64,000 bases of DNA from an uncultured Paracoccaceae bacterium (GTDB taxonomy: Bacteria > Pseudomonadota > Alphaproteobacteria > Rhodobacterales > Rhodobacteraceae): positions 98,103-162,102 of the forward strand of contig CAMFGW010000003.1 in the NCBI GenBank assembly GCA_945952025.1, in the 5' to 3' direction. Position numbers and translations under genes: made by a program. The notes beneath the pieces were generated by a model, which was given only the letters and a program-made list of their open reading frames with translations, had not been told where the DNA came from and made no database searches. Numbering within the stretch: position 1 is the first letter of the stretch; the number at the start of each line of letters is the position of its first letter. Shown here one piece after another: positions 1-64,000 of this stretch.

Positions 1-186
1 CCCACGGCCAGCGTCGGCGTGGGCTTCGGGTCGGGCGGCCAGACGGCTGTCGGGGTCGGCATGACCTTCGGCTCGGCAAGCTACCCGCCGCCCACCCCGG
101 CTGAGGCCTATGCGACCTGCGTGCGCCAGAAATCCGGCCAGCCGCCCAAGCGGCCCTATGCTTCACAAATGACAGGACAGCCCTGA
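1..186 (+). CDS. C-terminal fragment of an unidentified protein
   Basis: The window opens inside a reading frame that runs for 61 codons to a TGA one base before the sdhB start. The visible part is rich in Gly, Ser and Thr ([20 protein letters not shown]) and ends in a Pro- and Lys-containing tail. This fits the end of a small secreted or membrane-associated protein, but no family can be named. The one-base gap to sdhB suggests the two are cotranscribed. The start lies outside the window. Confidence 0.6.
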
Positions 187-187
187 G

Positions 188-964
188 ATGGTCCAGTTCA
201 CGCTTCCCAAGAACTCGAAAGTCCGCGTCGGCAAGACCTGGCCGCGGCCCGAGGGCAAGAACGTCCGCAAGTTCAAGATCTACCGCTGGGACCCGGACAC
301 GGGCGACAATCCCCGGGTCGACACCTATTTCCTGGACATGGACAAGACCGGGCCCATGGTCCTGGACGCGCTCATCAAGATCAAGAACGAGGTCGATCCG
401 ACCCTGACCTTCCGGCGGTCCTGCCGCGAGGGGATCTGCGGGTCCTGCGCCATGAACATCGACGGGATCAACACGCTCGCCTGCATCTACGGCCTTGATG
501 AGGTCGAGGGCGACGTGAAAATCTTTCCGCTGCCCCACATGCATGTCGTCAAGGACCTGGTGCCAGACCTGTCGCTCTTCTACGCCCAGCACGCCGCGAT
601 CATGCCCTGGCTCGAGACCAAGACCCATGTGCCGGAACGCGAATGGCGCCAGTCGATCGAGGACCGCAAGAAGCTGGACGGCGTCTATGAATGCGTCATG
701 TGCGCCTGCTGCTCGACCTCGTGCCCGAGCTACTGGTGGAACTCGGATCGCTATCTGGGGCCGGCCGCACTTCTGCACGCCTACCGCTGGATCGAGGACA
801 GCCGCGACGAGGCGACGGGCGAGCGGCTTGACCACCTCGAGGATCCGTTCCGGCTCTACCGCTGCCATACGATCATGAACTGCACCAAGACCTGCCCCAA
901 GGGGCTGAACCCGGCGAAGGCCATCGCCTCGATCAAGAAGATGATGGTCGACCGGCTGATGTAG
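188..964 (+). CDS. sdhB: Succinate dehydrogenase iron-sulfur subunit
   Basis: This is the electron-transfer subunit of complex II. It passes electrons from the SdhA flavin to ubiquinone at the inner membrane, in the TCA cycle and respiratory chain. All cluster ligands are visible: the plant-type 2Fe-2S set (Cys79, 84, 87 and 99, motif CREGICGSC), the 4Fe-4S set (Cys169, 172, 175, then Cys179, motif [12 protein letters not shown]) and the 3Fe-4S ligands Cys226, Cys232 and Cys236 in [14 protein letters not shown]. At 258 residues it has the normal family length. sdhB is usually last in sdhCDAB; the upstream fragment here is not SdhA, so an extra small gene seems to sit between sdhA and sdhB. 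Confidence 0.98.
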
Positions 965-974
965 GGGCGCCCCG

Positions 975-1169
975 GTGCCCCTTCTTCTTCTGCTGCTGTT
1001 GGTCGGGTTCCTGCTCTACCAGTGGTGGTCGCGGCGGGGCTCGACGCTGACGCGGCTTTGCCGCTGGCGGCAGGCCGCGCCGGGGGAGTGGCAGTGTGTC
1101 GCCTGCGGGGCGCGGTTGCCGTCGGCCTCCTCGCCCCGGGACTGCCTGAACCCTGCGCTGTCACCCTGA
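975..1169 (+). CDS. Small single-pass membrane protein, function unknown
   Basis: A 64-residue frame starting at GTG. It opens with a strongly hydrophobic segment (about residues 2-15, LLLLLLLVGFLLYQWW), then a basic stretch and a CVAC pair that could bind a metal or form a disulfide. It lies 10 bp after sdhB and 15 bp before the next gene in the same direction, so it is probably cotranscribed. Neither the family nor the function is recognised, and the evidence for coding is its position and membrane-protein composition. Confidence 0.5.
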   Translation: MPLLLLLLLVGFLLYQWWSRRGSTLTRLCRWRQAAPGEWQCVACGARLPSASSPRDCLNPALSP

Positions 1170-1184
1170 CCAGAAGGTCCGCCC

Positions 1185-2048
1185 ATGAAGCCCCAGCACC
1201 CCGAAACCGCCGCCCCGGATGATGCCGATGCGCGCCGCGCCGTGGCGCCGGTCGTGTGCTATCCGGCCGATTCCGTGGCGCGGCCCGATAGGGCGGTCCT
1301 GGCGCGGCTCAGGACCGGGCTGACGCTCACCGACCGCATCACCGTGCCCCCGCGCGAGGCGCGCGCCTTCCGGGTGCCCAGGGGACATGTCTTTCACATC
1401 CTCAGCCACGAGGGGCCGCAGGTCGGCGATCTGAACCTGTGGAATGCCGCCGATCTGGGCGAGAGGTTCTATTCCGGCAAGACCCGCGCGCTGCATGGCA
1501 CGCACCTGTCGACGGGCGACCGAATGTGGTCGAGCTTGCCCCGTCTGCGGCCTCTGGCGACGATCATCGGCGACAGCCTGGACTGGTATGGGTTCGACGC
1601 GCATGGCTGTTCGGTCCATGACGTGATCGGCACGCGCTGCGATCCCTTTACGCACCGGCTTCTGTCGGGGGACGATTACCACCATTGCTGCCATTCGAAC
1701 CTGACGCGCGCGCTTGCGGCCGAGACGGGCCTGTCCCTGGCCGAGGCAGAGGCTCATGTGCATGACGTGCTCAACGTCTTCATGTGCACCGGCTTCTCGC
1801 GCGAGACGGGGCAATATGTGATGAAGGCCAGCCCCGTGCGCCCCGGCGACCGGCTGGAGTTTCTGGCCGACATGGATCTTCTGGGGGCGCTGTCGGCCTG
1901 TCCGGGGGGCGATTGTTCGTCGGAACATTCCTCTGACGTGGCCGTCTGCCACCCGCTGGTGGTCGAGGTCTTCCGCCCGGCCGAAGGTGCGCTTCAGGGT
2001 TGGCCCTGGGTCGGGCCCAACGCCTATGACCGGACGCACGGCGCCTGA
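1185..2048 (+). CDS. DUF1989 / urea carboxylase-associated family protein
   Basis: A 287-residue protein of the DUF1989 family, whose members are often encoded beside urea carboxylase or aminomethyltransferase-type genes. Their chemistry is not settled. Family hallmarks seen are the HFLS-like HILSHEGPQVGDLNLWN block, the conserved HCCHSNL segment and the CPGGDCS motif near the C-terminus; the Cys and His residues suggest a metal site. The ATG follows a purine-rich AGAAGG. No urea carboxylase gene is adjacent, so a nitrogen-metabolism role rests on the family alone, though purine and ureide genes lie elsewhere in the window. Confidence 0.85.
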   Translation: MKPQHPETAAPDDADARRAVAPVVCYPADSVARPDRAVLARLRTGLTLTDRITVPPREARAFRVPRGHVFHILSHEGPQVGDLNLWNAADLGERFYSGKTRALHGTHLSTGDRMWSSLPRLRPLATIIGDSLDWYGFDAHGCSVHDVIGTRCDPFTHRLLSGDDYHHCCHSNLTRALAAETGLSLAEAEAHVHDVLNVFMCTGFSRETGQYVMKASPVRPGDRLEFLADMDLLGALSACPGGDCSSEHSSDVAVCHPLVVEVFRPAEGALQGWPWVGPNAYDRTHGA

Positions 2049-2060
2049 CCGGGGCATTTC

Positions 2061-2288
2061 GGCCCGGGTGGCAGGGGCCGTTGACCCTGCCATGCGAAGG
2101 CTTTGCCTTTTGTCCCCGCCGATGGCCCAAAGGCCATCGGCCAGCGCCTGCCCCGCCATCGGCGGGCGCTATGCGCCCACCGGGGCAGGCGCTGGCCTTT
2201 GTGGGTTCAGGACATCAGCGGTCCAGCGGAACCGTTTCGCTGCGGGCGAGGAAACGCGATGCGGTTCCTTTTCCCGCCCGGCCCGGCG
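2061..2288 (+). repeat. Structured intergenic repeat, copy 1
   Basis: First of three related copies (others at 11980-12211 and 32567-32796), filling the gap between two convergent genes. It holds consecutive inverted repeats. H1 is GGCAGGG/CCCTGCC (2070-2076, 2085-2091). H2 is a perfect 10 bp stem with a CAAA loop (2118-2127, 2132-2141). H3 is a perfect 17 bp stem (2139-2155, 2181-2197) enclosing an inner 6 bp stem (2164-2169, 2173-2178). H4 is CGTTTC/GAAACG (2233-2238, 2251-2256). The distance from H1 to H2 is exactly 26 nt in all copies. No terminal inverted repeats or target-site duplication are evident. Function unknown. Confidence 0.85.
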
Positions 2289-2297
2289 ACGGGCGCC

Positions 2298-3617
2298 TCA
2301 GGCCGTGACGTAGTGCAGCCCGCTGAAGGTCCGCCGCCAGTCCGCGACTTCGGGCGCAAGGGCCGCCGGGTCGTTCGAGCGAAGCGCCTGGGCGATCAGC
2401 CGAGCCATGCGGGGCGCGTCAGCCTCGGTCACGCCCCGGCGCACCAGTTCCGGCGTGCCGATCCGAAGCCCGTTCAGGTCGCCCATCACTTCGGCGATCG
2501 GCAGGCCGATGCCGCAGGCAAGGAACCCCGCCTGCCGCAGCGTCTTTGACGCCGCCTGACCGCCGCCGAAGGCTGCGGCTTCCAGCGCGAACTGGTGCGA
2601 TTCGGTCGCGCCCTTCGGTCCGGCGAAAAGCGGCATCCCCTCGGCGGCCAGTGCCCCCGCCAGCGCCTTCGCGACGGAGATCATCTTGGCCGCATAGGCC
2701 TGCCCCATGTCGCGCCAATCCAGAAGCGATAGGGCGAGCGCCGCCACACGGCCCGCATCGAAGTTCGCGGTCATCCCCGGAAAGGCAATGCGGTCGATCC
2801 GCTCGGCGATGGCCTGGTCGCGCGTCACGATCAGCCCGCCAGCCGGGCCGCCAAGGCTCTTGTAGGTCGACATGGTCATCAGGTGCGCGCCCTCGTCGAG
2901 CGGGTTCGGCCAGGCCTTGCCGGCAATGATGCCGCACTGGTGCGCCGCGTCGAATAGGACATGCGCGCCCACCTGATCGGCGATAGCGCGGATGGCGCGG
3001 ACCGGGTGGGGGTGCAGGTTCAGCGAGCCGCCGATGGTGATGATGCGGGGGCGGACGCGCCTTGCCAGCGCCTCCAGCGCCGCAAGGTCGACGGTGTAGC
3101 CGTCGGCGTCGACCGGGGCCGCGTGCGTCGTCAGCCCGTAAAGCCCCGCGCAACCCGCCGCATGGTGGGTGACGTGGCCCCCGACCGAGCCCGGGGGCGC
3201 GATGATCGCGTCGCCGGGTTTGGCCAGCGCCATGAAGCCGTAAAGGTTCGCCATGGCGCCGGAAAAGACCCGCACCTCGGCATAGGTCGCGGCAAAGACC
3301 TCGCAGGCGAGTTGGGTGGCGATGACCTCGATTTCCTCGATCGCCTCGAGCCCCATTTCGTACTTGTCGCCGGGATGGCCGAGCGAGGGGCGGGTGCCGA
3401 GCCCGCGCGCCTGGGCTGCCTCGGCGCGCGGCGACATGACGTTTGTCGCCGGGTTCAGGTTGAAGCAGTCGCGGTCGTGGGTTTGCAGGTTCTGGACGAT
3501 CATCGCCTCGATCCGGTCGGCGACACGGGGGGACGGCGCCCCGGCGGTCTCGGCCGCGATGCGGTCGATCAGCGCGCGCGGGCCTTTCGCGGCCCAGGGA
3601 AGTGCGTAACGGTTCAT
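2298..3617 (-). CDS. Serine hydroxymethyltransferase-like PLP enzyme
   Basis: A 439-residue fold-type I PLP enzyme related to GlyA. The Schiff-base lysine lies in [13 protein letters not shown], matching TTTHKTLRGPRGG of true SHMT, and [11 protein letters not shown] matches the DMAHIAGLVA cofactor loop. The usual substrate motif YAEGYPGKRYYGG is replaced by [17 protein letters not shown], and the SAYPR segment reads SLNLHP. Folate-dependent SHMT activity is therefore doubtful; another beta-hydroxy amino acid or related substrate is possible. It overlaps deoD by 4 bp and is its downstream operon partner. Confidence 0.75.
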
Positions 3618-4321
3618 CTCGCAAGCCCCGCAGTGAGTGCGATTTCCACCATGTCGCCGAACGACCGTTCGCGGTCTTCCGCCGGCAGCGCCTCGTGCGT
3701 CAGGAGGTGGTCGGAAATGGTCAGGACCGCGAGTGCACGGGCGCCGTGGCGGGCGGCGACAGCGTAAAGCTCGGCCGCCTCCATCTCGACGCAGAGGCAG
3801 CGGTGGCGTTGCAGGACCTCGGTCAGGTCGGGGCGTTCGTCATAGAAGACGTCGGAGGAATAGATGCCGCCGACATGGGTGCGCGCGCCCTTCGCCCGCG
3901 CCGCCGTCACCGCAGCCTCGAGCAGGCCATAGTCGGCGGCGGGCGCGAAGTTCAACTCGCGGAAGATGCCCTTCGAGGGGGTGGAGAGCGTCGAAGAGGT
4001 CATGGCGATGACAATGTCGCGGACCTTGATGTCGGGCTGCATGGCGCCGGCCGAGCCGATGCGGATCAGGGTCTTGGCGCCATAGTCGCGGATCAGCTCG
4101 TTGGCATAGATCGACATCGAAGCCATGCCCATGCCAGAGCCATGGATCGTCACGCGCTTGCCCTTCCAGGTGCCGGTATAGCCCAGCATCCCCCGCACCT
4201 GATTGACGCACACCGCATCCTTCAGGAAGGTTTCCGCCGCCCAGCGCGCCCGGTAGGGGTCGCCGGGCAAGAGCACGGTTTCGGCGATCTCGCCGGGCTT
4301 GGCGCCGATATGGACGGTCAT
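3614..4321 (-). CDS. deoD: Purine-nucleoside phosphorylase, DeoD type
   Basis: A cytosolic hexameric-type PNP that splits purine (deoxy)nucleosides with phosphate to a free base and (deoxy)ribose 1-phosphate. Family marks are the N-terminal HIGA with LLPGDPYRA, the GSGMGMASM phosphate and base loop, [11 protein letters not shown] for ribose binding, and ISDHLL, which carries the catalytic Asp. At 235 residues it is full length. It heads an operon with the SHMT-like gene (ATGA overlap). A BMP-type nucleoside transporter and ureide-degradation genes elsewhere in the window fit a purine salvage and catabolism theme. Confidence 0.95.
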
Positions 4322-4463
4322 CTGGGCCTCCTTGGTCTGGTGAGACTAGCCGGGGGGCGGCGGAAGGCAAGTGGCAAGGAGGCGCTTGCCGCCCACGACT
4401 GACCGGGGTTGTGCCCCTGCTTCCCGGCGCTTATGCGCGGTGGGCTGATACCCGGGGGACGCC

Positions 4464-4760
4464 ATGAGCGACGACGATTATGTCTATGACGAAGCGACCG
4501 GCGAATGGCGGCCGGCCTCGGCGCTTGCGGCAGAGGCGGCTGCGGCCCGAGCGACGCGGGATGCGGCGGGCAATCTGCTGGCTGATGGCGATCAGGTGGT
4601 GCTGGTCAAGGACCTGAAGGTCAAGGGCACCTCGACCACGCTCAAGCAGGGCACGGTGATCCGCTCGATCCGCCTGACCGACACCCCCGAGGAGATCGAC
4701 TGCCGTCACGACACGATCAAGGGGCTCGTGTTGCGCACCGAGTTCGTGCGCAAGCGGTAG
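4464..4760 (+). CDS. PhnA C-terminal domain protein (YjdM-like)
   Basis: A 98-residue acidic protein. Residues about 40-98 match the PhnA/YjdM C-terminal domain (DGDQVVLVKDLKVKG, then a strand-rich stretch ending GLVLRTEFVRKR). YjdM proteins of typical length carry an N-terminal zinc ribbon. Here the N-terminal 40 residues lack the paired cysteines and are Ala- and Glu-rich, so the zinc site is absent. Despite the old name, the family is not an established phosphonate enzyme. The gene appears monocistronic and converges with ecm. Confidence 0.8.
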   Translation: MSDDDYVYDEATGEWRPASALAAEAAAARATRDAAGNLLADGDQVVLVKDLKVKGTSTTLKQGTVIRSIRLTDTPEEIDCRHDTIKGLVLRTEFVRKR

Positions 4761-4793
4761 GCCGCCCCTCAGGCCGCCCCTCAGGCCGCCCCT
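4760..4793 (+). repeat. 12-bp tandem repeat between convergent genes
   Basis: The unit GGCCGCCCCTCA occurs in two full copies plus a partial third, starting at the last base of the phnA-like stop codon and running into the end of ecm. It is one of several 11-12 bp tandem arrays at gene boundaries in this window. Confidence 0.8.
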
Positions 4794-6777
4794 AGGCAGC
4801 CTGCGCCGGGTCGGCCAGCGCCACGATGTCGGCCATGATGCGGTTCAGCTCGAAATCCTTGGGCGTGTAGACGCGCGCGATGCCGGCCTTGCGGAGGGCG
4901 GCGGCGTCTTCGTCCGGGATGATGCCGCCGACCACGACGGGGATGTGGGCAAGGCCCGCGGCCTTCATGCGCTCCATCACCTCGGCCAGAAGCGGCAGGT
5001 GGCTGCCGGACAGGATCGACAGGCCGACGACATGGGCGCCCTCGGCCTCGGCCCGTTCGACGATTTCGGCGGGGGTCAGGCGGATGCCGTCGTAGGTGAT
5101 GGCCATGCCGCAGTCGCGGGCGCGGGCGGCGATCTGTTCGGCGCCGTTCGAATGGCCGTCAAGGCCGGGCTTGCCGACAAGGAAGGTCAGCCGGCGGCCA
5201 AGCCGGGTCGAGGCGCGGTCGACGGCGGCGCGCAGGTCGTCCAGGCCCTCGGTCCGGTTCGAGGGGCTTTTCGCAACGCCGGTCGGGCCGCGATATTCGC
5301 CGTGGACCTGGCGCATGACGCCGGCCCATTCGCCGGTCGTAACCCCGGCCTTCGCAGCGGCAACCGAGGCGGGCATGACGTTTTCGCCCTTTTCCGCCGC
5401 CTGTTTCAGGGCCGCGAGCGCCGCCGTCACCGCCGCCGCGTCGCGCCCCTTGCGCCAGGCGGTCAGGCGGGCGATCTGGTCAGCCTCGACCGCCGGGTCA
5501 ACCGTCAGGATGGCGCCGTCGCCCGCCGTCAGGGGCGAAGGCTCGCCCGCCTGCCAGCGGTTGACGCCGACCACCACCGTCTCGTTCGCCTCGATCCGGG
5601 CAATGCGGGCGGCGTTCGCCTCGACCAGGCGCGCCTTCATGTATTCGATGGCGGCGATGGCGCCGCCCATGTCGTCCAGGACCTTCAGCTCTGCCCGCGC
5701 GCCGTCCTTCAGTTCGGCCACCTTGCGCTCGATTGCCGGATTGCCGTCGAAGAGGTCATCGAACTCCAGAAGGTCAGTCTCGTAGGCCAGGATCTGCTGC
5801 ATCCGAAGCGACCATTGCTGGTCCCAGGGGCGCGGAAGCCCCAGCGCCTCGTTCCAGGCCGGAAGCTGCACCGCGCGGGCGCGGGCGTTTTTCGACAGCG
5901 TGACGGCAAGCATTTCCAGAAGGATGCGGTAGACGTTGTTTTCCGGCTGCTGTTCGGTCAGGCCCAGCGAGTTGACCTGCACGCCGTAACGGAAGCGGCG
6001 GAAACGTTCGTCGGCGATGCCGTAGCGGTCGCGGCAGATCTCGTCCCAAAGCTCGGTGAAGGCGCGCATCTTGCACAGTTCGGTCACGAAGCGGACGCCC
6101 GCGTTCACGAAGAAGCTGATGCGCCCGACCATCGCCGGGAAGTCCTTGTCCGCCACCTTGCCCTTCAGGTCGTCCAGAACCGCGATGCCGGTCGCAAGCG
6201 CGAAGGCCAGTTCCTGTTCCGGCGTCGCACCAGCCTCTTGCAGGTGGTAGGAACAGACGTTCATCGGGTTCCATTTCGGCAGGGTCTTCGCCGTATAGGC
6301 CGCCACGTCGGTGATCATCCTCAGCGACGGTTTCGGCGGGCAGATGTAGGTCCCGCGCGAGAGGTATTCCTTGATGATGTCGTTCTGGACCGTGCCCTGC
6401 AGCGCCGAGATGTCCGCGCCCTGTTCTTCGGCCACCGCGACATAGAGCGCCAGGAGCCAGGGCGCGGTCGCGTTGATGGTCATCGAGGTGTTCATCTGCT
6501 CAAGCGGGATATCCGCGAACAGCGCGCGCATGTCGCCCAGATGGCTGACCGGCACGCCCACCTTGCCGACCTCGCCCCGTGCGCGGGGGTCGTCGCTGTC
6601 ATAGCCGGTCTGCGTGGGCAGGTCGAAGGCGACCGACAGGCCGGTCTGCCCCTTGGCGAGGTTGGCGCGATAGAGCGCGTTCGACTTTTCCGCCGTCGAG
6701 TGGCCGGCATAGGTGCGGAAGAGCCAGGGCTTTTCGCTGGTCGTTACAGCGGGGACGGCGGCGGGGGCGCTGGTCAT
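4792..6777 (-). CDS. ecm: Ethylmalonyl-CoA mutase
   Basis: A coenzyme B12-dependent mutase converting (2R)-ethylmalonyl-CoA to methylsuccinyl-CoA in the ethylmalonyl-CoA pathway for C2 assimilation. Residues about 15-530 are the acyl-CoA mutase barrel (WLFRTYAGHSTAEKSN, VAFDLPTQTGYDSD). The C-terminal 140 residues are the B12-binding domain with the DxHxxG-type motif in PGLDGHSNGAEQ and GLSILSGSH. A single 661-residue chain with both domains is normal for Ecm/MeaA, unlike two-subunit methylmalonyl-CoA mutase. The presence of ccr 1.7 kb away supports Ecm over a generic mutase. Confidence 0.95.
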   Translation of the reverse strand: MTSAPAAVPAVTTSEKPWLFRTYAGHSTAEKSNALYRANLAKGQTGLSVAFDLPTQTGYDSDDPRARGEVGKVGVPVSHLGDMRALFADIPLEQMNTSMTINATAPWLLALYVAVAEEQGADISALQGTVQNDIIKEYLSRGTYICPPKPSLRMITDVAAYTAKTLPKWNPMNVCSYHLQEAGATPEQELAFALATGIAVLDDLKGKVADKDFPAMVGRISFFVNAGVRFVTELCKMRAFTELWDEICRDRYGIADERFRRFRYGVQVNSLGLTEQQPENNVYRILLEMLAVTLSKNARARAVQLPAWNEALGLPRPWDQQWSLRMQQILAYETDLLEFDDLFDGNPAIERKVAELKDGARAELKVLDDMGGAIAAIEYMKARLVEANAARIARIEANETVVVGVNRWQAGEPSPLTAGDGAILTVDPAVEADQIARLTAWRKGRDAAAVTAALAALKQAAEKGENVMPASVAAAKAGVTTGEWAGVMRQVHGEYRGPTGVAKSPSNRTEGLDDLRAAVDRASTRLGRRLTFLVGKPGLDGHSNGAEQIAARARDCGMAITYDGIRLTPAEIVERAEAEGAHVVGLSILSGSHLPLLAEVMERMKAAGLAHIPVVVGGIIPDEDAAALRKAGIARVYTPKDFELNRIMADIVALADPAQAA

Positions 6778-6923
6778 CGGACGCTCCTTCGGGGGCGAAA
6801 CAATCTTTCGTTGGCAAAGGGATATTCGAACGATCCTGCCGGGTCAATTCGCTGCGTTGCGGCATCGGCGGCCGAAAACGGCCCGAGGCTTGGGATTTTG
6901 CCCGGCCCGTGGCATTCAGGGCC

Positions 6924-8330
6924 ATGTTCCGGACGGTCACGCTGCCCCTTTGGCTTCTTGCCCTGATTCTCGCCTTCGCGGCGGTGGCCTTCTTTTCCCA
7001 TTTCCTCTTCCCGTCCGTCCGCTGGTTCTTCCGCGGCCGGATGGAGCGTCTGGTCGGGCGGCTGAACGCGCGGCTCGACCGGCCGATCCAGCCCTTCAAG
7101 CTGATGGAACGCCCCGACATGATCGTGCGGCTGACCTACGACCCCAAGGTCTACGAGACGGTCCATGACGAGGCGCAGGCGACGGGCCAGCCGGAAACCG
7201 TGGTCCTGGAACGCGCGCGGCGCTATGCGGCGGAAATCGTGCCCCGCTTTTCGGCGCGCTTCTATTTCACCTGGGGCATCCGCCTGGCGCGCTGGTTTTC
7301 GCGGCTGATCTACCGGGTCGAGCTGGACGAGAGCAAGCTAGCGCCGATCGACCCGGGCGCGACCGTGGTCTTCGTGATGAACCACCGCTCGAACATGGAT
7401 TACGTGCTGGTGACCTATCTCGCCGCGCAGCGCTCCGCACTCAGCTATGCGGTCGGCGAATGGGCGCGGGTCTGGCCCCTGTCGGGGCTGATCCGGTCGA
7501 TGGGCGCCTATTTCATCCGCCGGCGCTCGGACCTGCCGCTTTATCGCCGGGTCCTGTCGCGCTATGTGCAGATGGCAACGGCCGAAGGCGTGACGCAGGC
7601 GATCTTTCCCGAGGGCGGCCTGTCGCTGGACGGGCGGACGGGCGTGCCGAAGCTGGGACTTCTGTCCTACATCGTGCAGACGCCGCGTGATGGGGCGAGG
7701 GATGTGGTCTTTGTGCCCGTCTCGCTCGGCTATGACCGGGTGGTCGAGGATCGCGTCCTTGTCGCCGCGCGTGCCGAGGGGACGCGGCGGTTTCGCGCGC
7801 CCATCCTGCAGATCGCGGCCTTCGTCCTGCGCCACCTCTGGCGCGCGGCGCTGGGCCGGTTTCGCGGCTTCGGCGATGCGGTGGTGCGGTTCGGGACGCC
7901 CATCTCGCTGACCGCGTTCGAGCGGGGGCAGGACGGGGACGTGACGCGCGCGCTTGCGGGGCGGCTGATGGCAGAGATCACGGCGAACATTCCAGTCCTG
8001 TCGGTGCCGCTCGTCTCTGCCGCCTGGGGGGTGGAGGCCCAGACCGACCGCGCGGCGCTGATCGGGCAGGGCACGGCGCTGGCCGAAAGGCTGGCGGCGG
8101 CGGGGGGCGCGCTCCACCTGCCCGAGGGGGGAATCGCGGCCGCCGTCGACCGCACGCTCAGCATCTTCGCCATGCGCCACATGATCGACCGGGACGGCGA
8201 GCAGGTCATACTGCGCGACGCGGCGCGGCCCCTGGTCGACTTCTACGCGGCGTCGGCCTGGCAGATTCTGGATGCAGGCGCAGAAAAAACTGCGCATAGT
8301 CACGGGGATGATGGGGTCGAAACCGTCTGA
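6924..8330 (+). CDS. Membrane-associated glycerol-3-phosphate acyltransferase-type enzyme
   Basis: A 468-residue PlsB/LPLAT-superfamily acyltransferase. An N-terminal hydrophobic segment (about residues 6-26) anchors it. The catalytic HX4D motif is NHRSNMDYVLV, motif III is FPEGGLSLDG and motif IV is VFVPVSLGYDRV, the VPVSxxYDRV form typical of glycerol-3-phosphate or DHAP acyltransferases. Likely role: first acylation in phospholipid synthesis. An upstream in-frame extension is open, but the ATG at 6924 places the membrane anchor at the N-terminus. It lies between ecm (divergent) and ccr (112 bp downstream, same strand). Confidence 0.85.
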   Translation: MFRTVTLPLWLLALILAFAAVAFFSHFLFPSVRWFFRGRMERLVGRLNARLDRPIQPFKLMERPDMIVRLTYDPKVYETVHDEAQATGQPETVVLERARRYAAEIVPRFSARFYFTWGIRLARWFSRLIYRVELDESKLAPIDPGATVVFVMNHRSNMDYVLVTYLAAQRSALSYAVGEWARVWPLSGLIRSMGAYFIRRRSDLPLYRRVLSRYVQMATAEGVTQAIFPEGGLSLDGRTGVPKLGLLSYIVQTPRDGARDVVFVPVSLGYDRVVEDRVLVAARAEGTRRFRAPILQIAAFVLRHLWRAALGRFRGFGDAVVRFGTPISLTAFERGQDGDVTRALAGRLMAEITANIPVLSVPLVSAAWGVEAQTDRAALIGQGTALAERLAAAGGALHLPEGGIAAAVDRTLSIFAMRHMIDRDGEQVILRDAARPLVDFYAASAWQILDAGAEKTAHSHGDDGVETV

Positions 8331-8442
8331 CTCGAAACAATATTACAAACGCAGCCGTCCCAGGATTGAAATGTTGCGCGGCCCCTTGTAATTCTACCGG
8401 GAAGCCCGCATAGATTCTGCACTGCGGCAAAAGGAGAGGCCG

Positions 8443-9735
8443 ATGGCTTTGGACACGCATCCGGGAATTGCCCCCTACGACGCGCCGGTCAAGGATCTGT
8501 ACGAGTTGGGCGAAATGCCCCCGCTCGGCCATGTGCCGAAGCAGATGTATGCCTGGGCCATCCGCCGCGAACGCCATGGCGAGCCCGACGCGGCCATGCA
8601 GGTCGAGGTGGTCGATACCTGGAAGCTCGATTCGAACGAGGTCCTGGTTCTGGTGATGGCGGCGGGCGTCAACTACAACGGCGTCTGGGCAGCGCTCGGC
8701 GTGCCGATCAGCCCCTTCGACGGCCACAAGCAGCCCTACCACATCGCCGGTTCCGACGCCTCTGGCATCGTCTGGGCGGTGGGCGACAAGGTGAAACGTT
8801 GGAAGGTGGGCGACGAGGTGGTCGTCCATTGCAACCAGGACGACGGCGACGACGAGGAATGCAACGGCGGCGACCCGATGTTCTCGCCCACCCAGCGGAT
8901 CTGGGGGTATGAGACGCCGGACGGGTCCTTCAGCCAGTTCACCCGCGTGCAGTCCCAGCAACTCATGCCGCGGCCGAAGCACCTGACCTGGGAAGAATCG
9001 GCCTGCTACACGCTGACCCTTGCGACCGCCTACCGGATGCTGTTCGGCCACCAGCCGCACGACCTGAAGCCCGGCCAGAACGTGCTTGTGTGGGGTTCGT
9101 CGGGCGGTCTGGGGTCCTATGCGATCCAGCTCATCAACACCGCGGGCGCCAATGCGATCGGCGTCATCTCGGACGAATCGAAGCGCGATTTCGTCATGGG
9201 GCTGGGCGCCAAGGGCGTCATCAACCGCAACGACTTCAAATGCTGGGGGCAGCTGCCCACGGTCAACAGCCAGGAATACAACGACTGGCTGAAAGAGGCG
9301 CGCCGGTTCGGCAAGGCGATCTGGGACATCACCGGCAAGGGCGTGAGTGTCGACATGGTGTTCGAGCACCCCGGCGAGGCGACCTTCCCGGTTTCCAGCC
9401 TGGTCTGCAAGAAGGGCGGCATGGTCGTCATCTGCGCCGGCACCAGCGGCTTCAACTGCACCTTCGACGTGCGCTACATGTGGATGCACCAGAAGCGCCT
9501 GCAGGGCAGCCACTTCGCCCACCTCAAGCAGGCGTCGGCGGCCAACAAGCTGATGATCGAGCGCAGGCTCGACCCCTGCATGTCCGAGGTATTCCCCTGG
9601 GCCGAGATCCCGCAGGCGCACATGCTGATGCGCACCAACAAGCACAAGCCGGGGAACATGGCCGTCCTGGTGCAGGCGCCGCGCACCGGGCTCAGGACGT
9701 TCGAGGATGCGCTGGAGGCCGGTCGCGAGCGCTGA
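8443..9735 (+). CDS. ccr: Crotonyl-CoA carboxylase/reductase
   Basis: A zinc-less MDR-superfamily enzyme performing NADPH-dependent reductive carboxylation of crotonyl-CoA to (2S)-ethylmalonyl-CoA, the defining step of the ethylmalonyl-CoA pathway. Family segments are the N-terminal YELGEMPPLGHVPKQMYAW, AAGVNYNGVWAALG, the Rossmann loop VWGSSGGLGSYAIQL, and a C-terminal part ending with NKHKPGNMAVLVQAP. Its 430 residues are the normal length. An AAAGGAGAG ribosome site sits just before the ATG, and a terminator-like hairpin follows at 9764-9791. Confidence 0.97.
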   Translation: MALDTHPGIAPYDAPVKDLYELGEMPPLGHVPKQMYAWAIRRERHGEPDAAMQVEVVDTWKLDSNEVLVLVMAAGVNYNGVWAALGVPISPFDGHKQPYHIAGSDASGIVWAVGDKVKRWKVGDEVVVHCNQDDGDDEECNGGDPMFSPTQRIWGYETPDGSFSQFTRVQSQQLMPRPKHLTWEESACYTLTLATAYRMLFGHQPHDLKPGQNVLVWGSSGGLGSYAIQLINTAGANAIGVISDESKRDFVMGLGAKGVINRNDFKCWGQLPTVNSQEYNDWLKEARRFGKAIWDITGKGVSVDMVFEHPGEATFPVSSLVCKKGGMVVICAGTSGFNCTFDVRYMWMHQKRLQGSHFAHLKQASAANKLMIERRLDPCMSEVFPWAEIPQAHMLMRTNKHKPGNMAVLVQAPRTGLRTFEDALEAGRER

Positions 9736-9763
9736 GGGGCGCCAGACTTGGGAAAAAATGGGG

Positions 9764-9791
9764 CGCCGCAGGCAAAAGCCGCGGCGTCCTT
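9764..9791 (+). terminator. Terminator-like hairpin after ccr
   Basis: CGCCGC, bulged A, GGC, AAAA loop, GCC, GCGGCG gives a 9 bp stem with one bulge, followed by TCCTTT. It lies 29 bp after the ccr stop. The T-run is short, so termination may be weak. Confidence 0.55.
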
Positions 9792-9887
9792 TGCGTTTGG
9801 TGAAGGATTTTTCCGCAAATTGGCCATGGGCCTTCCTCAATTCGCCTTCAGGTTGAGAAAAGCTTCATCAGTCAACGAGGGATCGTC

Positions 9888-10091
9888 ATGCGCTACGACT
9901 GGATCATGGACGTGCTGACCGACCTGCGGAATTTCTCGGCCGTGAACGGCCTCACCGACCTGTCGCGCGAGCTGGATGCGACCTTGACGATCGCCGCCAA
10001 GGACATTTCGCGGGCGGCCGGGGTGCCGATCCTGGCCTACACGAACACCGATCTGCCCACGCCGGAAAAGCGCGGCGGAACGCTGGGGTAG
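9888..10091 (+). CDS. Small uncharacterised protein
   Basis: A 67-residue protein without membrane segments, starting MRYDWIMDVLTDLRNFSAVNGL, with helical character and a Pro-rich tail. It is preceded by CGAGGGATCGTC, with an AGGG-type ribosome site at useful spacing. The composition resembles a real cytosolic protein, but I cannot assign a family. It sits 48 bp before the helicase gene on the same strand. Confidence 0.6.
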   Translation: MRYDWIMDVLTDLRNFSAVNGLTDLSRELDATLTIAAKDISRAAGVPILAYTNTDLPTPEKRGGTLG

Positions 10092-10139
10092 GGGCGGGCC
10101 TACTGGCACTCCGCCAAGCGCCGGGATAGGGTCCGGCGC

Positions 10140-11672
10140 ATGTCGGCCGGCCTTCCCACCCTTTCGCACGATCAGGCCGAAGCCTGGGATCGCGTCGTCG
10201 ATCTGTTGCGCGGCGCGGGCATCGACATCGACGAGGGCACGATCTTGCCGGCGGCCGAGGGGGCGGCGTCGGTCCTTGCGGTCGTGGGCAAGGCAGGGTC
10301 GGGCAAGACGCTGCTGCTCGCCGGCCTGATGAAGGCGCTGGAGGCTGCGGGGATCGACTTGATTACCGGCGACTACGAAGGCAAGCGGCGCAAGGACCGG
10401 CGCACGCTCGCGGTCCTGGCACCGACGAACAAGGCGGCGAGCGTGTTGCGCAGCCGGGGCGTGCCGGCGACCACCATTCACCGCATCCTCTACACGCCCG
10501 TCTACGACCCCGATTACGAAAAGATCGCCGACTGGCTTGCCGGTTCGGGCGACCGGCCGGAGATCGAGGGCTTGAGCGATCTGGCGCTCGACCGGGCCAA
10601 GGCCTTCTACGAGGCCGCCAAGTCGATCCCCGGCGCGCTTGCGGCGGCGGGCCTGCGCGGGTCGGACTTCATCCTGGGCTGGAAGCGGCGCGAGGACCCC
10701 CTGGATGTGGGCTTCATCGACGAAGCCTCGATGCTGGACGAGCGCCAGTTCGAGGATCTGCGCGAAATCTTTCCGACGCTCGTCCTTTTCGGCGACCCGG
10801 CCCAGCTAGCCCCCGTCGGCCAGTCGGGCGAGATGGTCTTTGACCGCCTGCCGGACGCGCGCAAGCTGGTCCTGCACCGCGTCCACCGGCAAGCCGAGGA
10901 CAACCCGATCCTGGACCTGGCCCATGCGCTGGGTGACGAGGCGCTGACCTTCCCCGAGTTCGAGGCGATGGTGACTGACGCCGCGCGCCGGGACGACCGT
11001 GTCGTCTGGGCCGAACGCATGGATGCGGGGCTGATGGCGCGGTCCCCGGCCCTTGTCTGGCGCAACCAGACCCGCGTGCGGCTGATTCAGGCCTTCCGCG
11101 CGGCGCACAATGCCCCTGCCGACGCGCTTCTGCCGGGCGAGCCCTTGATCTGCGACGGGATCGAACTGCCCTTGAAGCACCGCAAGAAGCGCATCGACCT
11201 GGAGGCGCGGGGCCTGATCAAGGGGGCGCAGGTCATCTACCTGGGCCCCGGATCGAAGCCCGGATTTTCGCGGCTGCATGTGGTGGGTGCCGAGGACCCG
11301 CGCGTATCGGCCGCGTCGATCGTCAAGATCGAGCTGCCGGGCGAGGAGGAGCCCTTCATCCCCTATGCCGCGCGGATGGGGGCTGCCTTCCTGCATGGCG
11401 CCGCCGTGACGATCCACAAGGCGCAAGGCTCGCAATGGCCCGAGGTTCAGGTCTTTGCGCCCGATCTTTACGTCGCGGCGCAGATGGGCCGCACCGAGGC
11501 CGGCATCCCGCTCTGGAAGCGGCTCGCGTATGTGGCGATCACGCGGGCCCAGCACCGGCTCTACTGGGTGGTGCGCAGCCGGCTTGGCCGGCCCGAGGCA
11601 AGGCTTGGCATCGACGACCTGCCGAAGGGGGCGGCGCCCCTGACGCTCGATGCGACCGAACCGGACCTCTGA
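10140..11672 (+). CDS. SF1 DNA helicase, RecD/Dda-like
   Basis: A 510-residue AAA/SF1 helicase. Walker A is VVGKAGSGKTLLL (about residues 48-60), the APTNKAAS motif Ia follows, Walker B is IDEASML, and motif III appears as LFGDPAQLAPVG. The C-terminal UvrD-like part has TIHKAQGSQWPEV (motif V) and YVAITRAQHRLYWV (motif VI). It resembles free-standing RecD-like, exonuclease V alpha-family helicases rather than RecBCD RecD, with no recB or recC nearby. Likely role: DNA unwinding in repair or recombination. Confidence 0.88.
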   Translation: MSAGLPTLSHDQAEAWDRVVDLLRGAGIDIDEGTILPAAEGAASVLAVVGKAGSGKTLLLAGLMKALEAAGIDLITGDYEGKRRKDRRTLAVLAPTNKAASVLRSRGVPATTIHRILYTPVYDPDYEKIADWLAGSGDRPEIEGLSDLALDRAKAFYEAAKSIPGALAAAGLRGSDFILGWKRREDPLDVGFIDEASMLDERQFEDLREIFPTLVLFGDPAQLAPVGQSGEMVFDRLPDARKLVLHRVHRQAEDNPILDLAHALGDEALTFPEFEAMVTDAARRDDRVVWAERMDAGLMARSPALVWRNQTRVRLIQAFRAAHNAPADALLPGEPLICDGIELPLKHRKKRIDLEARGLIKGAQVIYLGPGSKPGFSRLHVVGAEDPRVSAASIVKIELPGEEEPFIPYAARMGAAFLHGAAVTIHKAQGSQWPEVQVFAPDLYVAAQMGRTEAGIPLWKRLAYVAITRAQHRLYWVVRSRLGRPEARLGIDDLPKGAAPLTLDATEPDL

Positions 11673-11728
11673 CCCGGTTTCCGTCGGGGTGAAAAGCCCC
11701 TAGGGTCGGCGCTAAAGGGGAATCGTCC

Positions 11729-11965
11729 ATGCGCTGCGTCTTCGTCCAGTTCCGCTGCAATCCCGGCAAGACCTACGAGGTCGCGGATGCGATCTACGAC
11801 CGGGAAGTCGTGTCCGAGCTTTATTCGACCTCGGGCGAATATGACCTGATGGCAAAGGTCTACATTCCGGAAGAGGAAGACGTGGGCCGCTACCTGTCGG
11901 ACCGGCTCTTCGACATTCCGGGGATCGTGCGCACGCTGACGACGATGACCTACCGCGCCTTCTAG
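11729..11965 (+). CDS. Stand-alone Lrp/AsnC ligand-binding (RAM) domain protein
   Basis: A 78-residue protein consisting only of the RAM effector-binding domain of Lrp/AsnC regulators (FVQFRCNPGKTYEVADAI, SGEYDLMAKV, the LTTMTYRAF ending). There is no helix-turn-helix, so it cannot bind DNA alone. Such stand-alone RAM proteins oligomerise and may bind amino acids or modulate full-length Lrp partners. AAGGGG precedes the ATG. The gene is followed by repeat copy 2. Confidence 0.88.
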   Translation: MRCVFVQFRCNPGKTYEVADAIYDREVVSELYSTSGEYDLMAKVYIPEEEDVGRYLSDRLFDIPGIVRTLTTMTYRAF

Positions 11966-11979
11966 GTCGCGTGCCCTTG

Positions 11980-12211
11980 CCGGACCGGCTGGCAGGGGCA
12001 AGTGACCCTGCCATACGAAGGCCTCTCCCCTTGTCCCCGCCGGTGGCCCAAAGGCCACTGGCCAGCGCCCGCCCCGCCATCGGCGGGCGCTTCGCGCCCA
12101 CCGGGGCAGGCGCCGGCCTTTGATGGTGAGTGACATGAGCGGCCCAGCGGAGGCGTTTCCACACGGGCGAGGGAAACGCGGGTCGCGTTTCCTGATCCCG
12201 CCCGGCCCGGC
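11980..12211 (+). repeat. Structured intergenic repeat, copy 2
   Basis: Same element as at 2061-2288, again between convergent genes and in the same orientation. H1, H2 and H3 are kept. H2 carries a G-C pair where copy 1 has A-T, plus one G-T pair. The H3 stem has two A/C oppositions, which would be G-U wobbles in a minus-strand transcript. At the 3' side GGAAACG (12172-12178) can pair either upstream (12154-12160) or, within a perfect 9 bp stem, downstream (12172-12180 with 12184-12192). Confidence 0.85.
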
Positions 12212-12245
12212 TTTTCAGCGCAAGCGAACGGTAACCCTGCCACAC

Positions 12246-13010
12246 CTACCGCTTCAGCGCCCGGAAACCGGCCGAGGCGGCCCAGCCGGCGAAGGCGGCG
12301 ATGGCCAGCGCGAGCGCGCCGTAGATCGCGGGCTGGGTGCGCGACAGGCGGAACAGCCAGCGTTCAAGGCCGACCTTGCGGACGTAGATGCTGCGCTCGT
12401 CCAGCGCCACGACCTGCTTGTTGCGCGTGAGGAAGATGCGGGTCTTGTAGACGCCCTCGACAAGGTTCGCGGGCAGCCGGATGTCGGTGCGGAAAAGCGT
12501 GTCCTGCGCCAGCCGGACCGAGGCGTCCTGAAGGGCGTAGAAGCCCTGCTTCTGGCGGATGCGGATCAGGGCTGTTGTGAAGTTGTGGGAATACATGAGC
12601 GTGCGTGCGACGCTCATCGACCGGAGCTCTCGTGTAAAGGCGACGGAATAGCGGATGTCGTCGGTGTTCGAGATGATCTGCTCGAAAGGCCGCGTGGTGG
12701 CGATGGCGTAGAAGCTGGGCGCACTGTCGACCGTCACCGTGTCGGTATTGACCCAGATGCCAAGGACGCGCGACTTGCGCCGGACGTTGACCGGGAAAGA
12801 GGGGCCCTGCACCGTGATGATCACGTCGAGCGAGCTGTCCGTCGGCGGCGGCGCGTCGCGCGACACGGCGCCATAGATCAGAAGGTCGGACCCGTTGAAG
12901 TTCGCCGTGATCTCGATCCGGTCCTCGCTCAGGCCAGAGACGACCTTTTCCTCGGCCCCGAGCCAGGCGGGGACGGCGACAAGCGCGAGGGCGAGGACCA
13001 GCGCCCGCAT
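12246..13010 (-). CDS. TIGR02186-family membrane-anchored protein
   Basis: A 254-residue protein with a cleavable-looking signal peptide (about residues 1-19, MRALVLALALVAVPAWLGAE) and one C-terminal membrane helix (about 228-248). The middle is beta-rich (ITANFNGSDLLIYGAVSRDAPP). It matches the uncharacterised alphaproteobacterial family TIGR02186, which is regularly paired with a TauE/SafE permease, as here. The long upstream frame is not used: the ATG at 13010 overlaps the TauE stop and begins the signal peptide. A role as periplasmic partner of the exporter is inferred. Confidence 0.85.
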   Translation of the reverse strand: MRALVLALALVAVPAWLGAEEKVVSGLSEDRIEITANFNGSDLLIYGAVSRDAPPPTDSSLDVIITVQGPSFPVNVRRKSRVLGIWVNTDTVTVDSAPSFYAIATTRPFEQIISNTDDIRYSVAFTRELRSMSVARTLMYSHNFTTALIRIRQKQGFYALQDASVRLAQDTLFRTDIRLPANLVEGVYKTRIFLTRNKQVVALDERSIYVRKVGLERWLFRLSRTQPAIYGALALAIAAFAGWAASAGFRALKR

Positions 13011-13927
13011 CAGCCGCGCCCCACGGGGGCGAGCGAGTAAAGCTCGCCCGGCGTCAGCAGAAGGTCGAGCGCCAGCTTGCCGCAGACCAGAAGGACCAGA
13101 AGCGCCAGCAGGATGCGCAACTGTTCGGCCCTGAGCCTCAGCGCCAGTGCCGCGCCGATCTGGGCGCCGATGACGCCGCCAAGGATCAGAAGGACCGCCA
13201 GAAGGATGTCGACCGACTGATTGGTCAGCGCATGCATGAAAGTGGTGAAGCCGGTCACGAAGATGATCTGGAAGAGCGATGTGCCGATCACGACCTTGGT
13301 CGGCATGTTCAGAAGGTAGATCATCGCCGGGACCATGATGAAGCCGCCGCCGACGCCCATCACGGCGGCCAGGACGCCGACCCCGAAGCCGACCACGATC
13401 GGCGGAATTATGGAGATATAGAGACCCGAGGTGCGGAACTTCATCTTCAGTGGCAGCCGGTGGACCCACATGTGCTGGCTGCGCTTGACCGGCGCCACCG
13501 CGCGCTTGGCCCGCCTCAGGCTGCGGACGCTTTCCTGCAGCATCATGGCGCCCACGACCCCCAGGAAAAGGACGTAGGACAGCTGCACGAACAGGTCGAT
13601 CTGCCCCGACCGCGACAGCAGGTTGAAGAGCCAGATGCCCGCCGTCGACCCGGCGATACCCGCGACCATCAGCACGACCCCCATGCGGATGTCGACGGTC
13701 TTGCGCTTGAGGTGCGCAAGAACGCCCGAGATCGAGGAGGCGACGACCTGGTTGGCGCCGGTCGCGACCGCGACCGTCGGGGGGACACCCACGAAAAACA
13801 GCAGCGGCGTGATGATGAAGCCGCCGCCAACGCCGAACAGGCCCGACAGAATGCCGACAATGCCCCCGAGCCCGAAGAGCAGGAAGGCATTCACAGAAAC
13901 CTCGGCTATCGGCAGATAAATCTGCAT
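13010..13927 (-). CDS. TauE/SafE family sulfite exporter-like permease
   Basis: A 305-residue polytopic inner-membrane protein with the duplicated TauE/SafE signature, first half GIVGILSGLFGVGGGFIITPLL and second half GVGVLAAVMGVGGGFIMVPAMI. About eight hydrophobic segments are visible. The family exports sulfite, sulfoacetate or related organosulfur anions; the substrate here is unknown. It is translationally coupled to the TIGR02186 gene. Confidence 0.9.
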   Translation of the reverse strand: MQIYLPIAEVSVNAFLLFGLGGIVGILSGLFGVGGGFIITPLLFFVGVPPTVAVATGANQVVASSISGVLAHLKRKTVDIRMGVVLMVAGIAGSTAGIWLFNLLSRSGQIDLFVQLSYVLFLGVVGAMMLQESVRSLRRAKRAVAPVKRSQHMWVHRLPLKMKFRTSGLYISIIPPIVVGFGVGVLAAVMGVGGGFIMVPAMIYLLNMPTKVVIGTSLFQIIFVTGFTTFMHALTNQSVDILLAVLLILGGVIGAQIGAALALRLRAEQLRILLALLVLLVCGKLALDLLLTPGELYSLAPVGRG

Positions 13928-14106
13928 GCGACGACCTTCGCCCAGGGAGGGAAGCTTTTCGAGTGATGGGCCTTCGCGGCCCCACTGTCAAAGGGTCGGG
14001 CCGGGGTTTTTGGTCAAATCCCGGCGACTGGACCAGATTTTTCCGAAACTGGACTCATCGGGCGTAGCATCGGGGCGCAACATATGGATCGGCTTGGGAA
14101 ATCCCT

Positions 14107-14134
14107 GTGCCGCGCCCCGTGCCGCGCCCCGTGC
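14107..14134 (+). repeat. 12-bp tandem duplication
   Basis: GTGCCGCGCCCC twice in a row plus GTGC, ending at the base before the permease stop codon. The remaining spacer to TauE (13928-14106) shows no gene. Confidence 0.75.
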
Positions 14135-15103
14135 TCAACGTTCCTTCACATAGGGTTCGCCGCCAGCGCGCGGCGGGGTCGCCTTGCCGATGAATCCCGC
14201 CAGAACCACGACCGTCAGGATATAGGGCAGGGCGTCGAGCGCGGGCGAGGGGATGTCGAAACCGAAGGTCCGGGTGATGACATCGGGGCGCAGCGCGAAT
14301 GCCTGGAAGAAGCCGAAGAGGAGCGTGGCCCACAGCGCATACCAGGGTCGCCACTTGGCGAAGATCAGGGCAGCGAGCGCGATATAGCCGCGCCCCGCCG
14401 TCATCTCGCGCCCGAAGCCCGCTTGCAGGCCCGCCGCCATATAGGCGCCGGCAAGGCCGCAGAGGACGCCGGTGATCGCCACCGCCGAATAGCGCAGCCG
14501 GACGACCGAGATGCCGGCGGTATCGACCGAGGCGGGGTTTTCACCGACGGCGCGCAGCCGCAGCCCGTAGCGCGTGCGGTAGAGCACCCACCAGGTCAGG
14601 GGCACGCACAGAAGGCCCACATAGACCAGGATGGTATGGCCCGACAGGACCTCGGCGTAGAAGGGGCCGATGATCGGGATGGCCTTGGCGGCCTCGGCAC
14701 CCGGCAGGGTCAGCTCGCTGAAGCGGGCGGGACCGTCGAGCGGGGGCGTGCGGCCGCCCTGTCCGAAAAGTGCCTGGGCGATCAGGACGGTGATGCCGCT
14801 TGCGACGAAGTTGAGCGCCACGCCCGAGATCAGCTGGTTGCCGCGGAAGGTGATCGAGGCGACGCCGTGGATGCCCGCGAAGATCAGCGAGGCGCCGATC
14901 CCGACCAAGGTGCCCACCCAGACGTTGCCGGACAGGTAGGCGGCCGCGCCCGTCGCCATGGCGGCGACCAGCATCTTGCCCTCGAGCCCGATGTCGAAGA
15001 TGCCCGAGCGTTCGGAATAAAGCCCGGCAAGGCAGGCCAGCAGCAGGGGCGTCGCCAGCCGCAGGGTCGAATCGAGGATCTGAAGGAAGGTCGCGTAGTC
15101 CAT
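14135..15103 (-). CDS. BMP-type ABC transporter permease 2
   Basis: A 322-residue inner-membrane permease of the branched-chain/BMP transporter family. It has about eight to ten hydrophobic segments and conserved ATPLLLACLAGLYSERSGIFDIGLEGKML and GNQLISGVALNF blocks typical of the YufQ/NupQ type. It is the last gene of a four-gene operon (BMP protein, ATPase, permease 1, permease 2). The substrate class for these systems is purine nucleosides. Confidence 0.92.
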   Translation of the reverse strand: MDYATFLQILDSTLRLATPLLLACLAGLYSERSGIFDIGLEGKMLVAAMATGAAAYLSGNVWVGTLVGIGASLIFAGIHGVASITFRGNQLISGVALNFVASGITVLIAQALFGQGGRTPPLDGPARFSELTLPGAEAAKAIPIIGPFYAEVLSGHTILVYVGLLCVPLTWWVLYRTRYGLRLRAVGENPASVDTAGISVVRLRYSAVAITGVLCGLAGAYMAAGLQAGFGREMTAGRGYIALAALIFAKWRPWYALWATLLFGFFQAFALRPDVITRTFGFDIPSPALDALPYILTVVVLAGFIGKATPPRAGGEPYVKER

Positions 15104-16212
15104 CAGGCGGCCCTCGCCGTGACCGGGCTCTCTGGCGCGCGGAAGAAGAAAAAGCCGAGCATCATCCGCACCATCTGGTCGAGCGCGCCGGTGAAGAGGA
15201 TCACAAGGCCCTGGACGACGGTCCGAAGCTCGATCGGGATGGTGGTCCAGAGGCCAAGCTCGGCCCCGCCCTGATAAAGGAAGCCGAAGAGGATCGCGGC
15301 CAGGAAGACGCCCAGCGGGTGGTTGCGGCCCATCAGTGCCACCGCGATGCCGATGAAACCTGCCCCTTCGGACGAGTTCTGCAAGAGCCGCCCGCTTTCC
15401 CCCATGACGTTGTTGATCGACATGAGCCCCGCGAGCGCCCCCGAGATCAGCATCGAGACCATGATGACCTTGGTGGCCGAGATGCCCGCATAACGCGCGG
15501 CGCGGTCGGACTTGCCGAAGGCGCGGATCTCATAGCCGAGCCTTGTGTGCCACAAGAGGACCCAGACGCCGAAACAGGCGGCGATGGCGACAAAAAGGCT
15601 GACGTTCGCCGGCACCTTCTTGACGAAGATGAGGTTCAGGACCGGCATCTCGTTCAGTGTCGGCAGGTGGGTGCCGGGCGGGAAATGGGCGGTCGCGGGG
15701 TCCATCTGGCCGATCGGGCGCAGGACGCTGACCAGAAGATAGACGATGACGGCCGCGCCGATGTAGTTGAACATGATCGTGGTGATGACGATGTGGCTGC
15801 CGCGCTTGGCCTGAAGCCAGGCCGGAATCGCGGCCCAGGCGGCGCCGAAGACGGCCGCGCCCAGCGCCGCTGCCACAAGGGCCACGGTCCAGTGCGGCCA
15901 GACGGGCAGCGCCAGCAGCACGAGTGCCACGCCAAGGCCGCCCATCTGGGCCTGCCCCTCGCCGCCGATGTTGAACATGGCGGCATGGAAGGCGACGGTG
16001 ACGGCAAGGCCGGTGAAGATGAAGCTTGTCGCGTAATAAAGCGTGTAGCCCCAGGCGTAGGGCGAGCCGAGCGCGCCCTCGGTCATGGTCTTCAGCGCCT
16101 CCCACGGGCTTTCGCCGATCGCGAGGATCACGAGGGCCGAGATGATCGCGGCCAAAAGCAGCGAGATGAGGGGCACGAGGACGACATCCGCCCAGCGCGG
16201 GAGCTTGGTCAT
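15103..16212 (-). CDS. BMP-type ABC transporter permease 1
   Basis: A 369-residue polytopic permease of the YufP/NupP type. NIGGEGQAQMGGLG and GFIGIAVALMGRNHPLGVFLAAILFG are the conserved blocks. It shares one base with the downstream permease and overlaps the ATPase gene by 4 bp, so the operon is tightly coupled. It forms the membrane heterodimer with the other permease. Confidence 0.92.
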   Translation of the reverse strand: MTKLPRWADVVLVPLISLLLAAIISALVILAIGESPWEALKTMTEGALGSPYAWGYTLYYATSFIFTGLAVTVAFHAAMFNIGGEGQAQMGGLGVALVLLALPVWPHWTVALVAAALGAAVFGAAWAAIPAWLQAKRGSHIVITTIMFNYIGAAVIVYLLVSVLRPIGQMDPATAHFPPGTHLPTLNEMPVLNLIFVKKVPANVSLFVAIAACFGVWVLLWHTRLGYEIRAFGKSDRAARYAGISATKVIMVSMLISGALAGLMSINNVMGESGRLLQNSSEGAGFIGIAVALMGRNHPLGVFLAAILFGFLYQGGAELGLWTTIPIELRTVVQGLVILFTGALDQMVRMMLGFFFFRAPESPVTARAA

Positions 16213-17822
16213 GCCGCGTCCTTTCCGCTTGCCTTGGGATCGACGCCCGCCATCAGAAGCCCCAGTTCGCGTTCATTGGTGTCGTCGGGCAGCCGCTCGC
16301 CCATGATGCGGCCGTCGAACATGACGGCGATGCGGTCGGCAAGGCTCAGGATCTCGTCCAGCTCGACGCTGACCAGCAGGATCGCCTTGCCGGCGTCGCG
16401 CAGCTCGACCAGCCTCTTGTGGATGAATTCGATCGCGCCGATGTCGACCCCGCGCGTCGGCTGGCCGACCAGCAGCAGGTCCGGGCTGCGCTCGATTTCA
16501 CGCGCCAGGATGATCTTTTGCTGGTTGCCGCCGGAAAAGTTCTTGGCGGCGAGCGTCGGGATCGGCGGGCGCACGTCGAAACGTTCCATCTTGCCGGTGG
16601 CGTCGGCCTTGATCGCGGCATTGTCCATCAGGAAGCCGTCCTTCCGGTAGGCCGGGTCGTCCTGGTAACCGAAGGCGATGTTTTCCCAGGCGGTGAAGTC
16701 CATGATCATGCCCAGGCTCTGGCGGTCCTCGGGCACATGGGCGATGCCCGCCTGTCGCCGCTCGCGGCCAAGCGTGTCGGCCGACAGATCGAGCGGCTTG
16801 CCGTTCAGCCGGACGGTGCCCGTGGCCCTGGCAAAGCCGCCGAGAACCGCCAGCAGTTCGGACTGGCCGTTGCCGGCGACCCCGGCGATCCCCAGGATCT
16901 CGCCCGCGCGCAAGGTCAGCGACAGGCCCTTGATCCGCTCGACCCCGGCGGCGTCGCGCACCTTCAGGTCGGCGATTTCCAGGACCGTGGCGCCCGGGTT
17001 GGCCGGGCCCTTCGGCACCTCCAGCAGCACCTTCCGGCCGACCATCAGCTCTGCCAGTTCCTCGGGCGAGGTGTCGACGGTGCGGACGGTCGCGATCATT
17101 TCGCCGCGCCGCATGACCGAGACGTTGTCGGTGATCTCCATGATCTCGCGCAGCTTGTGGGTAATCAGGACAATGGTCTTGCCCTGTTCCTTCAGCCCGC
17201 GAAGGATGCGGAACAGGTGGTCGGCCTCGTCCGGGGTCAGGACGCCCGTGGGCTCGTCCAGGATCAGGATGTCGGCCTGCCGGTAGAGCGCCTTCAGGAT
17301 CTCGACCCGCTGCTGGTGGCCGACGGACAGAACCTCGATCAGCGCATCGGGGTCGACATCGAGCTCATATTCGGCGGCCAGTTCTGCCAGCGTTTTCCGT
17401 GCCTTGGCAAGCGAAGGGCGCAAAAGCCGCCCGTCCTCGGCGCCGAGGATGACGTTTTCCAGGACGGTGAAGTTCTGCACCAGCTTAAAGTGCTGGAAGA
17501 CCATGCCGATGCCGGCGCGGATCGCGGCCTGGCTGTCGGGGATCTGGGTGATGCGGCCGCCGATCAGGATTTCGCCCCGGTCGGCTTTGTAGAAACCGTA
17601 GAGGATCGACATCAGCGTGGATTTGCCTGCGCCGTTCTCGCCGATGATGCCGTGGATCGTGCCGCGCGGGACGCGGATCGAGATGTCCTTGTTCGCCTGC
17701 ACCGGACCGAAGGATTTCGAGATGCCCTTCAGTTCGATGGCGATGTCCGTTCCCCGCTCTTGCGCCGGTGGAACGGGTGGGGCGGCAGTGTCCCGCCGCC
17801 CCTCAGCCTTGTCCCCCGTCAT
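16209..17822 (-). CDS. BMP-type ABC transporter ATPase, two nucleotide-binding domains
   Basis: A 537-residue fused ATPase like RbsA/YufO. Domain 1 has Walker A GENGAGKST, signature LSVGHQQRVEIL and Walker B LILDEPTGVLTP. Domain 2 has a degenerate Walker A (GVAGNGQSE), signature NFSGGNQQKIILAREI and LLVGQPTRGVDIGA. One canonical and one degenerate site is usual for this class. It powers nucleoside uptake with the adjacent permeases and starts 11 bp after the BMP gene. Confidence 0.95.
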   Translation of the reverse strand: MTGDKAEGRRDTAAPPVPPAQERGTDIAIELKGISKSFGPVQANKDISIRVPRGTIHGIIGENGAGKSTLMSILYGFYKADRGEILIGGRITQIPDSQAAIRAGIGMVFQHFKLVQNFTVLENVILGAEDGRLLRPSLAKARKTLAELAAEYELDVDPDALIEVLSVGHQQRVEILKALYRQADILILDEPTGVLTPDEADHLFRILRGLKEQGKTIVLITHKLREIMEITDNVSVMRRGEMIATVRTVDTSPEELAELMVGRKVLLEVPKGPANPGATVLEIADLKVRDAAGVERIKGLSLTLRAGEILGIAGVAGNGQSELLAVLGGFARATGTVRLNGKPLDLSADTLGRERRQAGIAHVPEDRQSLGMIMDFTAWENIAFGYQDDPAYRKDGFLMDNAAIKADATGKMERFDVRPPIPTLAAKNFSGGNQQKIILAREIERSPDLLLVGQPTRGVDIGAIEFIHKRLVELRDAGKAILLVSVELDEILSLADRIAVMFDGRIMGERLPDDTNERELGLLMAGVDPKASGKDAA

Positions 17823-17833
17823 GCCTTTTGGGC

Positions 17834-18823
17834 TCAGTTCACGGGGCAGGTGTTGTCGGTCATGTAGTCGTGGACCTTGACCTCGCCCGACTTGATCTTT
17901 TCAGCGGCGGCATCGACCGCGGCCTTCATCTCGGGCGTCACCAGCTTGGCGTTGTTTTCATCCATCGCCACGTCGACGCCGCCGTCCTTCAGGTCCATGA
18001 CCGCGACGCCGGGCTTGAGGTCGGTGCCGTCCTTGAAAGCCTGGTAGACCGCATTGTCGACCCGCTTCATCATCGAGGTCAGAACCTGGCCCGGATGCAG
18101 GTAGTTCTGGTTGCTGTCGACGCCGATCGACAGGATCCCCTCGTCGGCCGCCGCCTGCAGGACGCCGATCCCGGTGCCGCCGGCCGCCGCATAGATAACG
18201 TCCGCGCCCTGGCCCTTCTGCGCCTTGGCCAGCTCACCGCCCTTGACCGGGTCGTTCCAGGCCGCCGGCGTGGTGCCGGTGAAGTTGGTGATGACCTTGG
18301 CCTTGGGGTTGGTCGCCATGACGCCCTGCGCATAGCCGCAGCCGAACTTGTGGATCAGCGGGATGTCCATGCCGCCGATGAAGCCGACGGTGCCGGTCTT
18401 CGAGGCCATGGCGGCCATGATCCCGGCGAGGTAGGAGCCCTGCTCTTCGGTGAAGACGATCGACGTCACGTTGGGCTGGTCGACCACCATGTCGACGATG
18501 CCGAATTTCGTGTCCGGATAGTCCGGCGCGACCTTGTTCAGCACGTCGCCGAAGGCAAAGCCGGTCATGACGATCGGGTTGGCGCCCGCTTCCGCGAGCC
18601 GGCGCAGCGCCTGTTCGCGCTGGGCCTCGGATTGCATTTCCAGTTCCTTGAAGGTGCCGCCGGTTTCCTTGGCCCAACGCTGGGCGCCGTTGAAGGCCGC
18701 CTCGTTGAAACTCTTGTCGAATTTTCCGCCCAGGTCAAAGATGATGGCCGGATCGGCGTAGGCAATGCCGGCGGTCAGCGCCAGCGTCGCCGCGGCGCCG
18801 AGGAATGTGGTCATGATGCGCAT
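17834..18823 (-). CDS. BMP family periplasmic substrate-binding protein
   Basis: A 329-residue secreted binding protein with a signal peptide (about residues 1-23, ending GIAYA). Conserved PnrA/Med-type segments are FDLGGKFDKSFNEAAFNGAQ, SYLAGIMAAMASKTGTVGFIGGMD and IYAAAGGTGIGVLQAA. Known BMP proteins bind purine nucleosides. No lipobox cysteine is seen, so the protein should be free in the periplasm. First gene of the operon, with its promoter presumably in the 164 bp upstream. Confidence 0.94.
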   Translation of the reverse strand: MRIMTTFLGAAATLALTAGIAYADPAIIFDLGGKFDKSFNEAAFNGAQRWAKETGGTFKELEMQSEAQREQALRRLAEAGANPIVMTGFAFGDVLNKVAPDYPDTKFGIVDMVVDQPNVTSIVFTEEQGSYLAGIMAAMASKTGTVGFIGGMDIPLIHKFGCGYAQGVMATNPKAKVITNFTGTTPAAWNDPVKGGELAKAQKGQGADVIYAAAGGTGIGVLQAAADEGILSIGVDSNQNYLHPGQVLTSMMKRVDNAVYQAFKDGTDLKPGVAVMDLKDGGVDVAMDENNAKLVTPEMKAAVDAAAEKIKSGEVKVHDYMTDNTCPVN

Positions 18824-18987
18824 TGTGAACTCCCTGCGTGCGGTATGTCCGAAAGTGCGCGCGCGTGCGCCTTTCAGGATCGCGGCTGATTAGCGCCGAC
18901 GGGGGCAAAGGGGTCAACAGGATTCTTGGGGTGCCGGGCGGGACGTGGCGTGCGCTGGGCGAAAGGCCGCGCCAATGCAAGGGCTTG

Positions 18988-19404
18988 TCAGGGCAGGGGG
19001 CGGCTCAGGACCAGGGCGTCCGACGGTTCGGGCCCCTCGCGGTAGTAATTGCGCCTGAGGCCGACCTGGGTGAAGCCCATGGCCTGGTAAAGCGCACGGG
19101 CGGGGGTGTTCAGGGAATCGACTTCCAGAAAGACGGTGCGCGCGCCCCGGGTCGCGGCCGTGGCCAGGAACTGGCCGAGAAGGCTTCGCCCAAGGCCCTT
19201 GCGGCGGGCGTCGGGGGCGACGGCGATGGTCAGAAGCTCGGCTTCGTCCAGCGTCACCCGGCCGATCGCAAAGCCTTCCGGCGCGGCGATGGTCAGCGTG
19301 TCTGCGCGGGCAAGAAGGGCGCGGAACTCGGCTTCGGACCAGGGGCGCGGGTGCAGGAAGGCCTGCCCGTGCAGGCGGGCGAGGTCGGCGGGGTTCGGGC
19401 TCAC
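18988..19404 (-). CDS. rimI: Ribosomal-protein-alanine N-acetyltransferase
   Basis: A 138-residue GNAT acetyltransferase. The acetyl-CoA loop is VAPDARRKGLGRSLL, followed by FLEVDSLNTPARALYQAMGFTQ, the typical RimI end with an aromatic YY after the core. It overlaps tsaB by 4 bp; the tsaB-rimI pair is a common bacterial neighbourhood. RimI acetylates the N-terminus of ribosomal protein S18. Confidence 0.92.
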   Translation of the reverse strand: MSPNPADLARLHGQAFLHPRPWSEAEFRALLARADTLTIAAPEGFAIGRVTLDEAELLTIAVAPDARRKGLGRSLLGQFLATAATRGARTVFLEVDSLNTPARALYQAMGFTQVGLRRNYYREGPEPSDALVLSRPLP

Positions 19405-20069
19405 GTCAGGATCCGTGGCGGTGCGTCGCGCGCGGGGGCCGCATCGGCCGGGCGCAGATAGACCGGCGCGGGGCGCGGCTGGGGCAGGGGAAGTGCGGCC
19501 GCGATCCGGGCGATGGCCTCGGTCAGGGGGACGGGCTGAGACAGGCGCGGCCCGGCTGCGCGGGGGCCGAGGAGGCCAGCGCCATCGCCGACGACGGGCA
19601 GGGCGGCCAGGTCCGGGGGAAGTACTTCGTCGGGGTCGAGGAGGATCGGCAGGCTGTCGCCGCTTCGCAGCGCGACCCGCCCCTGCCGCGCGTCGAGCGC
19701 CACCAGCAGGGGCCCGTCCAGTCCAAGGGCTGTCGCGGCGAACCGGTCGACGCCGATCGAGGGGATGCCGAGCCCGAGCGCCAGTCCCCGTGCGGAGGCG
19801 ACCGCGATCCGGACGCCGGTGAAGTTGCCGGGGCCGGTGCCGACCGCGATGCGCGACAGGTCGCGCCAGCCGAGCCCGCCGTCCTTAAGGAAGTCCAGAA
19901 GGAAGGGCATCAGCCGCTCGGACTGGCCGGTCGCCATCGGCTCGGTCCGCGACAGAAGGAGGCGGCCGCCCGAAAGGCCCCCATCCGAAAAGCCCCCATC
20001 CGAAAAGACGGCGGCCGCGCAGTGCGCGGCCGATGTGTCGAAGGCCAGCAGGGGTGCGTCAGGCCGCAA
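19401..20069 (-). CDS. tsaB: tRNA threonylcarbamoyladenosine biosynthesis protein TsaB
   Basis: A 222-residue ASKHA-fold partner of TsaD in t6A37 tRNA modification. The N-terminal FDTSAAHCAAAV and the GTGPGNFTGVRIAVASARGLA block identify it. Residues about 24-34 contain a small duplication (FSDGGFSDGGLSGG) encoded by a 15 bp tandem repeat at about 19976-20006, probably harmless loop expansion. It overlaps the upstream Nfu-type gene by 11 bp. Confidence 0.94.
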   Translation of the reverse strand: MRPDAPLLAFDTSAAHCAAAVFSDGGFSDGGLSGGRLLLSRTEPMATGQSERLMPFLLDFLKDGGLGWRDLSRIAVGTGPGNFTGVRIAVASARGLALGLGIPSIGVDRFAATALGLDGPLLVALDARQGRVALRSGDSLPILLDPDEVLPPDLAALPVVGDGAGLLGPRAAGPRLSQPVPLTEAIARIAAALPLPQPRPAPVYLRPADAAPARDAPPRILT

Positions 20070-20628
20070 CGGGCCGCACCTCCGTCACCTCGGGGATATA
20101 GTGGCGCAGCAGGTTTTCGATCCCCATCTTCAGGGTCAGGGTCGAAGAGGGGCAGCCCGCGCAGGCGCCTTGCATGTGCAGGTAGACGACGCCGCGGTCA
20201 AAGCCGTGGAAGGTGATGTCGCCGCCGTCCTGCGCCACAGCCGGGCGGACGCGGGTGTCGAGCAAGTCCTTGATCTGGCGGATGATCTCTCCGTCAACCT
20301 CGCCCTCGCCGCCGGCGCTGTGGCCGCCGGCGGTGCGGGCCTGCGCCTCGATCGCCGGTGCGCCCGACTGGAAATGTTCCATGATCGCGCCGAGGAGGGC
20401 GGGCTTCAGCAGGATCCAGTCCGCGCCGGGGTCCTTGGTCACGGTCACGAAATCCGACCCCAGGAAGACGCCGGTCACGCCCGCGACGCCAAAGAGGCGT
20501 TGGGCAAGGGGCGAGTAGGCGGCGCTTTCGGCCGTAGGGAAGTCCGCCGTCGCCGTGCCGAGGACGCTCTGGCCGGGCAGGAACTTCAGCGTTGCGGGGT
20601 TCGGGGTGGATTCGGTCTGGATGAACAT
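20059..20628 (-). CDS. Nfu-type iron-sulfur cluster scaffold or carrier protein
   Basis: A 189-residue protein with an Nfu N-terminal domain (MFIQTESTPNPATLKFLPG, then FGVAGVTGVFLGSDFVTVTK) and a C-terminal NifU-like domain with the cluster-binding CXXC in GACAGCPSSTLTLKMGIE. It delivers 4Fe-4S clusters to client enzymes, possibly including complex II. The ATG at 20628 begins the conserved domain; the upstream extension is unlikely. First gene of the nfu-tsaB-rimI operon. Confidence 0.94.
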   Translation of the reverse strand: MFIQTESTPNPATLKFLPGQSVLGTATADFPTAESAAYSPLAQRLFGVAGVTGVFLGSDFVTVTKDPGADWILLKPALLGAIMEHFQSGAPAIEAQARTAGGHSAGGEGEVDGEIIRQIKDLLDTRVRPAVAQDGGDITFHGFDRGVVYLHMQGACAGCPSSTLTLKMGIENLLRHYIPEVTEVRPVAA

Positions 20629-20727
20629 GGGCGATCTCCGACTGTATGACTCGGATATGCGGGGCGCGCGGCCCGAAGTCAAGGAAGGGGCGGCGGGGTG
20701 CTGCCGCCCATCGTCGGGCAGTCGGGC

Positions 20728-21009
20728 CTAACGGCGGCGATAATAGCCGAAAAGCTCGTCGGTCAGGTCGCTCAGCGCGTCGCCGCGGCAACAGGTCGCA
20801 GCCGGGGTTCGGGCGGGGTCCGCCAGACGCGCGGCGCCGCGGGTCTGGCGCGAAAAGGGTCGCGGCACGGGCGCGGCGAGGCGCCCTTGGTCCAGGCCGT
20901 CGCAGTGGGTGTCGTCGCTGGCGGCGGCTCCGGCAGGGGCGGCGGCTTCGGCGGTGCTGTCGTTTGCAAGCGGGGCCGGCAGGTCTGAATCGTTCAGGGC
21001 ATCATACAT
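20728..21009 (-). CDS. Unknown 93-residue protein
   Basis: Starts MYDALNDSDLPAPLANDS, has an Ala- and Asp-rich middle, a Thr-His-Cys segment, a basic proline-rich stretch and ends LTDELFGYYRRR. No membrane segment and no recognised family. AAGGAG lies 7 bp before the ATG, and a good sigma70-type promoter with an abutting palindrome lies upstream, supporting a real, regulated gene. The palindrome matches the CTGC-N3-GCAG form reported for the PHA regulator PhaR, so a storage-granule link is possible but unproven. Confidence 0.65.
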   Translation of the reverse strand: MYDALNDSDLPAPLANDSTAEAAAPAGAAASDDTHCDGLDQGRLAAPVPRPFSRQTRGAARLADPARTPAATCCRGDALSDLTDELFGYYRRR

Positions 21010-21053
21010 GGATGCGCTCCTTCGTCGTCGAGGGATTCCCTCTCTCGGGCGTG

Positions 21054-21082
21054 AACATAGGCCGGACGGGGACGGGCGACAA
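21054..21082 (-). promoter_or_regulatory. Sigma70-type promoter of the 93-residue gene
   Basis: On the minus strand, TTGTCG (21077-21082) and TATGTT (21054-21059) are separated by exactly 17 bp. The start codon lies 45 bp below the -10 element. Confidence 0.55.
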
Positions 21083-21101
21083 GATGCTGCGACGCAGCAT
21101 C
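21083..21101. promoter_or_regulatory. Palindromic operator abutting a -35 box
   Basis: GATGCTGCGACGCAGCATC is a perfect 9+1+9 palindrome directly next to the -35 hexamer. Its core CTGC-GAC-GCAG fits the CTGC-N3/4-GCAG pattern described for PhaR of Paracoccus. It could alternatively be the end of a terminator for the uspA gene, but there is no T-run in that direction. Confidence 0.55.
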
Positions 21102-21172
21102 GTGACTGGGCCCAGGGTGACGTGGCGTCCGGCCGGGGCGAGCCCGGCGCCTGCCGCGCGGCGGTTCCGGCG

Positions 21173-21628
21173 TCAGGTGATGCCTTCGAGCCGATCCTTC
21201 GACATGTCGCCGGGCACGATCGTGATCGGCACCGGCAGGTTGCCGGAATTGCGCGACAGTTGGGTGACGAGCGGGCCGGGGCCCGACTTGTCGGTGCCCG
21301 CGCCGAGAACAAGGACGCCGATTTCGGGGTCTTCGCGGATATGGGCCAGGATTTCGGACAGGGCCTCGCCCTCGCGGATGACGAGTTCGGGTTCGACGCC
21401 CTGCTTGTCGCGCATCCATTTGGCGAAGACCTCGAAATGGCCCTCGATCCGTTCACGGGCTTCCTGGCGCATGACGTCCGCGACGCCCATGAAATGCTGG
21501 ATGTCTTCCGGCGGAATGATGGAGAGGATGGTCACACCGCCGCCGGTATGGCCGGCGCGCAAGGCGGCGAAGCGCATCGCGTTCAGGCATTCGCGGCTGT
21601 CGTCGAGGATCACCAGGAATTTCCGCAT
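21173..21628 (-). CDS. Universal stress protein (UspA family)
   Basis: A 151-residue Rossmann-like stress protein. N-terminal RKFLVILDDSRECLNAMRFAA and C-terminal VLVLGAGTDKSGPGPLVTQLSRNSGNLPV follow the UspA layout. The C-terminal G-2X-G-9X-G(S/T) nucleotide motif is only partly recognisable. The ATG at 21628 removes a 21-residue extension with no homology. Role in stress or energy limitation is inferred from the family. Confidence 0.85.
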   Translation of the reverse strand: MRKFLVILDDSRECLNAMRFAALRAGHTGGGVTILSIIPPEDIQHFMGVADVMRQEARERIEGHFEVFAKWMRDKQGVEPELVIREGEALSEILAHIREDPEIGVLVLGAGTDKSGPGPLVTQLSRNSGNLPVPITIVPGDMSKDRLEGIT

Positions 21629-21810
21629 CGCGCCCCCGTCAGCAGCCCCTTGGAGTGGCCCGATCATGGCGGGTCGGGCGGCGCTTGGCAACGGGGTGGT
21701 CTGGGGCGTGGCCTGGGGGGCCTAGAGCCGTGTGGCCCGGAGGCGTGGCCCCGGCGTCTCTCCATGAGTCTTGCCACAGCCCCGGTTGGGGCTCCCGAGG
21801 CGGCTCCGCG

Positions 21811-24800
21811 TCACAACAAGAGGTCGCCGGGGCCAAGCTGCACCACGTTCTGGAGCGTGAGCCCATAGTCCGCCTGCCCGTCGCCGTCGATATCGCACCA
21901 AAGCGTGCCTGTCTTGCCGGAGACCGTGAAGATCAGCTCACCCCACTCGCCCGAGAAGTTTCCGCCGGCGCTGAAGTGCAGCCCCATGCCGGCGAGCGAG
22001 ATCTTGTCGAGCCCGCGCTGGAAGTCGGTGATCTCGTCGCGGTTGCCGGCGCTGCCCATCTCGGCGAGGGTGGCGAAGGCAAAGACGTCGGCCTCGCTGC
22101 CGCCGGTCAGCGTGTCGCGGCCGAGGCCGCCCTGGAGCGTGTCGCTGCCGCTGCCGCCGCCGTGCAGCCAGTCGCGCCCGTCGCCACCATAAAGCAGATC
22201 GTTGCCGTCGCCGCCCCAAAGCGTGTCGTCGCCGCCATCGCCGGCCAGCGTGTCCGGGCCGGCCTGGCCGACCAGGCTGTCGGCGCCGTTGCCGCCGGAC
22301 AGGTAGTCGGCCCCCTCCATGCCGTTCAGGTAATCGCCGTCGTTGCCACCGAAGAGCGTGTCGTTGCCCAAGCCCCCCCAGAGAGTGTCCGCGCCCCGGC
22401 CGCCATCCAGAAGGTCGTGGCCATAGACCGCCCAGAGGAGGTCGTTGCCATCGCCGCCATAGAGCTGGTCATGACCGATCCCGCCCCAAAGCGTGTCGTT
22501 GCCGGCCTCGCCATAAAGCGTGTCGTTGCCCAGCATCCCCGTCAAAAGGTCATCGCCGCTGCCGCCCTGCAGCAGATCGTCGCCGTCCCCACCCTGGAGC
22601 GTGTCGTTCATCTCGCCGCCAATGAGGGTGTCGTTGCCGGCGTCGCCGACCAGGAGATCGGCACCGTCGCCCCCGTCGAGCCAGTCATGCCCGTCCCCGC
22701 CGAAAAGCCTGTCGCTTCCAGCGCCGCCGTCGATCACGTCATCGCCGGCCCCGCCGGTGACCGTGTCGTTGCCGGCATCCCCCCAGGCCTGGTCATTGCC
22801 GAACCCGCAGGTGATGACATCGTTGCCGTCCCCGCCGAAGAGCCAGTCGTCGCTGTCCCCGCCGTCCAGCACGTCGGCGCCGGCGTCGCCGTGAAGCGTG
22901 TCATTGCCGGCGGCGCCCCAGAGGCTGTCGTTGCCGAGCCCGCCCCAGAGGTCGTCGTCGCCCGTGCCGCCTGCCAGCTGGTCATGCCCGGCGCCACCAT
23001 AGAGCCGGTCGTTGCCGTCGCCGCCGTAGATCAGGTCATTGCCGTCGTCGCCCTCAACAGTGTCGTTGCCGGCGCCTCCGCCGCCGATGTCGTTGCCTGC
23101 GCCGAGCGACAGGCGGTCGTCGCCGGCTTCGCCCAGGATGGAATCGTTGCCGTCGCCGCCCATCAGTTCGTCGTTGCCGTCGCCGCCCCAGAGGCTGTCT
23201 GCGCCGCTGCCGCCGTCAAGGAAATCGTTGCCTTCGGAGGACTGAAGGACGTCGGCCCCATCCCCCCCGATGAGCGTGTCGTTGCCCGCGCCGCCGACCA
23301 GCTTGTCGTTGTCGGCGCCGCCTTCCAGGCTGTCGTTGCCGTCGCCGCCTTCCAGGACGTCGGCCCCGGCACCCCCCTTCAGCGTGTCGTCGCCAAGGCC
23401 GCCCCTCAGCGTGTCGCTGCCGAGGCCGCCGTCCAGAAGGTCGTTGCCGGCGCTTCCGGTCAGAAGGTCGGCGCCGCCGAGCCCCAGGACCATCGTGTCG
23501 CGCGCGGTGCGGGCAAAAAGCGTGTCATTGCCGGCCCCGCCGGTGACCACGTCGGCCATGAGCGGCGGCGCGTAGTGAAGAAGGGGCAGTATCGCGGAAC
23601 TGGGGAAATCGTCGGCGGTCAGGCCGGTGCCATCGACCGTTTCGATGTGGATCACCGTGCCGTCGTAGGCCAGGTCGCAGCCGGTCGCGGTCACTGTGAA
23701 GGCGATCTGGTCTGACGACCGCAGCCCGGCCAGGAAGGACAGGTCGAGCCGGTCGAGGCCAGGCTGGAAGTCCAGGATGCGCACGGTGCCCTGCGCGGCC
23801 GAGATGACGAACCGGTCCGACCCCGCGCCGCCAAAAAGTGCGGCCGACGCGCCCTCGCCGCCGCCGACGATGATGTCGGCACCGTCGCCACCGTAGATCG
23901 CGTCGGTTCCGGCGCCCGCGCCCAGAAGGTCGTCGCCGGCGGTGCCGGTGATGGTGCCGGCCGCCTGCCAGACGGTGGTGCCGGGCGTGCCGAGGTTCAG
24001 GTCTATCTGCGTCAGGCCCGCTTCGGTCGCGCTGGCGGCGATGAGTTCGGTGCGCGAACCCACCTTGGCCAGCGCCAGCGCACTCACATGGTCGAGGCTC
24101 ATGCTGTCGTCGTCGCAGATGGTCAGCGCGTGGACCAGCCGGCCGTCGGGCAGAAGCGTCAAGATGTCGACCCCGCCGTCGGTGCCGCCGACCGCGACCC
24201 AGGCGCGCGCGCCGTCCTGCAGGGTGGCGATGGCGGTCGCCGCGGAAAAGCGGGTGCCGAGCGTGTCGACGACATGGTCGGTCGCGTAAAGGATCCCGCC
24301 GGGCAGCACGCGAAAGACGGTGAGCGAGGAGCTTTCGGTCGAGGAGACGACGGCAAAGCTCGCGCCGTTTGACTCAAGGCCCGCAACCTCGGTCGGGGCC
24401 GAAAAGCCGAGGGCCGAGGGGACGGACAGGATCTGGGTCGCCTGCAGCGGCGTGCCGTCTGCCGCGAGGCTATAGGAGGTCACGCTGTTTCCGGCCGCCG
24501 AGACGGCCAGCAGCACCGTTTCGGACCCGACCGTCAGGGTCGTCAGATCGTCGGGCGCGGGGCCGGCGGGGGCGGCGGTGAGCGCCTGGGTCAGCTTGAT
24601 GACGCCGGTGTCCGACACGGTCGCCGCGAGGATTTTCGAGCTGCCGGCAAGGCCGAACCAGACGTAGTTCGCGGTGCCGAGCGACGCGCCGGTCACGGCG
24701 ACCGGGTTGAAGGCCAGCGCGTTGGCGAGCGGGTCGCCGAACCCTGCCGACCCGGTCAGGCCGTGGCTCGCCCAGCCCCAGGGCTTGGTGCCGGACGCGA

Positions 24801-25074
24801 CGAGGGTTCCACCGCTGCCGGACCGTGCGGGAATGATGGTGAAGTCGATCCCGGACAGCGGGCGGACCGAGGTATTGTAGCCCCGGACGGCGAGCAGGCT
24901 GGCCGCGCCGGGTGTCGAGAGGTCATATTCGGCATAGCCCGCGCCTTCGCCGGGCAGGCTGGCGGAAAAGAGCCTGGGCAGCCCGCCGATCCAGGCGACC
25001 TCAAGGTCGTGGACATTCGTCGAAAAGGTGGGCTGGCCCGTTCCGAGCAAGCCCGTGAAGCTGTAACTGACCAA
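21811..25074 (-). CDS. Large RTX calcium-binding repeat protein, type I secreted
   Basis: 1087 residues without a Sec signal. Residues 1 to about 370 are beta-rich with repeated propeller-like units. A first short RTX block lies at about 376-425, an intervening domain follows, and a long array of GGXGXDXL nonapeptides spans about 509-985, predicted to fold as calcium-bound beta rolls outside the cell. The last 100 residues (ITDFQRGLDKISLAG, WCDIDGDGQADYGLTL, VVQLGPGDLLL) resemble the serralysin-type C-terminal type I secretion region. No protease zinc motif is seen, so adhesin or matrix protein is likelier than a protease. No ABC secretion genes are adjacent. Confidence 0.93.
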   Translation of the reverse strand: MVSYSFTGLLGTGQPTFSTNVHDLEVAWIGGLPRLFSASLPGEGAGYAEYDLSTPGAASLLAVRGYNTSVRPLSGIDFTIIPARSGSGGTLVASGTKPWGWASHGLTGSAGFGDPLANALAFNPVAVTGASLGTANYVWFGLAGSSKILAATVSDTGVIKLTQALTAAPAGPAPDDLTTLTVGSETVLLAVSAAGNSVTSYSLAADGTPLQATQILSVPSALGFSAPTEVAGLESNGASFAVVSSTESSSLTVFRVLPGGILYATDHVVDTLGTRFSAATAIATLQDGARAWVAVGGTDGGVDILTLLPDGRLVHALTICDDDSMSLDHVSALALAKVGSRTELIAASATEAGLTQIDLNLGTPGTTVWQAAGTITGTAGDDLLGAGAGTDAIYGGDGADIIVGGGEGASAALFGGAGSDRFVISAAQGTVRILDFQPGLDRLDLSFLAGLRSSDQIAFTVTATGCDLAYDGTVIHIETVDGTGLTADDFPSSAILPLLHYAPPLMADVVTGGAGNDTLFARTARDTMVLGLGGADLLTGSAGNDLLDGGLGSDTLRGGLGDDTLKGGAGADVLEGGDGNDSLEGGADNDKLVGGAGNDTLIGGDGADVLQSSEGNDFLDGGSGADSLWGGDGNDELMGGDGNDSILGEAGDDRLSLGAGNDIGGGGAGNDTVEGDDGNDLIYGGDGNDRLYGGAGHDQLAGGTGDDDLWGGLGNDSLWGAAGNDTLHGDAGADVLDGGDSDDWLFGGDGNDVITCGFGNDQAWGDAGNDTVTGGAGDDVIDGGAGSDRLFGGDGHDWLDGGDGADLLVGDAGNDTLIGGEMNDTLQGGDGDDLLQGGSGDDLLTGMLGNDTLYGEAGNDTLWGGIGHDQLYGGDGNDLLWAVYGHDLLDGGRGADTLWGGLGNDTLFGGNDGDYLNGMEGADYLSGGNGADSLVGQAGPDTLAGDGGDDTLWGGDGNDLLYGGDGRDWLHGGGSGSDTLQGGLGRDTLTGGSEADVFAFATLAEMGSAGNRDEITDFQRGLDKISLAGMGLHFSAGGNFSGEWGELIFTVSGKTGTLWCDIDGDGQADYGLTLQNVVQLGPGDLLL

Positions 25075-25151
25075 GTGCCCTGACCCTTTGCGGAAGCCCG
25101 TCCGGAAACGACGCTAGGGGGTGAGGCTTAATGTTTCCTTTTCGTTCCAAT

Positions 25152-25197
25152 TTGCGGCGAATTTATTTGCGGCGAAACTACAAACAATTCGCCGCAA
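25152..25197. promoter_or_regulatory. Three TTGCGGCGAA boxes upstream of the RTX gene
   Basis: TTGCGGCGAA occurs at 25152-25161 and 25167-25176 as direct repeats 15 bp apart, and inverted at 25188-25197. The last two form a 10 bp inverted repeat around an 11 nt spacer. The AT-rich island contrasts with the GC-rich surroundings. On the minus strand TTGTTT-N16-TAAATT overlaps the boxes, so they could be operators for the RTX promoter, though the start codon is nearly 90 bp away. The regulator is unknown. Confidence 0.55.
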
Positions 25198-25241
25198 GTT
25201 CGCGCTGGCCCCCTATGGGCTCCCGGGCCCCCCGCGCCCCC

Positions 25242-25724
25242 TCAGGCCTCGGCCAGCAGGGCGTGCAGGTCCAATGGCTCGGTCACCATCTTCAGGGCGC
25301 CGTTCGCCTCGCGCGGCCATTCGGCCTCGGGGCGGTCGCGGTAAAGTTCGACACCGTTGCCGTCGGGGTCGCGCAGGTAGATCGCCTCGGACACGCCATG
25401 GTCGGACGCGCCCTCGAGCGGCCAGCGGGCCTCGACCAGGCTCTTCAGGACGCGCGCCAGATCGCCGCGCGTCGGGTAGAGGAAGGCCGAATGGTAAAGG
25501 CCGGTTGTCCCCGGTGCGGGCGGCTTGCCCCCGCGGCTTTCCCAGGTGTTCAGGCCGATGTGGTGGTGATAGCCGCCGGCCGACAGGAAGGCGGCGCTGT
25601 TGCCCATCCGCTGCTGCAGCTCAAAGCCGAGGACGCCGGAATAGAAGGCGATTGCGCGGTCGAGGTCGGCGACCTTCAGGTGAACGTGACCGACGCGGGC
25701 GCCGGCCGGGGCGACGTAGCTCAT
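25242..25724 (-). CDS. VOC-family (glyoxalase/extradiol dioxygenase-like) protein
   Basis: A 160-residue vicinal-oxygen-chelate protein. The likely metal ligands sit in VGHVHLKV (N-terminal module), YHHHIGLN (middle) and GVELYRDRP (C-terminal), the arrangement of small CatE-like 2,3-dioxygenases. The exact substrate cannot be told. The gene is monocistronic. Confidence 0.85.
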   Translation of the reverse strand: MSYVAPAGARVGHVHLKVADLDRAIAFYSGVLGFELQQRMGNSAAFLSAGGYHHHIGLNTWESRGGKPPAPGTTGLYHSAFLYPTRGDLARVLKSLVEARWPLEGASDHGVSEAIYLRDPDGNGVELYRDRPEAEWPREANGALKMVTEPLDLHALLAEA

Positions 25725-25911
25725 GGATAGTCCTTTCGCGTGACATTGGCGACGAAGATAGGCGCGGCGGGCTTTGCCGGAAAGGCATCTGGGCGAACGG
25801 CGACTGTGCGCGGATGCGGGGGAGATGCGGGGGGCGGCGCGCGCGCGGACGCCGCGGCATCAACCTTGTGGATTTTCGCGACGAAGCGGCCCTATCCTGC
25901 GCGCATAGCGC

Positions 25912-25956
25912 CGGGGACAGGCCCGGGGACAGGCCCGGGGACAGGCCCGGGGACAG
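25912..25956 (+). repeat. 12-bp tandem repeat, about four copies
   Basis: CGGGGACAGGCC three times and a fourth partial copy, ending 10 bp before the first candidate GTG of the metallophosphoesterase gene. Copy-number change here could alter spacing of its leader. The rest of the 25725-25966 gap shows no gene. Confidence 0.85.
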
Positions 25957-25972
25957 GATCGAGAGGGTGACG

Positions 25973-28321
25973 GTGAGCGGTACTTCGACGGGTGCACGGG
26001 CCCTGGGCGTTCTGGTCATGGCGGGGGGTGTCCTCTGCCTGACGACGCCGGGCTGGGCGGGGGGCCGGGCGGTCTATCTGGCGGGGATCGCGCTGGCGCT
26101 TTCCGGCATCTCGCGGGTGATGGGCTGGTTTCGCGGGCGAAGCGCCCTCAGCACGGGCCTTCTGGGCGGCATCGGGCTGATCGCCGTCGGTGTGCTGTTC
26201 CTGTCGGCGGGCAATCTGGTCGCGGGGGCCTTCGGGCGGCTCCTGGCGCTCTGGTTTCTGGCAGAGGCGGGGCGGCGACTTCTGGCGCTGACGCGGGCCG
26301 AGGGGCGGGCGCAGTGGCTCGGCAACCTGGTGGGCACGGCGCTGGCCCTGGCCCTGGCCGGGGTGGCCTGGCGGCTGGCGGACAATGTCCCACTGCTGGC
26401 GGGTCTTGTCGCCGGTGTCTTGCTCTTGATGACCGGATGGGAAATGGCGATGCGCAGCGGGGAAGCCGCGCTGCCGCTGGCAGAGGCGCGCGACCGCCAC
26501 CCGGACGGGGGGCTCGGGATCGGGCCGGGCGAGGATCTGGGGCAGCTCAACGACACGCTCGCCCGTGCCAATTCGCTGACGTCGGTCGAAACGCTGTCGT
26601 GGCTCCTTTACGTCACGGCGCTTCTCTTTGCCGTCCATGCGGTGCGGATGCAGGCGAGCCTGTCGATCGAGGGGCTGATCCCCTCGCTTGTCGCCACGGC
26701 GGGCGATCTTCTCATCGCTGTCCTTGTCTACTGGGCGATCCTTCTGCCGGCCCGGCTGGTGTGGCGGAGTGCCACGCGGGCGATCGAGCGGCGGCTCTGG
26801 GCCGAGCGCCGGGCGGGGGCGGCCGCCAGGGACAGGGACAGCGACAGGCGCAAGCTCGCCGACCGGCTGACCGGCGCCTGGCTCGACGGGCGCTACCGTT
26901 TCGCCTACCGGCTGTCGCGCGCGCGGGCCTCGCTGCTCGAGGGCTTGAGCCTTGCGCTCGGCGGCGGGCTGATCGTCGCGGGGCTTTTGGTGTCGATCAA
27001 TTCGATCTGGGGATTTTCCTGGTATTTCAACACGGAAAACTGGGCGTCGGGCGTCTTTCAGGCGGTGACGGGCCCGCGCGTCGACGACTGGCGGCAGGCG
27101 ATGGCCACGGCGGTCGCGAAGGAAGAGGGCAAGCCGACCGACCAGGCCTTCAGCGTTGCGCCCGAGGGGCTCGACGGCGATTTCAGCTTCCTTGTCATTG
27201 GCGATCCCGGCGAGGGGGACCCGTCGCAACTGGTCCTGAAGGACCAGATATTGGCCCGCGCCGCCGATCCGTCGGTGAAGTTCGTCGTCCTGTCGTCGGA
27301 CATCATCTATCCGGCGGGCGAGATGAAGGATTACGAGCGCAACTTCTACCTGCCGATGAAGGGGCTGACGAAGCCGGTCTATGCCATTCCGGGCAACCAC
27401 GACTGGTTCAACGCGCTTGACGCCTTCAACGCGAACCTTCTGACGCCAGAGGCGGCGCTGGCCTCGATGCGGGCGCGGGCCGGGGTCGATCACGGCCTGA
27501 CGCTCCTGTCGGACGAGGAGCGGCAGGAGATGATCGCCGAGGCGGCGCGGCTTCGCGGGCTCTACGGCATCAAGGCGGGGCTGCAGACGGCGCCCTATTT
27601 CGACGTGCAAACCCCCGAATTCGCTCTGATCGCGGTCGATACGGGCGTCCTGAAGACGATGGACAAGGTGCAGACGGAGTGGATGAAGGCGCGGCTCGCG
27701 GTGGCGAAGGGCAAGTTCATCATGGTCGTCGCGGGGCATCCGCGCTACGCGGGCGGTCATGACACGGCCGAGCCGGGGACCGAGTTTGCCGGGCTTTACG
27801 ATATGCTTGCCAGGGACGGCGTTGCAGTGGCCATGGCGGGCGACACGCATGATTTCGAATATTATGCCGAGCCTGTGTCCGGCCCGCGCGGCGTCCTGCA
27901 CCATTTCCTGAACGGAGGCGGCGGCGCTTACCTGAGCATCGGCACCGCGCTCGACTGGCCCAAGGCGCCGCCGACGGCCGACTGGGCCTACTACCCTTCG
28001 ACAGCCGCGCTGACGGCCAAGATGAACGAAGCGACGCCGCGCTGGAAATGGCCGTTCTGGGCCTGGATCCGCCATGCCAGCGCCTGGCCGGTGTCGGTCG
28101 AGACGCTGTCGGGCATCTTCGACTTCAACAAGGCGCCCTTCTTCCAGAGCTTCATGGAGGTTCAGGTTTCGCCCTCGAAGGGCATCGTGACCTACAGCCT
28201 CTGGGGGCAGGACGGGCCCTTGCATTGGCGCGAGCTGGACAGGGCGGGCCTGGTGGGCAAGGGGGCCGATCCGGATGCGCAGGTGACGGTGTCGCTGCCC
28301 CTGACGGCACTGGCAGAGTAG
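25973..28321 (+). CDS. Membrane-anchored metallophosphoesterase
   Basis: About 782 residues. The N-terminal 330 residues carry roughly eight hydrophobic segments, then one more helix (about 320-345), then a calcineurin-like phosphoesterase domain. Purple-acid-phosphatase-type motifs are GDPG, SSDIIYP (for GDxxY), PGNHDW, VVAGHPRY and GDTHD. The last is normally GHxH, so one metal-ligand His is replaced by Asp. The start is uncertain: GTG at 25973, with GAGAGGG at useful spacing, is preferred over GTG at 25967. The catalytic domain should face one membrane side; the substrate is unknown. Confidence 0.8.
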   Translation: MSGTSTGARALGVLVMAGGVLCLTTPGWAGGRAVYLAGIALALSGISRVMGWFRGRSALSTGLLGGIGLIAVGVLFLSAGNLVAGAFGRLLALWFLAEAGRRLLALTRAEGRAQWLGNLVGTALALALAGVAWRLADNVPLLAGLVAGVLLLMTGWEMAMRSGEAALPLAEARDRHPDGGLGIGPGEDLGQLNDTLARANSLTSVETLSWLLYVTALLFAVHAVRMQASLSIEGLIPSLVATAGDLLIAVLVYWAILLPARLVWRSATRAIERRLWAERRAGAAARDRDSDRRKLADRLTGAWLDGRYRFAYRLSRARASLLEGLSLALGGGLIVAGLLVSINSIWGFSWYFNTENWASGVFQAVTGPRVDDWRQAMATAVAKEEGKPTDQAFSVAPEGLDGDFSFLVIGDPGEGDPSQLVLKDQILARAADPSVKFVVLSSDIIYPAGEMKDYERNFYLPMKGLTKPVYAIPGNHDWFNALDAFNANLLTPEAALASMRARAGVDHGLTLLSDEERQEMIAEAARLRGLYGIKAGLQTAPYFDVQTPEFALIAVDTGVLKTMDKVQTEWMKARLAVAKGKFIMVVAGHPRYAGGHDTAEPGTEFAGLYDMLARDGVAVAMAGDTHDFEYYAEPVSGPRGVLHHFLNGGGGAYLSIGTALDWPKAPPTADWAYYPSTAALTAKMNEATPRWKWPFWAWIRHASAWPVSVETLSGIFDFNKAPFFQSFMEVQVSPSKGIVTYSLWGQDGPLHWRELDRAGLVGKGADPDAQVTVSLPLTALAE

Positions 28322-28332
28322 GGGCGTTCGCC

Positions 28333-29745
28333 CTAGGCGCGCCCGAACTCGTCCGAGATCCGTTCGATGTCGTCTTCCTCGAGGTAGGTGCCGGTCTGGA
28401 CCTCGATGATCTCGACCGGGATCTTGCCGGGGTTCGCCAGTCGGTGGACCGAGCCGATCGGCAGGTAGACGCTTTCGTTTTCGTGCAGAATGCTGATCGT
28501 GTCGTCCAGCGTCACTTCGGCGGTGCCGCGCACCACGACCCAGTGCTCGGCCCGATGGTGGTGGCGTTGCAGCGACAGTTTTGCGCCGGGGCTGACGACG
28601 ATGCGCTTCACCCGGAAGCGTTCGCCCAGGTCCATGGTCTGATACCAGCCCCAGGGCCGGTGGACGCGCAGATGCTCGGTCGCGACCGGACGGCCCTCGG
28701 CCTTCAGCCCCTCGACCAGGCCCTTCACGTCCTGTGCCCGATCGCGCGGGGCGACAAGGATCGCGTCGGCGGTCTCGACCACCGCAAGCCCCTCGACGCC
28801 CAGGACGCAGACGGTGCGGCTGTCGGCGCGGACCAGGTTGTCCCGCGCGTCCCGCGCCACCACGTCGCCCGTCAGGGCATTGCCGTCCGCGTCCTTGTCC
28901 GCGACCGACCAGAGCGCGTTCCAGTCGCCCACGTCCGACCAGCTGAAGGTCGCCTCGACCACCTGGGCGTCGGCGGTATGTTCCATGAAGGCATGGTCGA
29001 AGGAAATCTGGCTGACCTCTTCGAACGCGCGGCCGGGGATGAACATGCCCAGATCGGCACGCATCTCCGCGACCGCGTCCTGCATCCGCGCCACATCGTC
29101 GGGGCGGAGTGCCGCGAGCGCCTCGACCAGCCAACCGGCGCGGAAGCAGAAGATGCCCGCGTTCCACAGGCAGCCGTCGGCGATCAGCTGCCGGGCGCGC
29201 CCGGCGTCGGGCTTTTCGACGAAGGCCGCGACGGCGCGGGTGCCGGCGCCGGTCGCGGCGCCGGGCCGGATGTAGCCGTAGCCGGTCGCGGGTTCAGTGG
29301 GCGTCACGCCGATGACGGCAATGCCCGCATCGCGGACGGCGCGGGCGGCGGTCAGGATCGCCGTGCGGAAGGCGCCTTCGCCCCGGATCATGTGGTCCGA
29401 GGGCATGACGGCCAGGACGGTTTCGGGCCCCTCGTCGGCTGCGACCGTCAGGGCCGCCAGAAGGACCGCCGCCATCGTGTCGCGCCGGGCGGGCTCCAGC
29501 AGGATCTTCGTTCCCGGGGCGACCTTTTCGGCCTGTTCGCGCAGCATGAAGCGCACGGCGTGGCTGCCGACGACCATGGGCATGCCGAAGCCCTCCGCGC
29601 CCGCGACGCGGGCGAGCGTGTCCTGCAGCATGGTCCGTTCGCCGGTCAGGGGCAGAAGCTGCTTGGCCATCCCCTCACGCGAGACGGGCCAGAGCCTGGT
29701 GCCGGTGCCGCCCGACAGGATCACGGGTTTGACGGTCTGGGTCAT
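28333..29745 (-). CDS. manC: Mannose-1-phosphate guanylyltransferase / mannose-6-phosphate isomerase
   Basis: A 470-residue bifunctional type II PMI/GMP enzyme making GDP-mannose. The N-terminal nucleotidyltransferase has GGTGTRLWPVSREGMAKQ, with Met-Ala where Pro is usual before KQ, and FVEKP. The C-terminal cupin has LSLQRHHHRAEHWVVVRGTAEV and GSVHRLANPG for zinc binding. Start at 29745; the longer frame is ignored. The phosphomannomutase gene lies divergently upstream, giving a complete Man-6-P to GDP-Man route. Confidence 0.95.
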   Translation of the reverse strand: MTQTVKPVILSGGTGTRLWPVSREGMAKQLLPLTGERTMLQDTLARVAGAEGFGMPMVVGSHAVRFMLREQAEKVAPGTKILLEPARRDTMAAVLLAALTVAADEGPETVLAVMPSDHMIRGEGAFRTAILTAARAVRDAGIAVIGVTPTEPATGYGYIRPGAATGAGTRAVAAFVEKPDAGRARQLIADGCLWNAGIFCFRAGWLVEALAALRPDDVARMQDAVAEMRADLGMFIPGRAFEEVSQISFDHAFMEHTADAQVVEATFSWSDVGDWNALWSVADKDADGNALTGDVVARDARDNLVRADSRTVCVLGVEGLAVVETADAILVAPRDRAQDVKGLVEGLKAEGRPVATEHLRVHRPWGWYQTMDLGERFRVKRIVVSPGAKLSLQRHHHRAEHWVVVRGTAEVTLDDTISILHENESVYLPIGSVHRLANPGKIPVEIIEVQTGTYLEEDDIERISDEFGRA

Positions 29746-30064
29746 GGTGCCTTCCTTGCCGCCACTGGGTCCCCCTGACATCGGCCAACGCGCGCGGGCT
29801 GGCAAGGTCCTGAAATCGCCCCAAGGCAGTTTAGTCGCCTTGTTGGTGGCCTTGTTTGTGGCCTTGCCGCCGGCCGGTTCTTGTGTGCGGCCCGCAATCC
29901 GCTCATGAAGGCCAGGGTGCGGGCGGGCGGCCGGCAAACCGGGCGTGCGCGTCGGGGGCCGACTGTTGCCAGGGCCTGCCGGGGCTGGCGAGGTGGCCGG
30001 TGTTGTTTCGCCTTCGGGCCGGGCGTGGAGGCGGGCGTGAAGGCGGGTGTGGGGGACGGGCGGG
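29746..30064. other. Divergent intergenic region manC / phosphomannomutase
   Basis: 319 bp with no convincing gene. It holds two imperfect 12 bp tandem arrays, at 29834-29869 (GTCGCCTTGTTG, GTGGCCTTGTTT, GTGGCCTTGCCG) and 30025-30048 (GTGGAGGCGGGC, GTGAAGGCGGGT). Promoters for both genes should lie here, but none is obvious. Confidence 0.6.
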
Positions 30065-31447
30065 ATGGCAGCGAAATTCGGGACGAGCGGGCTGCGCGGG
30101 CTGGTGGTCGAGCTGACCGATGAGGTGGTCGCGGACCATGTCGCGGCCTTCCTGCGTGCCGTCGGTCCTGCGCCGGGGCTGCTGATCGGCCGCGACCTGC
30201 GGGCGTCCTCGCCTGCGCTCGCCTCGGTCGTTGCGGCGGCGGCGCGGGGGGCGGGGGTCCGGCCCCTTGATCTGGGCGTGCTGCCGACGCCCGCGCTCGC
30301 GCTTGCGGCCGGGGCGGCGGGGTGGCCCGCGGTGATGGTGACCGGAAGCCACATCCCGGCGGACCGCAACGGGCTCAAGTTCTATTCGAGCTCGGGAGAG
30401 ATCACCAAGGCCGAAGAGGCGGCGATCACCGAAGGCGCGCGGTCGGCGCGGGCTGCTCGGCCGGACGGCGCTTTCCCCGATGACGGTGGTGCTGCGCGGC
30501 GGGCCTATCTGGACCGCTATGCAGGGTTCTTCGGGCCGGGTGCGCTTGGCGGCCTGCGGGTCGGCGTCTACCAGCAGTCGACCGTCGCGCGGGACCTGCT
30601 GGTCGATCTTCTGACGGCTCTCGGGGCCGAGCCCGTGCCGCTCGCCCGGTCAGAGGTGTTCATCCCGGTCGATACCGAGGCAGTGTCGGCCGACATGCGC
30701 GCGCAGCTCGGGCAATGGGCCACGCTGGGCTTCGACGCGATCCTGTCGGCGGACGGGGATGCCGACCGGCCGATGGTCGCGGACGAGAGGGGCGCGCTGG
30801 TCTGCGGCGACCTTTTGGGCCTTCTGACCGCGCGGGCGCTCGGGGCCCGGGCGGTGGTGACGCCGGTGTCCTCGACCACCGCGATCGAGGCGTCGGGGGC
30901 CTTTCCGACGGTCGTGCGCACCCGGATCGGCTCGCCTCATGTCATCGCCGGGATGGCGAGTGCCGGACCGCGCACCGTGGGGTTCGAGGCGAACGGCGGT
31001 TTTCTTCTGGGGTTCGAGGCGCGGCAGGGGGGCCGGACGCTGGCCGCCCTGCCGACGCGCGATGCGTTCCTGCCGATGCTGATGCCGCTCGTCGAGGCCC
31101 TGGCGGCGGGGCGGCCGCTCTCGGCCCTTCTGGCCGGCCTGCCCCGGCGGGCGACGGCCTCTGACCGGATCGAGGGCGTGCCGACCGAGCGGTCGCAGGC
31201 GCTTGTCGCGGCGCTGTCGGCCGATGCGAAGGCCCGGGCGGCCTTCTTTGCGCCCTTCGGGGCGGAGGCGGCGCTCGACCTGACGGACGGGCTGCGTGTC
31301 ACGTTCAGGGACGGGCTGATCCTGCACCTGCGCCCCTCGGGCAATGCACCGGAACTGCGCTGCTATGCCGAAGCCGGGACCGAGGCTGCGGCGCAGTCCG
31401 CACTTCACGCCTGCCTCGCTCGCGCCCGGGATCGCCTCGCCGGATAA
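30065..31447 (+). CDS. Phosphomannomutase / phosphohexomutase
   Basis: A 460-residue alpha-D-phosphohexomutase converting Man-6-P to Man-1-P (possibly also Glc). The four signature loops are present: phosphoserine loop MVTGSHIPADRNG, metal loop SADGDADRPMV, sugar loop GFEANGG and phosphate loop RPSGNAPELR. The ATG at 30065 gives MAAKFGTSGLRG, the normal N-terminus; an upstream GTG is less likely. Lies between manC (divergent) and a GAPDH-like gene. Confidence 0.93.
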   Translation: MAAKFGTSGLRGLVVELTDEVVADHVAAFLRAVGPAPGLLIGRDLRASSPALASVVAAAARGAGVRPLDLGVLPTPALALAAGAAGWPAVMVTGSHIPADRNGLKFYSSSGEITKAEEAAITEGARSARAARPDGAFPDDGGAARRAYLDRYAGFFGPGALGGLRVGVYQQSTVARDLLVDLLTALGAEPVPLARSEVFIPVDTEAVSADMRAQLGQWATLGFDAILSADGDADRPMVADERGALVCGDLLGLLTARALGARAVVTPVSSTTAIEASGAFPTVVRTRIGSPHVIAGMASAGPRTVGFEANGGFLLGFEARQGGRTLAALPTRDAFLPMLMPLVEALAAGRPLSALLAGLPRRATASDRIEGVPTERSQALVAALSADAKARAAFFAPFGAEAALDLTDGLRVTFRDGLILHLRPSGNAPELRCYAEAGTEAAAQSALHACLARARDRLAG

Positions 31448-31552
31448 AGGTCTGTATCGGTTACAAGTTTTCCGCCGCCGCGCGGCTAAGGCCCGTTGAA
31501 CTCCGCGTCCGGCCCCGCCAGACTGCGGGCCGGAACGGGACCGGAGGGTATG

Positions 31553-32539
31553 ATGGTTCGGGTGGCGATCAACGGGTTCGGGCGCATCGGCCGGTCGGTC
31601 TTGCGGGCCGCACTTTCGGGTGGCCATGACGACATCGAGATCGCGCTGGTGAACGACATCGCGCGCCCCGACATCGCGACCTATCTCTTTGAATATGACA
31701 GCACTTTCGGCCCCTGGCGCGGCAGCGTGACGCTCGAGGACGACTGGCTTGTGGTCAATGGCCGCCGCATCCGGCTGACCGGCACGCGGGATCTGGGGGC
31801 GGCGGACCTGACGGGCATCGACCTTGTCATGGAATGCACCGGGCGGGGCGGCGACCGCATGGTGGCCGAGGCGGGTCTGAGGGGTGGCGCGGGCAAGGTG
31901 CTGATCTCTGGGCCCGCGCCCTCGGCCGACTATACCGTGGTCCTCGGGGCGAATGACGATGGGCTGAAGCCCGGCCACCGAGTCGTCTCGAACGCCTCGT
32001 GCACGACGAATGCGCTGGCGCCGCTGGTGCGGTTCCTCGACGGGGCTTTCGGGGTCGAGACGGGGTGGATGACGACGATTCATTGCTACACCGGCAGCCA
32101 GCCGACGATCGACGCGCCGGCGGATGACTTCGCCCGGTCGCGCGCGGCGGCGCTGTCGATGGTGCCGACGACCACCTCGGCGCAGAAGCTTCTCGACATC
32201 GTGCTGCCGGGGCTGGCGGGCCGGATCGAGGGTGCTGCGGTGCGGGTGCCGGTCGCCTCTGTCTCGGCGGTCGACCTGACGGTCACGCTGCGCGCCCGGC
32301 CGGACCGGGCGGCGGTCAATGCGGCCCTTGCGCAGGCGGCGGAGGGGAGCGGCGTGATCGGCGCGACGGACCGGCCGCTGGTGTCGTCCGACCTGCGCGC
32401 CCGGCCCGAAAGCATCGTCATGGCGCTGCCGGAAACCCATGTGACCAAGGGCGGGCTGGTGCGCGTCTTCGGCTGGTATGACAACGAATGGGGGTTTTCC
32501 AACCGGATGCTGGACGTGGCCCGGCTGATGGCGGTTTAG
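31553..32539 (+). CDS. Type I glyceraldehyde-3-phosphate dehydrogenase-like
   Basis: About 328 residues. The NAD loop is INGFGRIGRSV, the catalytic Cys150 is in SNASCTTNALAP and His177 in MTTIHCYTGSQ, and the end is WYDNEWGFSNRM. Several usually conserved stretches differ (HLKGGAKKV reads GLRGGAGKV), so it is a divergent paralogue. Erythrose-4-phosphate or another aldose phosphate is a possible substrate. Two consecutive ATGs (31550, 31553) follow GGAGGG; the second has better spacing. Confidence 0.88.
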   Translation: MVRVAINGFGRIGRSVLRAALSGGHDDIEIALVNDIARPDIATYLFEYDSTFGPWRGSVTLEDDWLVVNGRRIRLTGTRDLGAADLTGIDLVMECTGRGGDRMVAEAGLRGGAGKVLISGPAPSADYTVVLGANDDGLKPGHRVVSNASCTTNALAPLVRFLDGAFGVETGWMTTIHCYTGSQPTIDAPADDFARSRAAALSMVPTTTSAQKLLDIVLPGLAGRIEGAAVRVPVASVSAVDLTVTLRARPDRAAVNAALAQAAEGSGVIGATDRPLVSSDLRARPESIVMALPETHVTKGGLVRVFGWYDNEWGFSNRMLDVARLMAV

Positions 32540-32566
32540 GCTGGGTTGGGGGTTACGATTCCGTTG

Positions 32567-32796
32567 GCCCCGGGTGGCAGGGGCCGTTGACCCTGCCACA
32601 GCGCAACGATGCCTGTTGTCCCGGCCGATGGCCCAAAGGCCATCGGCCAGCGCCCGCCCCGCCCTTGGCGGGCGCTTCGCGCCCACCGGGGCAGGCGCCG
32701 GCCTTCGACAGCTCATGACATGGGTGGTCCAGCGGTACCGTTCCCACGATGGTCGGGGGAGACGTATACGTTTCCTGATCCCGACCGGGCCCGGCG
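32567..32796 (+). repeat. Structured intergenic repeat, copy 3
   Basis: Third copy of the element described at 2061-2288. Same orientation and again between convergent genes (GAPDH-like and allA). H2 is identical to copy 1, while H3 shares its two A/C oppositions with copy 2. The distal stem appears as GGAGACGT/ACGTTTCC with one wobble. The remainder of the 287 bp gap is only short flanks. Confidence 0.85.
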
Positions 32797-32825
32797 ATCT
32801 AGCCGTGTCCCGCTGCCACCCCGAC

Positions 32826-33311
32826 CTAGCCCGTCACGACAAAGGGCGCGTCGTAGCGCCATTCCTGAAGGTTCGGCGTCGGGCCGATCCGGTCCACCAC
32901 GGCAAAGCGCCCTGGCGCCGCGAGGGGGGTCAGCACGCCGTGCCAGGTGGCGCGGCAAAGGTTGATGGCTTGCGCGCCATTGGTCAGGAAGGCGCGGGGC
33001 CGGCCGGGGCGGTCATCATCGTCGGGCGCCACGATCACCAGGAAGGGTGCCACGGTCATCGGCACGAAGGCCTGCGCGCCGTCGGGATGACGCTCGACCA
33101 GGCTGAAGGAATAGGGCAGCGCGCGCGGCTCGGCGTCGAAGATCGAGAGGCCCGCCCGCCCGTCCGGCCCGAAATCCAGCCGGGCAAGGTCATGGTGGCG
33201 GCGGCAGAGCCCCTCGTTGATGAGCCGGAAGGCCCCGGTCGCTTCCAGCACGTCGCCGAAGGGCCGGAAGGCCTCGGCCGTCAGCGGCTCGGCCTCGAGC
33301 ATCTGGCTCAT
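32826..33311 (-). CDS. allA: Ureidoglycolate lyase
   Basis: A 161-residue cupin-like enzyme releasing urea and glyoxylate from ureidoglycolate, the last step of ureide breakdown. Recognised from EPLTAEAFRPFGDVLEATG, the VERHPDGAQAFVPM block and ATWHGVLTPL. The ATG at 33311 overlaps the upstream gene by 4 bp, so a longer frame is discarded. Confidence 0.93.
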   Translation of the reverse strand: MSQMLEAEPLTAEAFRPFGDVLEATGAFRLINEGLCRRHHDLARLDFGPDGRAGLSIFDAEPRALPYSFSLVERHPDGAQAFVPMTVAPFLVIVAPDDDDRPGRPRAFLTNGAQAINLCRATWHGVLTPLAAPGRFAVVDRIGPTPNLQEWRYDAPFVVTG

Positions 33312-34147
33312 CGCGCGAAACCGCCCGGCCCGCGCAGCTTCGCATGGCGGTTCACGTCCTTGTAAAGCAGGTAGCGGAAGCGCCCGGGGCCGCCCGCATA
33401 ACAGGCCTGCGGGCAATAGGCGCGCAGCCACATGTAATCGCCCGCCTCGACCTCGACCCAGTCGCGGTTCAGCTTGTAGACCGCCTTGCCCTCCAGGACG
33501 TAGAGCCCATGCTCCATGACATGGGTTTCCTCGAAGGGGATCACGCCGCCCGGCTCGAAGGTCACGATATTGACGTGCATGTCGTGGCGCAGATCGTCAG
33601 GGTCCGCAAAGCGCGTCGTGCCCCAGCGGTTGGCGGTGCCCGGCATCCAGCTGATCGGCGTTTCATAGTCCGAGGTGATGAAGGCCGGCGGCGGCTCGAC
33701 CCCCTGGGCCGGTTCCCAGATCTTGCGGATCCAATGGAAGCGGCCGGGTGCGCTGTAGCGGTTCAGGATGCGCCAGTCGGTGCCGGGCGGCAGGTAGACA
33801 TAGGCGCCCGCGCCGATTTCGAGTTCCTCGGTCCCGAGGCGCAGCCAGAGCCGCCCCTCGGTGACGAAGAGGACGCCCTCGGCCCCCGCTTCGGGTTCCG
33901 GCGCGTCCGAGCCGCCGCCGGGGCTGACCTCCATCACGTAATGGCTGAAGGTTTCGGCAAAGCCGGTCAGGGGCCGGGCGATGATCCAGGCGCGTGTGCC
34001 GGTCCAGCCGGGCAGGAAGCTGGTCACGATGTCGGAAAAGCAGCCCTTCGGGATGACGCAATAGGCGTCGGTGAAGACCGCGCGGCCGGTCATCAGGTCG
34101 CTTTGCGCGGGCAGGCCACCCGTCGGCACGTAGTAGGTCTGGCTCAT
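33308..34147 (-). CDS. (S)-ureidoglycine aminohydrolase (bicupin)
   Basis: A 279-residue bicupin that hydrolyses ureidoglycine to ureidoglycolate and ammonia, linking allantoate to AllA. The C-terminal cupin has the metal motif FEETHVMEHGLYVLEGKAVYKL and the ending ACYAGGPGRFRYLLYKDVNRH. It overlaps both neighbours by 4 bp in the operon puuE-uraD, this gene, allA. An allantoate amidohydrolase gene is not visible in the window. Confidence 0.92.
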   Translation of the reverse strand: MSQTYYVPTGGLPAQSDLMTGRAVFTDAYCVIPKGCFSDIVTSFLPGWTGTRAWIIARPLTGFAETFSHYVMEVSPGGGSDAPEPEAGAEGVLFVTEGRLWLRLGTEELEIGAGAYVYLPPGTDWRILNRYSAPGRFHWIRKIWEPAQGVEPPPAFITSDYETPISWMPGTANRWGTTRFADPDDLRHDMHVNIVTFEPGGVIPFEETHVMEHGLYVLEGKAVYKLNRDWVEVEAGDYMWLRAYCPQACYAGGPGRFRYLLYKDVNRHAKLRGPGGFAR

Positions 34148-35559
34148 GGCAGTTGGTCCTTCAGGCGCAGCGCCGCGATCCGTTCGACCTGGGCGCAGGC
34201 GGTGGCAAACTCGGCCGCGCTGTCTTGCGACAGGCGCTGTTCAAAGGCCGCGAGGATCGAGGCCTTGGTGTTGTCGCGGACGGCGATGATGAAGGGAAAG
34301 CCGTGGCGCGCGGTATAGGCGGCGTTCAGGCGCTCGAACGTCGCGCGTTCGGTATCCGTCAGCGCGTCGAGCGCGGCCGAGGCCTGTTCGGCGGTGCTGT
34401 CGGCGGTCAGGCGGCGCGCGGCGGCGAGCTTGCCGGCAAGGTCGGGGTGCGCCTTCAGGACCGCGAGCCGCTCGTCGTAACTGGCCGAGCGGAAGGCGCG
34501 GGCGAGCGCGTTTGCCAGCCCCGCCGCGCTGTCATGGGCGGGGCCGAGTTCCAGGTCCCAGGCCCGTTCGGCGACCCAGGGCGAATGTTCGTAGATGGGC
34601 CCGAACCGTTCCACGAAGCGCGCGCGGTCCATCTGCGAGGGGCGCTCGAACCGCTTGTGCGGGTGGGTCGCGGCCCAGTGGCGGGCGATGTCGATGCGGC
34701 GGGCGAACCAGACGCCCTCGTGCTGCGCGGCATGGTCAAGGAAGCGCATCAGCCCGGCAATCTTGCCCGGCCGCCCGATCAGACGGCAGTGCAGGCCGAC
34801 CGAGAACATCTTGGCGCGGCCCGCCTGGCCTTCGGCATAAAGCACGTCGAACGTGTCGCGCAGGTAGGTATAGAACTGCTCGCCATCCACATAGCCGGGC
34901 GCGGTCGCAAAGCGCATGTCGTTGGCTTCGAGCGTGTAGGGAATGACCAGCTGGTCGCGGTTCCCCACCTCTAGCCAATAGGGCAGGTCGTCGTCGTAAG
35001 TGTCTGAAATCCATGCCAGACGCCCGGTTTCGGCGGTCAGGCCCACCGTGTTCATCGAACTGCGGCCCGTATACCAGCCAAGGGGCGGCGCGCCCGTCAC
35101 CTCTTCATGCAGGCGGAAGCTTTCGGCGATCTGGCGCGCCTCTTCCTCGGGCGCCATGTCGCGGTGGTCGACCCATTTCAGCCCGTGGCTCGCGATCTCC
35201 CACCCGGCGGCCTTCATCGCTTCGACCTGTTCGGGGTTGCGGGCCAGCGCAGTGGAGACGCCGTAGATGGTGATCGGCAGCTTCCTGTCGGTAAACAGGC
35301 GGTAGAGCCGCCAGAACCCGGCCCGCGCGCCGTAGTCGTAAAGCGATTCCATGTTCCAATGGCGCATCCCCGGCCAGGGTTGCGCGCCGGCGATGTCGGA
35401 CAGGAACGCCTCTGACTGGGCATCGCCGTGCAGAAGGTTGTTCTCGCCGCCCTCTTCGTAGTTCAGGACGAGCGAGATGGCGACCTTCGCGCCGCCGGGC
35501 CAGCGCGCGTCGGGCGGGTTCGGGCCATAGCCCCGGAAATCGCGCGGATAGCGGTTCAT
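34144..35559 (-). CDS. Allantoinase PuuE fused to OHCU decarboxylase
   Basis: 471 residues. Residues 1 to about 300 are a polysaccharide-deacetylase-like allantoinase ([27 protein letters not shown] begins the family, with [12 protein letters not shown] and [12 protein letters not shown]). Residues about 310-471 are 2-oxo-4-hydroxy-4-carboxy-5-ureidoimidazoline decarboxylase ([37 protein letters not shown]). The protein thus carries the step that forms (S)-allantoin and the step that opens it. First gene of the operon. Confidence 0.93.
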
Positions 35560-35706
35560 GGCGGGCCCTTTCTTTCAGGCAGCGGCCCCTTGATAGACCG
35601 CCCCGTCGCGCATCATTATCGCCAAAATCCCGAAAGAGTTCCGGGTCCCCCGCAGCATTGCACCGGGGCCGGAGACGGGCAAGATGTGTCGGGGATGGAG
35701 GGAAAG

Positions 35707-36066
35707 ATGGCCAAGGGGTATCTGACGACGCATGTCCTCGACACCGCGCGGGGGGCGCCTGCGGCAGGGTTGCGGATCGTGCTTTACCGGCTGGGCGGCC
35801 CGTCGCCAGAGAGGATCGCCGAGGCGGTGACGAATGCCGACGGGCGGACGGACAAGCCGATTCTTGCGGCCGAGGTGTTTGCGACCGGCAGCTATGAGCT
35901 GGTGTTCTTCGCGGGTGACTACCTCGACAGGACCGGCGCGCCGGGCGAGGCGCCGCGTTTTCTGGACCAGGTGCCGATCAGGTTCGGCATGGCCGATGCC
36001 GACGCGCACTACCATGTGCCGCTTCTTCTGTCGCCCTACGGCTATTCGACCTATCGCGGCAGCTGA
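35707..36066 (+). CDS. uraH: 5-hydroxyisourate hydrolase
   Basis: A 119-residue transthyretin-related protein converting 5-hydroxyisourate to OHCU, the substrate of the UraD domain encoded divergently. N-terminal [17 protein letters not shown] and the terminal YRGS tetrapeptide are diagnostic. GGAGGG precedes the ATG at 35707. No uricase or xanthine dehydrogenase is in view. Confidence 0.95.
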
Positions 36067-36075
36067 GGGTCTGAG

Positions 36076-37218
36076 TCAGCGCCGCCCGGCAAGTTCGCGG
36101 TAAAGCTCAAGAAATTTCGGATGCACCCAGTCGGGGTCGAAGCGGTCCTCGCGTGACCGTGCGAGCGCCGCCGCGGCCAGCCGCTGCCTCAGCCCCTCGT
36201 CGCCCAGCACCTCTTCGAGTGCTGCCGCGATGGCGGGCACATCGCCAATCGGGGCGACGCGGCCGGTTTCGTCGTCGATCAGCTCCACGACGCCCGAACA
36301 GGCTGTGGCGACGGCGGGGCGGCCCATGCGGTAGGCTTCGACGATGGTGAAGGGCAGGGCTTCCCACCGCGAGGTCAGAAGGAACAGGTCGGCGGCCGTC
36401 AGGTAGAGGTGCGGCTCCGCCGTGCGGCCGACGAAGAGGACTGTGTCGGCCACGCCCCTGTCCTTCGCCCGGGCGCGGAGTGCCGCATCATCAGCGCCGT
36501 CGCCCGCCACGACGAAGCGCCAGCCAGGGTGGGCAGCCTTCACCCGTGCCGCCACTTCGATCAGGATGTCGATGCCCTTCTGGGGCACGAGCCGCGCGAG
36601 CGTCAGGATCACCCGGTCGCCCGTTGGGCCCAGAAGCCTTGCCCTGAGTGCGGCGGCGGCAGCGGGGTCGGGCGGCGCCACCGGGTCGACGCCAAGCCCG
36701 ATGACGCGCAGCCGGCTTTCGGGCACGCCGCCGATCGTCGCCAGGTCGCGCGCGCTCATCCGGCTTGGCGTCACCGTCATGTCGGCGCGGCGGGCGGTGC
36801 GGCCAAAGCCCGCGATCCGTTCCGGTTCAGAGCCGTGGTAGGTGATGACCAGGGGGATGTTCAGCCCCAGCCGGGCCAGCCATGCCACCAAAGCCGGGGT
36901 GCTGTCGTGGGCGTGCATGACATCGACCCGATTGGCCTTCAGCCAGCGGCGCAGGACCAGTGCCGCCCTTAGGCTGGCCAGGGCGCGCCTAGGCAGCGCG
37001 CCGCCGCGCCAACCGACGGAGATGAGCGGCAGGTCAAGGAAGTCGGCCTCGTTTGCGGCATTGATCCATTCGCCCGGATCGCCCGCGATGCTGACGCGCT
37101 GCCCGTGCGCGCGCAGCCAGTCCCGCAGCACGACGATATGGCGGCTGATGCCACCGGTGGTGAGCCAGGTGCCGAGTTCGAGGACATGCAGGGGTGTGGT
37201 GTCGGGTGGCTGGGTCAT
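36076..37218 (-). CDS. GT4-family glycosyltransferase
   Basis: A 380-residue retaining glycosyltransferase with GT-B fold. Donor-site features are LARLVPQKGIDILIEVAARV and the EX7E motif EALPFTIVE followed by GRPAVAT. No membrane segment is seen. It marks the left edge of the polysaccharide region. Sugar specificity cannot be read. The 297 bp to the divergent next gene (37219-37515) shows nothing I can name. Confidence 0.9.
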   Translation of the reverse strand: MTQPPDTTPLHVLELGTWLTTGGISRHIVVLRDWLRAHGQRVSIAGDPGEWINAANEADFLDLPLISVGWRGGALPRRALASLRAALVLRRWLKANRVDVMHAHDSTPALVAWLARLGLNIPLVITYHGSEPERIAGFGRTARRADMTVTPSRMSARDLATIGGVPESRLRVIGLGVDPVAPPDPAAAAALRARLLGPTGDRVILTLARLVPQKGIDILIEVAARVKAAHPGWRFVVAGDGADDAALRARAKDRGVADTVLFVGRTAEPHLYLTAADLFLLTSRWEALPFTIVEAYRMGRPAVATACSGVVELIDDETGRVAPIGDVPAIAAALEEVLGDEGLRQRLAAAALARSREDRFDPDWVHPKFLELYRELAGRR

Positions 37219-37515
37219 GGTCCTGTCGGGCGGGCGGAGGGGTCCGGCTTCCAGTTAGTCCCGCGGAGGGCGGCGGGCAAAATGAATCGTCCGCCCCGGT
37301 GGTCGCCGCGCGACGATTGTTGAGGCAAAGCCCCGGTTCTGCCGCTTCTGACCCGTGCCGGGTGTGCTGGGGAAACAGTCGTCGCCGGTTCGGGCCTTCG
37401 GCGGCTGGCGGCAGCAATTCCGCTTTGCTGCGGCAGGGATTGAGCCGATAGTGCCGGGCATGAACATGGATGCGCCCTGCCCGCGTGGCCAGGGACGGCA
37501 ATGCGAGGATGTGTG

Positions 37516-38226
37516 ATGAGCGTCGGACAGAAGATCGCGGCAGAGAATGCGGGCTGGACATTCGGCAACAATGTGCCCGACACCTTCGTCGACCACATAA
37601 GGCAGTCCGTGCCGCTCTATGAATCGGGGCATGACCTGATCTGCCAGCTGTCGGACTTCTTCGTTAAGAACGACAGCGTCGTCTACGAGATCGGCACCTC
37701 GACGGGCGAATTGATCCGCAAGCTGGCCGAACACAATGGCCGCAAGACGGGTGCCCGCTGGGTCGGGATCGATGTCGAACCGGCGATGATTAAGGCGGCC
37801 GAAAAGCACTGCTCCGGCCTGGCCAACGTCTCGATCGTGCAGGGCGACGCCCGCCATGTCGAGATGGAGAAGGCCGACATGATGATAAGCTATTATACGA
37901 TGCAGTTCGTCCCGCCGCGCTATCGGCAGGAACTGTTCGACCGGATTTACGAGATGCTGAACTGGGGCGGCGCCTTCATCATGTTCGAAAAGGTCCGTGC
38001 GCCGGATGCGCGGTTCCAGGACATGATCATGCAGCTCTACAACGACTTCAAAAGCCGCAATGGCTTTTCCGCCGAGGAGATCGTCGAGAAGTCGCGCAGC
38101 CTGAAGGGCGTACTCGAACCCTTCTCGACCCAGGGCAATATCGACCTTCTGGCCCGGGCCGGGTTCAAGGATGTGGTGACGGTGCAGAAATACCTGTGTT
38201 TCGAAGGCTTCATGGCCATAAAATAG
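37516..38226 (+). CDS. CmoA-like SAM-dependent methyltransferase
   Basis: A 236-residue Rossmann methyltransferase resembling carboxy-SAM synthase CmoA: VYEIGTSTGELIRKLA (motif I), GIDVEPAMIKAAEKH, SYYTMQFVPPRYRQELFDRIYEMLNWGG and the later NGFSAEEI segment. The DNS of CmoA reads DVE here. It has no cmoB neighbour and lies among polysaccharide genes, so a role other than tRNA wobble modification is possible. GAGGA sits 6 bp before the ATG at 37516. Confidence 0.78.
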   Translation: MSVGQKIAAENAGWTFGNNVPDTFVDHIRQSVPLYESGHDLICQLSDFFVKNDSVVYEIGTSTGELIRKLAEHNGRKTGARWVGIDVEPAMIKAAEKHCSGLANVSIVQGDARHVEMEKADMMISYYTMQFVPPRYRQELFDRIYEMLNWGGAFIMFEKVRAPDARFQDMIMQLYNDFKSRNGFSAEEIVEKSRSLKGVLEPFSTQGNIDLLARAGFKDVVTVQKYLCFEGFMAIK

Positions 38227-38243
38227 GGCGGGGCGCGCAGGTT

Positions 38244-38266
38244 TTGGCGGGCCGCAGTCCCGCCAA
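38244..38266. terminator. Bidirectional terminator-like hairpin
   Basis: TTGGCGGG, loop CCGCAGT, CCCGCCAA, a perfect 8 bp stem between two convergent genes, flanked by GGTT and CCTT. T-runs are short on both sides. Confidence 0.55.
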
Positions 38267-38287
38267 CCTTCGGCAGGTGACGATTCT

Positions 38288-39064
38288 TCAGCCGGCTTTC
38301 ACCGCCCTGACCAGCACCAGCATTTCGTAGTTCGGGTCGTGCGTTTCGAGTTCGGTGGCATCGATTTCCGAGGCTGCCAGCCCGTGCAGGTTGCAGATGC
38401 AGGTGAAGACATTGCCCACTGTCGAGACCGCGACATTCTCTTTCGCGAATTGGGCATGAAAGAGCCTGCGCTTGGACTGGGTGGTGAAATGCCAATACTC
38501 GCCCCAGTCGTCCACCCCTTCGCGGCGCGCCACGCGGGTCATGCCGTGTGAGGTGCACAGGACAACCCCGCCCGGCTTCAGGATGCGGGCCAGCGTGGCA
38601 ATGGCCTTGTCGACCTCGAAGATCATCTGCAGCGTCTGGGTGATGATGATGCAGTCGAAGGAATTGTCGGGAATGTGCGGCGCATCGGTCAGGTCGGCGA
38701 CGATGGTGGCCTGCGGATTGCCCTCGACATAGCTCATCACCTCTTCCTTGGTGACGCCGGTGCCGAATTTGCGGATGTAGGTCGGATCGCCCATTTCCAG
38801 CACCCGTCCGCGGATGTCGGCGGCATGTCGGGCCAGGAACTGTTCGATGTAGTAGCGTTCGATGGTCAGAAGGTCGCGGTCCTTGCCGAAGATGGCGCTG
38901 ATCGGCGAGAGGCGGCGCAGGCCGCCAAAATTCACCGAGCCGACCGGAACGGACTGAAGCCTGTAGCGGCGCTGCTGCGTGCGGATCCAGCTGCGCAGGC
39001 TTTCGGGCAGGACGGCCGTTGCCGTATCCCGGATCAGTTTCTCAAATCGCGCAGCAGGTGTCAT
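38288..39064 (-). CDS. Class I SAM-dependent methyltransferase
   Basis: 258 residues. An N-terminal basic extension is followed by a methyltransferase core: GRVLEMGDPTYIRKFG in place of the usual glycine-rich motif I, DNSFDCIIITQTLQMI (post-I) and LARILKPGGVVLCTSHGM. This form is common in methyltransferases of glycan clusters. Likely role is methylating a sugar or glycan end, which is inferred from location. Confidence 0.8.
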   Translation of the reverse strand: MTPAARFEKLIRDTATAVLPESLRSWIRTQQRRYRLQSVPVGSVNFGGLRRLSPISAIFGKDRDLLTIERYYIEQFLARHAADIRGRVLEMGDPTYIRKFGTGVTKEEVMSYVEGNPQATIVADLTDAPHIPDNSFDCIIITQTLQMIFEVDKAIATLARILKPGGVVLCTSHGMTRVARREGVDDWGEYWHFTTQSKRRLFHAQFAKENVAVSTVGNVFTCICNLHGLAASEIDATELETHDPNYEMLVLVRAVKAG

Positions 39065-39226
39065 CGTGGCGTTCCAAGGGAAAGGTCCTGTGGGCGTTAT
39101 AGGGCAATCGCGAAGGTTTGGGCGAGGTCAGTGACGGCAGAGGCCGCGATCCGCGACAGAAGCCTGGGGAAGGCGGCGACTTTCGCCCGGACGCAAACAA
39201 TGATCCGGCAGCGGCGCGGATTCCGG

Positions 39227-40117
39227 TCAGCTTGCAGCCTCGCCCGCGATCCGCAGCAGATAGCGGCCGTATTGCGTCTTCTTGTAGGGTTCCGCCAGCT
39301 TCCTCAGCTGGTCGGCGTCGATCCAGCCTTGCTCGAAGGCGATCTCTTCGGGGCAGCCGACCTTCAGGTTCTGCCTCTCTTCGATCGTGCGGATGAAGAG
39401 GGCTGCGTCCAGAAGGCTTTCGTGGGTGCCGGTGTCGAGCCAGGCAAAGCCGCGGCCCAGCTTTTCGACCTGAAGGCTGCCCTCGGCGCGGTAGATGTTC
39501 AGAAGGTCGGTGATCTCGACCTCGCCCCTTGCGGACGGCTTGATGGTGCGTGCGCGCTTCGGGGCGTCGCCGTCCAGGAAATAGATGCCGGTCACGGCGT
39601 AGCTCGACTTCGGCGCGGGCGGCTTTTCGACGATCGACAGGACGCGGCCCTCGCGGTCGAACTCGACGACGCCATAGCGTTCGGGGTCCGAGACGCGGTA
39701 GCCGAAGACCGTGCCGCCCTTCACCCGCGCGTCCGCATCCATCAGCCGGTCCGGGAGCCCCTCGCCGAAAAAGACGTTGTCGCCCAGGACCATGGCCGAA
39801 GGCGCGCCCGCCAGGAACTCTTCGGCCAGCGTATAGGCCTGCGCCAGCCCCTCGGGGCGTTCCTGCACGATGTAGGTGAAGGACATGCCCCAGTCGGCAC
39901 CGCTTTCCAGAAGGGCGCGGAACTGCGGCAGGTCGCGCGGGGTCGAGATGACGGCGACCTCGCGGATGCCGGCCAGCATCAGGACCGACAGCGGATAGTA
40001 GATCATCGGCTTGTCGTAGAGCGGCAGCATCTGCTTCGAGACGGCATGGGTGATCGGGTAAAGCCGGGTGCCCGATCCGCCGGCCAGGATGATGCCTTTG
40101 CGGGGAAGCGTGGTCAT
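39227..40117 (-). CDS. rfbA: Glucose-1-phosphate thymidylyltransferase
   Basis: A 296-residue RmlA: activates Glc-1-P with dTTP, first step of dTDP-L-rhamnose synthesis. GGSGTRLYPITHAVSKQMLPLYDKPMIYYP is the signature and VEKPPAPKSSYAVTGIYFLD the sugar-binding part. It overlaps rfbD by 4 bp. rfbB and rfbC lie 3 kb away beyond degP. Confidence 0.96.
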   Translation of the reverse strand: MTTLPRKGIILAGGSGTRLYPITHAVSKQMLPLYDKPMIYYPLSVLMLAGIREVAVISTPRDLPQFRALLESGADWGMSFTYIVQERPEGLAQAYTLAEEFLAGAPSAMVLGDNVFFGEGLPDRLMDADARVKGGTVFGYRVSDPERYGVVEFDREGRVLSIVEKPPAPKSSYAVTGIYFLDGDAPKRARTIKPSARGEVEITDLLNIYRAEGSLQVEKLGRGFAWLDTGTHESLLDAALFIRTIEERQNLKVGCPEEIAFEQGWIDADQLRKLAEPYKKTQYGRYLLRIAGEAAS

Positions 40118-40986
40118 GAGGACGTCTCCAACTCGGTAATGACTGTGGTCAGGCCCGTGCGCCAGTCCGGCTGCCCGATGCCGTAACTATCGCGGATGCG
40201 GGTGCAGTCCAGCACGGAGTTGGCGGGCCGGCGCGCGGGGGTCGGGTAATCGGCGGTGGCGATGGGGATCACGCGGGGCTTTTTCGGCAGGTGCGCGCGT
40301 TCGAAGATCGCGCTGGCGAAGTCGGCCCAGCTGGTGGCGGGGCGGCCGGCGAAATGGAAGGTGCCAGTGGTGCCGCGCCCCTCGGCGAAGCTGGCCGCGA
40401 TGGCCAGAAGGGCGCGGGCGATTTCATGGGCAGGCGTCGGGCCGCCCCTCTGGTCGGCGACGACACTGAGCTCGTCCCGCCCGGCGCCGACGCGCAGCAT
40501 GGTCTTCACGAAGTTCTTGCCGTGCGCCGAAAAGACCCAGGAGGTGCGCATGATGACATGGGGGCCGCCGGCAGCGGCGACCAGCCGCTCGCCTTCCAGT
40601 TTCGTGGCGCCATAGACGCCCAGAGGGGCCACCGGGTCGTCCTCGCGCCAGGGGCGGGTGCCGGAGCCGTCGAAGACATAGTCGGTCGAAATGTGCAGGA
40701 AGGGCAGGCCGCGCCTTGCGGCGGCGACGGCCATGGCGCCGGGAGTGGTGGCGTTGATGGTGCGGGCGAGGTCGGGTTCGGCCTCTGCCTGGTCGACGGC
40801 GGTGTGGGCGGCGGCGTTGATGACAATGTCGGCCTTGGCGCCGGCGATGAGTGCCGCGCAGGCGGCGGGGTCGGTCAGGTCGGCCCCGGCCCGGCCAACC
40901 TGCGTCAGTTCGGCGCCGACAAGGGGGGCCGCGCGCGCAAGTTCCAGTGCCACCTGGCCCGTGGTTCCGAAGGAAAGGATGCGCAT
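40114..40986 (-). CDS. rfbD: dTDP-4-dehydrorhamnose reductase
   Basis: A 290-residue SDR catalysing the last step to dTDP-L-rhamnose. NADPH loop FGTTGQVALEL, STDYVFDG, and catalytic YGATKLEGE; RTSWVFSAHGKNFVKTML follows. The ATG at 40986 gives the normal N-terminus MRILSFG. First gene of a two-gene operon with rfbA. Confidence 0.95.
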   Translation of the reverse strand: MRILSFGTTGQVALELARAAPLVGAELTQVGRAGADLTDPAACAALIAGAKADIVINAAAHTAVDQAEAEPDLARTINATTPGAMAVAAARRGLPFLHISTDYVFDGSGTRPWREDDPVAPLGVYGATKLEGERLVAAAGGPHVIMRTSWVFSAHGKNFVKTMLRVGAGRDELSVVADQRGGPTPAHEIARALLAIAASFAEGRGTTGTFHFAGRPATSWADFASAIFERAHLPKKPRVIPIATADYPTPARRPANSVLDCTRIRDSYGIGQPDWRTGLTTVITELETSS

Positions 40987-41053
40987 GGTTGGCGGCCCGC
41001 TCTGACGACTTGGCTGTCTGTCAGCGGTTTTTGTGGCAAAATCAAGGGCGGCC

Positions 41054-41083
41054 CGTCGGTAGCTCGTCGGTAGCTCGTCGGTG
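41054..41083 (+). repeat. 11-bp tandem repeat upstream of degP
   Basis: CGTCGGTAGCT twice and a partial third copy. A consensus -35 TTGACA follows at 41156-41161, but no good -10 is found at 16-18 bp, so an alternative sigma factor is possible for degP. Confidence 0.75.
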
Positions 41084-41272
41084 GAGGGTCGCCGGGCACC
41101 CGCCAGGGCCGGCGGCAATCCGCCTGCTCACCGCTTTTCAAGCTGTCGTGAGTGCTTGACACGAGGCTTTGAAATCGGCGCATCCATGCGCATCTCTCTG
41201 GCCATGGGGCCCTTCCCGCCAGAGTACGGCCGGGCAATGCATGCGCCTCACTGGATCAGGAAGGTATTTCAG

Positions 41273-42841
41273 ATGGAAGACGGGATGATGAATAGGCGGG
41301 GCCGGGGCTGGCGCACGGTCCTGCTTGCGGGGGTTTCGGCGCTGAGCCTTCTGGGCACGACGCCGATGATGGCGGTGGCCGAAGCTCCGCCCGGCGGCAT
41401 GATGGTGTCCTATGCGGACGTGGTGGCCAAGGCGAAGCCTGCGGTGGTCACCATCCTGACCGAGATCAACGTGCCGCAGGACACCAGCGGACAGGGCGGC
41501 GGCGACGGCAGCCAGATGCCGCCCGACGAATTCTTCCGCCGCTTCTTCGGCGAGAACGGGCCCTTCCAGGGCATGCCCTTCCCCGGCAATCCGGGCGGCC
41601 AGGGTCAGGGTCAGGGTCAGGGTCAAGGCATGGGACCGATGCGCCCCGTGCCGCAGCAGAAGGGCGCGGCTCTCGGCTCTGGCTTCATCGTGTCGGCGGA
41701 CGGGACGGTGGTGACCAACCACCATGTCGTCGACAATGCGACGAAGATCACGGTCAAGCTGGACGACGGCACCGAACTTCCGGCCAAGGTCGTGGGCTTT
41801 GACGCCAAGAACGACATCGCGGTCCTGAAGGTCGAGCCGAAGGCGCCGCTGCCGGTCATCGCCTGGGGCAATTCCGACGCGCTCCGGCTGGGCGACCCGA
41901 TTCTCGCGATCGGCGACCCCTTCGGCATCGGGCCGACGGTCACCGCCGGCATCGTCTCGGCCCGGGGCCGCGACCTGCACAACGGGCCCTATGACGACTT
42001 CATCCAGGTGGATGCGGCGATCAACCACGGCAACTCGGGCGGTCCCCTGATCGACGAGCAGGGCGAGGTCGTCGGCATCAACACCGCGATCTATTCGCCG
42101 AACGGCGGCAACGTCGGCGTGGGCTTTGCGATTCCGGCCGCGCAGGCCCAGAAGGTGGTTGAGAAGATCATCCAGAAGGGCACGATCGAGCATGGCTTCA
42201 TCGGCGTGGGCATCCAGCCGGTCGACGAGCAGATCGCGGGCGCCATCGGGCTGAAAGAGGCCAAGGGGGCGCTCGTCGCCTCGGTCGTCGACGGCTCGCC
42301 CGCAGCGAAGGCCGGGATCAAGGTCGGCGACGTGGTCCGGTCGGTGAACGGCACCGCGATCAGTGACCCGCGGTCCCTGTCGCGCGCCATCGCGGACCTG
42401 TCGCCGGGCGAGAAGGCCACGCTCGATGTCTGGCATGAGGGCGCCGAGAAGAAGGTCGAGATCACCATCGGCAAGAATGGCGACCAGGTCGCGTCGGCCG
42501 GGGGCGATCAGGGCCAGGCGGCCCCGACCGAGGGCCAGAAGGTCGCGGCACTTGGCCTGACGGTCACCGATGCCAGCGCGGACCAGGCGGGCCAGCTGGG
42601 CCTGCCGGAAGGCACCACGGGCGTCGTCGTGTCGGACATCGACGCCAAGGGTCCGGCGGCGGACAAGGGGCTGGAACAGGGGGATGTGATCGAAAGCATC
42701 AACCAGTCGCCGGTCACGACCACCGCCGATCTGGAAAAGGCGGTGAAAGAGGCCAAGGACGCCAAGCGCGATGCGGTCCTGCTGCTGGTCAACCGCCAGG
42801 GGCAGAAGAGCTTCATCGCCGTGCCGCTGGTCCAGAACTGA
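41273..42841 (+). CDS. Periplasmic serine protease Do (DegP/HtrA family)
   Basis: 522 residues from the ATG at 41273 (AGGAAGG 8 bp upstream). A signal peptide spans about residues 7-37, ending VAEA. Trypsin-like domain: catalytic His151 (NHHVVDNA), Asp181 (KNDIAVL) and Ser255 (GNSGGPL). Two PDZ domains follow at about 305-395 and 425-520. A GQ-repeat loop (GQGQGQGQGQG, about residues 109-119) before the protease core is encoded by a 6 bp tandem repeat. Periplasmic quality control. It interrupts the rml genes on the opposite strand. Confidence 0.96.
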   Translation: MEDGMMNRRGRGWRTVLLAGVSALSLLGTTPMMAVAEAPPGGMMVSYADVVAKAKPAVVTILTEINVPQDTSGQGGGDGSQMPPDEFFRRFFGENGPFQGMPFPGNPGGQGQGQGQGQGMGPMRPVPQQKGAALGSGFIVSADGTVVTNHHVVDNATKITVKLDDGTELPAKVVGFDAKNDIAVLKVEPKAPLPVIAWGNSDALRLGDPILAIGDPFGIGPTVTAGIVSARGRDLHNGPYDDFIQVDAAINHGNSGGPLIDEQGEVVGINTAIYSPNGGNVGVGFAIPAAQAQKVVEKIIQKGTIEHGFIGVGIQPVDEQIAGAIGLKEAKGALVASVVDGSPAAKAGIKVGDVVRSVNGTAISDPRSLSRAIADLSPGEKATLDVWHEGAEKKVEITIGKNGDQVASAGGDQGQAAPTEGQKVAALGLTVTDASADQAGQLGLPEGTTGVVVSDIDAKGPAADKGLEQGDVIESINQSPVTTTADLEKAVKEAKDAKRDAVLLLVNRQGQKSFIAVPLVQN

Positions 42842-42871
42842 CGCAGGGCGCCGTTGGCGCGAAACGTGATG

Positions 42872-42903
42872 GGGCGGTCCGGCTGTTCCGGGCCGCCCTT
42901 TTT
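42872..42903 (+). terminator. Rho-independent terminator of degP
   Basis: GGGCGGTCCGG, loop CTGTT, CCGGGCCGCCC with one G-T pair, then TTTTT. It starts 30 bp after the degP stop and reaches the end of the convergent membrane-protein gene. Confidence 0.8.
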
Positions 42904-43367
42904 CATGTCCCGGCGCGGCGCCAGAGTAACAGCGCCGCCAACCAGATCGCGATTTCGACCATGAAGCTCCAGTGGAAGATGAAGGACCAGAGCCAGAAGT
43001 CATAGGTGGGCGGCACGTCGAAAAAGGACATGAGCCGGGTGCTGACGGGTGCGCCCCACATGATGTCGCCGACGAGCGTGTCGAGCAGAAGATGCAGGAA
43101 TACCGCTGCCAGGAAGGCTAGTGCCGGCCAGCGGGCCCCGGTCCGCCACACAAGCGGCAGAGCGACCGCGCCGAAGATTGCCCAGAAGAAGGGGATGTGG
43201 ACCCAGTAGCGGTGGTGATGGATCCGCCCGTGATCGACGAAGACGTAGAAGGTGAAGTCGAAGTCCGGGAAGACCGCGCCCAGGAGGGCCGCCGCGAAGA
43301 CCCACCGTTCGGGCCGGTCCAGTCTTTGGCCAAGGATGTAACCGGCGGGCAGGTGGGCGGTGATCAC
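42903..43367 (-). CDS. YdjM-like membrane protein (putative metal-dependent hydrolase family)
   Basis: A 154-residue polytopic protein. MITAHLPAGYILG, GAVFPDFDFTFY and DHGRIHHHRYWVH carry the His and Asp residues shared by the PF04307 membrane-bound family, and FLHLLLDTLVGDIMWGAPVS is its second conserved part. Function unknown. It begins 3 bp after rfbB and is probably cotranscribed with rfbC-rfbB. Confidence 0.8.
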   Translation of the reverse strand: MITAHLPAGYILGQRLDRPERWVFAAALLGAVFPDFDFTFYVFVDHGRIHHHRYWVHIPFFWAIFGAVALPLVWRTGARWPALAFLAAVFLHLLLDTLVGDIMWGAPVSTRLMSFFDVPPTYDFWLWSFIFHWSFMVEIAIWLAALLLWRRAGT

Positions 43368-43370
43368 GCC

Positions 43371-44408
43371 TCAGCCCTGGCCGAGGCGCTTGCCGACCCC
43401 GTCGCGGTCCTGAAGCGCGCGCCACCAGTCCTCGTGCGTCAGGAACCAGTCGACCGTGCGCTCGAGCCCCTGGTCGAGCGTCACCGAAGGGCGCCAGCCA
43501 AGCTCGGTGCGGATGCGGGTCGGGTCGATCGCATAGCGCTGGTCGTGGCCGGGCCGGTCGGTGACGAAGGTGATCTGTTCGGCATAGGGTCGGTTTCCGG
43601 GGCGCCTTTCATCCAGGATCGCGCAGATCTTGCTGACCAGTTCCAGGTTCGTCGCCTCGTTCTCGCCGCCGATGTTGTAGCTCCGGCCAAGGCGGCCCTT
43701 CTGCAGGACGCTCAGCAGGGCGTCGGCATGATCCTCGACGAAGAGCCAGTCGCGGATATTGTCGCCCTTCCCGTAGATCGGGATCGGCGCGCCAGAAAGC
43801 GCCTTCAGGATCACGACCGGGATCAGCTTTTCGGGGAAGTGGAAGGGCCCGTAATTGTTGGAACAATTGGTCAGGACGACCGGCAGGCCATAGGTTTCGT
43901 GCCAGGCGCGGACAAGGTGGTCGGACGCCGCCTTCGACGCCGAGTAGGGCGAGCGCGGGTCATAGGGCGTGTCCTCGGTGAACTTGCCGGTGGGGCCGAG
44001 CGAGCCGAAGACCTCGTCGGTCGAGATATGGTGGAAGCGGAAGCCCTCGGGCTTGCCTTGCGCGGTCCAGTAGGCGCGCGCGGCTTCCAGAAGCGTGTAG
44101 GTGCCGGTGATGTTCGTCTCGATGAAGGCCGCAGGGCCGTCGATCGAACGGTCGACGTGGCTTTCGGCCGCCAGGTGCATGATCGCGTCGGGCCTGTGCT
44201 GCGCGAGGATCGCGTCGAGGCGCGGGCGGTCGCAGATGTCGGCCTGCTCAAAGGCGTAGCGCGGGTTGTCCGCGACGCTTTCGACGTTCGTCAGACTGCC
44301 GGCATAGGTCAGCTTGTCCAGGTTGACGACCTCATGCCCGTCGCGGATGGCCTGCCGCACGACCGCCGATCCGATGAAACCCGCGCCGCCCGTGACAAGT
44401 AGTTTCAT
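43371..44408 (-). CDS. rfbB: dTDP-glucose 4,6-dehydratase
   Basis: A 345-residue extended SDR, second step of dTDP-rhamnose synthesis. [13 protein letters not shown] binds [13 protein letters not shown] holds the catalytic Asp-Glu pair, and [10 protein letters not shown] has the Tyr-Lys pair. The ATG at 44408 overlaps the rfbC end by 4 bp. Confidence 0.97.
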
Positions 44409-44968
44409 GCCCGGTCCTCCCACACGAAGGGGCTGTCGAAATCGGCGAAGGCGGGTGCCTTGCGGTCCTTGCCGGACAGGATCGCGTCCGAGGCGGCGAT
44501 CCCCCAGTCGATCCCGAGCGTGTCGAAGCGCACGGCGCCGTCATGGTCGGGCGCGTAGCTGTCGGAACATTTGTAGAGGATCTCGCTTTCGGGGGCGCGC
44601 GTCACGAAACCGTGCAGGAACCCGGCGGGGATCAGCATCTGGCGGCCGTTTTCGGCCGTCAGGTCGGTGCCGAACCAGCGGCCATAGGTCGGCGAGCCCT
44701 TGCGCACGTCGACCGCCACGTCCCAGACATGGCCGCGCCCGCAGCGCACCAGCTTGGCCTGCGCGCGGGGCGGCGACTGGAAGTGAAGGCCGCGCAGCGT
44801 GCCGACGGCGCTCGACATCGAATGGTTGTCCTGCACGAAGTCGATGGTAATTCCCGCTTTCGCAAGGGTTTCGCGGTTCCAGACTTCGGAAAACCAGCCG
44901 CGATCGTCGCCGAAGCGGCGCGGCGTCAGGACGAGAAGGCCGGGAAGGGGGGTATGGTCGATCTGCAT
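44405..44968 (-). CDS. rfbC: dTDP-4-dehydrorhamnose 3,5-epimerase
   Basis: A 187-residue cupin epimerase, third step of the rhamnose pathway. [18 protein letters not shown] carries the catalytic His, and AGFLHGFVT the C-terminal family block. First gene of the rfbC-rfbB-YdjM-like operon. Confidence 0.96.
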
Positions 44969-45374
44969 CTGGTATCCGGTTGCGCTCTGGCCGGTCGGGC
45001 GAAGGGGTCAAAAGGGGTCTTAGCCCGCGGCGGGGGCGCGAGGAAAGGGAAAAGGCCGGCTGCCGCGTCGCCATTGTTGCCGCTTCGGCAACAGTCCCGC
45101 ATTGACGCGGGGATTTGGATTGGATTGAGAGAGGCTGGCGGGAAACGGGACAGCGTCGGCCGGGGTCGTAGAGTCGGGCCAGAGTCGGGCTAGGGTTGGG
45201 CCAGAGTCGGGCCAATGCCGGCCCGGCTTCGGCCCGGCGGCGGTTTTGCCGCGAATGTTCACTCTCGCGCCATAATTTCGTCCAGTGAGGCTGACAGGAC
45301 GAGAAATGAAAACGAAAGTAGCCAAGCGCGGCGTGTGTCGTGCGGGGCGTCGCAATCTGCGATAGGGGTCGCGT
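44969..45374. other. Divergent intergenic region rfbC / UDP-xylose synthase
   Basis: 406 bp without a convincing gene. An 11 bp tandem array GAGTCGGGCCA (four units, 45171-45214, two of them variant) precedes a GC-rich inverted segment. A weak promoter TTGCCG (45246-45251) and CATAAT (45271-45276), 19 bp apart, could serve the plus-strand operon. The start codon then has a leader of about 95 nt. Confidence 0.6.
45171..45214 (+). repeat. 11-bp tandem repeat, four units
   Basis: Units GAGTCGGGCCA, GAGTCGGGCTA, GGGTTGGGCCA and GAGTCGGGCCA lie head to tail in the rfbC/UXS gap. Longest of the short arrays in the window apart from 25912-25956. Confidence 0.8.
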
Positions 45375-46349
45375 ATGAGTGTGCTGTCGAAACGTATCCT
45401 TGTGACCGGCGGGGCGGGCTTTCTTGGCTCGCACCTCTGCGACCGGCTGATGGCCGAGGGCGCGGACGTGCTGTGCGTCGACAATTTCTACACCGGGCGG
45501 CGGGCGAACGTGGTGCATCTGATGGGCCACCCCCGCTTCGAGGTGCAGCGCCACGACGTGACCTTCCCGCTCTATGTCGAGGTGGACGAGATCTACAACC
45601 TGGCCTGCCCGGCCAGCCCGATCCATTACCAGCACGACCCGGTGCAGACGACCAAGACCTCGGTCAACGGCGCGATCAACATGCTGGGCCTTGCCAAGCG
45701 CCTGAAGGCGAAGATCCTGCAGGCCAGCACGTCCGAAGTCTATGGCGACCCAGAGGTGCATCCCCAGACCGAAGACTACTGGGGCCATGTGAACCCGGTC
45801 GGCTTCCGGTCGTGCTATGACGAGGGCAAGCGCTGCGCCGAGACGCTGTTTTTCGACTATCACCGCCAGCACCGGCTGCAGATCAAGGTGGCGCGCATCT
45901 TCAACACCTACGGGCCCCGGATGCATCCGAACGACGGGCGCGTGGTGTCGAACTTCATCATGCAGGCGCTTCGGGGCGAGCCGATCACCATCTACGGCGC
46001 AGGCGACCAGACGCGGTCCTTCTGCTATGTCGACGACCTGATCGAGGGCTTCGTGCGGCTCATGGCCTCGCCGCCCGAGGTGACGGGCCCGATCAACCTT
46101 GGCAACCCGGTCGAGATGACGATCCGCGAGCTTGCGGAACTGGTCGTCGAGCTGACCGGCGCCAAGTCGCGCCTGATCGAGGCGCCCCTGCCGCAGGATG
46201 ACCCGACGCAGCGCCGCCCCGACATCACCCGCGCGCGCGAGGTCCTCGGGTGGGAGCCGAAGGTGCGGCTGAAGGACGGGCTGGCGAAGACCATCGCCTA
46301 TTTCGACGGCATCCTCAGGGGCGGACAGACCGGAGTGAACGGCGAATGA
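45375..46349 (+). CDS. UDP-glucuronate decarboxylase (UDP-xylose synthase)
   Basis: A 324-residue extended [54 protein letters not shown] and catalytic [12 protein letters not shown] match UXS closely. It converts UDP-GlcA to UDP-xylose with internal NAD. No UDP-glucose dehydrogenase is in the window. It heads a nine-gene plus-strand operon (45375-55639) where almost every junction overlaps. Confidence 0.93.
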
Positions 46350-47800
46350 CGGCCGGGGTTGGATTGCAACGGGCGAGGACGGCAATCGTTCTGCTGGTGG
46401 CCGCGCTGGCGCTGATGTCGGTCTGGATCGTGAACGGGCGCCCGCTTTTCTATTACGATACAGCCGCTTACGTGAAGCAGGGGCAGGCCGCGCTCGCGCA
46501 GCTGGGGTTGATCCATCTGCCCGAAGCGGCGGCCGGGGACGGCACGGGCGGTGTGACGGTCGCGAAGGCGACGGTCGACGGGTCGCGCTCGCCGGTCTTT
46601 TCGGTCCTTGCGGGCGGGTTTGCCGCGATGGGCGCGATCGGCGGGCTCCTGGTCCCTGACCTTCTGGCGCTGCTCTTGATGGTCGGGCTCGCGGTCCGCG
46701 TCATCCGCCGCACCTGGATGCGCGGGGCGAGCGGCCTGCGGCTTGGCGGGCTGGCGCTGATCGTCGCCTCGCTCGGCTCGCTGCCCTTCTATGTCGCCTA
46801 CCTCATGCCCGACCTCCTGACGCCGGTCCTGATCCTGGCCGTCGCGGCGCTGGCGGTCTTCGGCAGCCGCATGGGGCCGTGGGAACTGGTGCTGGGCTAC
46901 CTCCTTGCCAGCTTCGCGACCGTCGTGCACCTGTCGCACCTGCCGATCGCGATCCTGGCCGTCGGGGCGGGGGTGGTGCTGGCCCGGTTCATCGGGCGGC
47001 GGGGCTGGTGGAAGGGGCCGGCGGTCCTGGTGCTGGTCCTTCTGACCGCCTTCGCCCAGCAGGCGGCCTTCCGCGCCGTTGCGGCCAAGGCCGCCCATGC
47101 CGAGGTGACGATCCTGCCCTTCCTGACCGCGCGCCTGATCCAGGACGGCCCCGGCCAGACCTGGCTCGCGGCCCGTTGTCCGGATGCGGGGGTGGCGACC
47201 TGCCTGCTGTGGGCCGAGTTGCAGAAATCCGACGACCCCTACCGGTTGACCGCCTCGCACATCGTCTTTGAAAAGGGCGAGCGGCTGGGGTCCTTCCAGC
47301 ACCTGTCCGAGGCCGATCGCGCCGCCGTGTCGCGCGACCAGATCACCTTTGCCAAGTCCGTGGTGCGCGCCTATCCCTTCGCGGTGGCCGGGGCCTTCCT
47401 GCACAACGTCGGCCTGCAGTTCACCCGCGTGTCGGTCGTCATGACGCTGCCCTTCGACACGGTGGTCGCGGCAAACACCTCGGTCACCGAAGCGATGGGC
47501 GGCCCGCTTTCCATCGGGCGGCTCGGCTGGCCGGTGCCCTGGGTCGATCCGCTGACGCGGGTCCAGAGCGCGCTTTATGCCGCCACACTCGGCTTCGTCC
47601 TGGCGCTTGTCGTCCTTCCCGGCGCGCTCCCGCGCGAGATGCGGCTCTTCGTCCTGATGATCCTTGCCGGGATCCTGGCCAATGCGGCCGTCTGCGGCGG
47701 AATCTCGCAGCCCTCGGACCGCTATGGGTCGCGGGTGATCTGGCTCTTGCCCTTCACCGCCGTCCTTGCGGGCGGCGTGGCGCTCCGGCGCGAACCATGA
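46346..47800 (+). CDS. Polytopic membrane protein, possible GT-C-type enzyme
   Basis: 484 residues with about ten hydrophobic segments, beginning at the ATG overlapping the UXS stop. A large loop between about residues 230 and 330 contains Cys, Trp and charged residues. An early [18 protein letters not shown] segment recalls the first extracytoplasmic loop of GT-C glycosyltransferases, which would use lipid-linked sugars. Family not recognised. Confidence 0.7.
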
Positions 47801-48798
47801 CGCGGATTTCCGTCATCCTGCCCGCCTTCCGGGCCGAGGCGCTTTTGCCGCGCGTCCTGCCGCCGCTTCTGGCCATGCAGGCGCGGGGCGAGGTGGCCGA
47901 GGTCATCGTCGTCGACGACCGTTCGCCTGACCGCACGGCCGAGGTGGCGCGCGGGCTGGGGGCGCGCGTCATCGTCCTGCCGGCGAATGGCGGCCCGGGC
48001 GTTGCGCGCAACCTTGCGGCCGAAAAGGCAAGCGGGGATGTCCTGTGGTTCGTCGACAGCGACGTGGTCGCGCATGACGATGCCGCGCGGCGGCTGCATG
48101 CCGCCTTTGCCGACCCTACGGTCGCGGCGGTCATCGGCAGCTATGACGAGGATCCGCCCGGCAACTGGTTCGCGCGCTACCGCAACCTGATGCACCGTTA
48201 TTACCACCAGACCGCCCGGCGTCACCTGCGCACCTTCTGGGCGGGCTGCGGCGCCATCCGGGCGGGCGTCTTCCGCCGCGCCGGGGGCTTCGACATCGCC
48301 ACCTACCGCGTGCCTTCGATCGAGGATATCGAGCTTGGCTACCGCATCGCGGCTGCGGGCGGCGAGATCGTGGTCGACCCCGGCCTTCAGGCCAAGCACC
48401 TGAAGGAATGGCGGATCGGGCAGGCGATCCATACCGACATCTTCCGCCGGGCGCTGCCCTGGTCGCGGCTGATGATCTCGCGCGAGGGGCTGACGGACGA
48501 CCTGAACACCTCGCGCGCCGAGCGGGGGCGGGCGATTCTGGCGGGGGTGCTGGCGCTGTCGCTTCTGGCCTTGCCTTTTGCGCCCGGGGCCTGGCCCGTG
48601 CCCCTCCTGATTTATGCGCTGGCGCTGGCCGTCAATGCGCAACTCTTTTCCTTCCTGATCCGTCATCTGGGCCTGCTTCGCGCGCTGGCCGCAATGCTCT
48701 ATCATCAACTCTATTACCTCTATTCCACGGGCTGCTTTGCCTGGTGTCTTTTCGAATTTCATGTCCTTGGCATAAGGAACCGCCTTCATGTCCCGTGA
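47797..48798 (+). CDS. GT2 glycosyltransferase with C-terminal membrane segments
   Basis: 333 residues, GT-A fold. ISVILPAFRAEALLPRVLPPLL, VIVVDDRSPDRTAEVA, and the DXD-type FVDSDVVAHDDA; GGFD and EDIELGYRIAAAGGEI complete the acceptor side. Two hydrophobic stretches lie near the C-terminus. Overlaps its neighbours by 4 and 11 bp. Sugar unknown. Confidence 0.9.
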   Translation: MTRISVILPAFRAEALLPRVLPPLLAMQARGEVAEVIVVDDRSPDRTAEVARGLGARVIVLPANGGPGVARNLAAEKASGDVLWFVDSDVVAHDDAARRLHAAFADPTVAAVIGSYDEDPPGNWFARYRNLMHRYYHQTARRHLRTFWAGCGAIRAGVFRRAGGFDIATYRVPSIEDIELGYRIAAAGGEIVVDPGLQAKHLKEWRIGQAIHTDIFRRALPWSRLMISREGLTDDLNTSRAERGRAILAGVLALSLLALPFAPGAWPVPLLIYALALAVNAQLFSFLIRHLGLLRALAAMLYHQLYYLYSTGCFAWCLFEFHVLGIRNRLHVP

Positions 48799-49738
48799 GG
48801 CCCTGACCCCCCTGTCCGACGCGCGCCTCGGCGCCCCGCACCGCGGCCATGCCGTTGCCCGCACCCCTGTCGAGGGGTTCGAGGGCCTGTCGCTGTCGGT
48901 CGTCATCCCCGCCTTCAACGAGGAAGGCGCGGTGCGCCAGACGATCGAGGATGTGCGCAAGGAGATGGACGCGACCGGCGTTCCCTACGAGATCATCGTG
49001 ATCGACGATGGGTCCTCCGACCGCACGATGGAGATTGCGCGGTCGACGGGCGTGGTCGTCGACAGCAACCAGGTCAACACCGGCTATGGCGCCAGCCTCA
49101 AGCGCGGCATCCGCCATGCGCAGTATGAATATGTCGCCATCATCGACGCCGACGGCACCTATCCGGCGCGCTACCTGCCCGCGATGCTGAAGATGTGCCG
49201 CGATCAGGACATGGTGGTCGGCGACCGGGGGGCGGCGATGAAGAACGTGCCCTGGATCAGGAAGCCCGCGAAATGGGTGCTGAACAGCTTTGCGTCCTTC
49301 CTGGCCGAGCGGCGGCTCAATGACCTGAACTCGGGCCTTCGCGTCTTCCGCAAGGCCGAGCTGGTGCCCTTCGTGCCGCTTCTGCCGCAGAAGTTCAGCT
49401 TCACGACGACGATCACGCTCTGCATGTCCTGCAACGGCAAGCGGATGATCTATACGCCCATCGAATACGGCAAGCGCGTCGGCAAGTCGAAGATCCGACC
49501 GGTGGACTTTCTGAACTTCGTGATCCTGGTCCTGAGGATGACGGTCCTCTTCAACCCCTTGCGGGTATTCATTCCGCTGGGGCTGGCGCTGATGACCGTG
49601 GGCGTCCTGAAGTTCGTCTATGACCTCTTCCTCGACAACCTGTCGGAAACGACGATCTTCGCCTTCCTGTCGGCCTTGATCATCTGGTCGCTCGGGCTGA
49701 TCGCGGACATGATCTCGCGCCTGCACCTGAGGCCCTGA
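48788..49738 (+). CDS. GT2 polyprenyl-phosphate sugar transferase (DPM1/ArnC-like)
   Basis: 316 residues. After a 30-residue lead come SVVIPAFNEEGAVRQTIEDV, IIVIDDGSSDRTMEIA and IIDADGTYPARYLPAML, as in dolichol-phosphate mannose synthase-type enzymes. Two C-terminal hydrophobic helices (about 245-305) are typical of membrane-bound members. It probably loads a sugar on polyprenyl phosphate for a GT-C enzyme, perhaps the one two genes upstream. Confidence 0.9.
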   Translation: MSREALTPLSDARLGAPHRGHAVARTPVEGFEGLSLSVVIPAFNEEGAVRQTIEDVRKEMDATGVPYEIIVIDDGSSDRTMEIARSTGVVVDSNQVNTGYGASLKRGIRHAQYEYVAIIDADGTYPARYLPAMLKMCRDQDMVVGDRGAAMKNVPWIRKPAKWVLNSFASFLAERRLNDLNSGLRVFRKAELVPFVPLLPQKFSFTTTITLCMSCNGKRMIYTPIEYGKRVGKSKIRPVDFLNFVILVLRMTVLFNPLRVFIPLGLALMTVGVLKFVYDLFLDNLSETTIFAFLSALIIWSLGLIADMISRLHLRP

Positions 49739-49739
49739 G

Positions 49740-50705
49740 ATGGCGGTTTCGGCCAAGGCCTTGCGGAAATGGGGCTTGCGGGCGGCGGGATCGGCGCTGG
49801 CGCTGGCACTCATCTTCCATTTCCTGCCGCGCGAGGCGATCCTTGAGGGATTCCGCCGCCTGACGCCTGCGGTCTTTCTGGGCGTCCTGGTTGCCTTTCT
49901 GGCGGCCCATGTCGCGGCGGCCTTCAAATGGTGGCTCCTGATGGGCCGGGCACTTCCCTTCGGGCAGGCGCTTCGTGCCCATTTCGCGGGGCTTGCGGCC
50001 AACCTTGCGCTGCCGGGCGCTGCCGGGGGCGATGCCGTGCGGGCGGGGCTCGCGCACGTGGCGCTGAAGGACGGGCCGCGCGTTGCGGCGGCGGCGGTCG
50101 GCGACCGGCTCATCGACATGGTGGGGCTTGCCTGCCTGTCGCTTCTGGGCCTGGTCTTTGTTGCCGGCCATGCCAATGCGACGCTGGCCTGGGTGATGGC
50201 GGCAGTCGTGGTCGGCGGTGCTGTCACCGCGCTTTACATCTTTCCGGCCTTCGCCCGCTGGCTCTGGGGGCGCCACCCTGGCCTTCCCGCCCGTGACCTT
50301 GGCCTCAGGCTTGCGGGCGCCTTCGCCATGCTTGGTCGCCAGCCGGGGCTGCTAGCCACGGCACTTGGCCTGTCGATGGCGATCCAGACGCTCTTGGTCT
50401 ACCTGTCGATCCAGCTGGCAGAGCCGGTCGGCGTCCATATTCCCGCTGCCGCCTGGTTCTTCGGCTGGCCGATTGCGAAGATCGTGGCGACGCTGCCGAT
50501 CTCGCTTGGCGGGCTGGGGGTGCGGGAAAGCTCGCTCGCCGCCCTTCTCGCGCCCTTCGGCGCCGACCCGGCGCTGGTCGTCGCCTCGGGCCTTGCCTGG
50601 CAGGCGATCCTTTACCTCGCCGGCCTGCTGGGCGGGCTTGTCCTTCTTCTGTCCGGGGGTGGCCTGACCGCCCGCCCGGCCCCCGGTGCGGAGCGGTCCC
50701 GATGA
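49740..50705 (+). CDS. Lysylphosphatidylglycerol synthase TM region / UPF0104 flippase-like protein
   Basis: 321 residues, about eight hydrophobic segments. Conserved features include FKWWLLMGRALPFGQALRAHFAGLAANLALPGAAGGDAVRA and LPISLGGLGVRESS. The family often accompanies polyprenyl-phosphate glycosyltransferases and is proposed to flip or handle lipid-linked substrates. One base separates it from the DPM-like gene. Confidence 0.88.
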   Translation: MAVSAKALRKWGLRAAGSALALALIFHFLPREAILEGFRRLTPAVFLGVLVAFLAAHVAAAFKWWLLMGRALPFGQALRAHFAGLAANLALPGAAGGDAVRAGLAHVALKDGPRVAAAAVGDRLIDMVGLACLSLLGLVFVAGHANATLAWVMAAVVVGGAVTALYIFPAFARWLWGRHPGLPARDLGLRLAGAFAMLGRQPGLLATALGLSMAIQTLLVYLSIQLAEPVGVHIPAAAWFFGWPIAKIVATLPISLGGLGVRESSLAALLAPFGADPALVVASGLAWQAILYLAGLLGGLVLLLSGGGLTARPAPGAERSR

Positions 50706-52123
50706 CGAAACCCGATGTGTTGATCCTTGGCGCCGGCCCCGCCGGCGTCGCCGCTGCCCACCGCTTGAGCCAGCAGGATCAGGCGCGCGTCGCGGTCCTG
50801 GAACGCGCGCCGCGTGCGGGCGGCAATTCCACCAGCTTCCAGATCGACGGCATCTGGTGCGACTTCGGCTCGCACCGCTTTCACCCGGTGGCCGATCCGG
50901 CGGTCATCGCGGATGTGAAGGGGCTTCTGGGCGACGACCTTCTTCTGCAGCCGCGCCATGGCCGCATTCGCCTCGGCGGGCGCTGGATCCACTTTCCGCT
51001 GAAGCCGCTCGACGCGCTTTTGCGCCTGCCGCCCGCCTTTGCCGCGCGGCTCTTCGGCGACATGGCGATGAAGCCCTTCCGCAAGAAGGCCGGGCGGGCG
51101 ACGAGCTTTTCGCAGGTGCTGTACGACGGGCTCGGGCCCACGATTTCGGAAAGTTTCTACTTCCCCTATGTGAGGAAGCTCTGGGGCCTCGACCCCGACG
51201 CGCTGGCCGTGACGCTGGCCGAACGGCGCGTGTCGGCGGGGTCGGTCGGCAAGATCCTCGGCAAGATGGTCCGCATGCTGCCGGGCATGAAGGGGCCGAC
51301 GACCGGGCGCTTCTACTACCCGAAGAAGGGCTTCGGCCAGATCACCGAGGCGATGGTCGGCGCGTCGCGCGCCAAGGGCGTAGACTATGGCTTCGGCACG
51401 GACATCCTGCGCATCACGCGCGAGGGGAACCGTGTGACCGGCGTCGTGGTGAAGACGGCGGAGGGCGAAGAGCTGCGGACGGCCGATCAGGTCTTTTCGA
51501 CCATCCCTCTGACGACGGTCGTGCGGCTGATGGACCCGCCGCCGCCGCCCGAGGTGGTGAAGGCCGCGCAGTCGATCCGGTTCAGGGGCATGATCCTTGT
51601 CTACCTGATCCTGAAAACCGACCGCTTCACCGAATATGACGCGCATTATTTCCCCGAACTGTCGATCCCGATCAGCCGCATGTCGGAACCCAAGAACTAC
51701 AATTCCGCCGAAGGTCCGAAGGGCCTGACGATCCTCTGCGGCGAGCTGCCTTGCGACCCGGGCGAGGTCTGGTGGGACATGAGCGACGCCGAGATCGGCC
51801 GCCATTATGTCGACTGGCTGAACGGGCTTGGCCTGCCCGTGACCTGCGAGGTCGCGCGCTGCGAGACGCGGCGGATCGGGCAGGCCTATCCGGTCTATGA
51901 CCTTGACTATCAACGGTATTTCGAGACGGTCGACCGTTGGCTCTCGGGCCTTGACGGGTTCCTGTCCTTCGGGCGGCAGGGGCTTTTCGCCCATGACAAC
52001 ACGCACCACGCCTTCGCCATGGCCTATGCCGCGGCCGAGGTGCTGCGTCCCGACGGGACCATCGACCGCGAAGGCTGGGCGCGGCACCGGGCCGAGTTCG
52101 AGCATCACCGGGTCGAGGACTGA
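50702..52123 (+). CDS. FAD-dependent oxidoreductase, protoporphyrinogen oxidase/UDP-galactopyranose mutase-like
   Basis: 473 residues. The FAD dinucleotide motif is LILGAGPAGVAAAHRLSQ, followed by RAGGNSTSFQIDGIWCDFGSHRFHP and a C-terminal FSTIPLTTVVRLM block. It is paralogous to the truncated gene at 62740 (shared GSHRFHP/GGHRFF, FYFPYVRKLWGLDP/HKVWGIDPKEI and DPPPPPEV). In this operon a role in oxidising or isomerising a lipid- or nucleotide-linked sugar is inferred. Confidence 0.85.
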   Translation: MTKPDVLILGAGPAGVAAAHRLSQQDQARVAVLERAPRAGGNSTSFQIDGIWCDFGSHRFHPVADPAVIADVKGLLGDDLLLQPRHGRIRLGGRWIHFPLKPLDALLRLPPAFAARLFGDMAMKPFRKKAGRATSFSQVLYDGLGPTISESFYFPYVRKLWGLDPDALAVTLAERRVSAGSVGKILGKMVRMLPGMKGPTTGRFYYPKKGFGQITEAMVGASRAKGVDYGFGTDILRITREGNRVTGVVVKTAEGEELRTADQVFSTIPLTTVVRLMDPPPPPEVVKAAQSIRFRGMILVYLILKTDRFTEYDAHYFPELSIPISRMSEPKNYNSAEGPKGLTILCGELPCDPGEVWWDMSDAEIGRHYVDWLNGLGLPVTCEVARCETRRIGQAYPVYDLDYQRYFETVDRWLSGLDGFLSFGRQGLFAHDNTHHAFAMAYAAAEVLRPDGTIDREGWARHRAEFEHHRVED

Positions 52124-52152
52124 ATGGCGGCCCGCGTTGAAAGGTGGCCTCC

Positions 52153-52920
52153 GTGAGCGGCTGGGCGACCTCGATCCTCATGTATCATTCGGTGTCGGAC
52201 CGGGGGGGCGCGACCTCGATCGCGCCCGCGGTCTTTGCCATGCAGATGCGCGCGCTGGCCCAAAGCGGGGTTTCCTGCCTGACGCTTGGCGACTGGGCCG
52301 ATCTCAGGGGCGCGGGGCGGCTGCCGGCGCGGTCGGTGGTCGTGACGTTCGACGACGGGTTCGCCGATTTCGACCAGGCGGCCTGGCCCGTCATGCGCGA
52401 CCTTGGGATCAGGCCGATCGTCTACCTGCCGACCGACTACATGGGCGGCCGTGAAGGCTGGCGCGGCATCGCCGATCCGCCGCGCCCGCTCATGGGCTGG
52501 GACCGGGTCGAGGCGCTGGCGGGGCAGGGGGTTCTGTTCGGCAACCATACGCGCAGCCACCCCGACCTGACCGCGTTGCCCGAGGCCGGGATAGAGGCCG
52601 AAGTCCAGGGAGGCGCCGGGGTTCTGGCCGACCGACTTGGGGCGGCACCTGCGCATTTCGCCCCGCCCTACGGGCTTGCGGGGCCGCGTGAGCGGGCTGT
52701 GATCGCGCGCGCGCATGTGACCTCGGTCGGAACCCGGCTCGGGGTTGCGGGGCAGGGGGATGACCTTCACGACCTGCCGCGGATCGAGATGTTCTATTTC
52801 CAGAACCCGGCCCGCTGGCAGGCCCATCTGGCGGGGCGCGGCGGCCCCTACCTGGCACTGCGCCGGACGCTTCGCGCGGTGAAGGGGGCGGCCACGAAGC
52901 CGTGGGTGGGCCTGAAATGA
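52153..52920 (+). CDS. Polysaccharide deacetylase (carbohydrate esterase 4-like)
   Basis: About 255 residues. The NodB-type catalytic motif is VVVTFDDGFADF, with the metal HxxxH site in GNHTRSHPDL and the later APPYG block. GTG at 52153 has GAAAGG 8 bp upstream; an earlier in-frame GTG at 52144 is possible. No signal peptide is clear. Deacetylation of an N-acetyl sugar in the glycan is inferred. Confidence 0.87.
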   Translation: MSGWATSILMYHSVSDRGGATSIAPAVFAMQMRALAQSGVSCLTLGDWADLRGAGRLPARSVVVTFDDGFADFDQAAWPVMRDLGIRPIVYLPTDYMGGREGWRGIADPPRPLMGWDRVEALAGQGVLFGNHTRSHPDLTALPEAGIEAEVQGGAGVLADRLGAAPAHFAPPYGLAGPRERAVIARAHVTSVGTRLGVAGQGDDLHDLPRIEMFYFQNPARWQAHLAGRGGPYLALRRTLRAVKGAATKPWVGLK

Positions 52921-54368
52921 GCGTCGAGCGGCAGTTTTCGCGCGGTGTCGCCTGGATGGCGCTGGGCAACTGGGTCGAGCAGGCGGTAAACTTCGCCGTA
53001 TTCGTGACACTCGCCCGGCTTCTGGGCGCGCGCGACTACGGGCTTCTGGCGATGGCGTCGGTCTTCATCGTGCTCTGCGAACAGATGGTCCGCGAGAGCC
53101 TGTCGGAATACCTCATCGCGCACCCCGATCCCCAGCCCGAGGATTGGAACGCGACCTTCTGGCTGCTGGTGGCGCTGGGGCTGGCGCTGGCCGTCGGCCT
53201 TGCGCTCATCGCGCCCCTTGCGGCGCGGACCTATGGCGAGCCGCAGGTGACGGGGTTGATCCGCACCCTGTCGCTGTCGGTGCCGATCGTTGCCCTGAAT
53301 GCGGTCCCCGTCGCAATCCTCAGGCGAGAGCTCCACTTCCGCACCCTGTCGCTTCGCGCGATTGCCGGGGTGGTCCTGGGCGGCGTGGTCGGGATCGGCA
53401 TGGCGCTTTACGGTTTCGGCGTCTGGAGCTTCGTCGGCCAGTGGCTGACCCTGATCCTGACGAACGCCCTCCTTGCCTGGGGCGCGGTCGACTGGCGGCC
53501 GGGGCCGGTGCCGGGCCGGGCGGCCCTGCTGGAGGCCGGGCATTTCGGCGCCAAGGTCCTGGGGTTGCGCGCGGGCGAGATGGCGGCGACACAGGTGCCG
53601 CTTCTCTTGACCGGCGCGCTTTTCGGGCCCGTCGCGGCCGGTCTTTACGGGCTGGCGTGGCGGCTGGTCGAGACTTTGTCGTTCCTGATCATCACGCCCT
53701 TGCGCCAGGCATCGCAGTCGGCCTTTGCGGCGCTTGGCCGGTCCGGGCCGGGGCTTGCCGGGCGGCTCATGCGCGACGTGCTGGTCCTTGCCGGGACCGT
53801 GGCCTTTCCCTTCTTCACCGGCCTGTCGCTTCTGGCCGGACCCATGGTCCTCCTGATCTTCGGCGCCGGCTGGGCCGAGGCCGCGCCGGTCCTGGCTATA
53901 CTAGCCGCGCTTGGCGTCTACATCTGCTTGTCGCGCATCCAGATCGCCTTTGCGCTCGCGGCCGGCCGGGCCGGGGTCGTGGGCGTGCTGGTCTGGACGG
54001 CGGTAGGGCTGACGGCACTTCTGATCTGGATCGCGGCATTGCTGGGCGATACCGGTGCCCCCTGGGTCGCCGGGGCGGTCGTTCTGGCGAACTTCCTGGT
54101 CTGGCCCGCGTTCTTCGCCATGGCCGCGCGGCTCTCGGGTCAACCGCTTTCGGCGCTGGTCCTGCCGCAGGTCAGGTCCATCGTTGGCAGCATCGTCATG
54201 GCTGTGCCCGTCGTGATGCTCGCCCGGCTTCTGGACGGTCACAGCCCGATCCTGGTCCTTGGCGTCGCGGTGCCGGCGGGGGTCGTGACCTATCTCTTGT
54301 TCTGCCTTGCCGTGATGCGCGACCGCTTCACGCTCTTTCGCACGCTGGCAAGCGGGGGCACGTCGTGA
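52917..54368 (+). CDS. Wzx/WzxC-like oligosaccharide flippase
   Basis: 483 residues with 12-14 hydrophobic segments, MATE/MVF-like. RQFSRGVAWMALGNWVEQAVNFAVFVTLARLLGARDYGLLAMA is the classic start of the polysaccharide-exporter family. It moves lipid-linked glycan across the inner membrane. ATGA overlaps with the deacetylase (upstream) and the GT4 (downstream). Confidence 0.92.
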   Translation: MSVERQFSRGVAWMALGNWVEQAVNFAVFVTLARLLGARDYGLLAMASVFIVLCEQMVRESLSEYLIAHPDPQPEDWNATFWLLVALGLALAVGLALIAPLAARTYGEPQVTGLIRTLSLSVPIVALNAVPVAILRRELHFRTLSLRAIAGVVLGGVVGIGMALYGFGVWSFVGQWLTLILTNALLAWGAVDWRPGPVPGRAALLEAGHFGAKVLGLRAGEMAATQVPLLLTGALFGPVAAGLYGLAWRLVETLSFLIITPLRQASQSAFAALGRSGPGLAGRLMRDVLVLAGTVAFPFFTGLSLLAGPMVLLIFGAGWAEAAPVLAILAALGVYICLSRIQIAFALAAGRAGVVGVLVWTAVGLTALLIWIAALLGDTGAPWVAGAVVLANFLVWPAFFAMAARLSGQPLSALVLPQVRSIVGSIVMAVPVVMLARLLDGHSPILVLGVAVPAGVVTYLLFCLAVMRDRFTLFRTLASGGTS

Positions 54369-55639
54369 GCCCGCTCAGGATCCTGATGTTCACCACCTTC
54401 TACCCGCCCTATTCCTTCGGCGGCGATGCGATCGGGGTGCAGCGCATGGCGCGGGCGCTTGCCGCTCGGGGGCATGAGGTCACGGTCGTCCATGACGAGG
54501 ACAGCTACCTGATCCTTGGCGGCAAGCCGGGGGTCGAGGGCGCGCCCGACGGCGTGCGGCGCATCGGGCTTCGGGCGGCGAACGGCTTCCTGTCGAACCT
54601 CCTGACCCAGCAGATGGGGCGCCCGACGGTCCATGCCGCGCGCATCAGGGCGCTGATCGACGAGAACCGGCCCGACATCATCTGGCACAACAACCTGTCG
54701 CTGGTCGGCGGGCCCGGCCTTCTGGCCTATGGCGACGCCTTCAAGGTCTACGAGGCGCACGAACATTGGCTCGTCTGCCCGACCCATGTCCTCTGGCGCT
54801 ATGGGCGCGAGCTGTGCGACAAGCGCGAATGCCTGCGCTGCGTGGTCAGCTACCGGCGGCCGCCGCAGCTTTGGCGGGGGACGGGGCTGTTGGAGCGGAT
54901 GCTGGACCGCGCCGATCTGGTCATCGCCAAGTCCGAGTTTTCGCGGGCGAAGCATGCCGAATTCGGGCTTGGCCAGCCAATGACGGTGCTGCCCTATTTC
55001 CTGCCCGACCTCGCGCCGGCCGCGTCGAGCGAGGCGCCAAGCCCCCATCCGCGGCCCTATTTCCTGTTCGTCGGGCGGCTGGAGAAGATCAAGGGCCTGC
55101 AGGATGTCTTTCCGGCGATGGAGAAGTTTCCCGACGCGGACCTTCTGATCCTTGGCGATGGCGATTATGCGCCCGAACTGAAGCGGCTCGCCGCCGGGCA
55201 GGAGCGCATCCGCTTCCTTGGCCGCAAGACGCCGGAAGAGCTCGACGCCTATTATCGCGGGGCCTTGGCGCTGATCGTGCCGTCGATCTGTTACGAGACC
55301 TTCGGGATCATCCTGATCGAAAGCTTCCGGCTCGGCACCCCGGTCATCGCCCGCAACCTCGGGCCCTTCCCCGAGATCGTCGCGGCCACGGGCGGGGGGC
55401 TGCTCTTCGAGGATGAGGCGGGGCTTCTGGCCGCCATGCGCACCTTCGCCTCCGATCCCGACGCGCGGGCGCGGATGGCGGCGGCGGCGCGGGCGGGATT
55501 TGCCGAACATTGGCGCGAGGACCGGGTGCTGGCGGCCTATGAGGCGCGATTCGCCAAGGCGGCGTGGCAGGCCGGGCGGCACGCGCTTGCCGACCGTCTG
55601 GCCGCCGGCGCCTTCACGATCGGGACGGGCGCGGGCTGA
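54365..55639 (+). CDS. GT4-family glycosyltransferase, last gene of the operon
   Basis: 424 residues from a GTG overlapping the flippase stop. N-terminal FTTFYPPYSFGGDAIGVQRMARALA, donor-side FVGRLEKIKGLQDVFPAM and the EX7E motif ETFGIILIE. An internal C-DKRECLRCV segment could be a small metal site. Acts in the cytoplasm; sugar not determined. Confidence 0.9.
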   Translation: MSPLRILMFTTFYPPYSFGGDAIGVQRMARALAARGHEVTVVHDEDSYLILGGKPGVEGAPDGVRRIGLRAANGFLSNLLTQQMGRPTVHAARIRALIDENRPDIIWHNNLSLVGGPGLLAYGDAFKVYEAHEHWLVCPTHVLWRYGRELCDKRECLRCVVSYRRPPQLWRGTGLLERMLDRADLVIAKSEFSRAKHAEFGLGQPMTVLPYFLPDLAPAASSEAPSPHPRPYFLFVGRLEKIKGLQDVFPAMEKFPDADLLILGDGDYAPELKRLAAGQERIRFLGRKTPEELDAYYRGALALIVPSICYETFGIILIESFRLGTPVIARNLGPFPEIVAATGGGLLFEDEAGLLAAMRTFASDPDARARMAAAARAGFAEHWREDRVLAAYEARFAKAAWQAGRHALADRLAAGAFTIGTGAG

Positions 55640-55664
55640 TCAGCGCGCGGCCCGCCCCCGTTAC

Positions 55665-56858
55665 TCAGCCAAGAAGCCCGATCCGCTGGAAGAACCAGAA
55701 GGCGGCGATCACCGAGATGATGGCCGAACCCGGGATCACGATGCGCTGGCGATACCAGGGCTTGTTTCCGAACCAGATGCCGACCGTCAGGAACATGAAG
55801 GCGATGATGGTCAACTGGCCAAGTTCGACGCCGACGTTGAAGCTGAGCAGGCCGATGAGGAAGTCCTCTTTCGGGATCGAGAATTCGCGCAGGATCCCGG
55901 CGAAGCCCATGCCGTGCAAGAGCCCGAAGCAGAAGACGACGAACGGTCGCCAGAAACTGAGCGTTGGTCGCATGATGTTTTCGACCCCGACATAAACGAT
56001 CGAGGCGGCGATCAGCGGTTCCACGATCGAGGGCGGCACATAGACGTAGCCCGCCGCGCCGAGGCCGAGCGTGATCGTGTGGGCGACCGTGAAGGCGGTG
56101 ATCTGGGTCAGGATCGGCTTCAGCTTCGTCGACAGAAGGAAGATGCCGACCACGAAGAGGATATGGTCCGTCCCCTTGGGCAGGATGTGCGTGTAGCCGA
56201 TCTTGAGGAAGTCCCAGACCATGTCGATCGTCGTGCGCGACTTCACGTCATCAATGACGATGTCGCTGCTGGTCGCGCCGGCCTCGATCTTCTCGACATG
56301 TTCCGCGCGCGCGTGCGGGGCGATGGTGCGCAGAAGGATCTTTCCGAATGTGGGCTGCCAGCCGAAGGCAAAGGTCTTGGAGTCTGGCGGCAGGTCCCCC
56401 TGGAACTGCATGCTAGTCTTGCGGGCGACGCCAAGATCGCCGATCTCGGCGAACTTCACACTCACAAGCTTGGGCTGGATCGGTTTGCCATCGACGAAGA
56501 AGCGCATGCCGGCCAGGAGCTGCGGCTCGAACGCCTCGAACTCTTTCTGAAGCTCGGCGGGCGGCAGGGCACGCAGCCGGTTATATTCCTGGGCCTTCGG
56601 GCTTTCGTTCGTGTCCTTCACCTCGGGGTCGACCCCGGCAAGGATGGCCTCGATGTTGATGTCGAAGAGCATGCCGAAACTCTTGGCATTGCGGTCGAAG
56701 CTCACGATTGCGTCCGTCGCGGCGAAGGCATGGGCCTCGGCCCGCTGGACGGGCAGTGCGAAGGTCAGCGCAAAGACCAGCATCGCCAGCGTATAAAGCA
56801 GGCTGACGGGCGCGGGCCGGGGTGATGTTCGGTGCAGAAAGTTGGATTTGGCGTTCAT
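55665..56858 (-). CDS. HupE/UreJ-family membrane protein with large periplasmic domain
   Basis: 397 residues. A signal-type helix (about 18-42) precedes a periplasmic-looking domain of about 170 residues, then about six helices. THILPKGTDHILFVVGIFLL, AFTVAHTITLGL and LLHGMGFAGIL give the His-rich HupE/UreJ signature linked to nickel or cobalt handling. No hydrogenase or urease genes are near, so its substrate is open. It sits 14 bp behind the GMC gene. Confidence 0.85.
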   Translation of the reverse strand: MNAKSNFLHRTSPRPAPVSLLYTLAMLVFALTFALPVQRAEAHAFAATDAIVSFDRNAKSFGMLFDINIEAILAGVDPEVKDTNESPKAQEYNRLRALPPAELQKEFEAFEPQLLAGMRFFVDGKPIQPKLVSVKFAEIGDLGVARKTSMQFQGDLPPDSKTFAFGWQPTFGKILLRTIAPHARAEHVEKIEAGATSSDIVIDDVKSRTTIDMVWDFLKIGYTHILPKGTDHILFVVGIFLLSTKLKPILTQITAFTVAHTITLGLGAAGYVYVPPSIVEPLIAASIVYVGVENIMRPTLSFWRPFVVFCFGLLHGMGFAGILREFSIPKEDFLIGLLSFNVGVELGQLTIIAFMFLTVGIWFGNKPWYRQRIVIPGSAIISVIAAFWFFQRIGLLG

Positions 56859-56872
56859 GGTGTGTCCATTTC

Positions 56873-58414
56873 CTAGGGTGACAGGCTTGCGATCCGGTGG
56901 GCGTTGGCCATCACCGGCAGGGTAATCGTCGTCGCTGGGATCGCCGGCAGGCAGGAGGCGTCGGTCAGGTGCAGGCGCGACAGGCCGTATGGACGTCCGA
57001 GCGGATCGGACTGGCCCGGTCGCGGATTGCGGGCCATCGGGACAGTGGCGCCCGCGTGGAACGAGGCGCCGGGGGCGGCGAGCCGGGCGGCGCGGGTCAG
57101 GGGCTTCAGCCCCGCGCGCGCCATGGCGGCGGCGATGCGGCCGGCGGCAGCGCCGAAGCGGGTGGGCAGGTCGGGGGCGGCGGTGACCGTAGAGGTCAGG
57201 CGCCCGTCGGGGGCGAGCGACAGGTCGATCGTCGGTCCGTGGTCGGAATGCAGGAACACCTGCGCCACCATCAGCCGCCGGGCGAGCGCCCGCCAGAGGG
57301 GTGCCGAGCCCGGCAGGCGGCGGCCGTAATTGGCAATGAGCTCAGGGGCATAGAACTCGTTCCAGCTATAGATCTGGCTGTGGATCAGGTGGGGCGAGAG
57401 GGTGGCGTCGTCGAGTTCAAGGAAGAGTTTCGCCAGCGTGTGAAGCGGCCCCCGGTCGGGATGCGGGCGGCCCTTGCGGGGCAGCGACAGGTCAAGCATC
57501 GGCAGGAAGCCGTGGGGGCTGTCGCGGAGCGTGAGGCTATCGTGCGCCTGGGGGCGAGAGGCCAGAAGGATGCGTGCGCTTTCCAGAACGCCGGCCGCCA
57601 GGAAGACGCGCTCGCCCGTCTCCGTCGTGCCGTCGGCGCGGATCAGGGTGACGCAGTCCGGCCCCTCTTCGATCCGCCGGACCGGGGCGCCGGGTGACCA
57701 GGCGAAGCGCGGGTCCTCGCGCAGGCGGGGCAGCTCCTGCGCCGCCGACCAGATCAGGCCCCAGGGACAGCCGTGCAGGCACTGGCCACACAGGCGGCAG
57801 CCGGGCGCGACCGCCTGCCGCGACAGGCCCAGCGTCAGGGCCGGGTCCGGCTGGCCGCCCAGGGCCGCGCGCCAGAGTTTCAGGACGCGCTCGGCCTGCG
57901 GGCCGGGGGGCAGGGGGGTGCGCCCTCGCATCGAAAGCGTGGGAAACAGCGCCTCGAGCCGGTCGCGGCCGCCGGCGACGGGCAGGAATTCGGTCACGGC
58001 CGCATAGTGGGGTGCCAGGTCGTCGGCGGTGATCGGCCAGCCGGCCATGTCCTGCGCCGCGTAGGGCAGGACCGCCGCGCCCCAGAGGTTCGACAGGCCA
58101 CCGACGGCGTGACTGGCGCGGAGCGTCAGGCCGCCCGGATCGGCGAAGGTGGCGTCCGCAGGCTCCATCGCGAAGTCAGAGCCGTAGCGGCGCACCTGTC
58201 CGGGTGGGCTCGCGAACTGGGGCGCCTGCCAGCCGGTGCGGGTCGCGGCGGACCAGTCGGCCGGCGCCTCTGCGGCCAGGGCGTCGCGCGCGGCGGCGCG
58301 GGCGGGTTCGAGCGTGCCGCCGACATCGACCAGCGTGACGGACCGGCCGCGGGCCAGAAGGCCCCGCGCGGTGGCGATGCCAGCGGGGCCAGATCCTATG
58401 ACGAGGTCAACCAC
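56873..58414 (-). CDS. GMC-family FAD oxidoreductase with a four-cysteine ferredoxin-like motif
   Basis: 513 residues from GTG 58414, which overlaps the upstream gene by 8 bp. FAD loop VIGSGPAGIATARGLLARG, GGLSNLWGAAVLPY, and the GMC C-terminal end (HAGATVPMARNPRPG, LTDASCLPAIPATTITLPVMANA). Between them lies CRLCGQCLHGCPWG, a CX2CX2CX3CP arrangement as in 4Fe-4S ferredoxins. The reaction is unknown: possibly oxidation of a sugar or alcohol, with electrons leaving through an Fe-S cluster. Confidence 0.85.
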   Translation of the reverse strand: MVDLVIGSGPAGIATARGLLARGRSVTLVDVGGTLEPARAAARDALAAEAPADWSAATRTGWQAPQFASPPGQVRRYGSDFAMEPADATFADPGGLTLRASHAVGGLSNLWGAAVLPYAAQDMAGWPITADDLAPHYAAVTEFLPVAGGRDRLEALFPTLSMRGRTPLPPGPQAERVLKLWRAALGGQPDPALTLGLSRQAVAPGCRLCGQCLHGCPWGLIWSAAQELPRLREDPRFAWSPGAPVRRIEEGPDCVTLIRADGTTETGERVFLAAGVLESARILLASRPQAHDSLTLRDSPHGFLPMLDLSLPRKGRPHPDRGPLHTLAKLFLELDDATLSPHLIHSQIYSWNEFYAPELIANYGRRLPGSAPLWRALARRLMVAQVFLHSDHGPTIDLSLAPDGRLTSTVTAAPDLPTRFGAAAGRIAAAMARAGLKPLTRAARLAAPGASFHAGATVPMARNPRPGQSDPLGRPYGLSRLHLTDASCLPAIPATTITLPVMANAHRIASLSP

Positions 58415-59909
58415 CGCTTGCCCCCTCACCCGCCGCATCGGGCCGCGCGAGGATGAAAATGTCGCCATCGCCCAGCGTGCCGCGGAAGTGCGCCGTCTCG
58501 ACCAGTCGGCCGGAGGCGCGATCGGCGTCGAGTGCGGGGAATGAGCGGAAGCTGCGGTCGGGGAAGACCACGACGAATTCGACCGGGCCGGGTGCGGCCA
58601 TGGCCCTGGCATAATCCTCTTCCGTCGAAATCCGGCCCCAGTCGGCGCCGAAATGCGCTGCGAAGGTGTCGGACGAATAGGCGAGCGCATAGACGCGGGT
58701 CCCGACGGTGCGGTGGGCTTCGGCAAAGGCAAAGGCGCCGGCCATGTCCTGTTTCGGCGCGTCATAGTTGCGGACCGCCAGCTTGGCCGAGACGAGCGCC
58801 ATCAGAAGGACTGCGCCGGGGAATAGCGCCGCACCAAGCTTCGGCCCGGTCAGCCGGGCGATCAGCGTGCAGATCTGTGCGACGCCCGCGGTGATCAGCA
58901 GGAGAATCAAGGCGATGTCGGTGAAGAAGAAGCGCGGCCAGATCCGCATGCCGACGAGCGTCAGCGCGCCCACGGTCAGGACGATGTGCCAGATGGTCAC
59001 GCGCGCGACGAGCGGCCCCCGCTGCCTGAGCGCCCAGACGCCGAAGGCGGCGGTGGCCAGGACGGCAAGGCCCGCGATCACCATCGCCGGCCCCGCGCCG
59101 CCGACCCCGGTGCGCAGACCTTCGGCCGCGGTCCAGATCGGGTTCTGATATTCCTTCATCGGATCAACGGCCGAGGTTCCGGCAACGCCACCTACCGTTT
59201 TCAGAAGGCTGGGCAGGAGCGGCAGATAGAGGAGGATGGTCAGGATGCCGCCGCCCAGGAAGGCAAGGAAGGGCTTCAGCCCCAGATCGCGCGTCAGGTC
59301 GCCCCTTCGCCAGGCCTGCACAAGCAGGATCAGCCAGCAGAGCCCAAGCGCCACCACGAAAAAGGCCCCCGTGAGGTGGGTGAAGATGATGGCGGCAAGC
59401 GTCAGGCCAAAGGCGACCCAGGTCCGGGTGCGACCGTCCTTCAGCCCATCGAGGAAAAGGACCAGCGCGAGAAGGGAAAAGAAGGCCATCCCGGTGTAGC
59501 CGCGCGCGTTCGTCGAAAACCAGATCTCGTGGTAGGAAAGCGCCATCATCAGCGCGGTCGCATGGGCGACGCACATGCTGCTGACGCGCTTTGCCAGTGC
59601 CCAGATCGCCCAGATCGAGCCTAGTCCGAAAAGAAGCGCCGGCAGCCGGATTGCCCAGGGCTCCGGCCCGAAGAGGTCCATCGTCGCCTTGGCCAGAAAG
59701 TTGTGCAGGTAGTGATGGTTCATCGAATAGTCGGTCAGCATTTCGCCCCAGCCGAGCTTCAGGTGCGTGTCGACCGTAGTGATCTCGTCATACCAGAGGG
59801 GGCCGTTCATGACCGGCAGGCGCAGGGCGAGTGCCAAAAGCAGGATCGCGCCGAGTATCAGCCGGTCGCGGGGCGCGGTGATCGTGCCAGTCATCTTTTC
59901 CGCCATCAT
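58407..59909 (-). CDS. GT39/ArnT-like membrane glycosyltransferase
   Basis: 500 residues with about eleven hydrophobic segments. The first extracytoplasmic loop holds the catalytic acid motif GPLWYDEITTVDTH, and HHYLHNFLAKATMDLFG follows, as in GT-C enzymes using polyprenyl-phosphate sugars. It transfers a sugar to a lipid or protein on the periplasmic face. Overlaps both neighbours. Confidence 0.88.
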   Translation of the reverse strand: MMAEKMTGTITAPRDRLILGAILLLALALRLPVMNGPLWYDEITTVDTHLKLGWGEMLTDYSMNHHYLHNFLAKATMDLFGPEPWAIRLPALLFGLGSIWAIWALAKRVSSMCVAHATALMMALSYHEIWFSTNARGYTGMAFFSLLALVLFLDGLKDGRTRTWVAFGLTLAAIIFTHLTGAFFVVALGLCWLILLVQAWRRGDLTRDLGLKPFLAFLGGGILTILLYLPLLPSLLKTVGGVAGTSAVDPMKEYQNPIWTAAEGLRTGVGGAGPAMVIAGLAVLATAAFGVWALRQRGPLVARVTIWHIVLTVGALTLVGMRIWPRFFFTDIALILLLITAGVAQICTLIARLTGPKLGAALFPGAVLLMALVSAKLAVRNYDAPKQDMAGAFAFAEAHRTVGTRVYALAYSSDTFAAHFGADWGRISTEEDYARAMAAPGPVEFVVVFPDRSFRSFPALDADRASGRLVETAHFRGTLGDGDIFILARPDAAGEGASGG

Positions 59910-60880
59910 GCGCCCCCGCGCGCGGCGCGCTTTTCGCTGACAACATCAGAGATGACGCGAGCCAGGGGCAGGCGCGGGCGGAAGCCCGTGAAGCGTTCGA
60001 GTTTCGAGACGTCGGGCAGGCGGCGGGCCATATCCTCGAACCCTTCGGGGTAGACGTCCGAATAGGGGATCAGCTGGATTGCGGACTGCGAGCCGGTCGC
60101 GGCGATCACCGCTTCGGCAAGGCCCCGGATCGTCACCTCTTCATCGTTTGCGACGTTGAAGACCTGGCCGAAGGCGTCGGGCGTCTTCATCAGCCGCAGG
60201 ATCGCCTCGACCGCGTCATGGACATGGCCGAAGCAGCGCGACTGCTCGCCCGTGCCGTGGACCAGAAGCGGGCGGCCGTCCAGCGCCGCCTCGACGAAGT
60301 TCGGCACGACCATGCCGTAGCGGCCGGTCTGGCGGGGGCCCGTCGTGTTGAAGAAGCGCAGGATGACGACCGGCAGGGCCGCCTCGCGCGCATAGGCGAG
60401 CGCCAGGAATTCATCCAGCGTCTTGGCGCAGGCATAGGACCAGCGCAGGTTCTTCGTGGCGCCGATGGTCAGGTCGTCATCTTCGCGGAAGGGGAATTTC
60501 GTCGTCTTGCCATAGACTTCCGAGGTCGACGCAATGAAGATTGGCGTCTTTTCCCGCAAGGCCGCCTTCAGGACGTTCTCTGTCCCGCCGACATTCGTCA
60601 GGATCGAGCGCGAGGGTTCGTCCATGATCAGCTTCACGCCGACCGCCGCCGCCAGGTGGATGACGAAATCCGCCTTGTCCGTCAGGCGCTGGACCAGTGC
60701 CGCGTCCAGGATCGAGCCTTCGACGAAGGTGAAGCCGGGCGCGCTTTCGACCGCCGCGAGGTTCTCGCGCCGGCCGGTCGACAGGTCGTCCAGGACCGTG
60801 ACCGCATGGCCTTCGGCGATCAGCTTCTCGGTCAGGTGCGAGCCGATGAAGCCCGCGCCGCCGGTGATGAAAATGTGCAT
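59906..60880 (-). CDS. NAD-dependent nucleotide-sugar epimerase/dehydratase
   Basis: 324 residues, extended [35 protein letters not shown] and catalytic YACAKTLDE; FFNTTGPRQTGRYGMVVPNFV fits a UDP-glucose or UDP-GlcNAc 4-epimerase-like group. The ATG at 60880 starts MHIFITGG; the long upstream frame is not used. First gene of the epimerase, GT39, GMC, HupE-like operon. Confidence 0.88.
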   Translation of the reverse strand: MHIFITGGAGFIGSHLTEKLIAEGHAVTVLDDLSTGRRENLAAVESAPGFTFVEGSILDAALVQRLTDKADFVIHLAAAVGVKLIMDEPSRSILTNVGGTENVLKAALREKTPIFIASTSEVYGKTTKFPFREDDDLTIGATKNLRWSYACAKTLDEFLALAYAREAALPVVILRFFNTTGPRQTGRYGMVVPNFVEAALDGRPLLVHGTGEQSRCFGHVHDAVEAILRLMKTPDAFGQVFNVANDEEVTIRGLAEAVIAATGSQSAIQLIPYSDVYPEGFEDMARRLPDVSKLERFTGFRPRLPLARVISDVVSEKRAARGGA

Positions 60881-61253
60881 GTGCTGCCCGCCCTCTGTCG
60901 TCCTGCCGTTCCGCTGCCACCTTAACCGAAGCCGAAGCGGGCTGCGCGCGCAAGCGGGGGTATTGTTGCAAAATGCGTAACAGCCCGCGCATCCCGGGCA
61001 GATCGTCGGGCAAACCAGTGCCTTCGAAGGGCGGAATGGGGCTAAAATGGGGCTCCGGATCGCTCGGCTTTGGATTCGGGCAGGGCGTCTGGTATGTGGC
61101 GGAAATCCCGTCACGCGGGAAATGAGACTGAAGTCCGGCTGGCGCCGGCAGCGATTTCTGCGGGATGGCCCTTTGTCCCGCGCCTAGCCATTTCAGACCG
61201 CCGGACCGGAGCTACAGCCGGACGGCCCTGCGCGACAGAGTGCAAGGATGACC
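60881..61253. other. Divergent intergenic region
   Basis: 373 bp between the epimerase and the nucleotide-sugar dehydrogenase. I find no gene and no clear promoter; several short GC-rich inverted repeats are scattered through it. AAGG ends just before the dehydrogenase start. Confidence 0.5.
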
Positions 61254-62591
61254 ATGACCGCTTCTTTTTCTATGTATGCGACGCTGAGGGACCGCATCGC
61301 CGCGCGCGAGGCGCGGGTGGTGACGGTGGGGCTTGGCTATGTGGGGCTTCCCCTGGCGCTGACCATCACCGAAAGCGGCTTTCCGGTGACCGGGCTTGAC
61401 CTGAACGTGGGCCGTGTCGCCGCGGTCAATGCGGGCGAGCAGGTGATTTCCTACTTCGCGCCGGGCCGCATTGCCAAGGCGCGGGCAGGGGGCCGCTTTG
61501 CCGCCTCGGCCGATCCTGCGGTGATCGCCGATGCCGACATCGTCCTGATCTGCGTGCCCACCCCCCTTTCGCCGGCGCGAGAGCCCGACATGTCCTATGT
61601 GCTGGCCGCCGCCGAAACCGTGGCGGCCCACCTGCGCCCCGGACAGCTGGTGGTTCTGGAAAGCACGGTCTGGCCCGGCGCGACTGCGACCGTCCTGCGC
61701 CCGATCCTCGAACGCGGCGGATTGCGCGCGGGCGCGGACTTCTTCCTGGGCTTTTCGCCGGAACGCGAGGACCCCGGCAACGCGGCCTTCGACACGAAGT
61801 CGATCCCCAAGGTCGTGGGCGCCGACGATGCCCAGTCGCGCGACCTGCTGGACCGGTTCTACAGCCTGATCGTGGCCCGCACCGTCCCGGTCAGCAGCCT
61901 CGCCACGGCCGAGGCGGTGAAGCTGGCCGAAAACAGCTTCCGAACGGTGAACATCGCACTCGTGAACGAGATGAAGGTGGCGATGGAGGCGATGGGCGTC
62001 GATGTCTGGGAGGTGGTCGCGGCCGCCGCGACCAAGCCCTTCGGCTACATGCCCTTCTATCCGGGTCCGGGAATCGGTGGCGACTGCATCCCCGTCTCGC
62101 CGGTCTATCTGGCGTGGCGAGCCCGCGACGTGGGGTCCGAGGCACCGCTGATCGAGCTTGCGGCGCGCACGAACGACAAGGCGCCCGACCGGATCGCCGA
62201 CCGGGTCGCGGCCGAACTTGGCCAGCGTGGCCGGGCGGTCAAGGGCGCGCGCGTGCTGATCCTGGGCATCGCCTACAAGAAGAACGTCGAGGACACCCGC
62301 GAAAGCCCGGCGCTTGCGATCCTGAACCGGCTCGAGGCGATGGGGGCGGCCTGCGACTACCACGATCCCTATTTCCCGGTGTTGCCGGTGACGCGCGATC
62401 ATCCCCACTTGGCAGGCCGGAAGTCGGTGCCGCTCTCGCAATCGGGCGTTGCATCCTATGATGCGATCCTGATCGCGACGGATCACGCCGGGGTTGATTA
62501 CGGGCTCGTCGCCGAAGCGGCCAGCCTTGTCCTGGACACCCGCAATATCCTGGCCGGGCACCGGCCGCGGGGAACTTATGTCAAGATATGA
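61254..62591 (+). CDS. Nucleotide-sugar 6-dehydrogenase, UDP-HexNAc type (WbpA-like)
   Basis: About 445 residues. VVTVGLGYVGLPLALTITESGFPVTGLDLN binds NAD, STVWPGATATVL and KLAENSFRTVNIALVNEMK form the middle, and PGIGGDCIPVSP carries the catalytic Cys. This layout suits UDP-GlcNAc or UDP-ManNAc dehydrogenases rather than UDP-glucose dehydrogenase. Starts at 61248 and 61254 are both possible; the latter has better AAGG spacing. Confidence 0.9.
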   Translation: MTASFSMYATLRDRIAAREARVVTVGLGYVGLPLALTITESGFPVTGLDLNVGRVAAVNAGEQVISYFAPGRIAKARAGGRFAASADPAVIADADIVLICVPTPLSPAREPDMSYVLAAAETVAAHLRPGQLVVLESTVWPGATATVLRPILERGGLRAGADFFLGFSPEREDPGNAAFDTKSIPKVVGADDAQSRDLLDRFYSLIVARTVPVSSLATAEAVKLAENSFRTVNIALVNEMKVAMEAMGVDVWEVVAAAATKPFGYMPFYPGPGIGGDCIPVSPVYLAWRARDVGSEAPLIELAARTNDKAPDRIADRVAAELGQRGRAVKGARVLILGIAYKKNVEDTRESPALAILNRLEAMGAACDYHDPYFPVLPVTRDHPHLAGRKSVPLSQSGVASYDAILIATDHAGVDYGLVAEAASLVLDTRNILAGHRPRGTYVKI

Positions 62592-62596
62592 CGAAT

Positions 62597-62617
62597 CCGG
62601 GACAATTCCCGGCTTTT
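62597..62617 (+). terminator. Rho-independent terminator-like hairpin
   Basis: CCGGGA, loop CAAT, TCCCGG, C, TTTT directly after the dehydrogenase stop. Short stem but good T-run. Confidence 0.6.
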
Positions 62618-62625
62618 GCTATAGA
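62617..62625 (+). promoter_or_regulatory. Extended -10 promoter for the FAD oxidoreductase
   Basis: TGCTATAGA matches TGN-TATAAT closely, right after the terminator. No -35 fits. It leaves a leader of about 110 nt containing a small GGCCG/CGGCC hairpin. Confidence 0.4.
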
Positions 62626-62739
62626 ATGTCAGCGATTCCGGTCTGAACCGAAGGGCCGGCTTCGGCCTGGACGTCACTCAGTCTAGAACCGAAGTGCCTG
62701 AACAGAATTTCGAGTGCCTATTTCAAAAAGGTCAACACC

Positions 62740-63953
62740 ATGCAACCGGACAAGACCAGCCCCGTTGTCGTCATTGGCGGCGGCCCTGCGGGCCTCACGG
62801 CGGCCTACGAACTGCAGAAGCGCAGCCGGAGGCATCGTCCGGTTGTGCTGGAAGCCTCTGACATGGTCGGGGGCATCTCGCGCACCGAATCGAACAACGG
62901 CTACCGGTTCGACATCGGCGGCCACCGCTTCTTCACCAAGGTGAAGGAGGTCGACGACATGTGGCATGAAGTGCTGAAGGATGATTTCATCACCGTCCCG
63001 CGCCAGAGCCGCATCTACTACCGCGAGAAGTTCTTCGACTATCCGCTGAAGCTCTTCAACGCGCTGTCGAACATCGGCCCCTATGAAAGCGCGCGCATCC
63101 TTCTGTCCTACTTCAAGTGGCAGGTGCGCCCCTTCCGCAAGGAAGAGAGCTTCGAGGAATGGGTCATCAACCGCTTCGGCGGCCGGCTCTACATGCATTT
63201 CTTCCAGACCTATACGCACAAGGTCTGGGGCATCGACCCGAAGGAGATTCGCGCCGACTGGGCCGCGCAGCGCATCAAGAATCTGTCGCTCTTCAAGGCG
63301 GTCTGGAATGCGATCTCGGGCGCGAACGACACGACGAGCCTGATCGAGGAGTTCCAGTATCCGCGCCTTGGTCCCGGCATGATGTGGGAAAAGTGCCGCG
63401 ACCTGGTGCGCGAGCAGGGCGGCGAGGTGCAGATGCGCTCGCCCGTCGTGCAGGTGAACCGCGACGGAAACCGCGTGACCTCGGTCGATGTCCAGCGCTG
63501 GTCGACGGACGGCAAGGCGCCGGTGACCGAGCGGATCGAGGGCGAGCATTTCATCAACTCGATGGCGCTCAGGGACCTGATCCATGCCTTCGACCCGCCG
63601 CCGCCGCCCGAAGTGCTCGCGGCTGCCGACAAGCTGCGCTACCGCGACTTCCTGATCGTGACGCTGGTCCTGAACCATGCCGACCCCTTCAGCGACAACT
63701 GGATCTACATCCATTCGCCGTCGGTGAAGGTCGGGCGCATCCAGAACTTCCGCGCCTGGTCGAAGGAAATGCTGCCCGACCAGAACACCGCCTCGATCGG
63801 CATGGAGTATTTCTGCCAGGAGGGCGATGGCCTGTGGCAGATGTCGGACGATGACCTGCGGGTGCTGGCCTCGAAAGAGCTGCAGAAGCTGGGGCTGGCG
63901 AAAGAGACGGACGTGATCGGCGCTGCGATCATCCGCCAGCCGAAGGCCTACCC
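62740..63953 (+). CDS. FAD-dependent oxidoreductase, truncated by the contig end
   Basis: The first 404 codons of a protoporphyrinogen oxidase/UDP-galactopyranose mutase-like enzyme. VVIGGGPAGLTAAYELQKR, SDMVGGISRTESNNGYRFDIGGHRFFTK, and TYTHKVWGIDPKEIRADWAAQRIKNLSL are family blocks. It is paralogous to the gene at 50702-52123. The frame runs on into adapter sequence and would give a false tail CLLYTSDAADD. The real C-terminus is missing. Confidence 0.9.
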
Positions 63954-64000
63954 CTGTCTCTTATACACATCTGACGCTGCCGACGATATGCAGTGTGTAG
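63954..64000 (-). other. Nextera transposase adapter (sequencing artefact)
   Basis: 63954-63972 is the Tn5 mosaic end CTGTCTCTTATACACATCT; 63973-63986 is GACGCTGCCGACGA, completing the reverse complement of the Nextera read-1 adapter. TATGCAGT (63987-63994) is the reverse complement of i5 index ACTGCATA, and GTGTAG begins the P5 primer. This is library-derived, not genomic. Confidence 0.98.

Follow-up and report, generated by a model that had tools for sequence, protein, structure and literature searches.

Four-hairpin intergenic repeats placed behind stop codons in a Rhodobacteraceae genome: a likely mobile family of probable transcript-end elements

Three copies of a structured repeat occur within a 64,000-nucleotide stretch of DNA from an uncultured Paracoccaceae bacterium (hereafter, the window), each between two converging genes. 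This arrangement raises the question of what the repeat is and why it lies there. A preliminary description of the window had proposed either a role at transcript ends or an element that survives only where insertion is harmless. All three copies were recovered, with ends agreeing to within 1–2 nt of those given earlier; they share the + strand (3/3) and lie between a + gene and a - gene that converge (3/3):

2061..2288, + strand: copy 1, with a DUF1989 gene (1185-2048, +) on its left and an SHMT-family gene (2298-3617, -) on its right
11982..12212, + strand: copy 2, with a 237-nt Lrp/AsnC-domain gene (11729-11965, +) on its left and an Alph_Pro_TM gene (12246-13010, -) on its right
32567..32796, + strand: copy 3, with a GAPDH-family gene (31562-32539, +) on its left and a ureidoglycolate-lyase-family gene (32826-33311, -) on its right

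Genes were called with a codon model trained on the long ORFs of the genome that holds the window (G000; 3.14 Mb, 79 contigs), and weakly supported calls were discarded where most of their length fell within a copy. By these calls the window has 9 convergent, 36 tandem, and 9 divergent gaps; one tandem gap of 544 nt (20629-21172) holds no called gene. The copy-bearing convergent gaps measure 249, 280, and 286 nt, and the other six (31, 11, 9, 61, 61, and 25 nt) are small and free of copies, as had been reported. Without the copies' own bases, convergent gaps make up about 6% of the intergenic bases of the window. A 20-mer from the core of the element matches three times in the window, against a mean of 0.2 and a maximum of 2 in 100 shuffles, and the predicted fold of copy 1 reaches -143.8 kcal/mol, compared with an average of -112.8 for shuffled sequences (z -6.6). 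The Rfam 15 covariance models gave no match in the window at gathering score, nor any at E<=1 at the element itself in six loci. Elsewhere, at L263:1882-1963 in genome G004, an Rfam DUF3800-VII RNA scores above the gathering threshold about 250 nt from a family element.

The unit is about 230 nt long, has a GC content of 0.72, and contains four hairpins whose order is fixed. Short complementary outer ends (5' GGYCNGGG, 3' CCC.GCC-like) enclose H1, a 25-nt spacer, H2, H3, a linker of about 44 nt, and H4. Among 103 aligned copies, from which those outside 215–265 nt had been filtered beforehand, length ranges from 217 to 250 nt with a median of 230. In copy 1, the hairpins are as follows:

2069..2092, + strand: H1, arms 2069-2076 / 2085-2092, with compensatory changes
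2118..2141, + strand: H2, arms 2118-2127 / 2132-2141, with compensatory changes
2139..2197, + strand: H3, a long stem (outer arms 2139-2155 / 2181-2197) with an inner hairpin (GGGCGC/GCGCCC)
2243..2280, + strand: H4, outer arms 2243-2254 / 2269-2280 (inverted repeat I8); the inner stem carries a T-run on its 3' side

The spacing between H1 and H2 is indeed identical in the three window copies, but it amounts to 25 nt between core arms rather than the 26 given earlier, the value depending on where the arms are cut. Because the 5' foot of H3 overlaps the 3' arm of H2, full H2 and full H3 are mutually exclusive. The ends of the unit are sharp; in 104 single copies, conservation falls off steeply 5' of -8, counted from TGGCAG, and 3' of +16 in the end motif. 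Of 18 short model matches inspected by eye, 15 have a shortened H3 and three reach a contig end.

The preliminary description had suggested that a covariance model be run against the whole genome and related Rhodobacterales. With a model built from 16 sequences, this search returned at least 148 matches in G000 at E<=1e-3 and at least 147 at E<=1e-4 (best 150 of 8527 candidates scored; model E-values are rough), and further matches in other Rhodobacteraceae genera. An independent pattern search of G000 gave 147 matches, compared with 8 for the reversed control. One search scored 40 of 299 candidates, and its counts are lower bounds. The true copy number probably exceeds the count, with 16 of 144 located copies and a further four without a locus at contig edges. 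Copies end contigs C4, C11, C36, C38, C40, C41, C43, C51, C52, C53, C60, C61, C69, C73, and C76, among others, which suggests that the repeat breaks the assembly.

Context was scored for 128 of the 148 matches, leaving out the four without a locus and the 16 at contig edges. The neighbours are convergent in 95 cases and tandem in 33; no copy lies in a divergent gap or inside a gene, and by estimated ends some reach up to 36 nt into the end of a gene. These copies occupy 86 distinct convergent and 30 distinct tandem gaps; if one sixth of gaps are divergent, the share seen in the window, the probability of finding none in 116 gaps is 6.5e-10. The claim that the repeats occur only between convergent genes is true of the window but not of the genome, where 33/128 copies (26%) are tandem.

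Distances to the flanking genes are short. For the 77 single copies in convergent gaps, the medians to the two stops are 14 and 11 nt, with 75/77 within 51 nt of the 5'-side stop and 72/77 within 53 nt of the 3'-side stop. For the 27 single copies in tandem gaps, the median distance is 9 nt from the upstream stop and 128 nt to the following start, and all 27 begin within 44 nt of the upstream stop, even where up to 700 nt are free downstream. The placement rule is therefore a position behind a stop codon, rather than convergent gaps alone. Since tandem copies hug the upstream stop despite free space, targeting or positive retention is called for, and survival where insertion is harmless does not suffice on its own. 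In tandem gaps the element favours neither strand, 18 copies pointing the same way as the genes and 15 the opposite way. Insertion oriented by replication was rejected, as neighbouring copies share a strand in 39 of 82 pairs and strand is not biased with respect to local GC skew. In convergent gaps, which leave little room, both transcripts would have to end in or traverse the element.

The family extends beyond G000. In a survey of the family Rhodobacteraceae, at least 34 of the 247 other genomes had matches at E<=1e-4, many of these being weak single matches, whereas a class-wide draw gave none in 189 other genomes, at least two of which belong to the same family (13 or 17 candidates scored per genome and strict filters in both). 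At E<=1e-4 and with 150 candidates scored per genome, there were at least 54 matches in G275, 42 in G233, 27 in G270, 15 in G003, 11 in G030, 4 in G004, 2 in G002, and 1 in G001. Congeners thus carry at least 1–15 matches at this threshold, against at least 148 in G000 at E<=1e-3. The copies examined, mostly the better-scoring ones, were 29/54 from G275, 25/42 from G233, 25/27 from G270, 5/11 from G030, and 5/15 from G003, together with all those of G004 (4), G002 (2), and G001 (1).

Elements of other Rhodobacteraceae genera have the same hairpin order and compensated stems, and the stem sequences are genome-specific around shared loops (up to 8 copies viewed per genome). Cells in which both partners have changed with pairing kept number 54 in the 16-row alignment, compared with 24 in shuffles, and 435 against 133 among 100 matches from 8 other genomes, the latter in an alignment fitted to the model and hence leaning towards it. 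In these 100 matches H1 is 98% paired, and 8/8 of its pairs are doubly changed. Context was assigned to 96 of them, after removal of the four weakest (E 7e-5 to 1e-3), which were kept in the covariation and G-U/A-C counts: 43 are convergent, 40 tandem, 8 divergent, and 5 at an edge. The divergent ones come from G233, which belongs to another genus (5/25), G270 (2/25), and G275 (1/29); for two of these eight, the call of a neighbouring gene is weak. The G233 copies, too, speak against a restriction to convergent gaps. A partly overlapping set of 43 loci comprised 15 convergent, 18 tandem, and 1 divergent copy, 3 overlapping a gene, and 6 at an edge. The 3'-end rule is strict in G000 and looser in other genomes. 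Two local observations concern single genomes: in G275, three family copies lie within 0.8 kb (L292:1501-2315), two on the + and one on the - strand, and in G003 the type-A copies (L069-L072) by eye show 20–30 nt of extra similarity past both ends.

Nine sites in G000, namely those of the first two window copies, four in L123, and three in L140, were compared with the congeners G001, G003, and G004. None of the whole-genome matches of G001 (at least 1) and G004 (at least 4) falls at these sites, seven of which were also read directly in both genomes. In G003, the copy is absent at six sites, two of them showing a clean gap of 46–49 nt and the rest another gene or neighbour; a close copy is present at two, once in the same and once in the opposite orientation, and the remaining site holds an element that shares plan and orientation but differs in sequence. 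The opposite case, L140:7011-7239 versus L070, is a single gap with a copy in opposite orientations in G000 and G003, arising either by in-place inversion or by two insertions. Copies come and go, given that congeners differ in presence at matching sites, and because most such sites lack them, copies of this kind are not essential. At some sites of G000 copies, relatives have a gene: G001 and G004 at window copy 1 and at C17:8512, and all three congeners at window copy 2 and C7:86708. Labelled by eye, the congener genes at window 2049-2297, window 11966-12245, and L123:5065-5393 are an aldo-keto-reductase-like gene, an SDR-like gene, and a small gene. Copies may mark scars of gene loss.

How the element moves was approached through its ends and its possible movers. 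Matches flanking 103 single copies at k = 2–8 lay within the shuffle range, and a MITE with target duplication was rejected for want of that duplication. The Y1/RAYT transposase family PF01797 had no match in G000 and was found in one of nine genomes searched (G275), with a control search positive in 5 of 14 named genomes; a RAYT-driven REP was thus set aside for G000. No coding version was seen downstream in the loci of the 20 of 144 copies that do not have both canonical ends. Carriage by plasmids or phages was likewise discounted, as plasmid and phage records gave no match, although records near G000 may be left out of these collections.

Stop-adjacent placement could arise by target choice alone, and a purely selfish, non-autonomous element might target DNA behind stops, for example terminator hairpins, with its hairpins kept for the movement of source copies and not for the host. 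This possibility deserves to be taken seriously, although we consider it unlikely. It would account for the sharp ends and absent target duplication, for the excess of matches in G000 over its congeners, and for the indifferent strand of neighbouring copies. It would also suit the 14 pairs of close neighbours, all of which are head to tail, 11 with a period of 243–248 nt and a related spacer. Local duplication was rejected as the origin of such pairs, since their members (5/14 measured; identity 0.74–0.81) are no more alike than random copies (median 0.805). Against a purely selfish element, no mobilising gene was identified, and the closest two of 103 aligned copies are 91% identical, with no recent movement visible, yet stems remain constrained on long terminal branches. 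The median nearest-neighbour identity is 0.87 and, judged by this measure, there appears to have been no very recent burst of movement. Changes per site on terminal branches come to 3.2 in stems and 10.6 in linkers, or 3.3 times less in stems, in a tree of the 103 of 124 end-complete copies that passed the length filter; misalignment of linkers would inflate their figure. The H1 and H3 stems have about 2 changes per site, H2 5.2, outer H4 6.1, and the outer ends, the least constrained region, 17. A closing pairing of both ends is therefore not supported as constrained. Stem constraint could nevertheless mirror constrained source copies instead of selection on each copy.

A second alternative is a DNA-level site at converging units, bound by gyrase, a nucleoid protein, or as a cruciform, that absorbs supercoiling and to which RNA is irrelevant. 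BIME-2 elements are linked to gyrase in E. coli, and this precedent, the orientation indifference, and the convergent preference all speak for such a site. However, 33/128 copies are tandem, and the G-U/A-C asymmetry, which runs in opposite directions in H1 and the outer H3 stem, suggests RNA; this leaves the DNA-level account rather improbable. In this post hoc test, pair-genome cases in relatives numbered 16 G-U and 5 A-C for H1, and 8 G-U and 25 A-C for the outer H3 stem; H2 was balanced (9 and 9), and the inner H3 stem almost balanced (8 and 11). Counted by cells, H1 and H2 together gave 52 G-U and 17 A-C. As an A-C cell is a G-U on the opposite strand, the asymmetry suits H1 in + RNA and H3 in - RNA. 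The even H2 count weakens this strand-split reading; in G000 alone H2 is again even (44 G-U, 38 A-C), and two base pairs contribute most of the excess in H3.

A hairpin followed by a T-run (at least three T in six) was found on the + strand of 54/103 copies and on the - strand of 2/103, compared with 2 and 1 in shuffles. About half of the copies have such a run behind H4, confined to the + strand, and at its place the 87 readable copies include 30 with TGAT and 32 with TTTT. A standard terminator scan flagged neither copy in window positions 1-20000. An ordinary intrinsic terminator family, in which H4 and its T-run end the + transcript, would explain the + strand excess over shuffles but is very improbable given the - strand count, the TGAT copies, and the 15 of 33 tandem copies that point the wrong way. 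The earlier suggestion of a transcript-end role fits the position at 3' ends, the absence of divergent copies in G000, the even split of tandem strands, and the constrained stems, but two-way termination by U-tracts is not supported, because the T-runs are confined to one strand. Structure-based protection of ends and blocking of read-through would thus be favoured over U-tract termination.

Several known repeat classes offer comparisons. REPs measure 20–40 bp and mostly bear a GTAG or CGTC tag, with convergent copies near both stops and tandem copies near the upstream stop (PMC3733652), and are tied to RAYT transposases (PMC2817692). The present element resembles REP/BIME repeats in being high-copy, palindromic, and intergenic, with the same stop-side layout in convergent and tandem gaps. 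It differs in its length of about 230 nt, its four unlike hairpins, its head-to-tail pairs, and the lack of a Y1 transposase in G000; by whole-copy density, neither tag is enriched (GTAG 1.35/kb versus 3.28/kb in the window; CGTC 4.64 versus 15.84). The element would work like an enterobacterial REP/BIME and is not a member of that group by size, tag, and RAYT tests. The CIR elements of Caulobacter, reportedly due to Chen and Shapiro in 2003, are likewise long alphaproteobacterial intergenic repeats. They are named as CcrM-associated in PMC10969869; in the present element, GANTC is not enriched (0.72/kb versus 0.83/kb in the window) and occurs in 16/103 copies. With MITEs the element shares shortness, multiple copies, no coding version seen, and short inverted ends, but it has neither target duplication nor an identified parent IS, and several internal hairpins in place of one terminal inverted repeat. 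Stable bacterial stem-loops in general favour convergent gaps and the first 50 bp after a stop (PMC1590033); the places are the same, but there the hairpins are unrelated and here they form one homologous family. HRC-8-4 of Rhodobacterales is set apart by its description as a cco-operon motif (PMC8632094). No such repeat was recognised in the Rhodobacteraceae literature searched, which excluded most subscription journals. The placement itself is thus known behaviour, and the element is not a known one to us or in the literature examined.

On the best reading, the repeats likely form a mobile, REP-like family that serves as a transcript-end element irrespective of orientation. In this model, to which we assign a probability of about 0.5, transcripts entering from one side would fold in the left part of the element and those entering from the other side in its right part. 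The element would spread as a non-autonomous mobile element and land at, or be retained at, 3' ends, where copies may block antisense read-through between converging genes and shield mRNA 3' ends from exonucleases. REPs of E. coli protect against exonuclease. A more specific version, a new class of mobile two-way module in which the left part is selected as + RNA and the right part as - RNA, insertion behind stops proceeds free of RAYT, and lineages of Rhodobacteraceae rewrite the stems while keeping the four-hairpin plan, is put forward only tentatively and is more doubtful than not.

If the transcript-end reading is right, about 1% of G000 (148 x 230 nt of 3.14 Mb) would be a repeat set at gene ends to within tens of bases. 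The question would then be what moves a 230-nt structured element with neither a RAYT nor target duplication, and the genome, with over 100 copies as natural replicates, would lend itself to testing if structured repeats insulate genes that converge.
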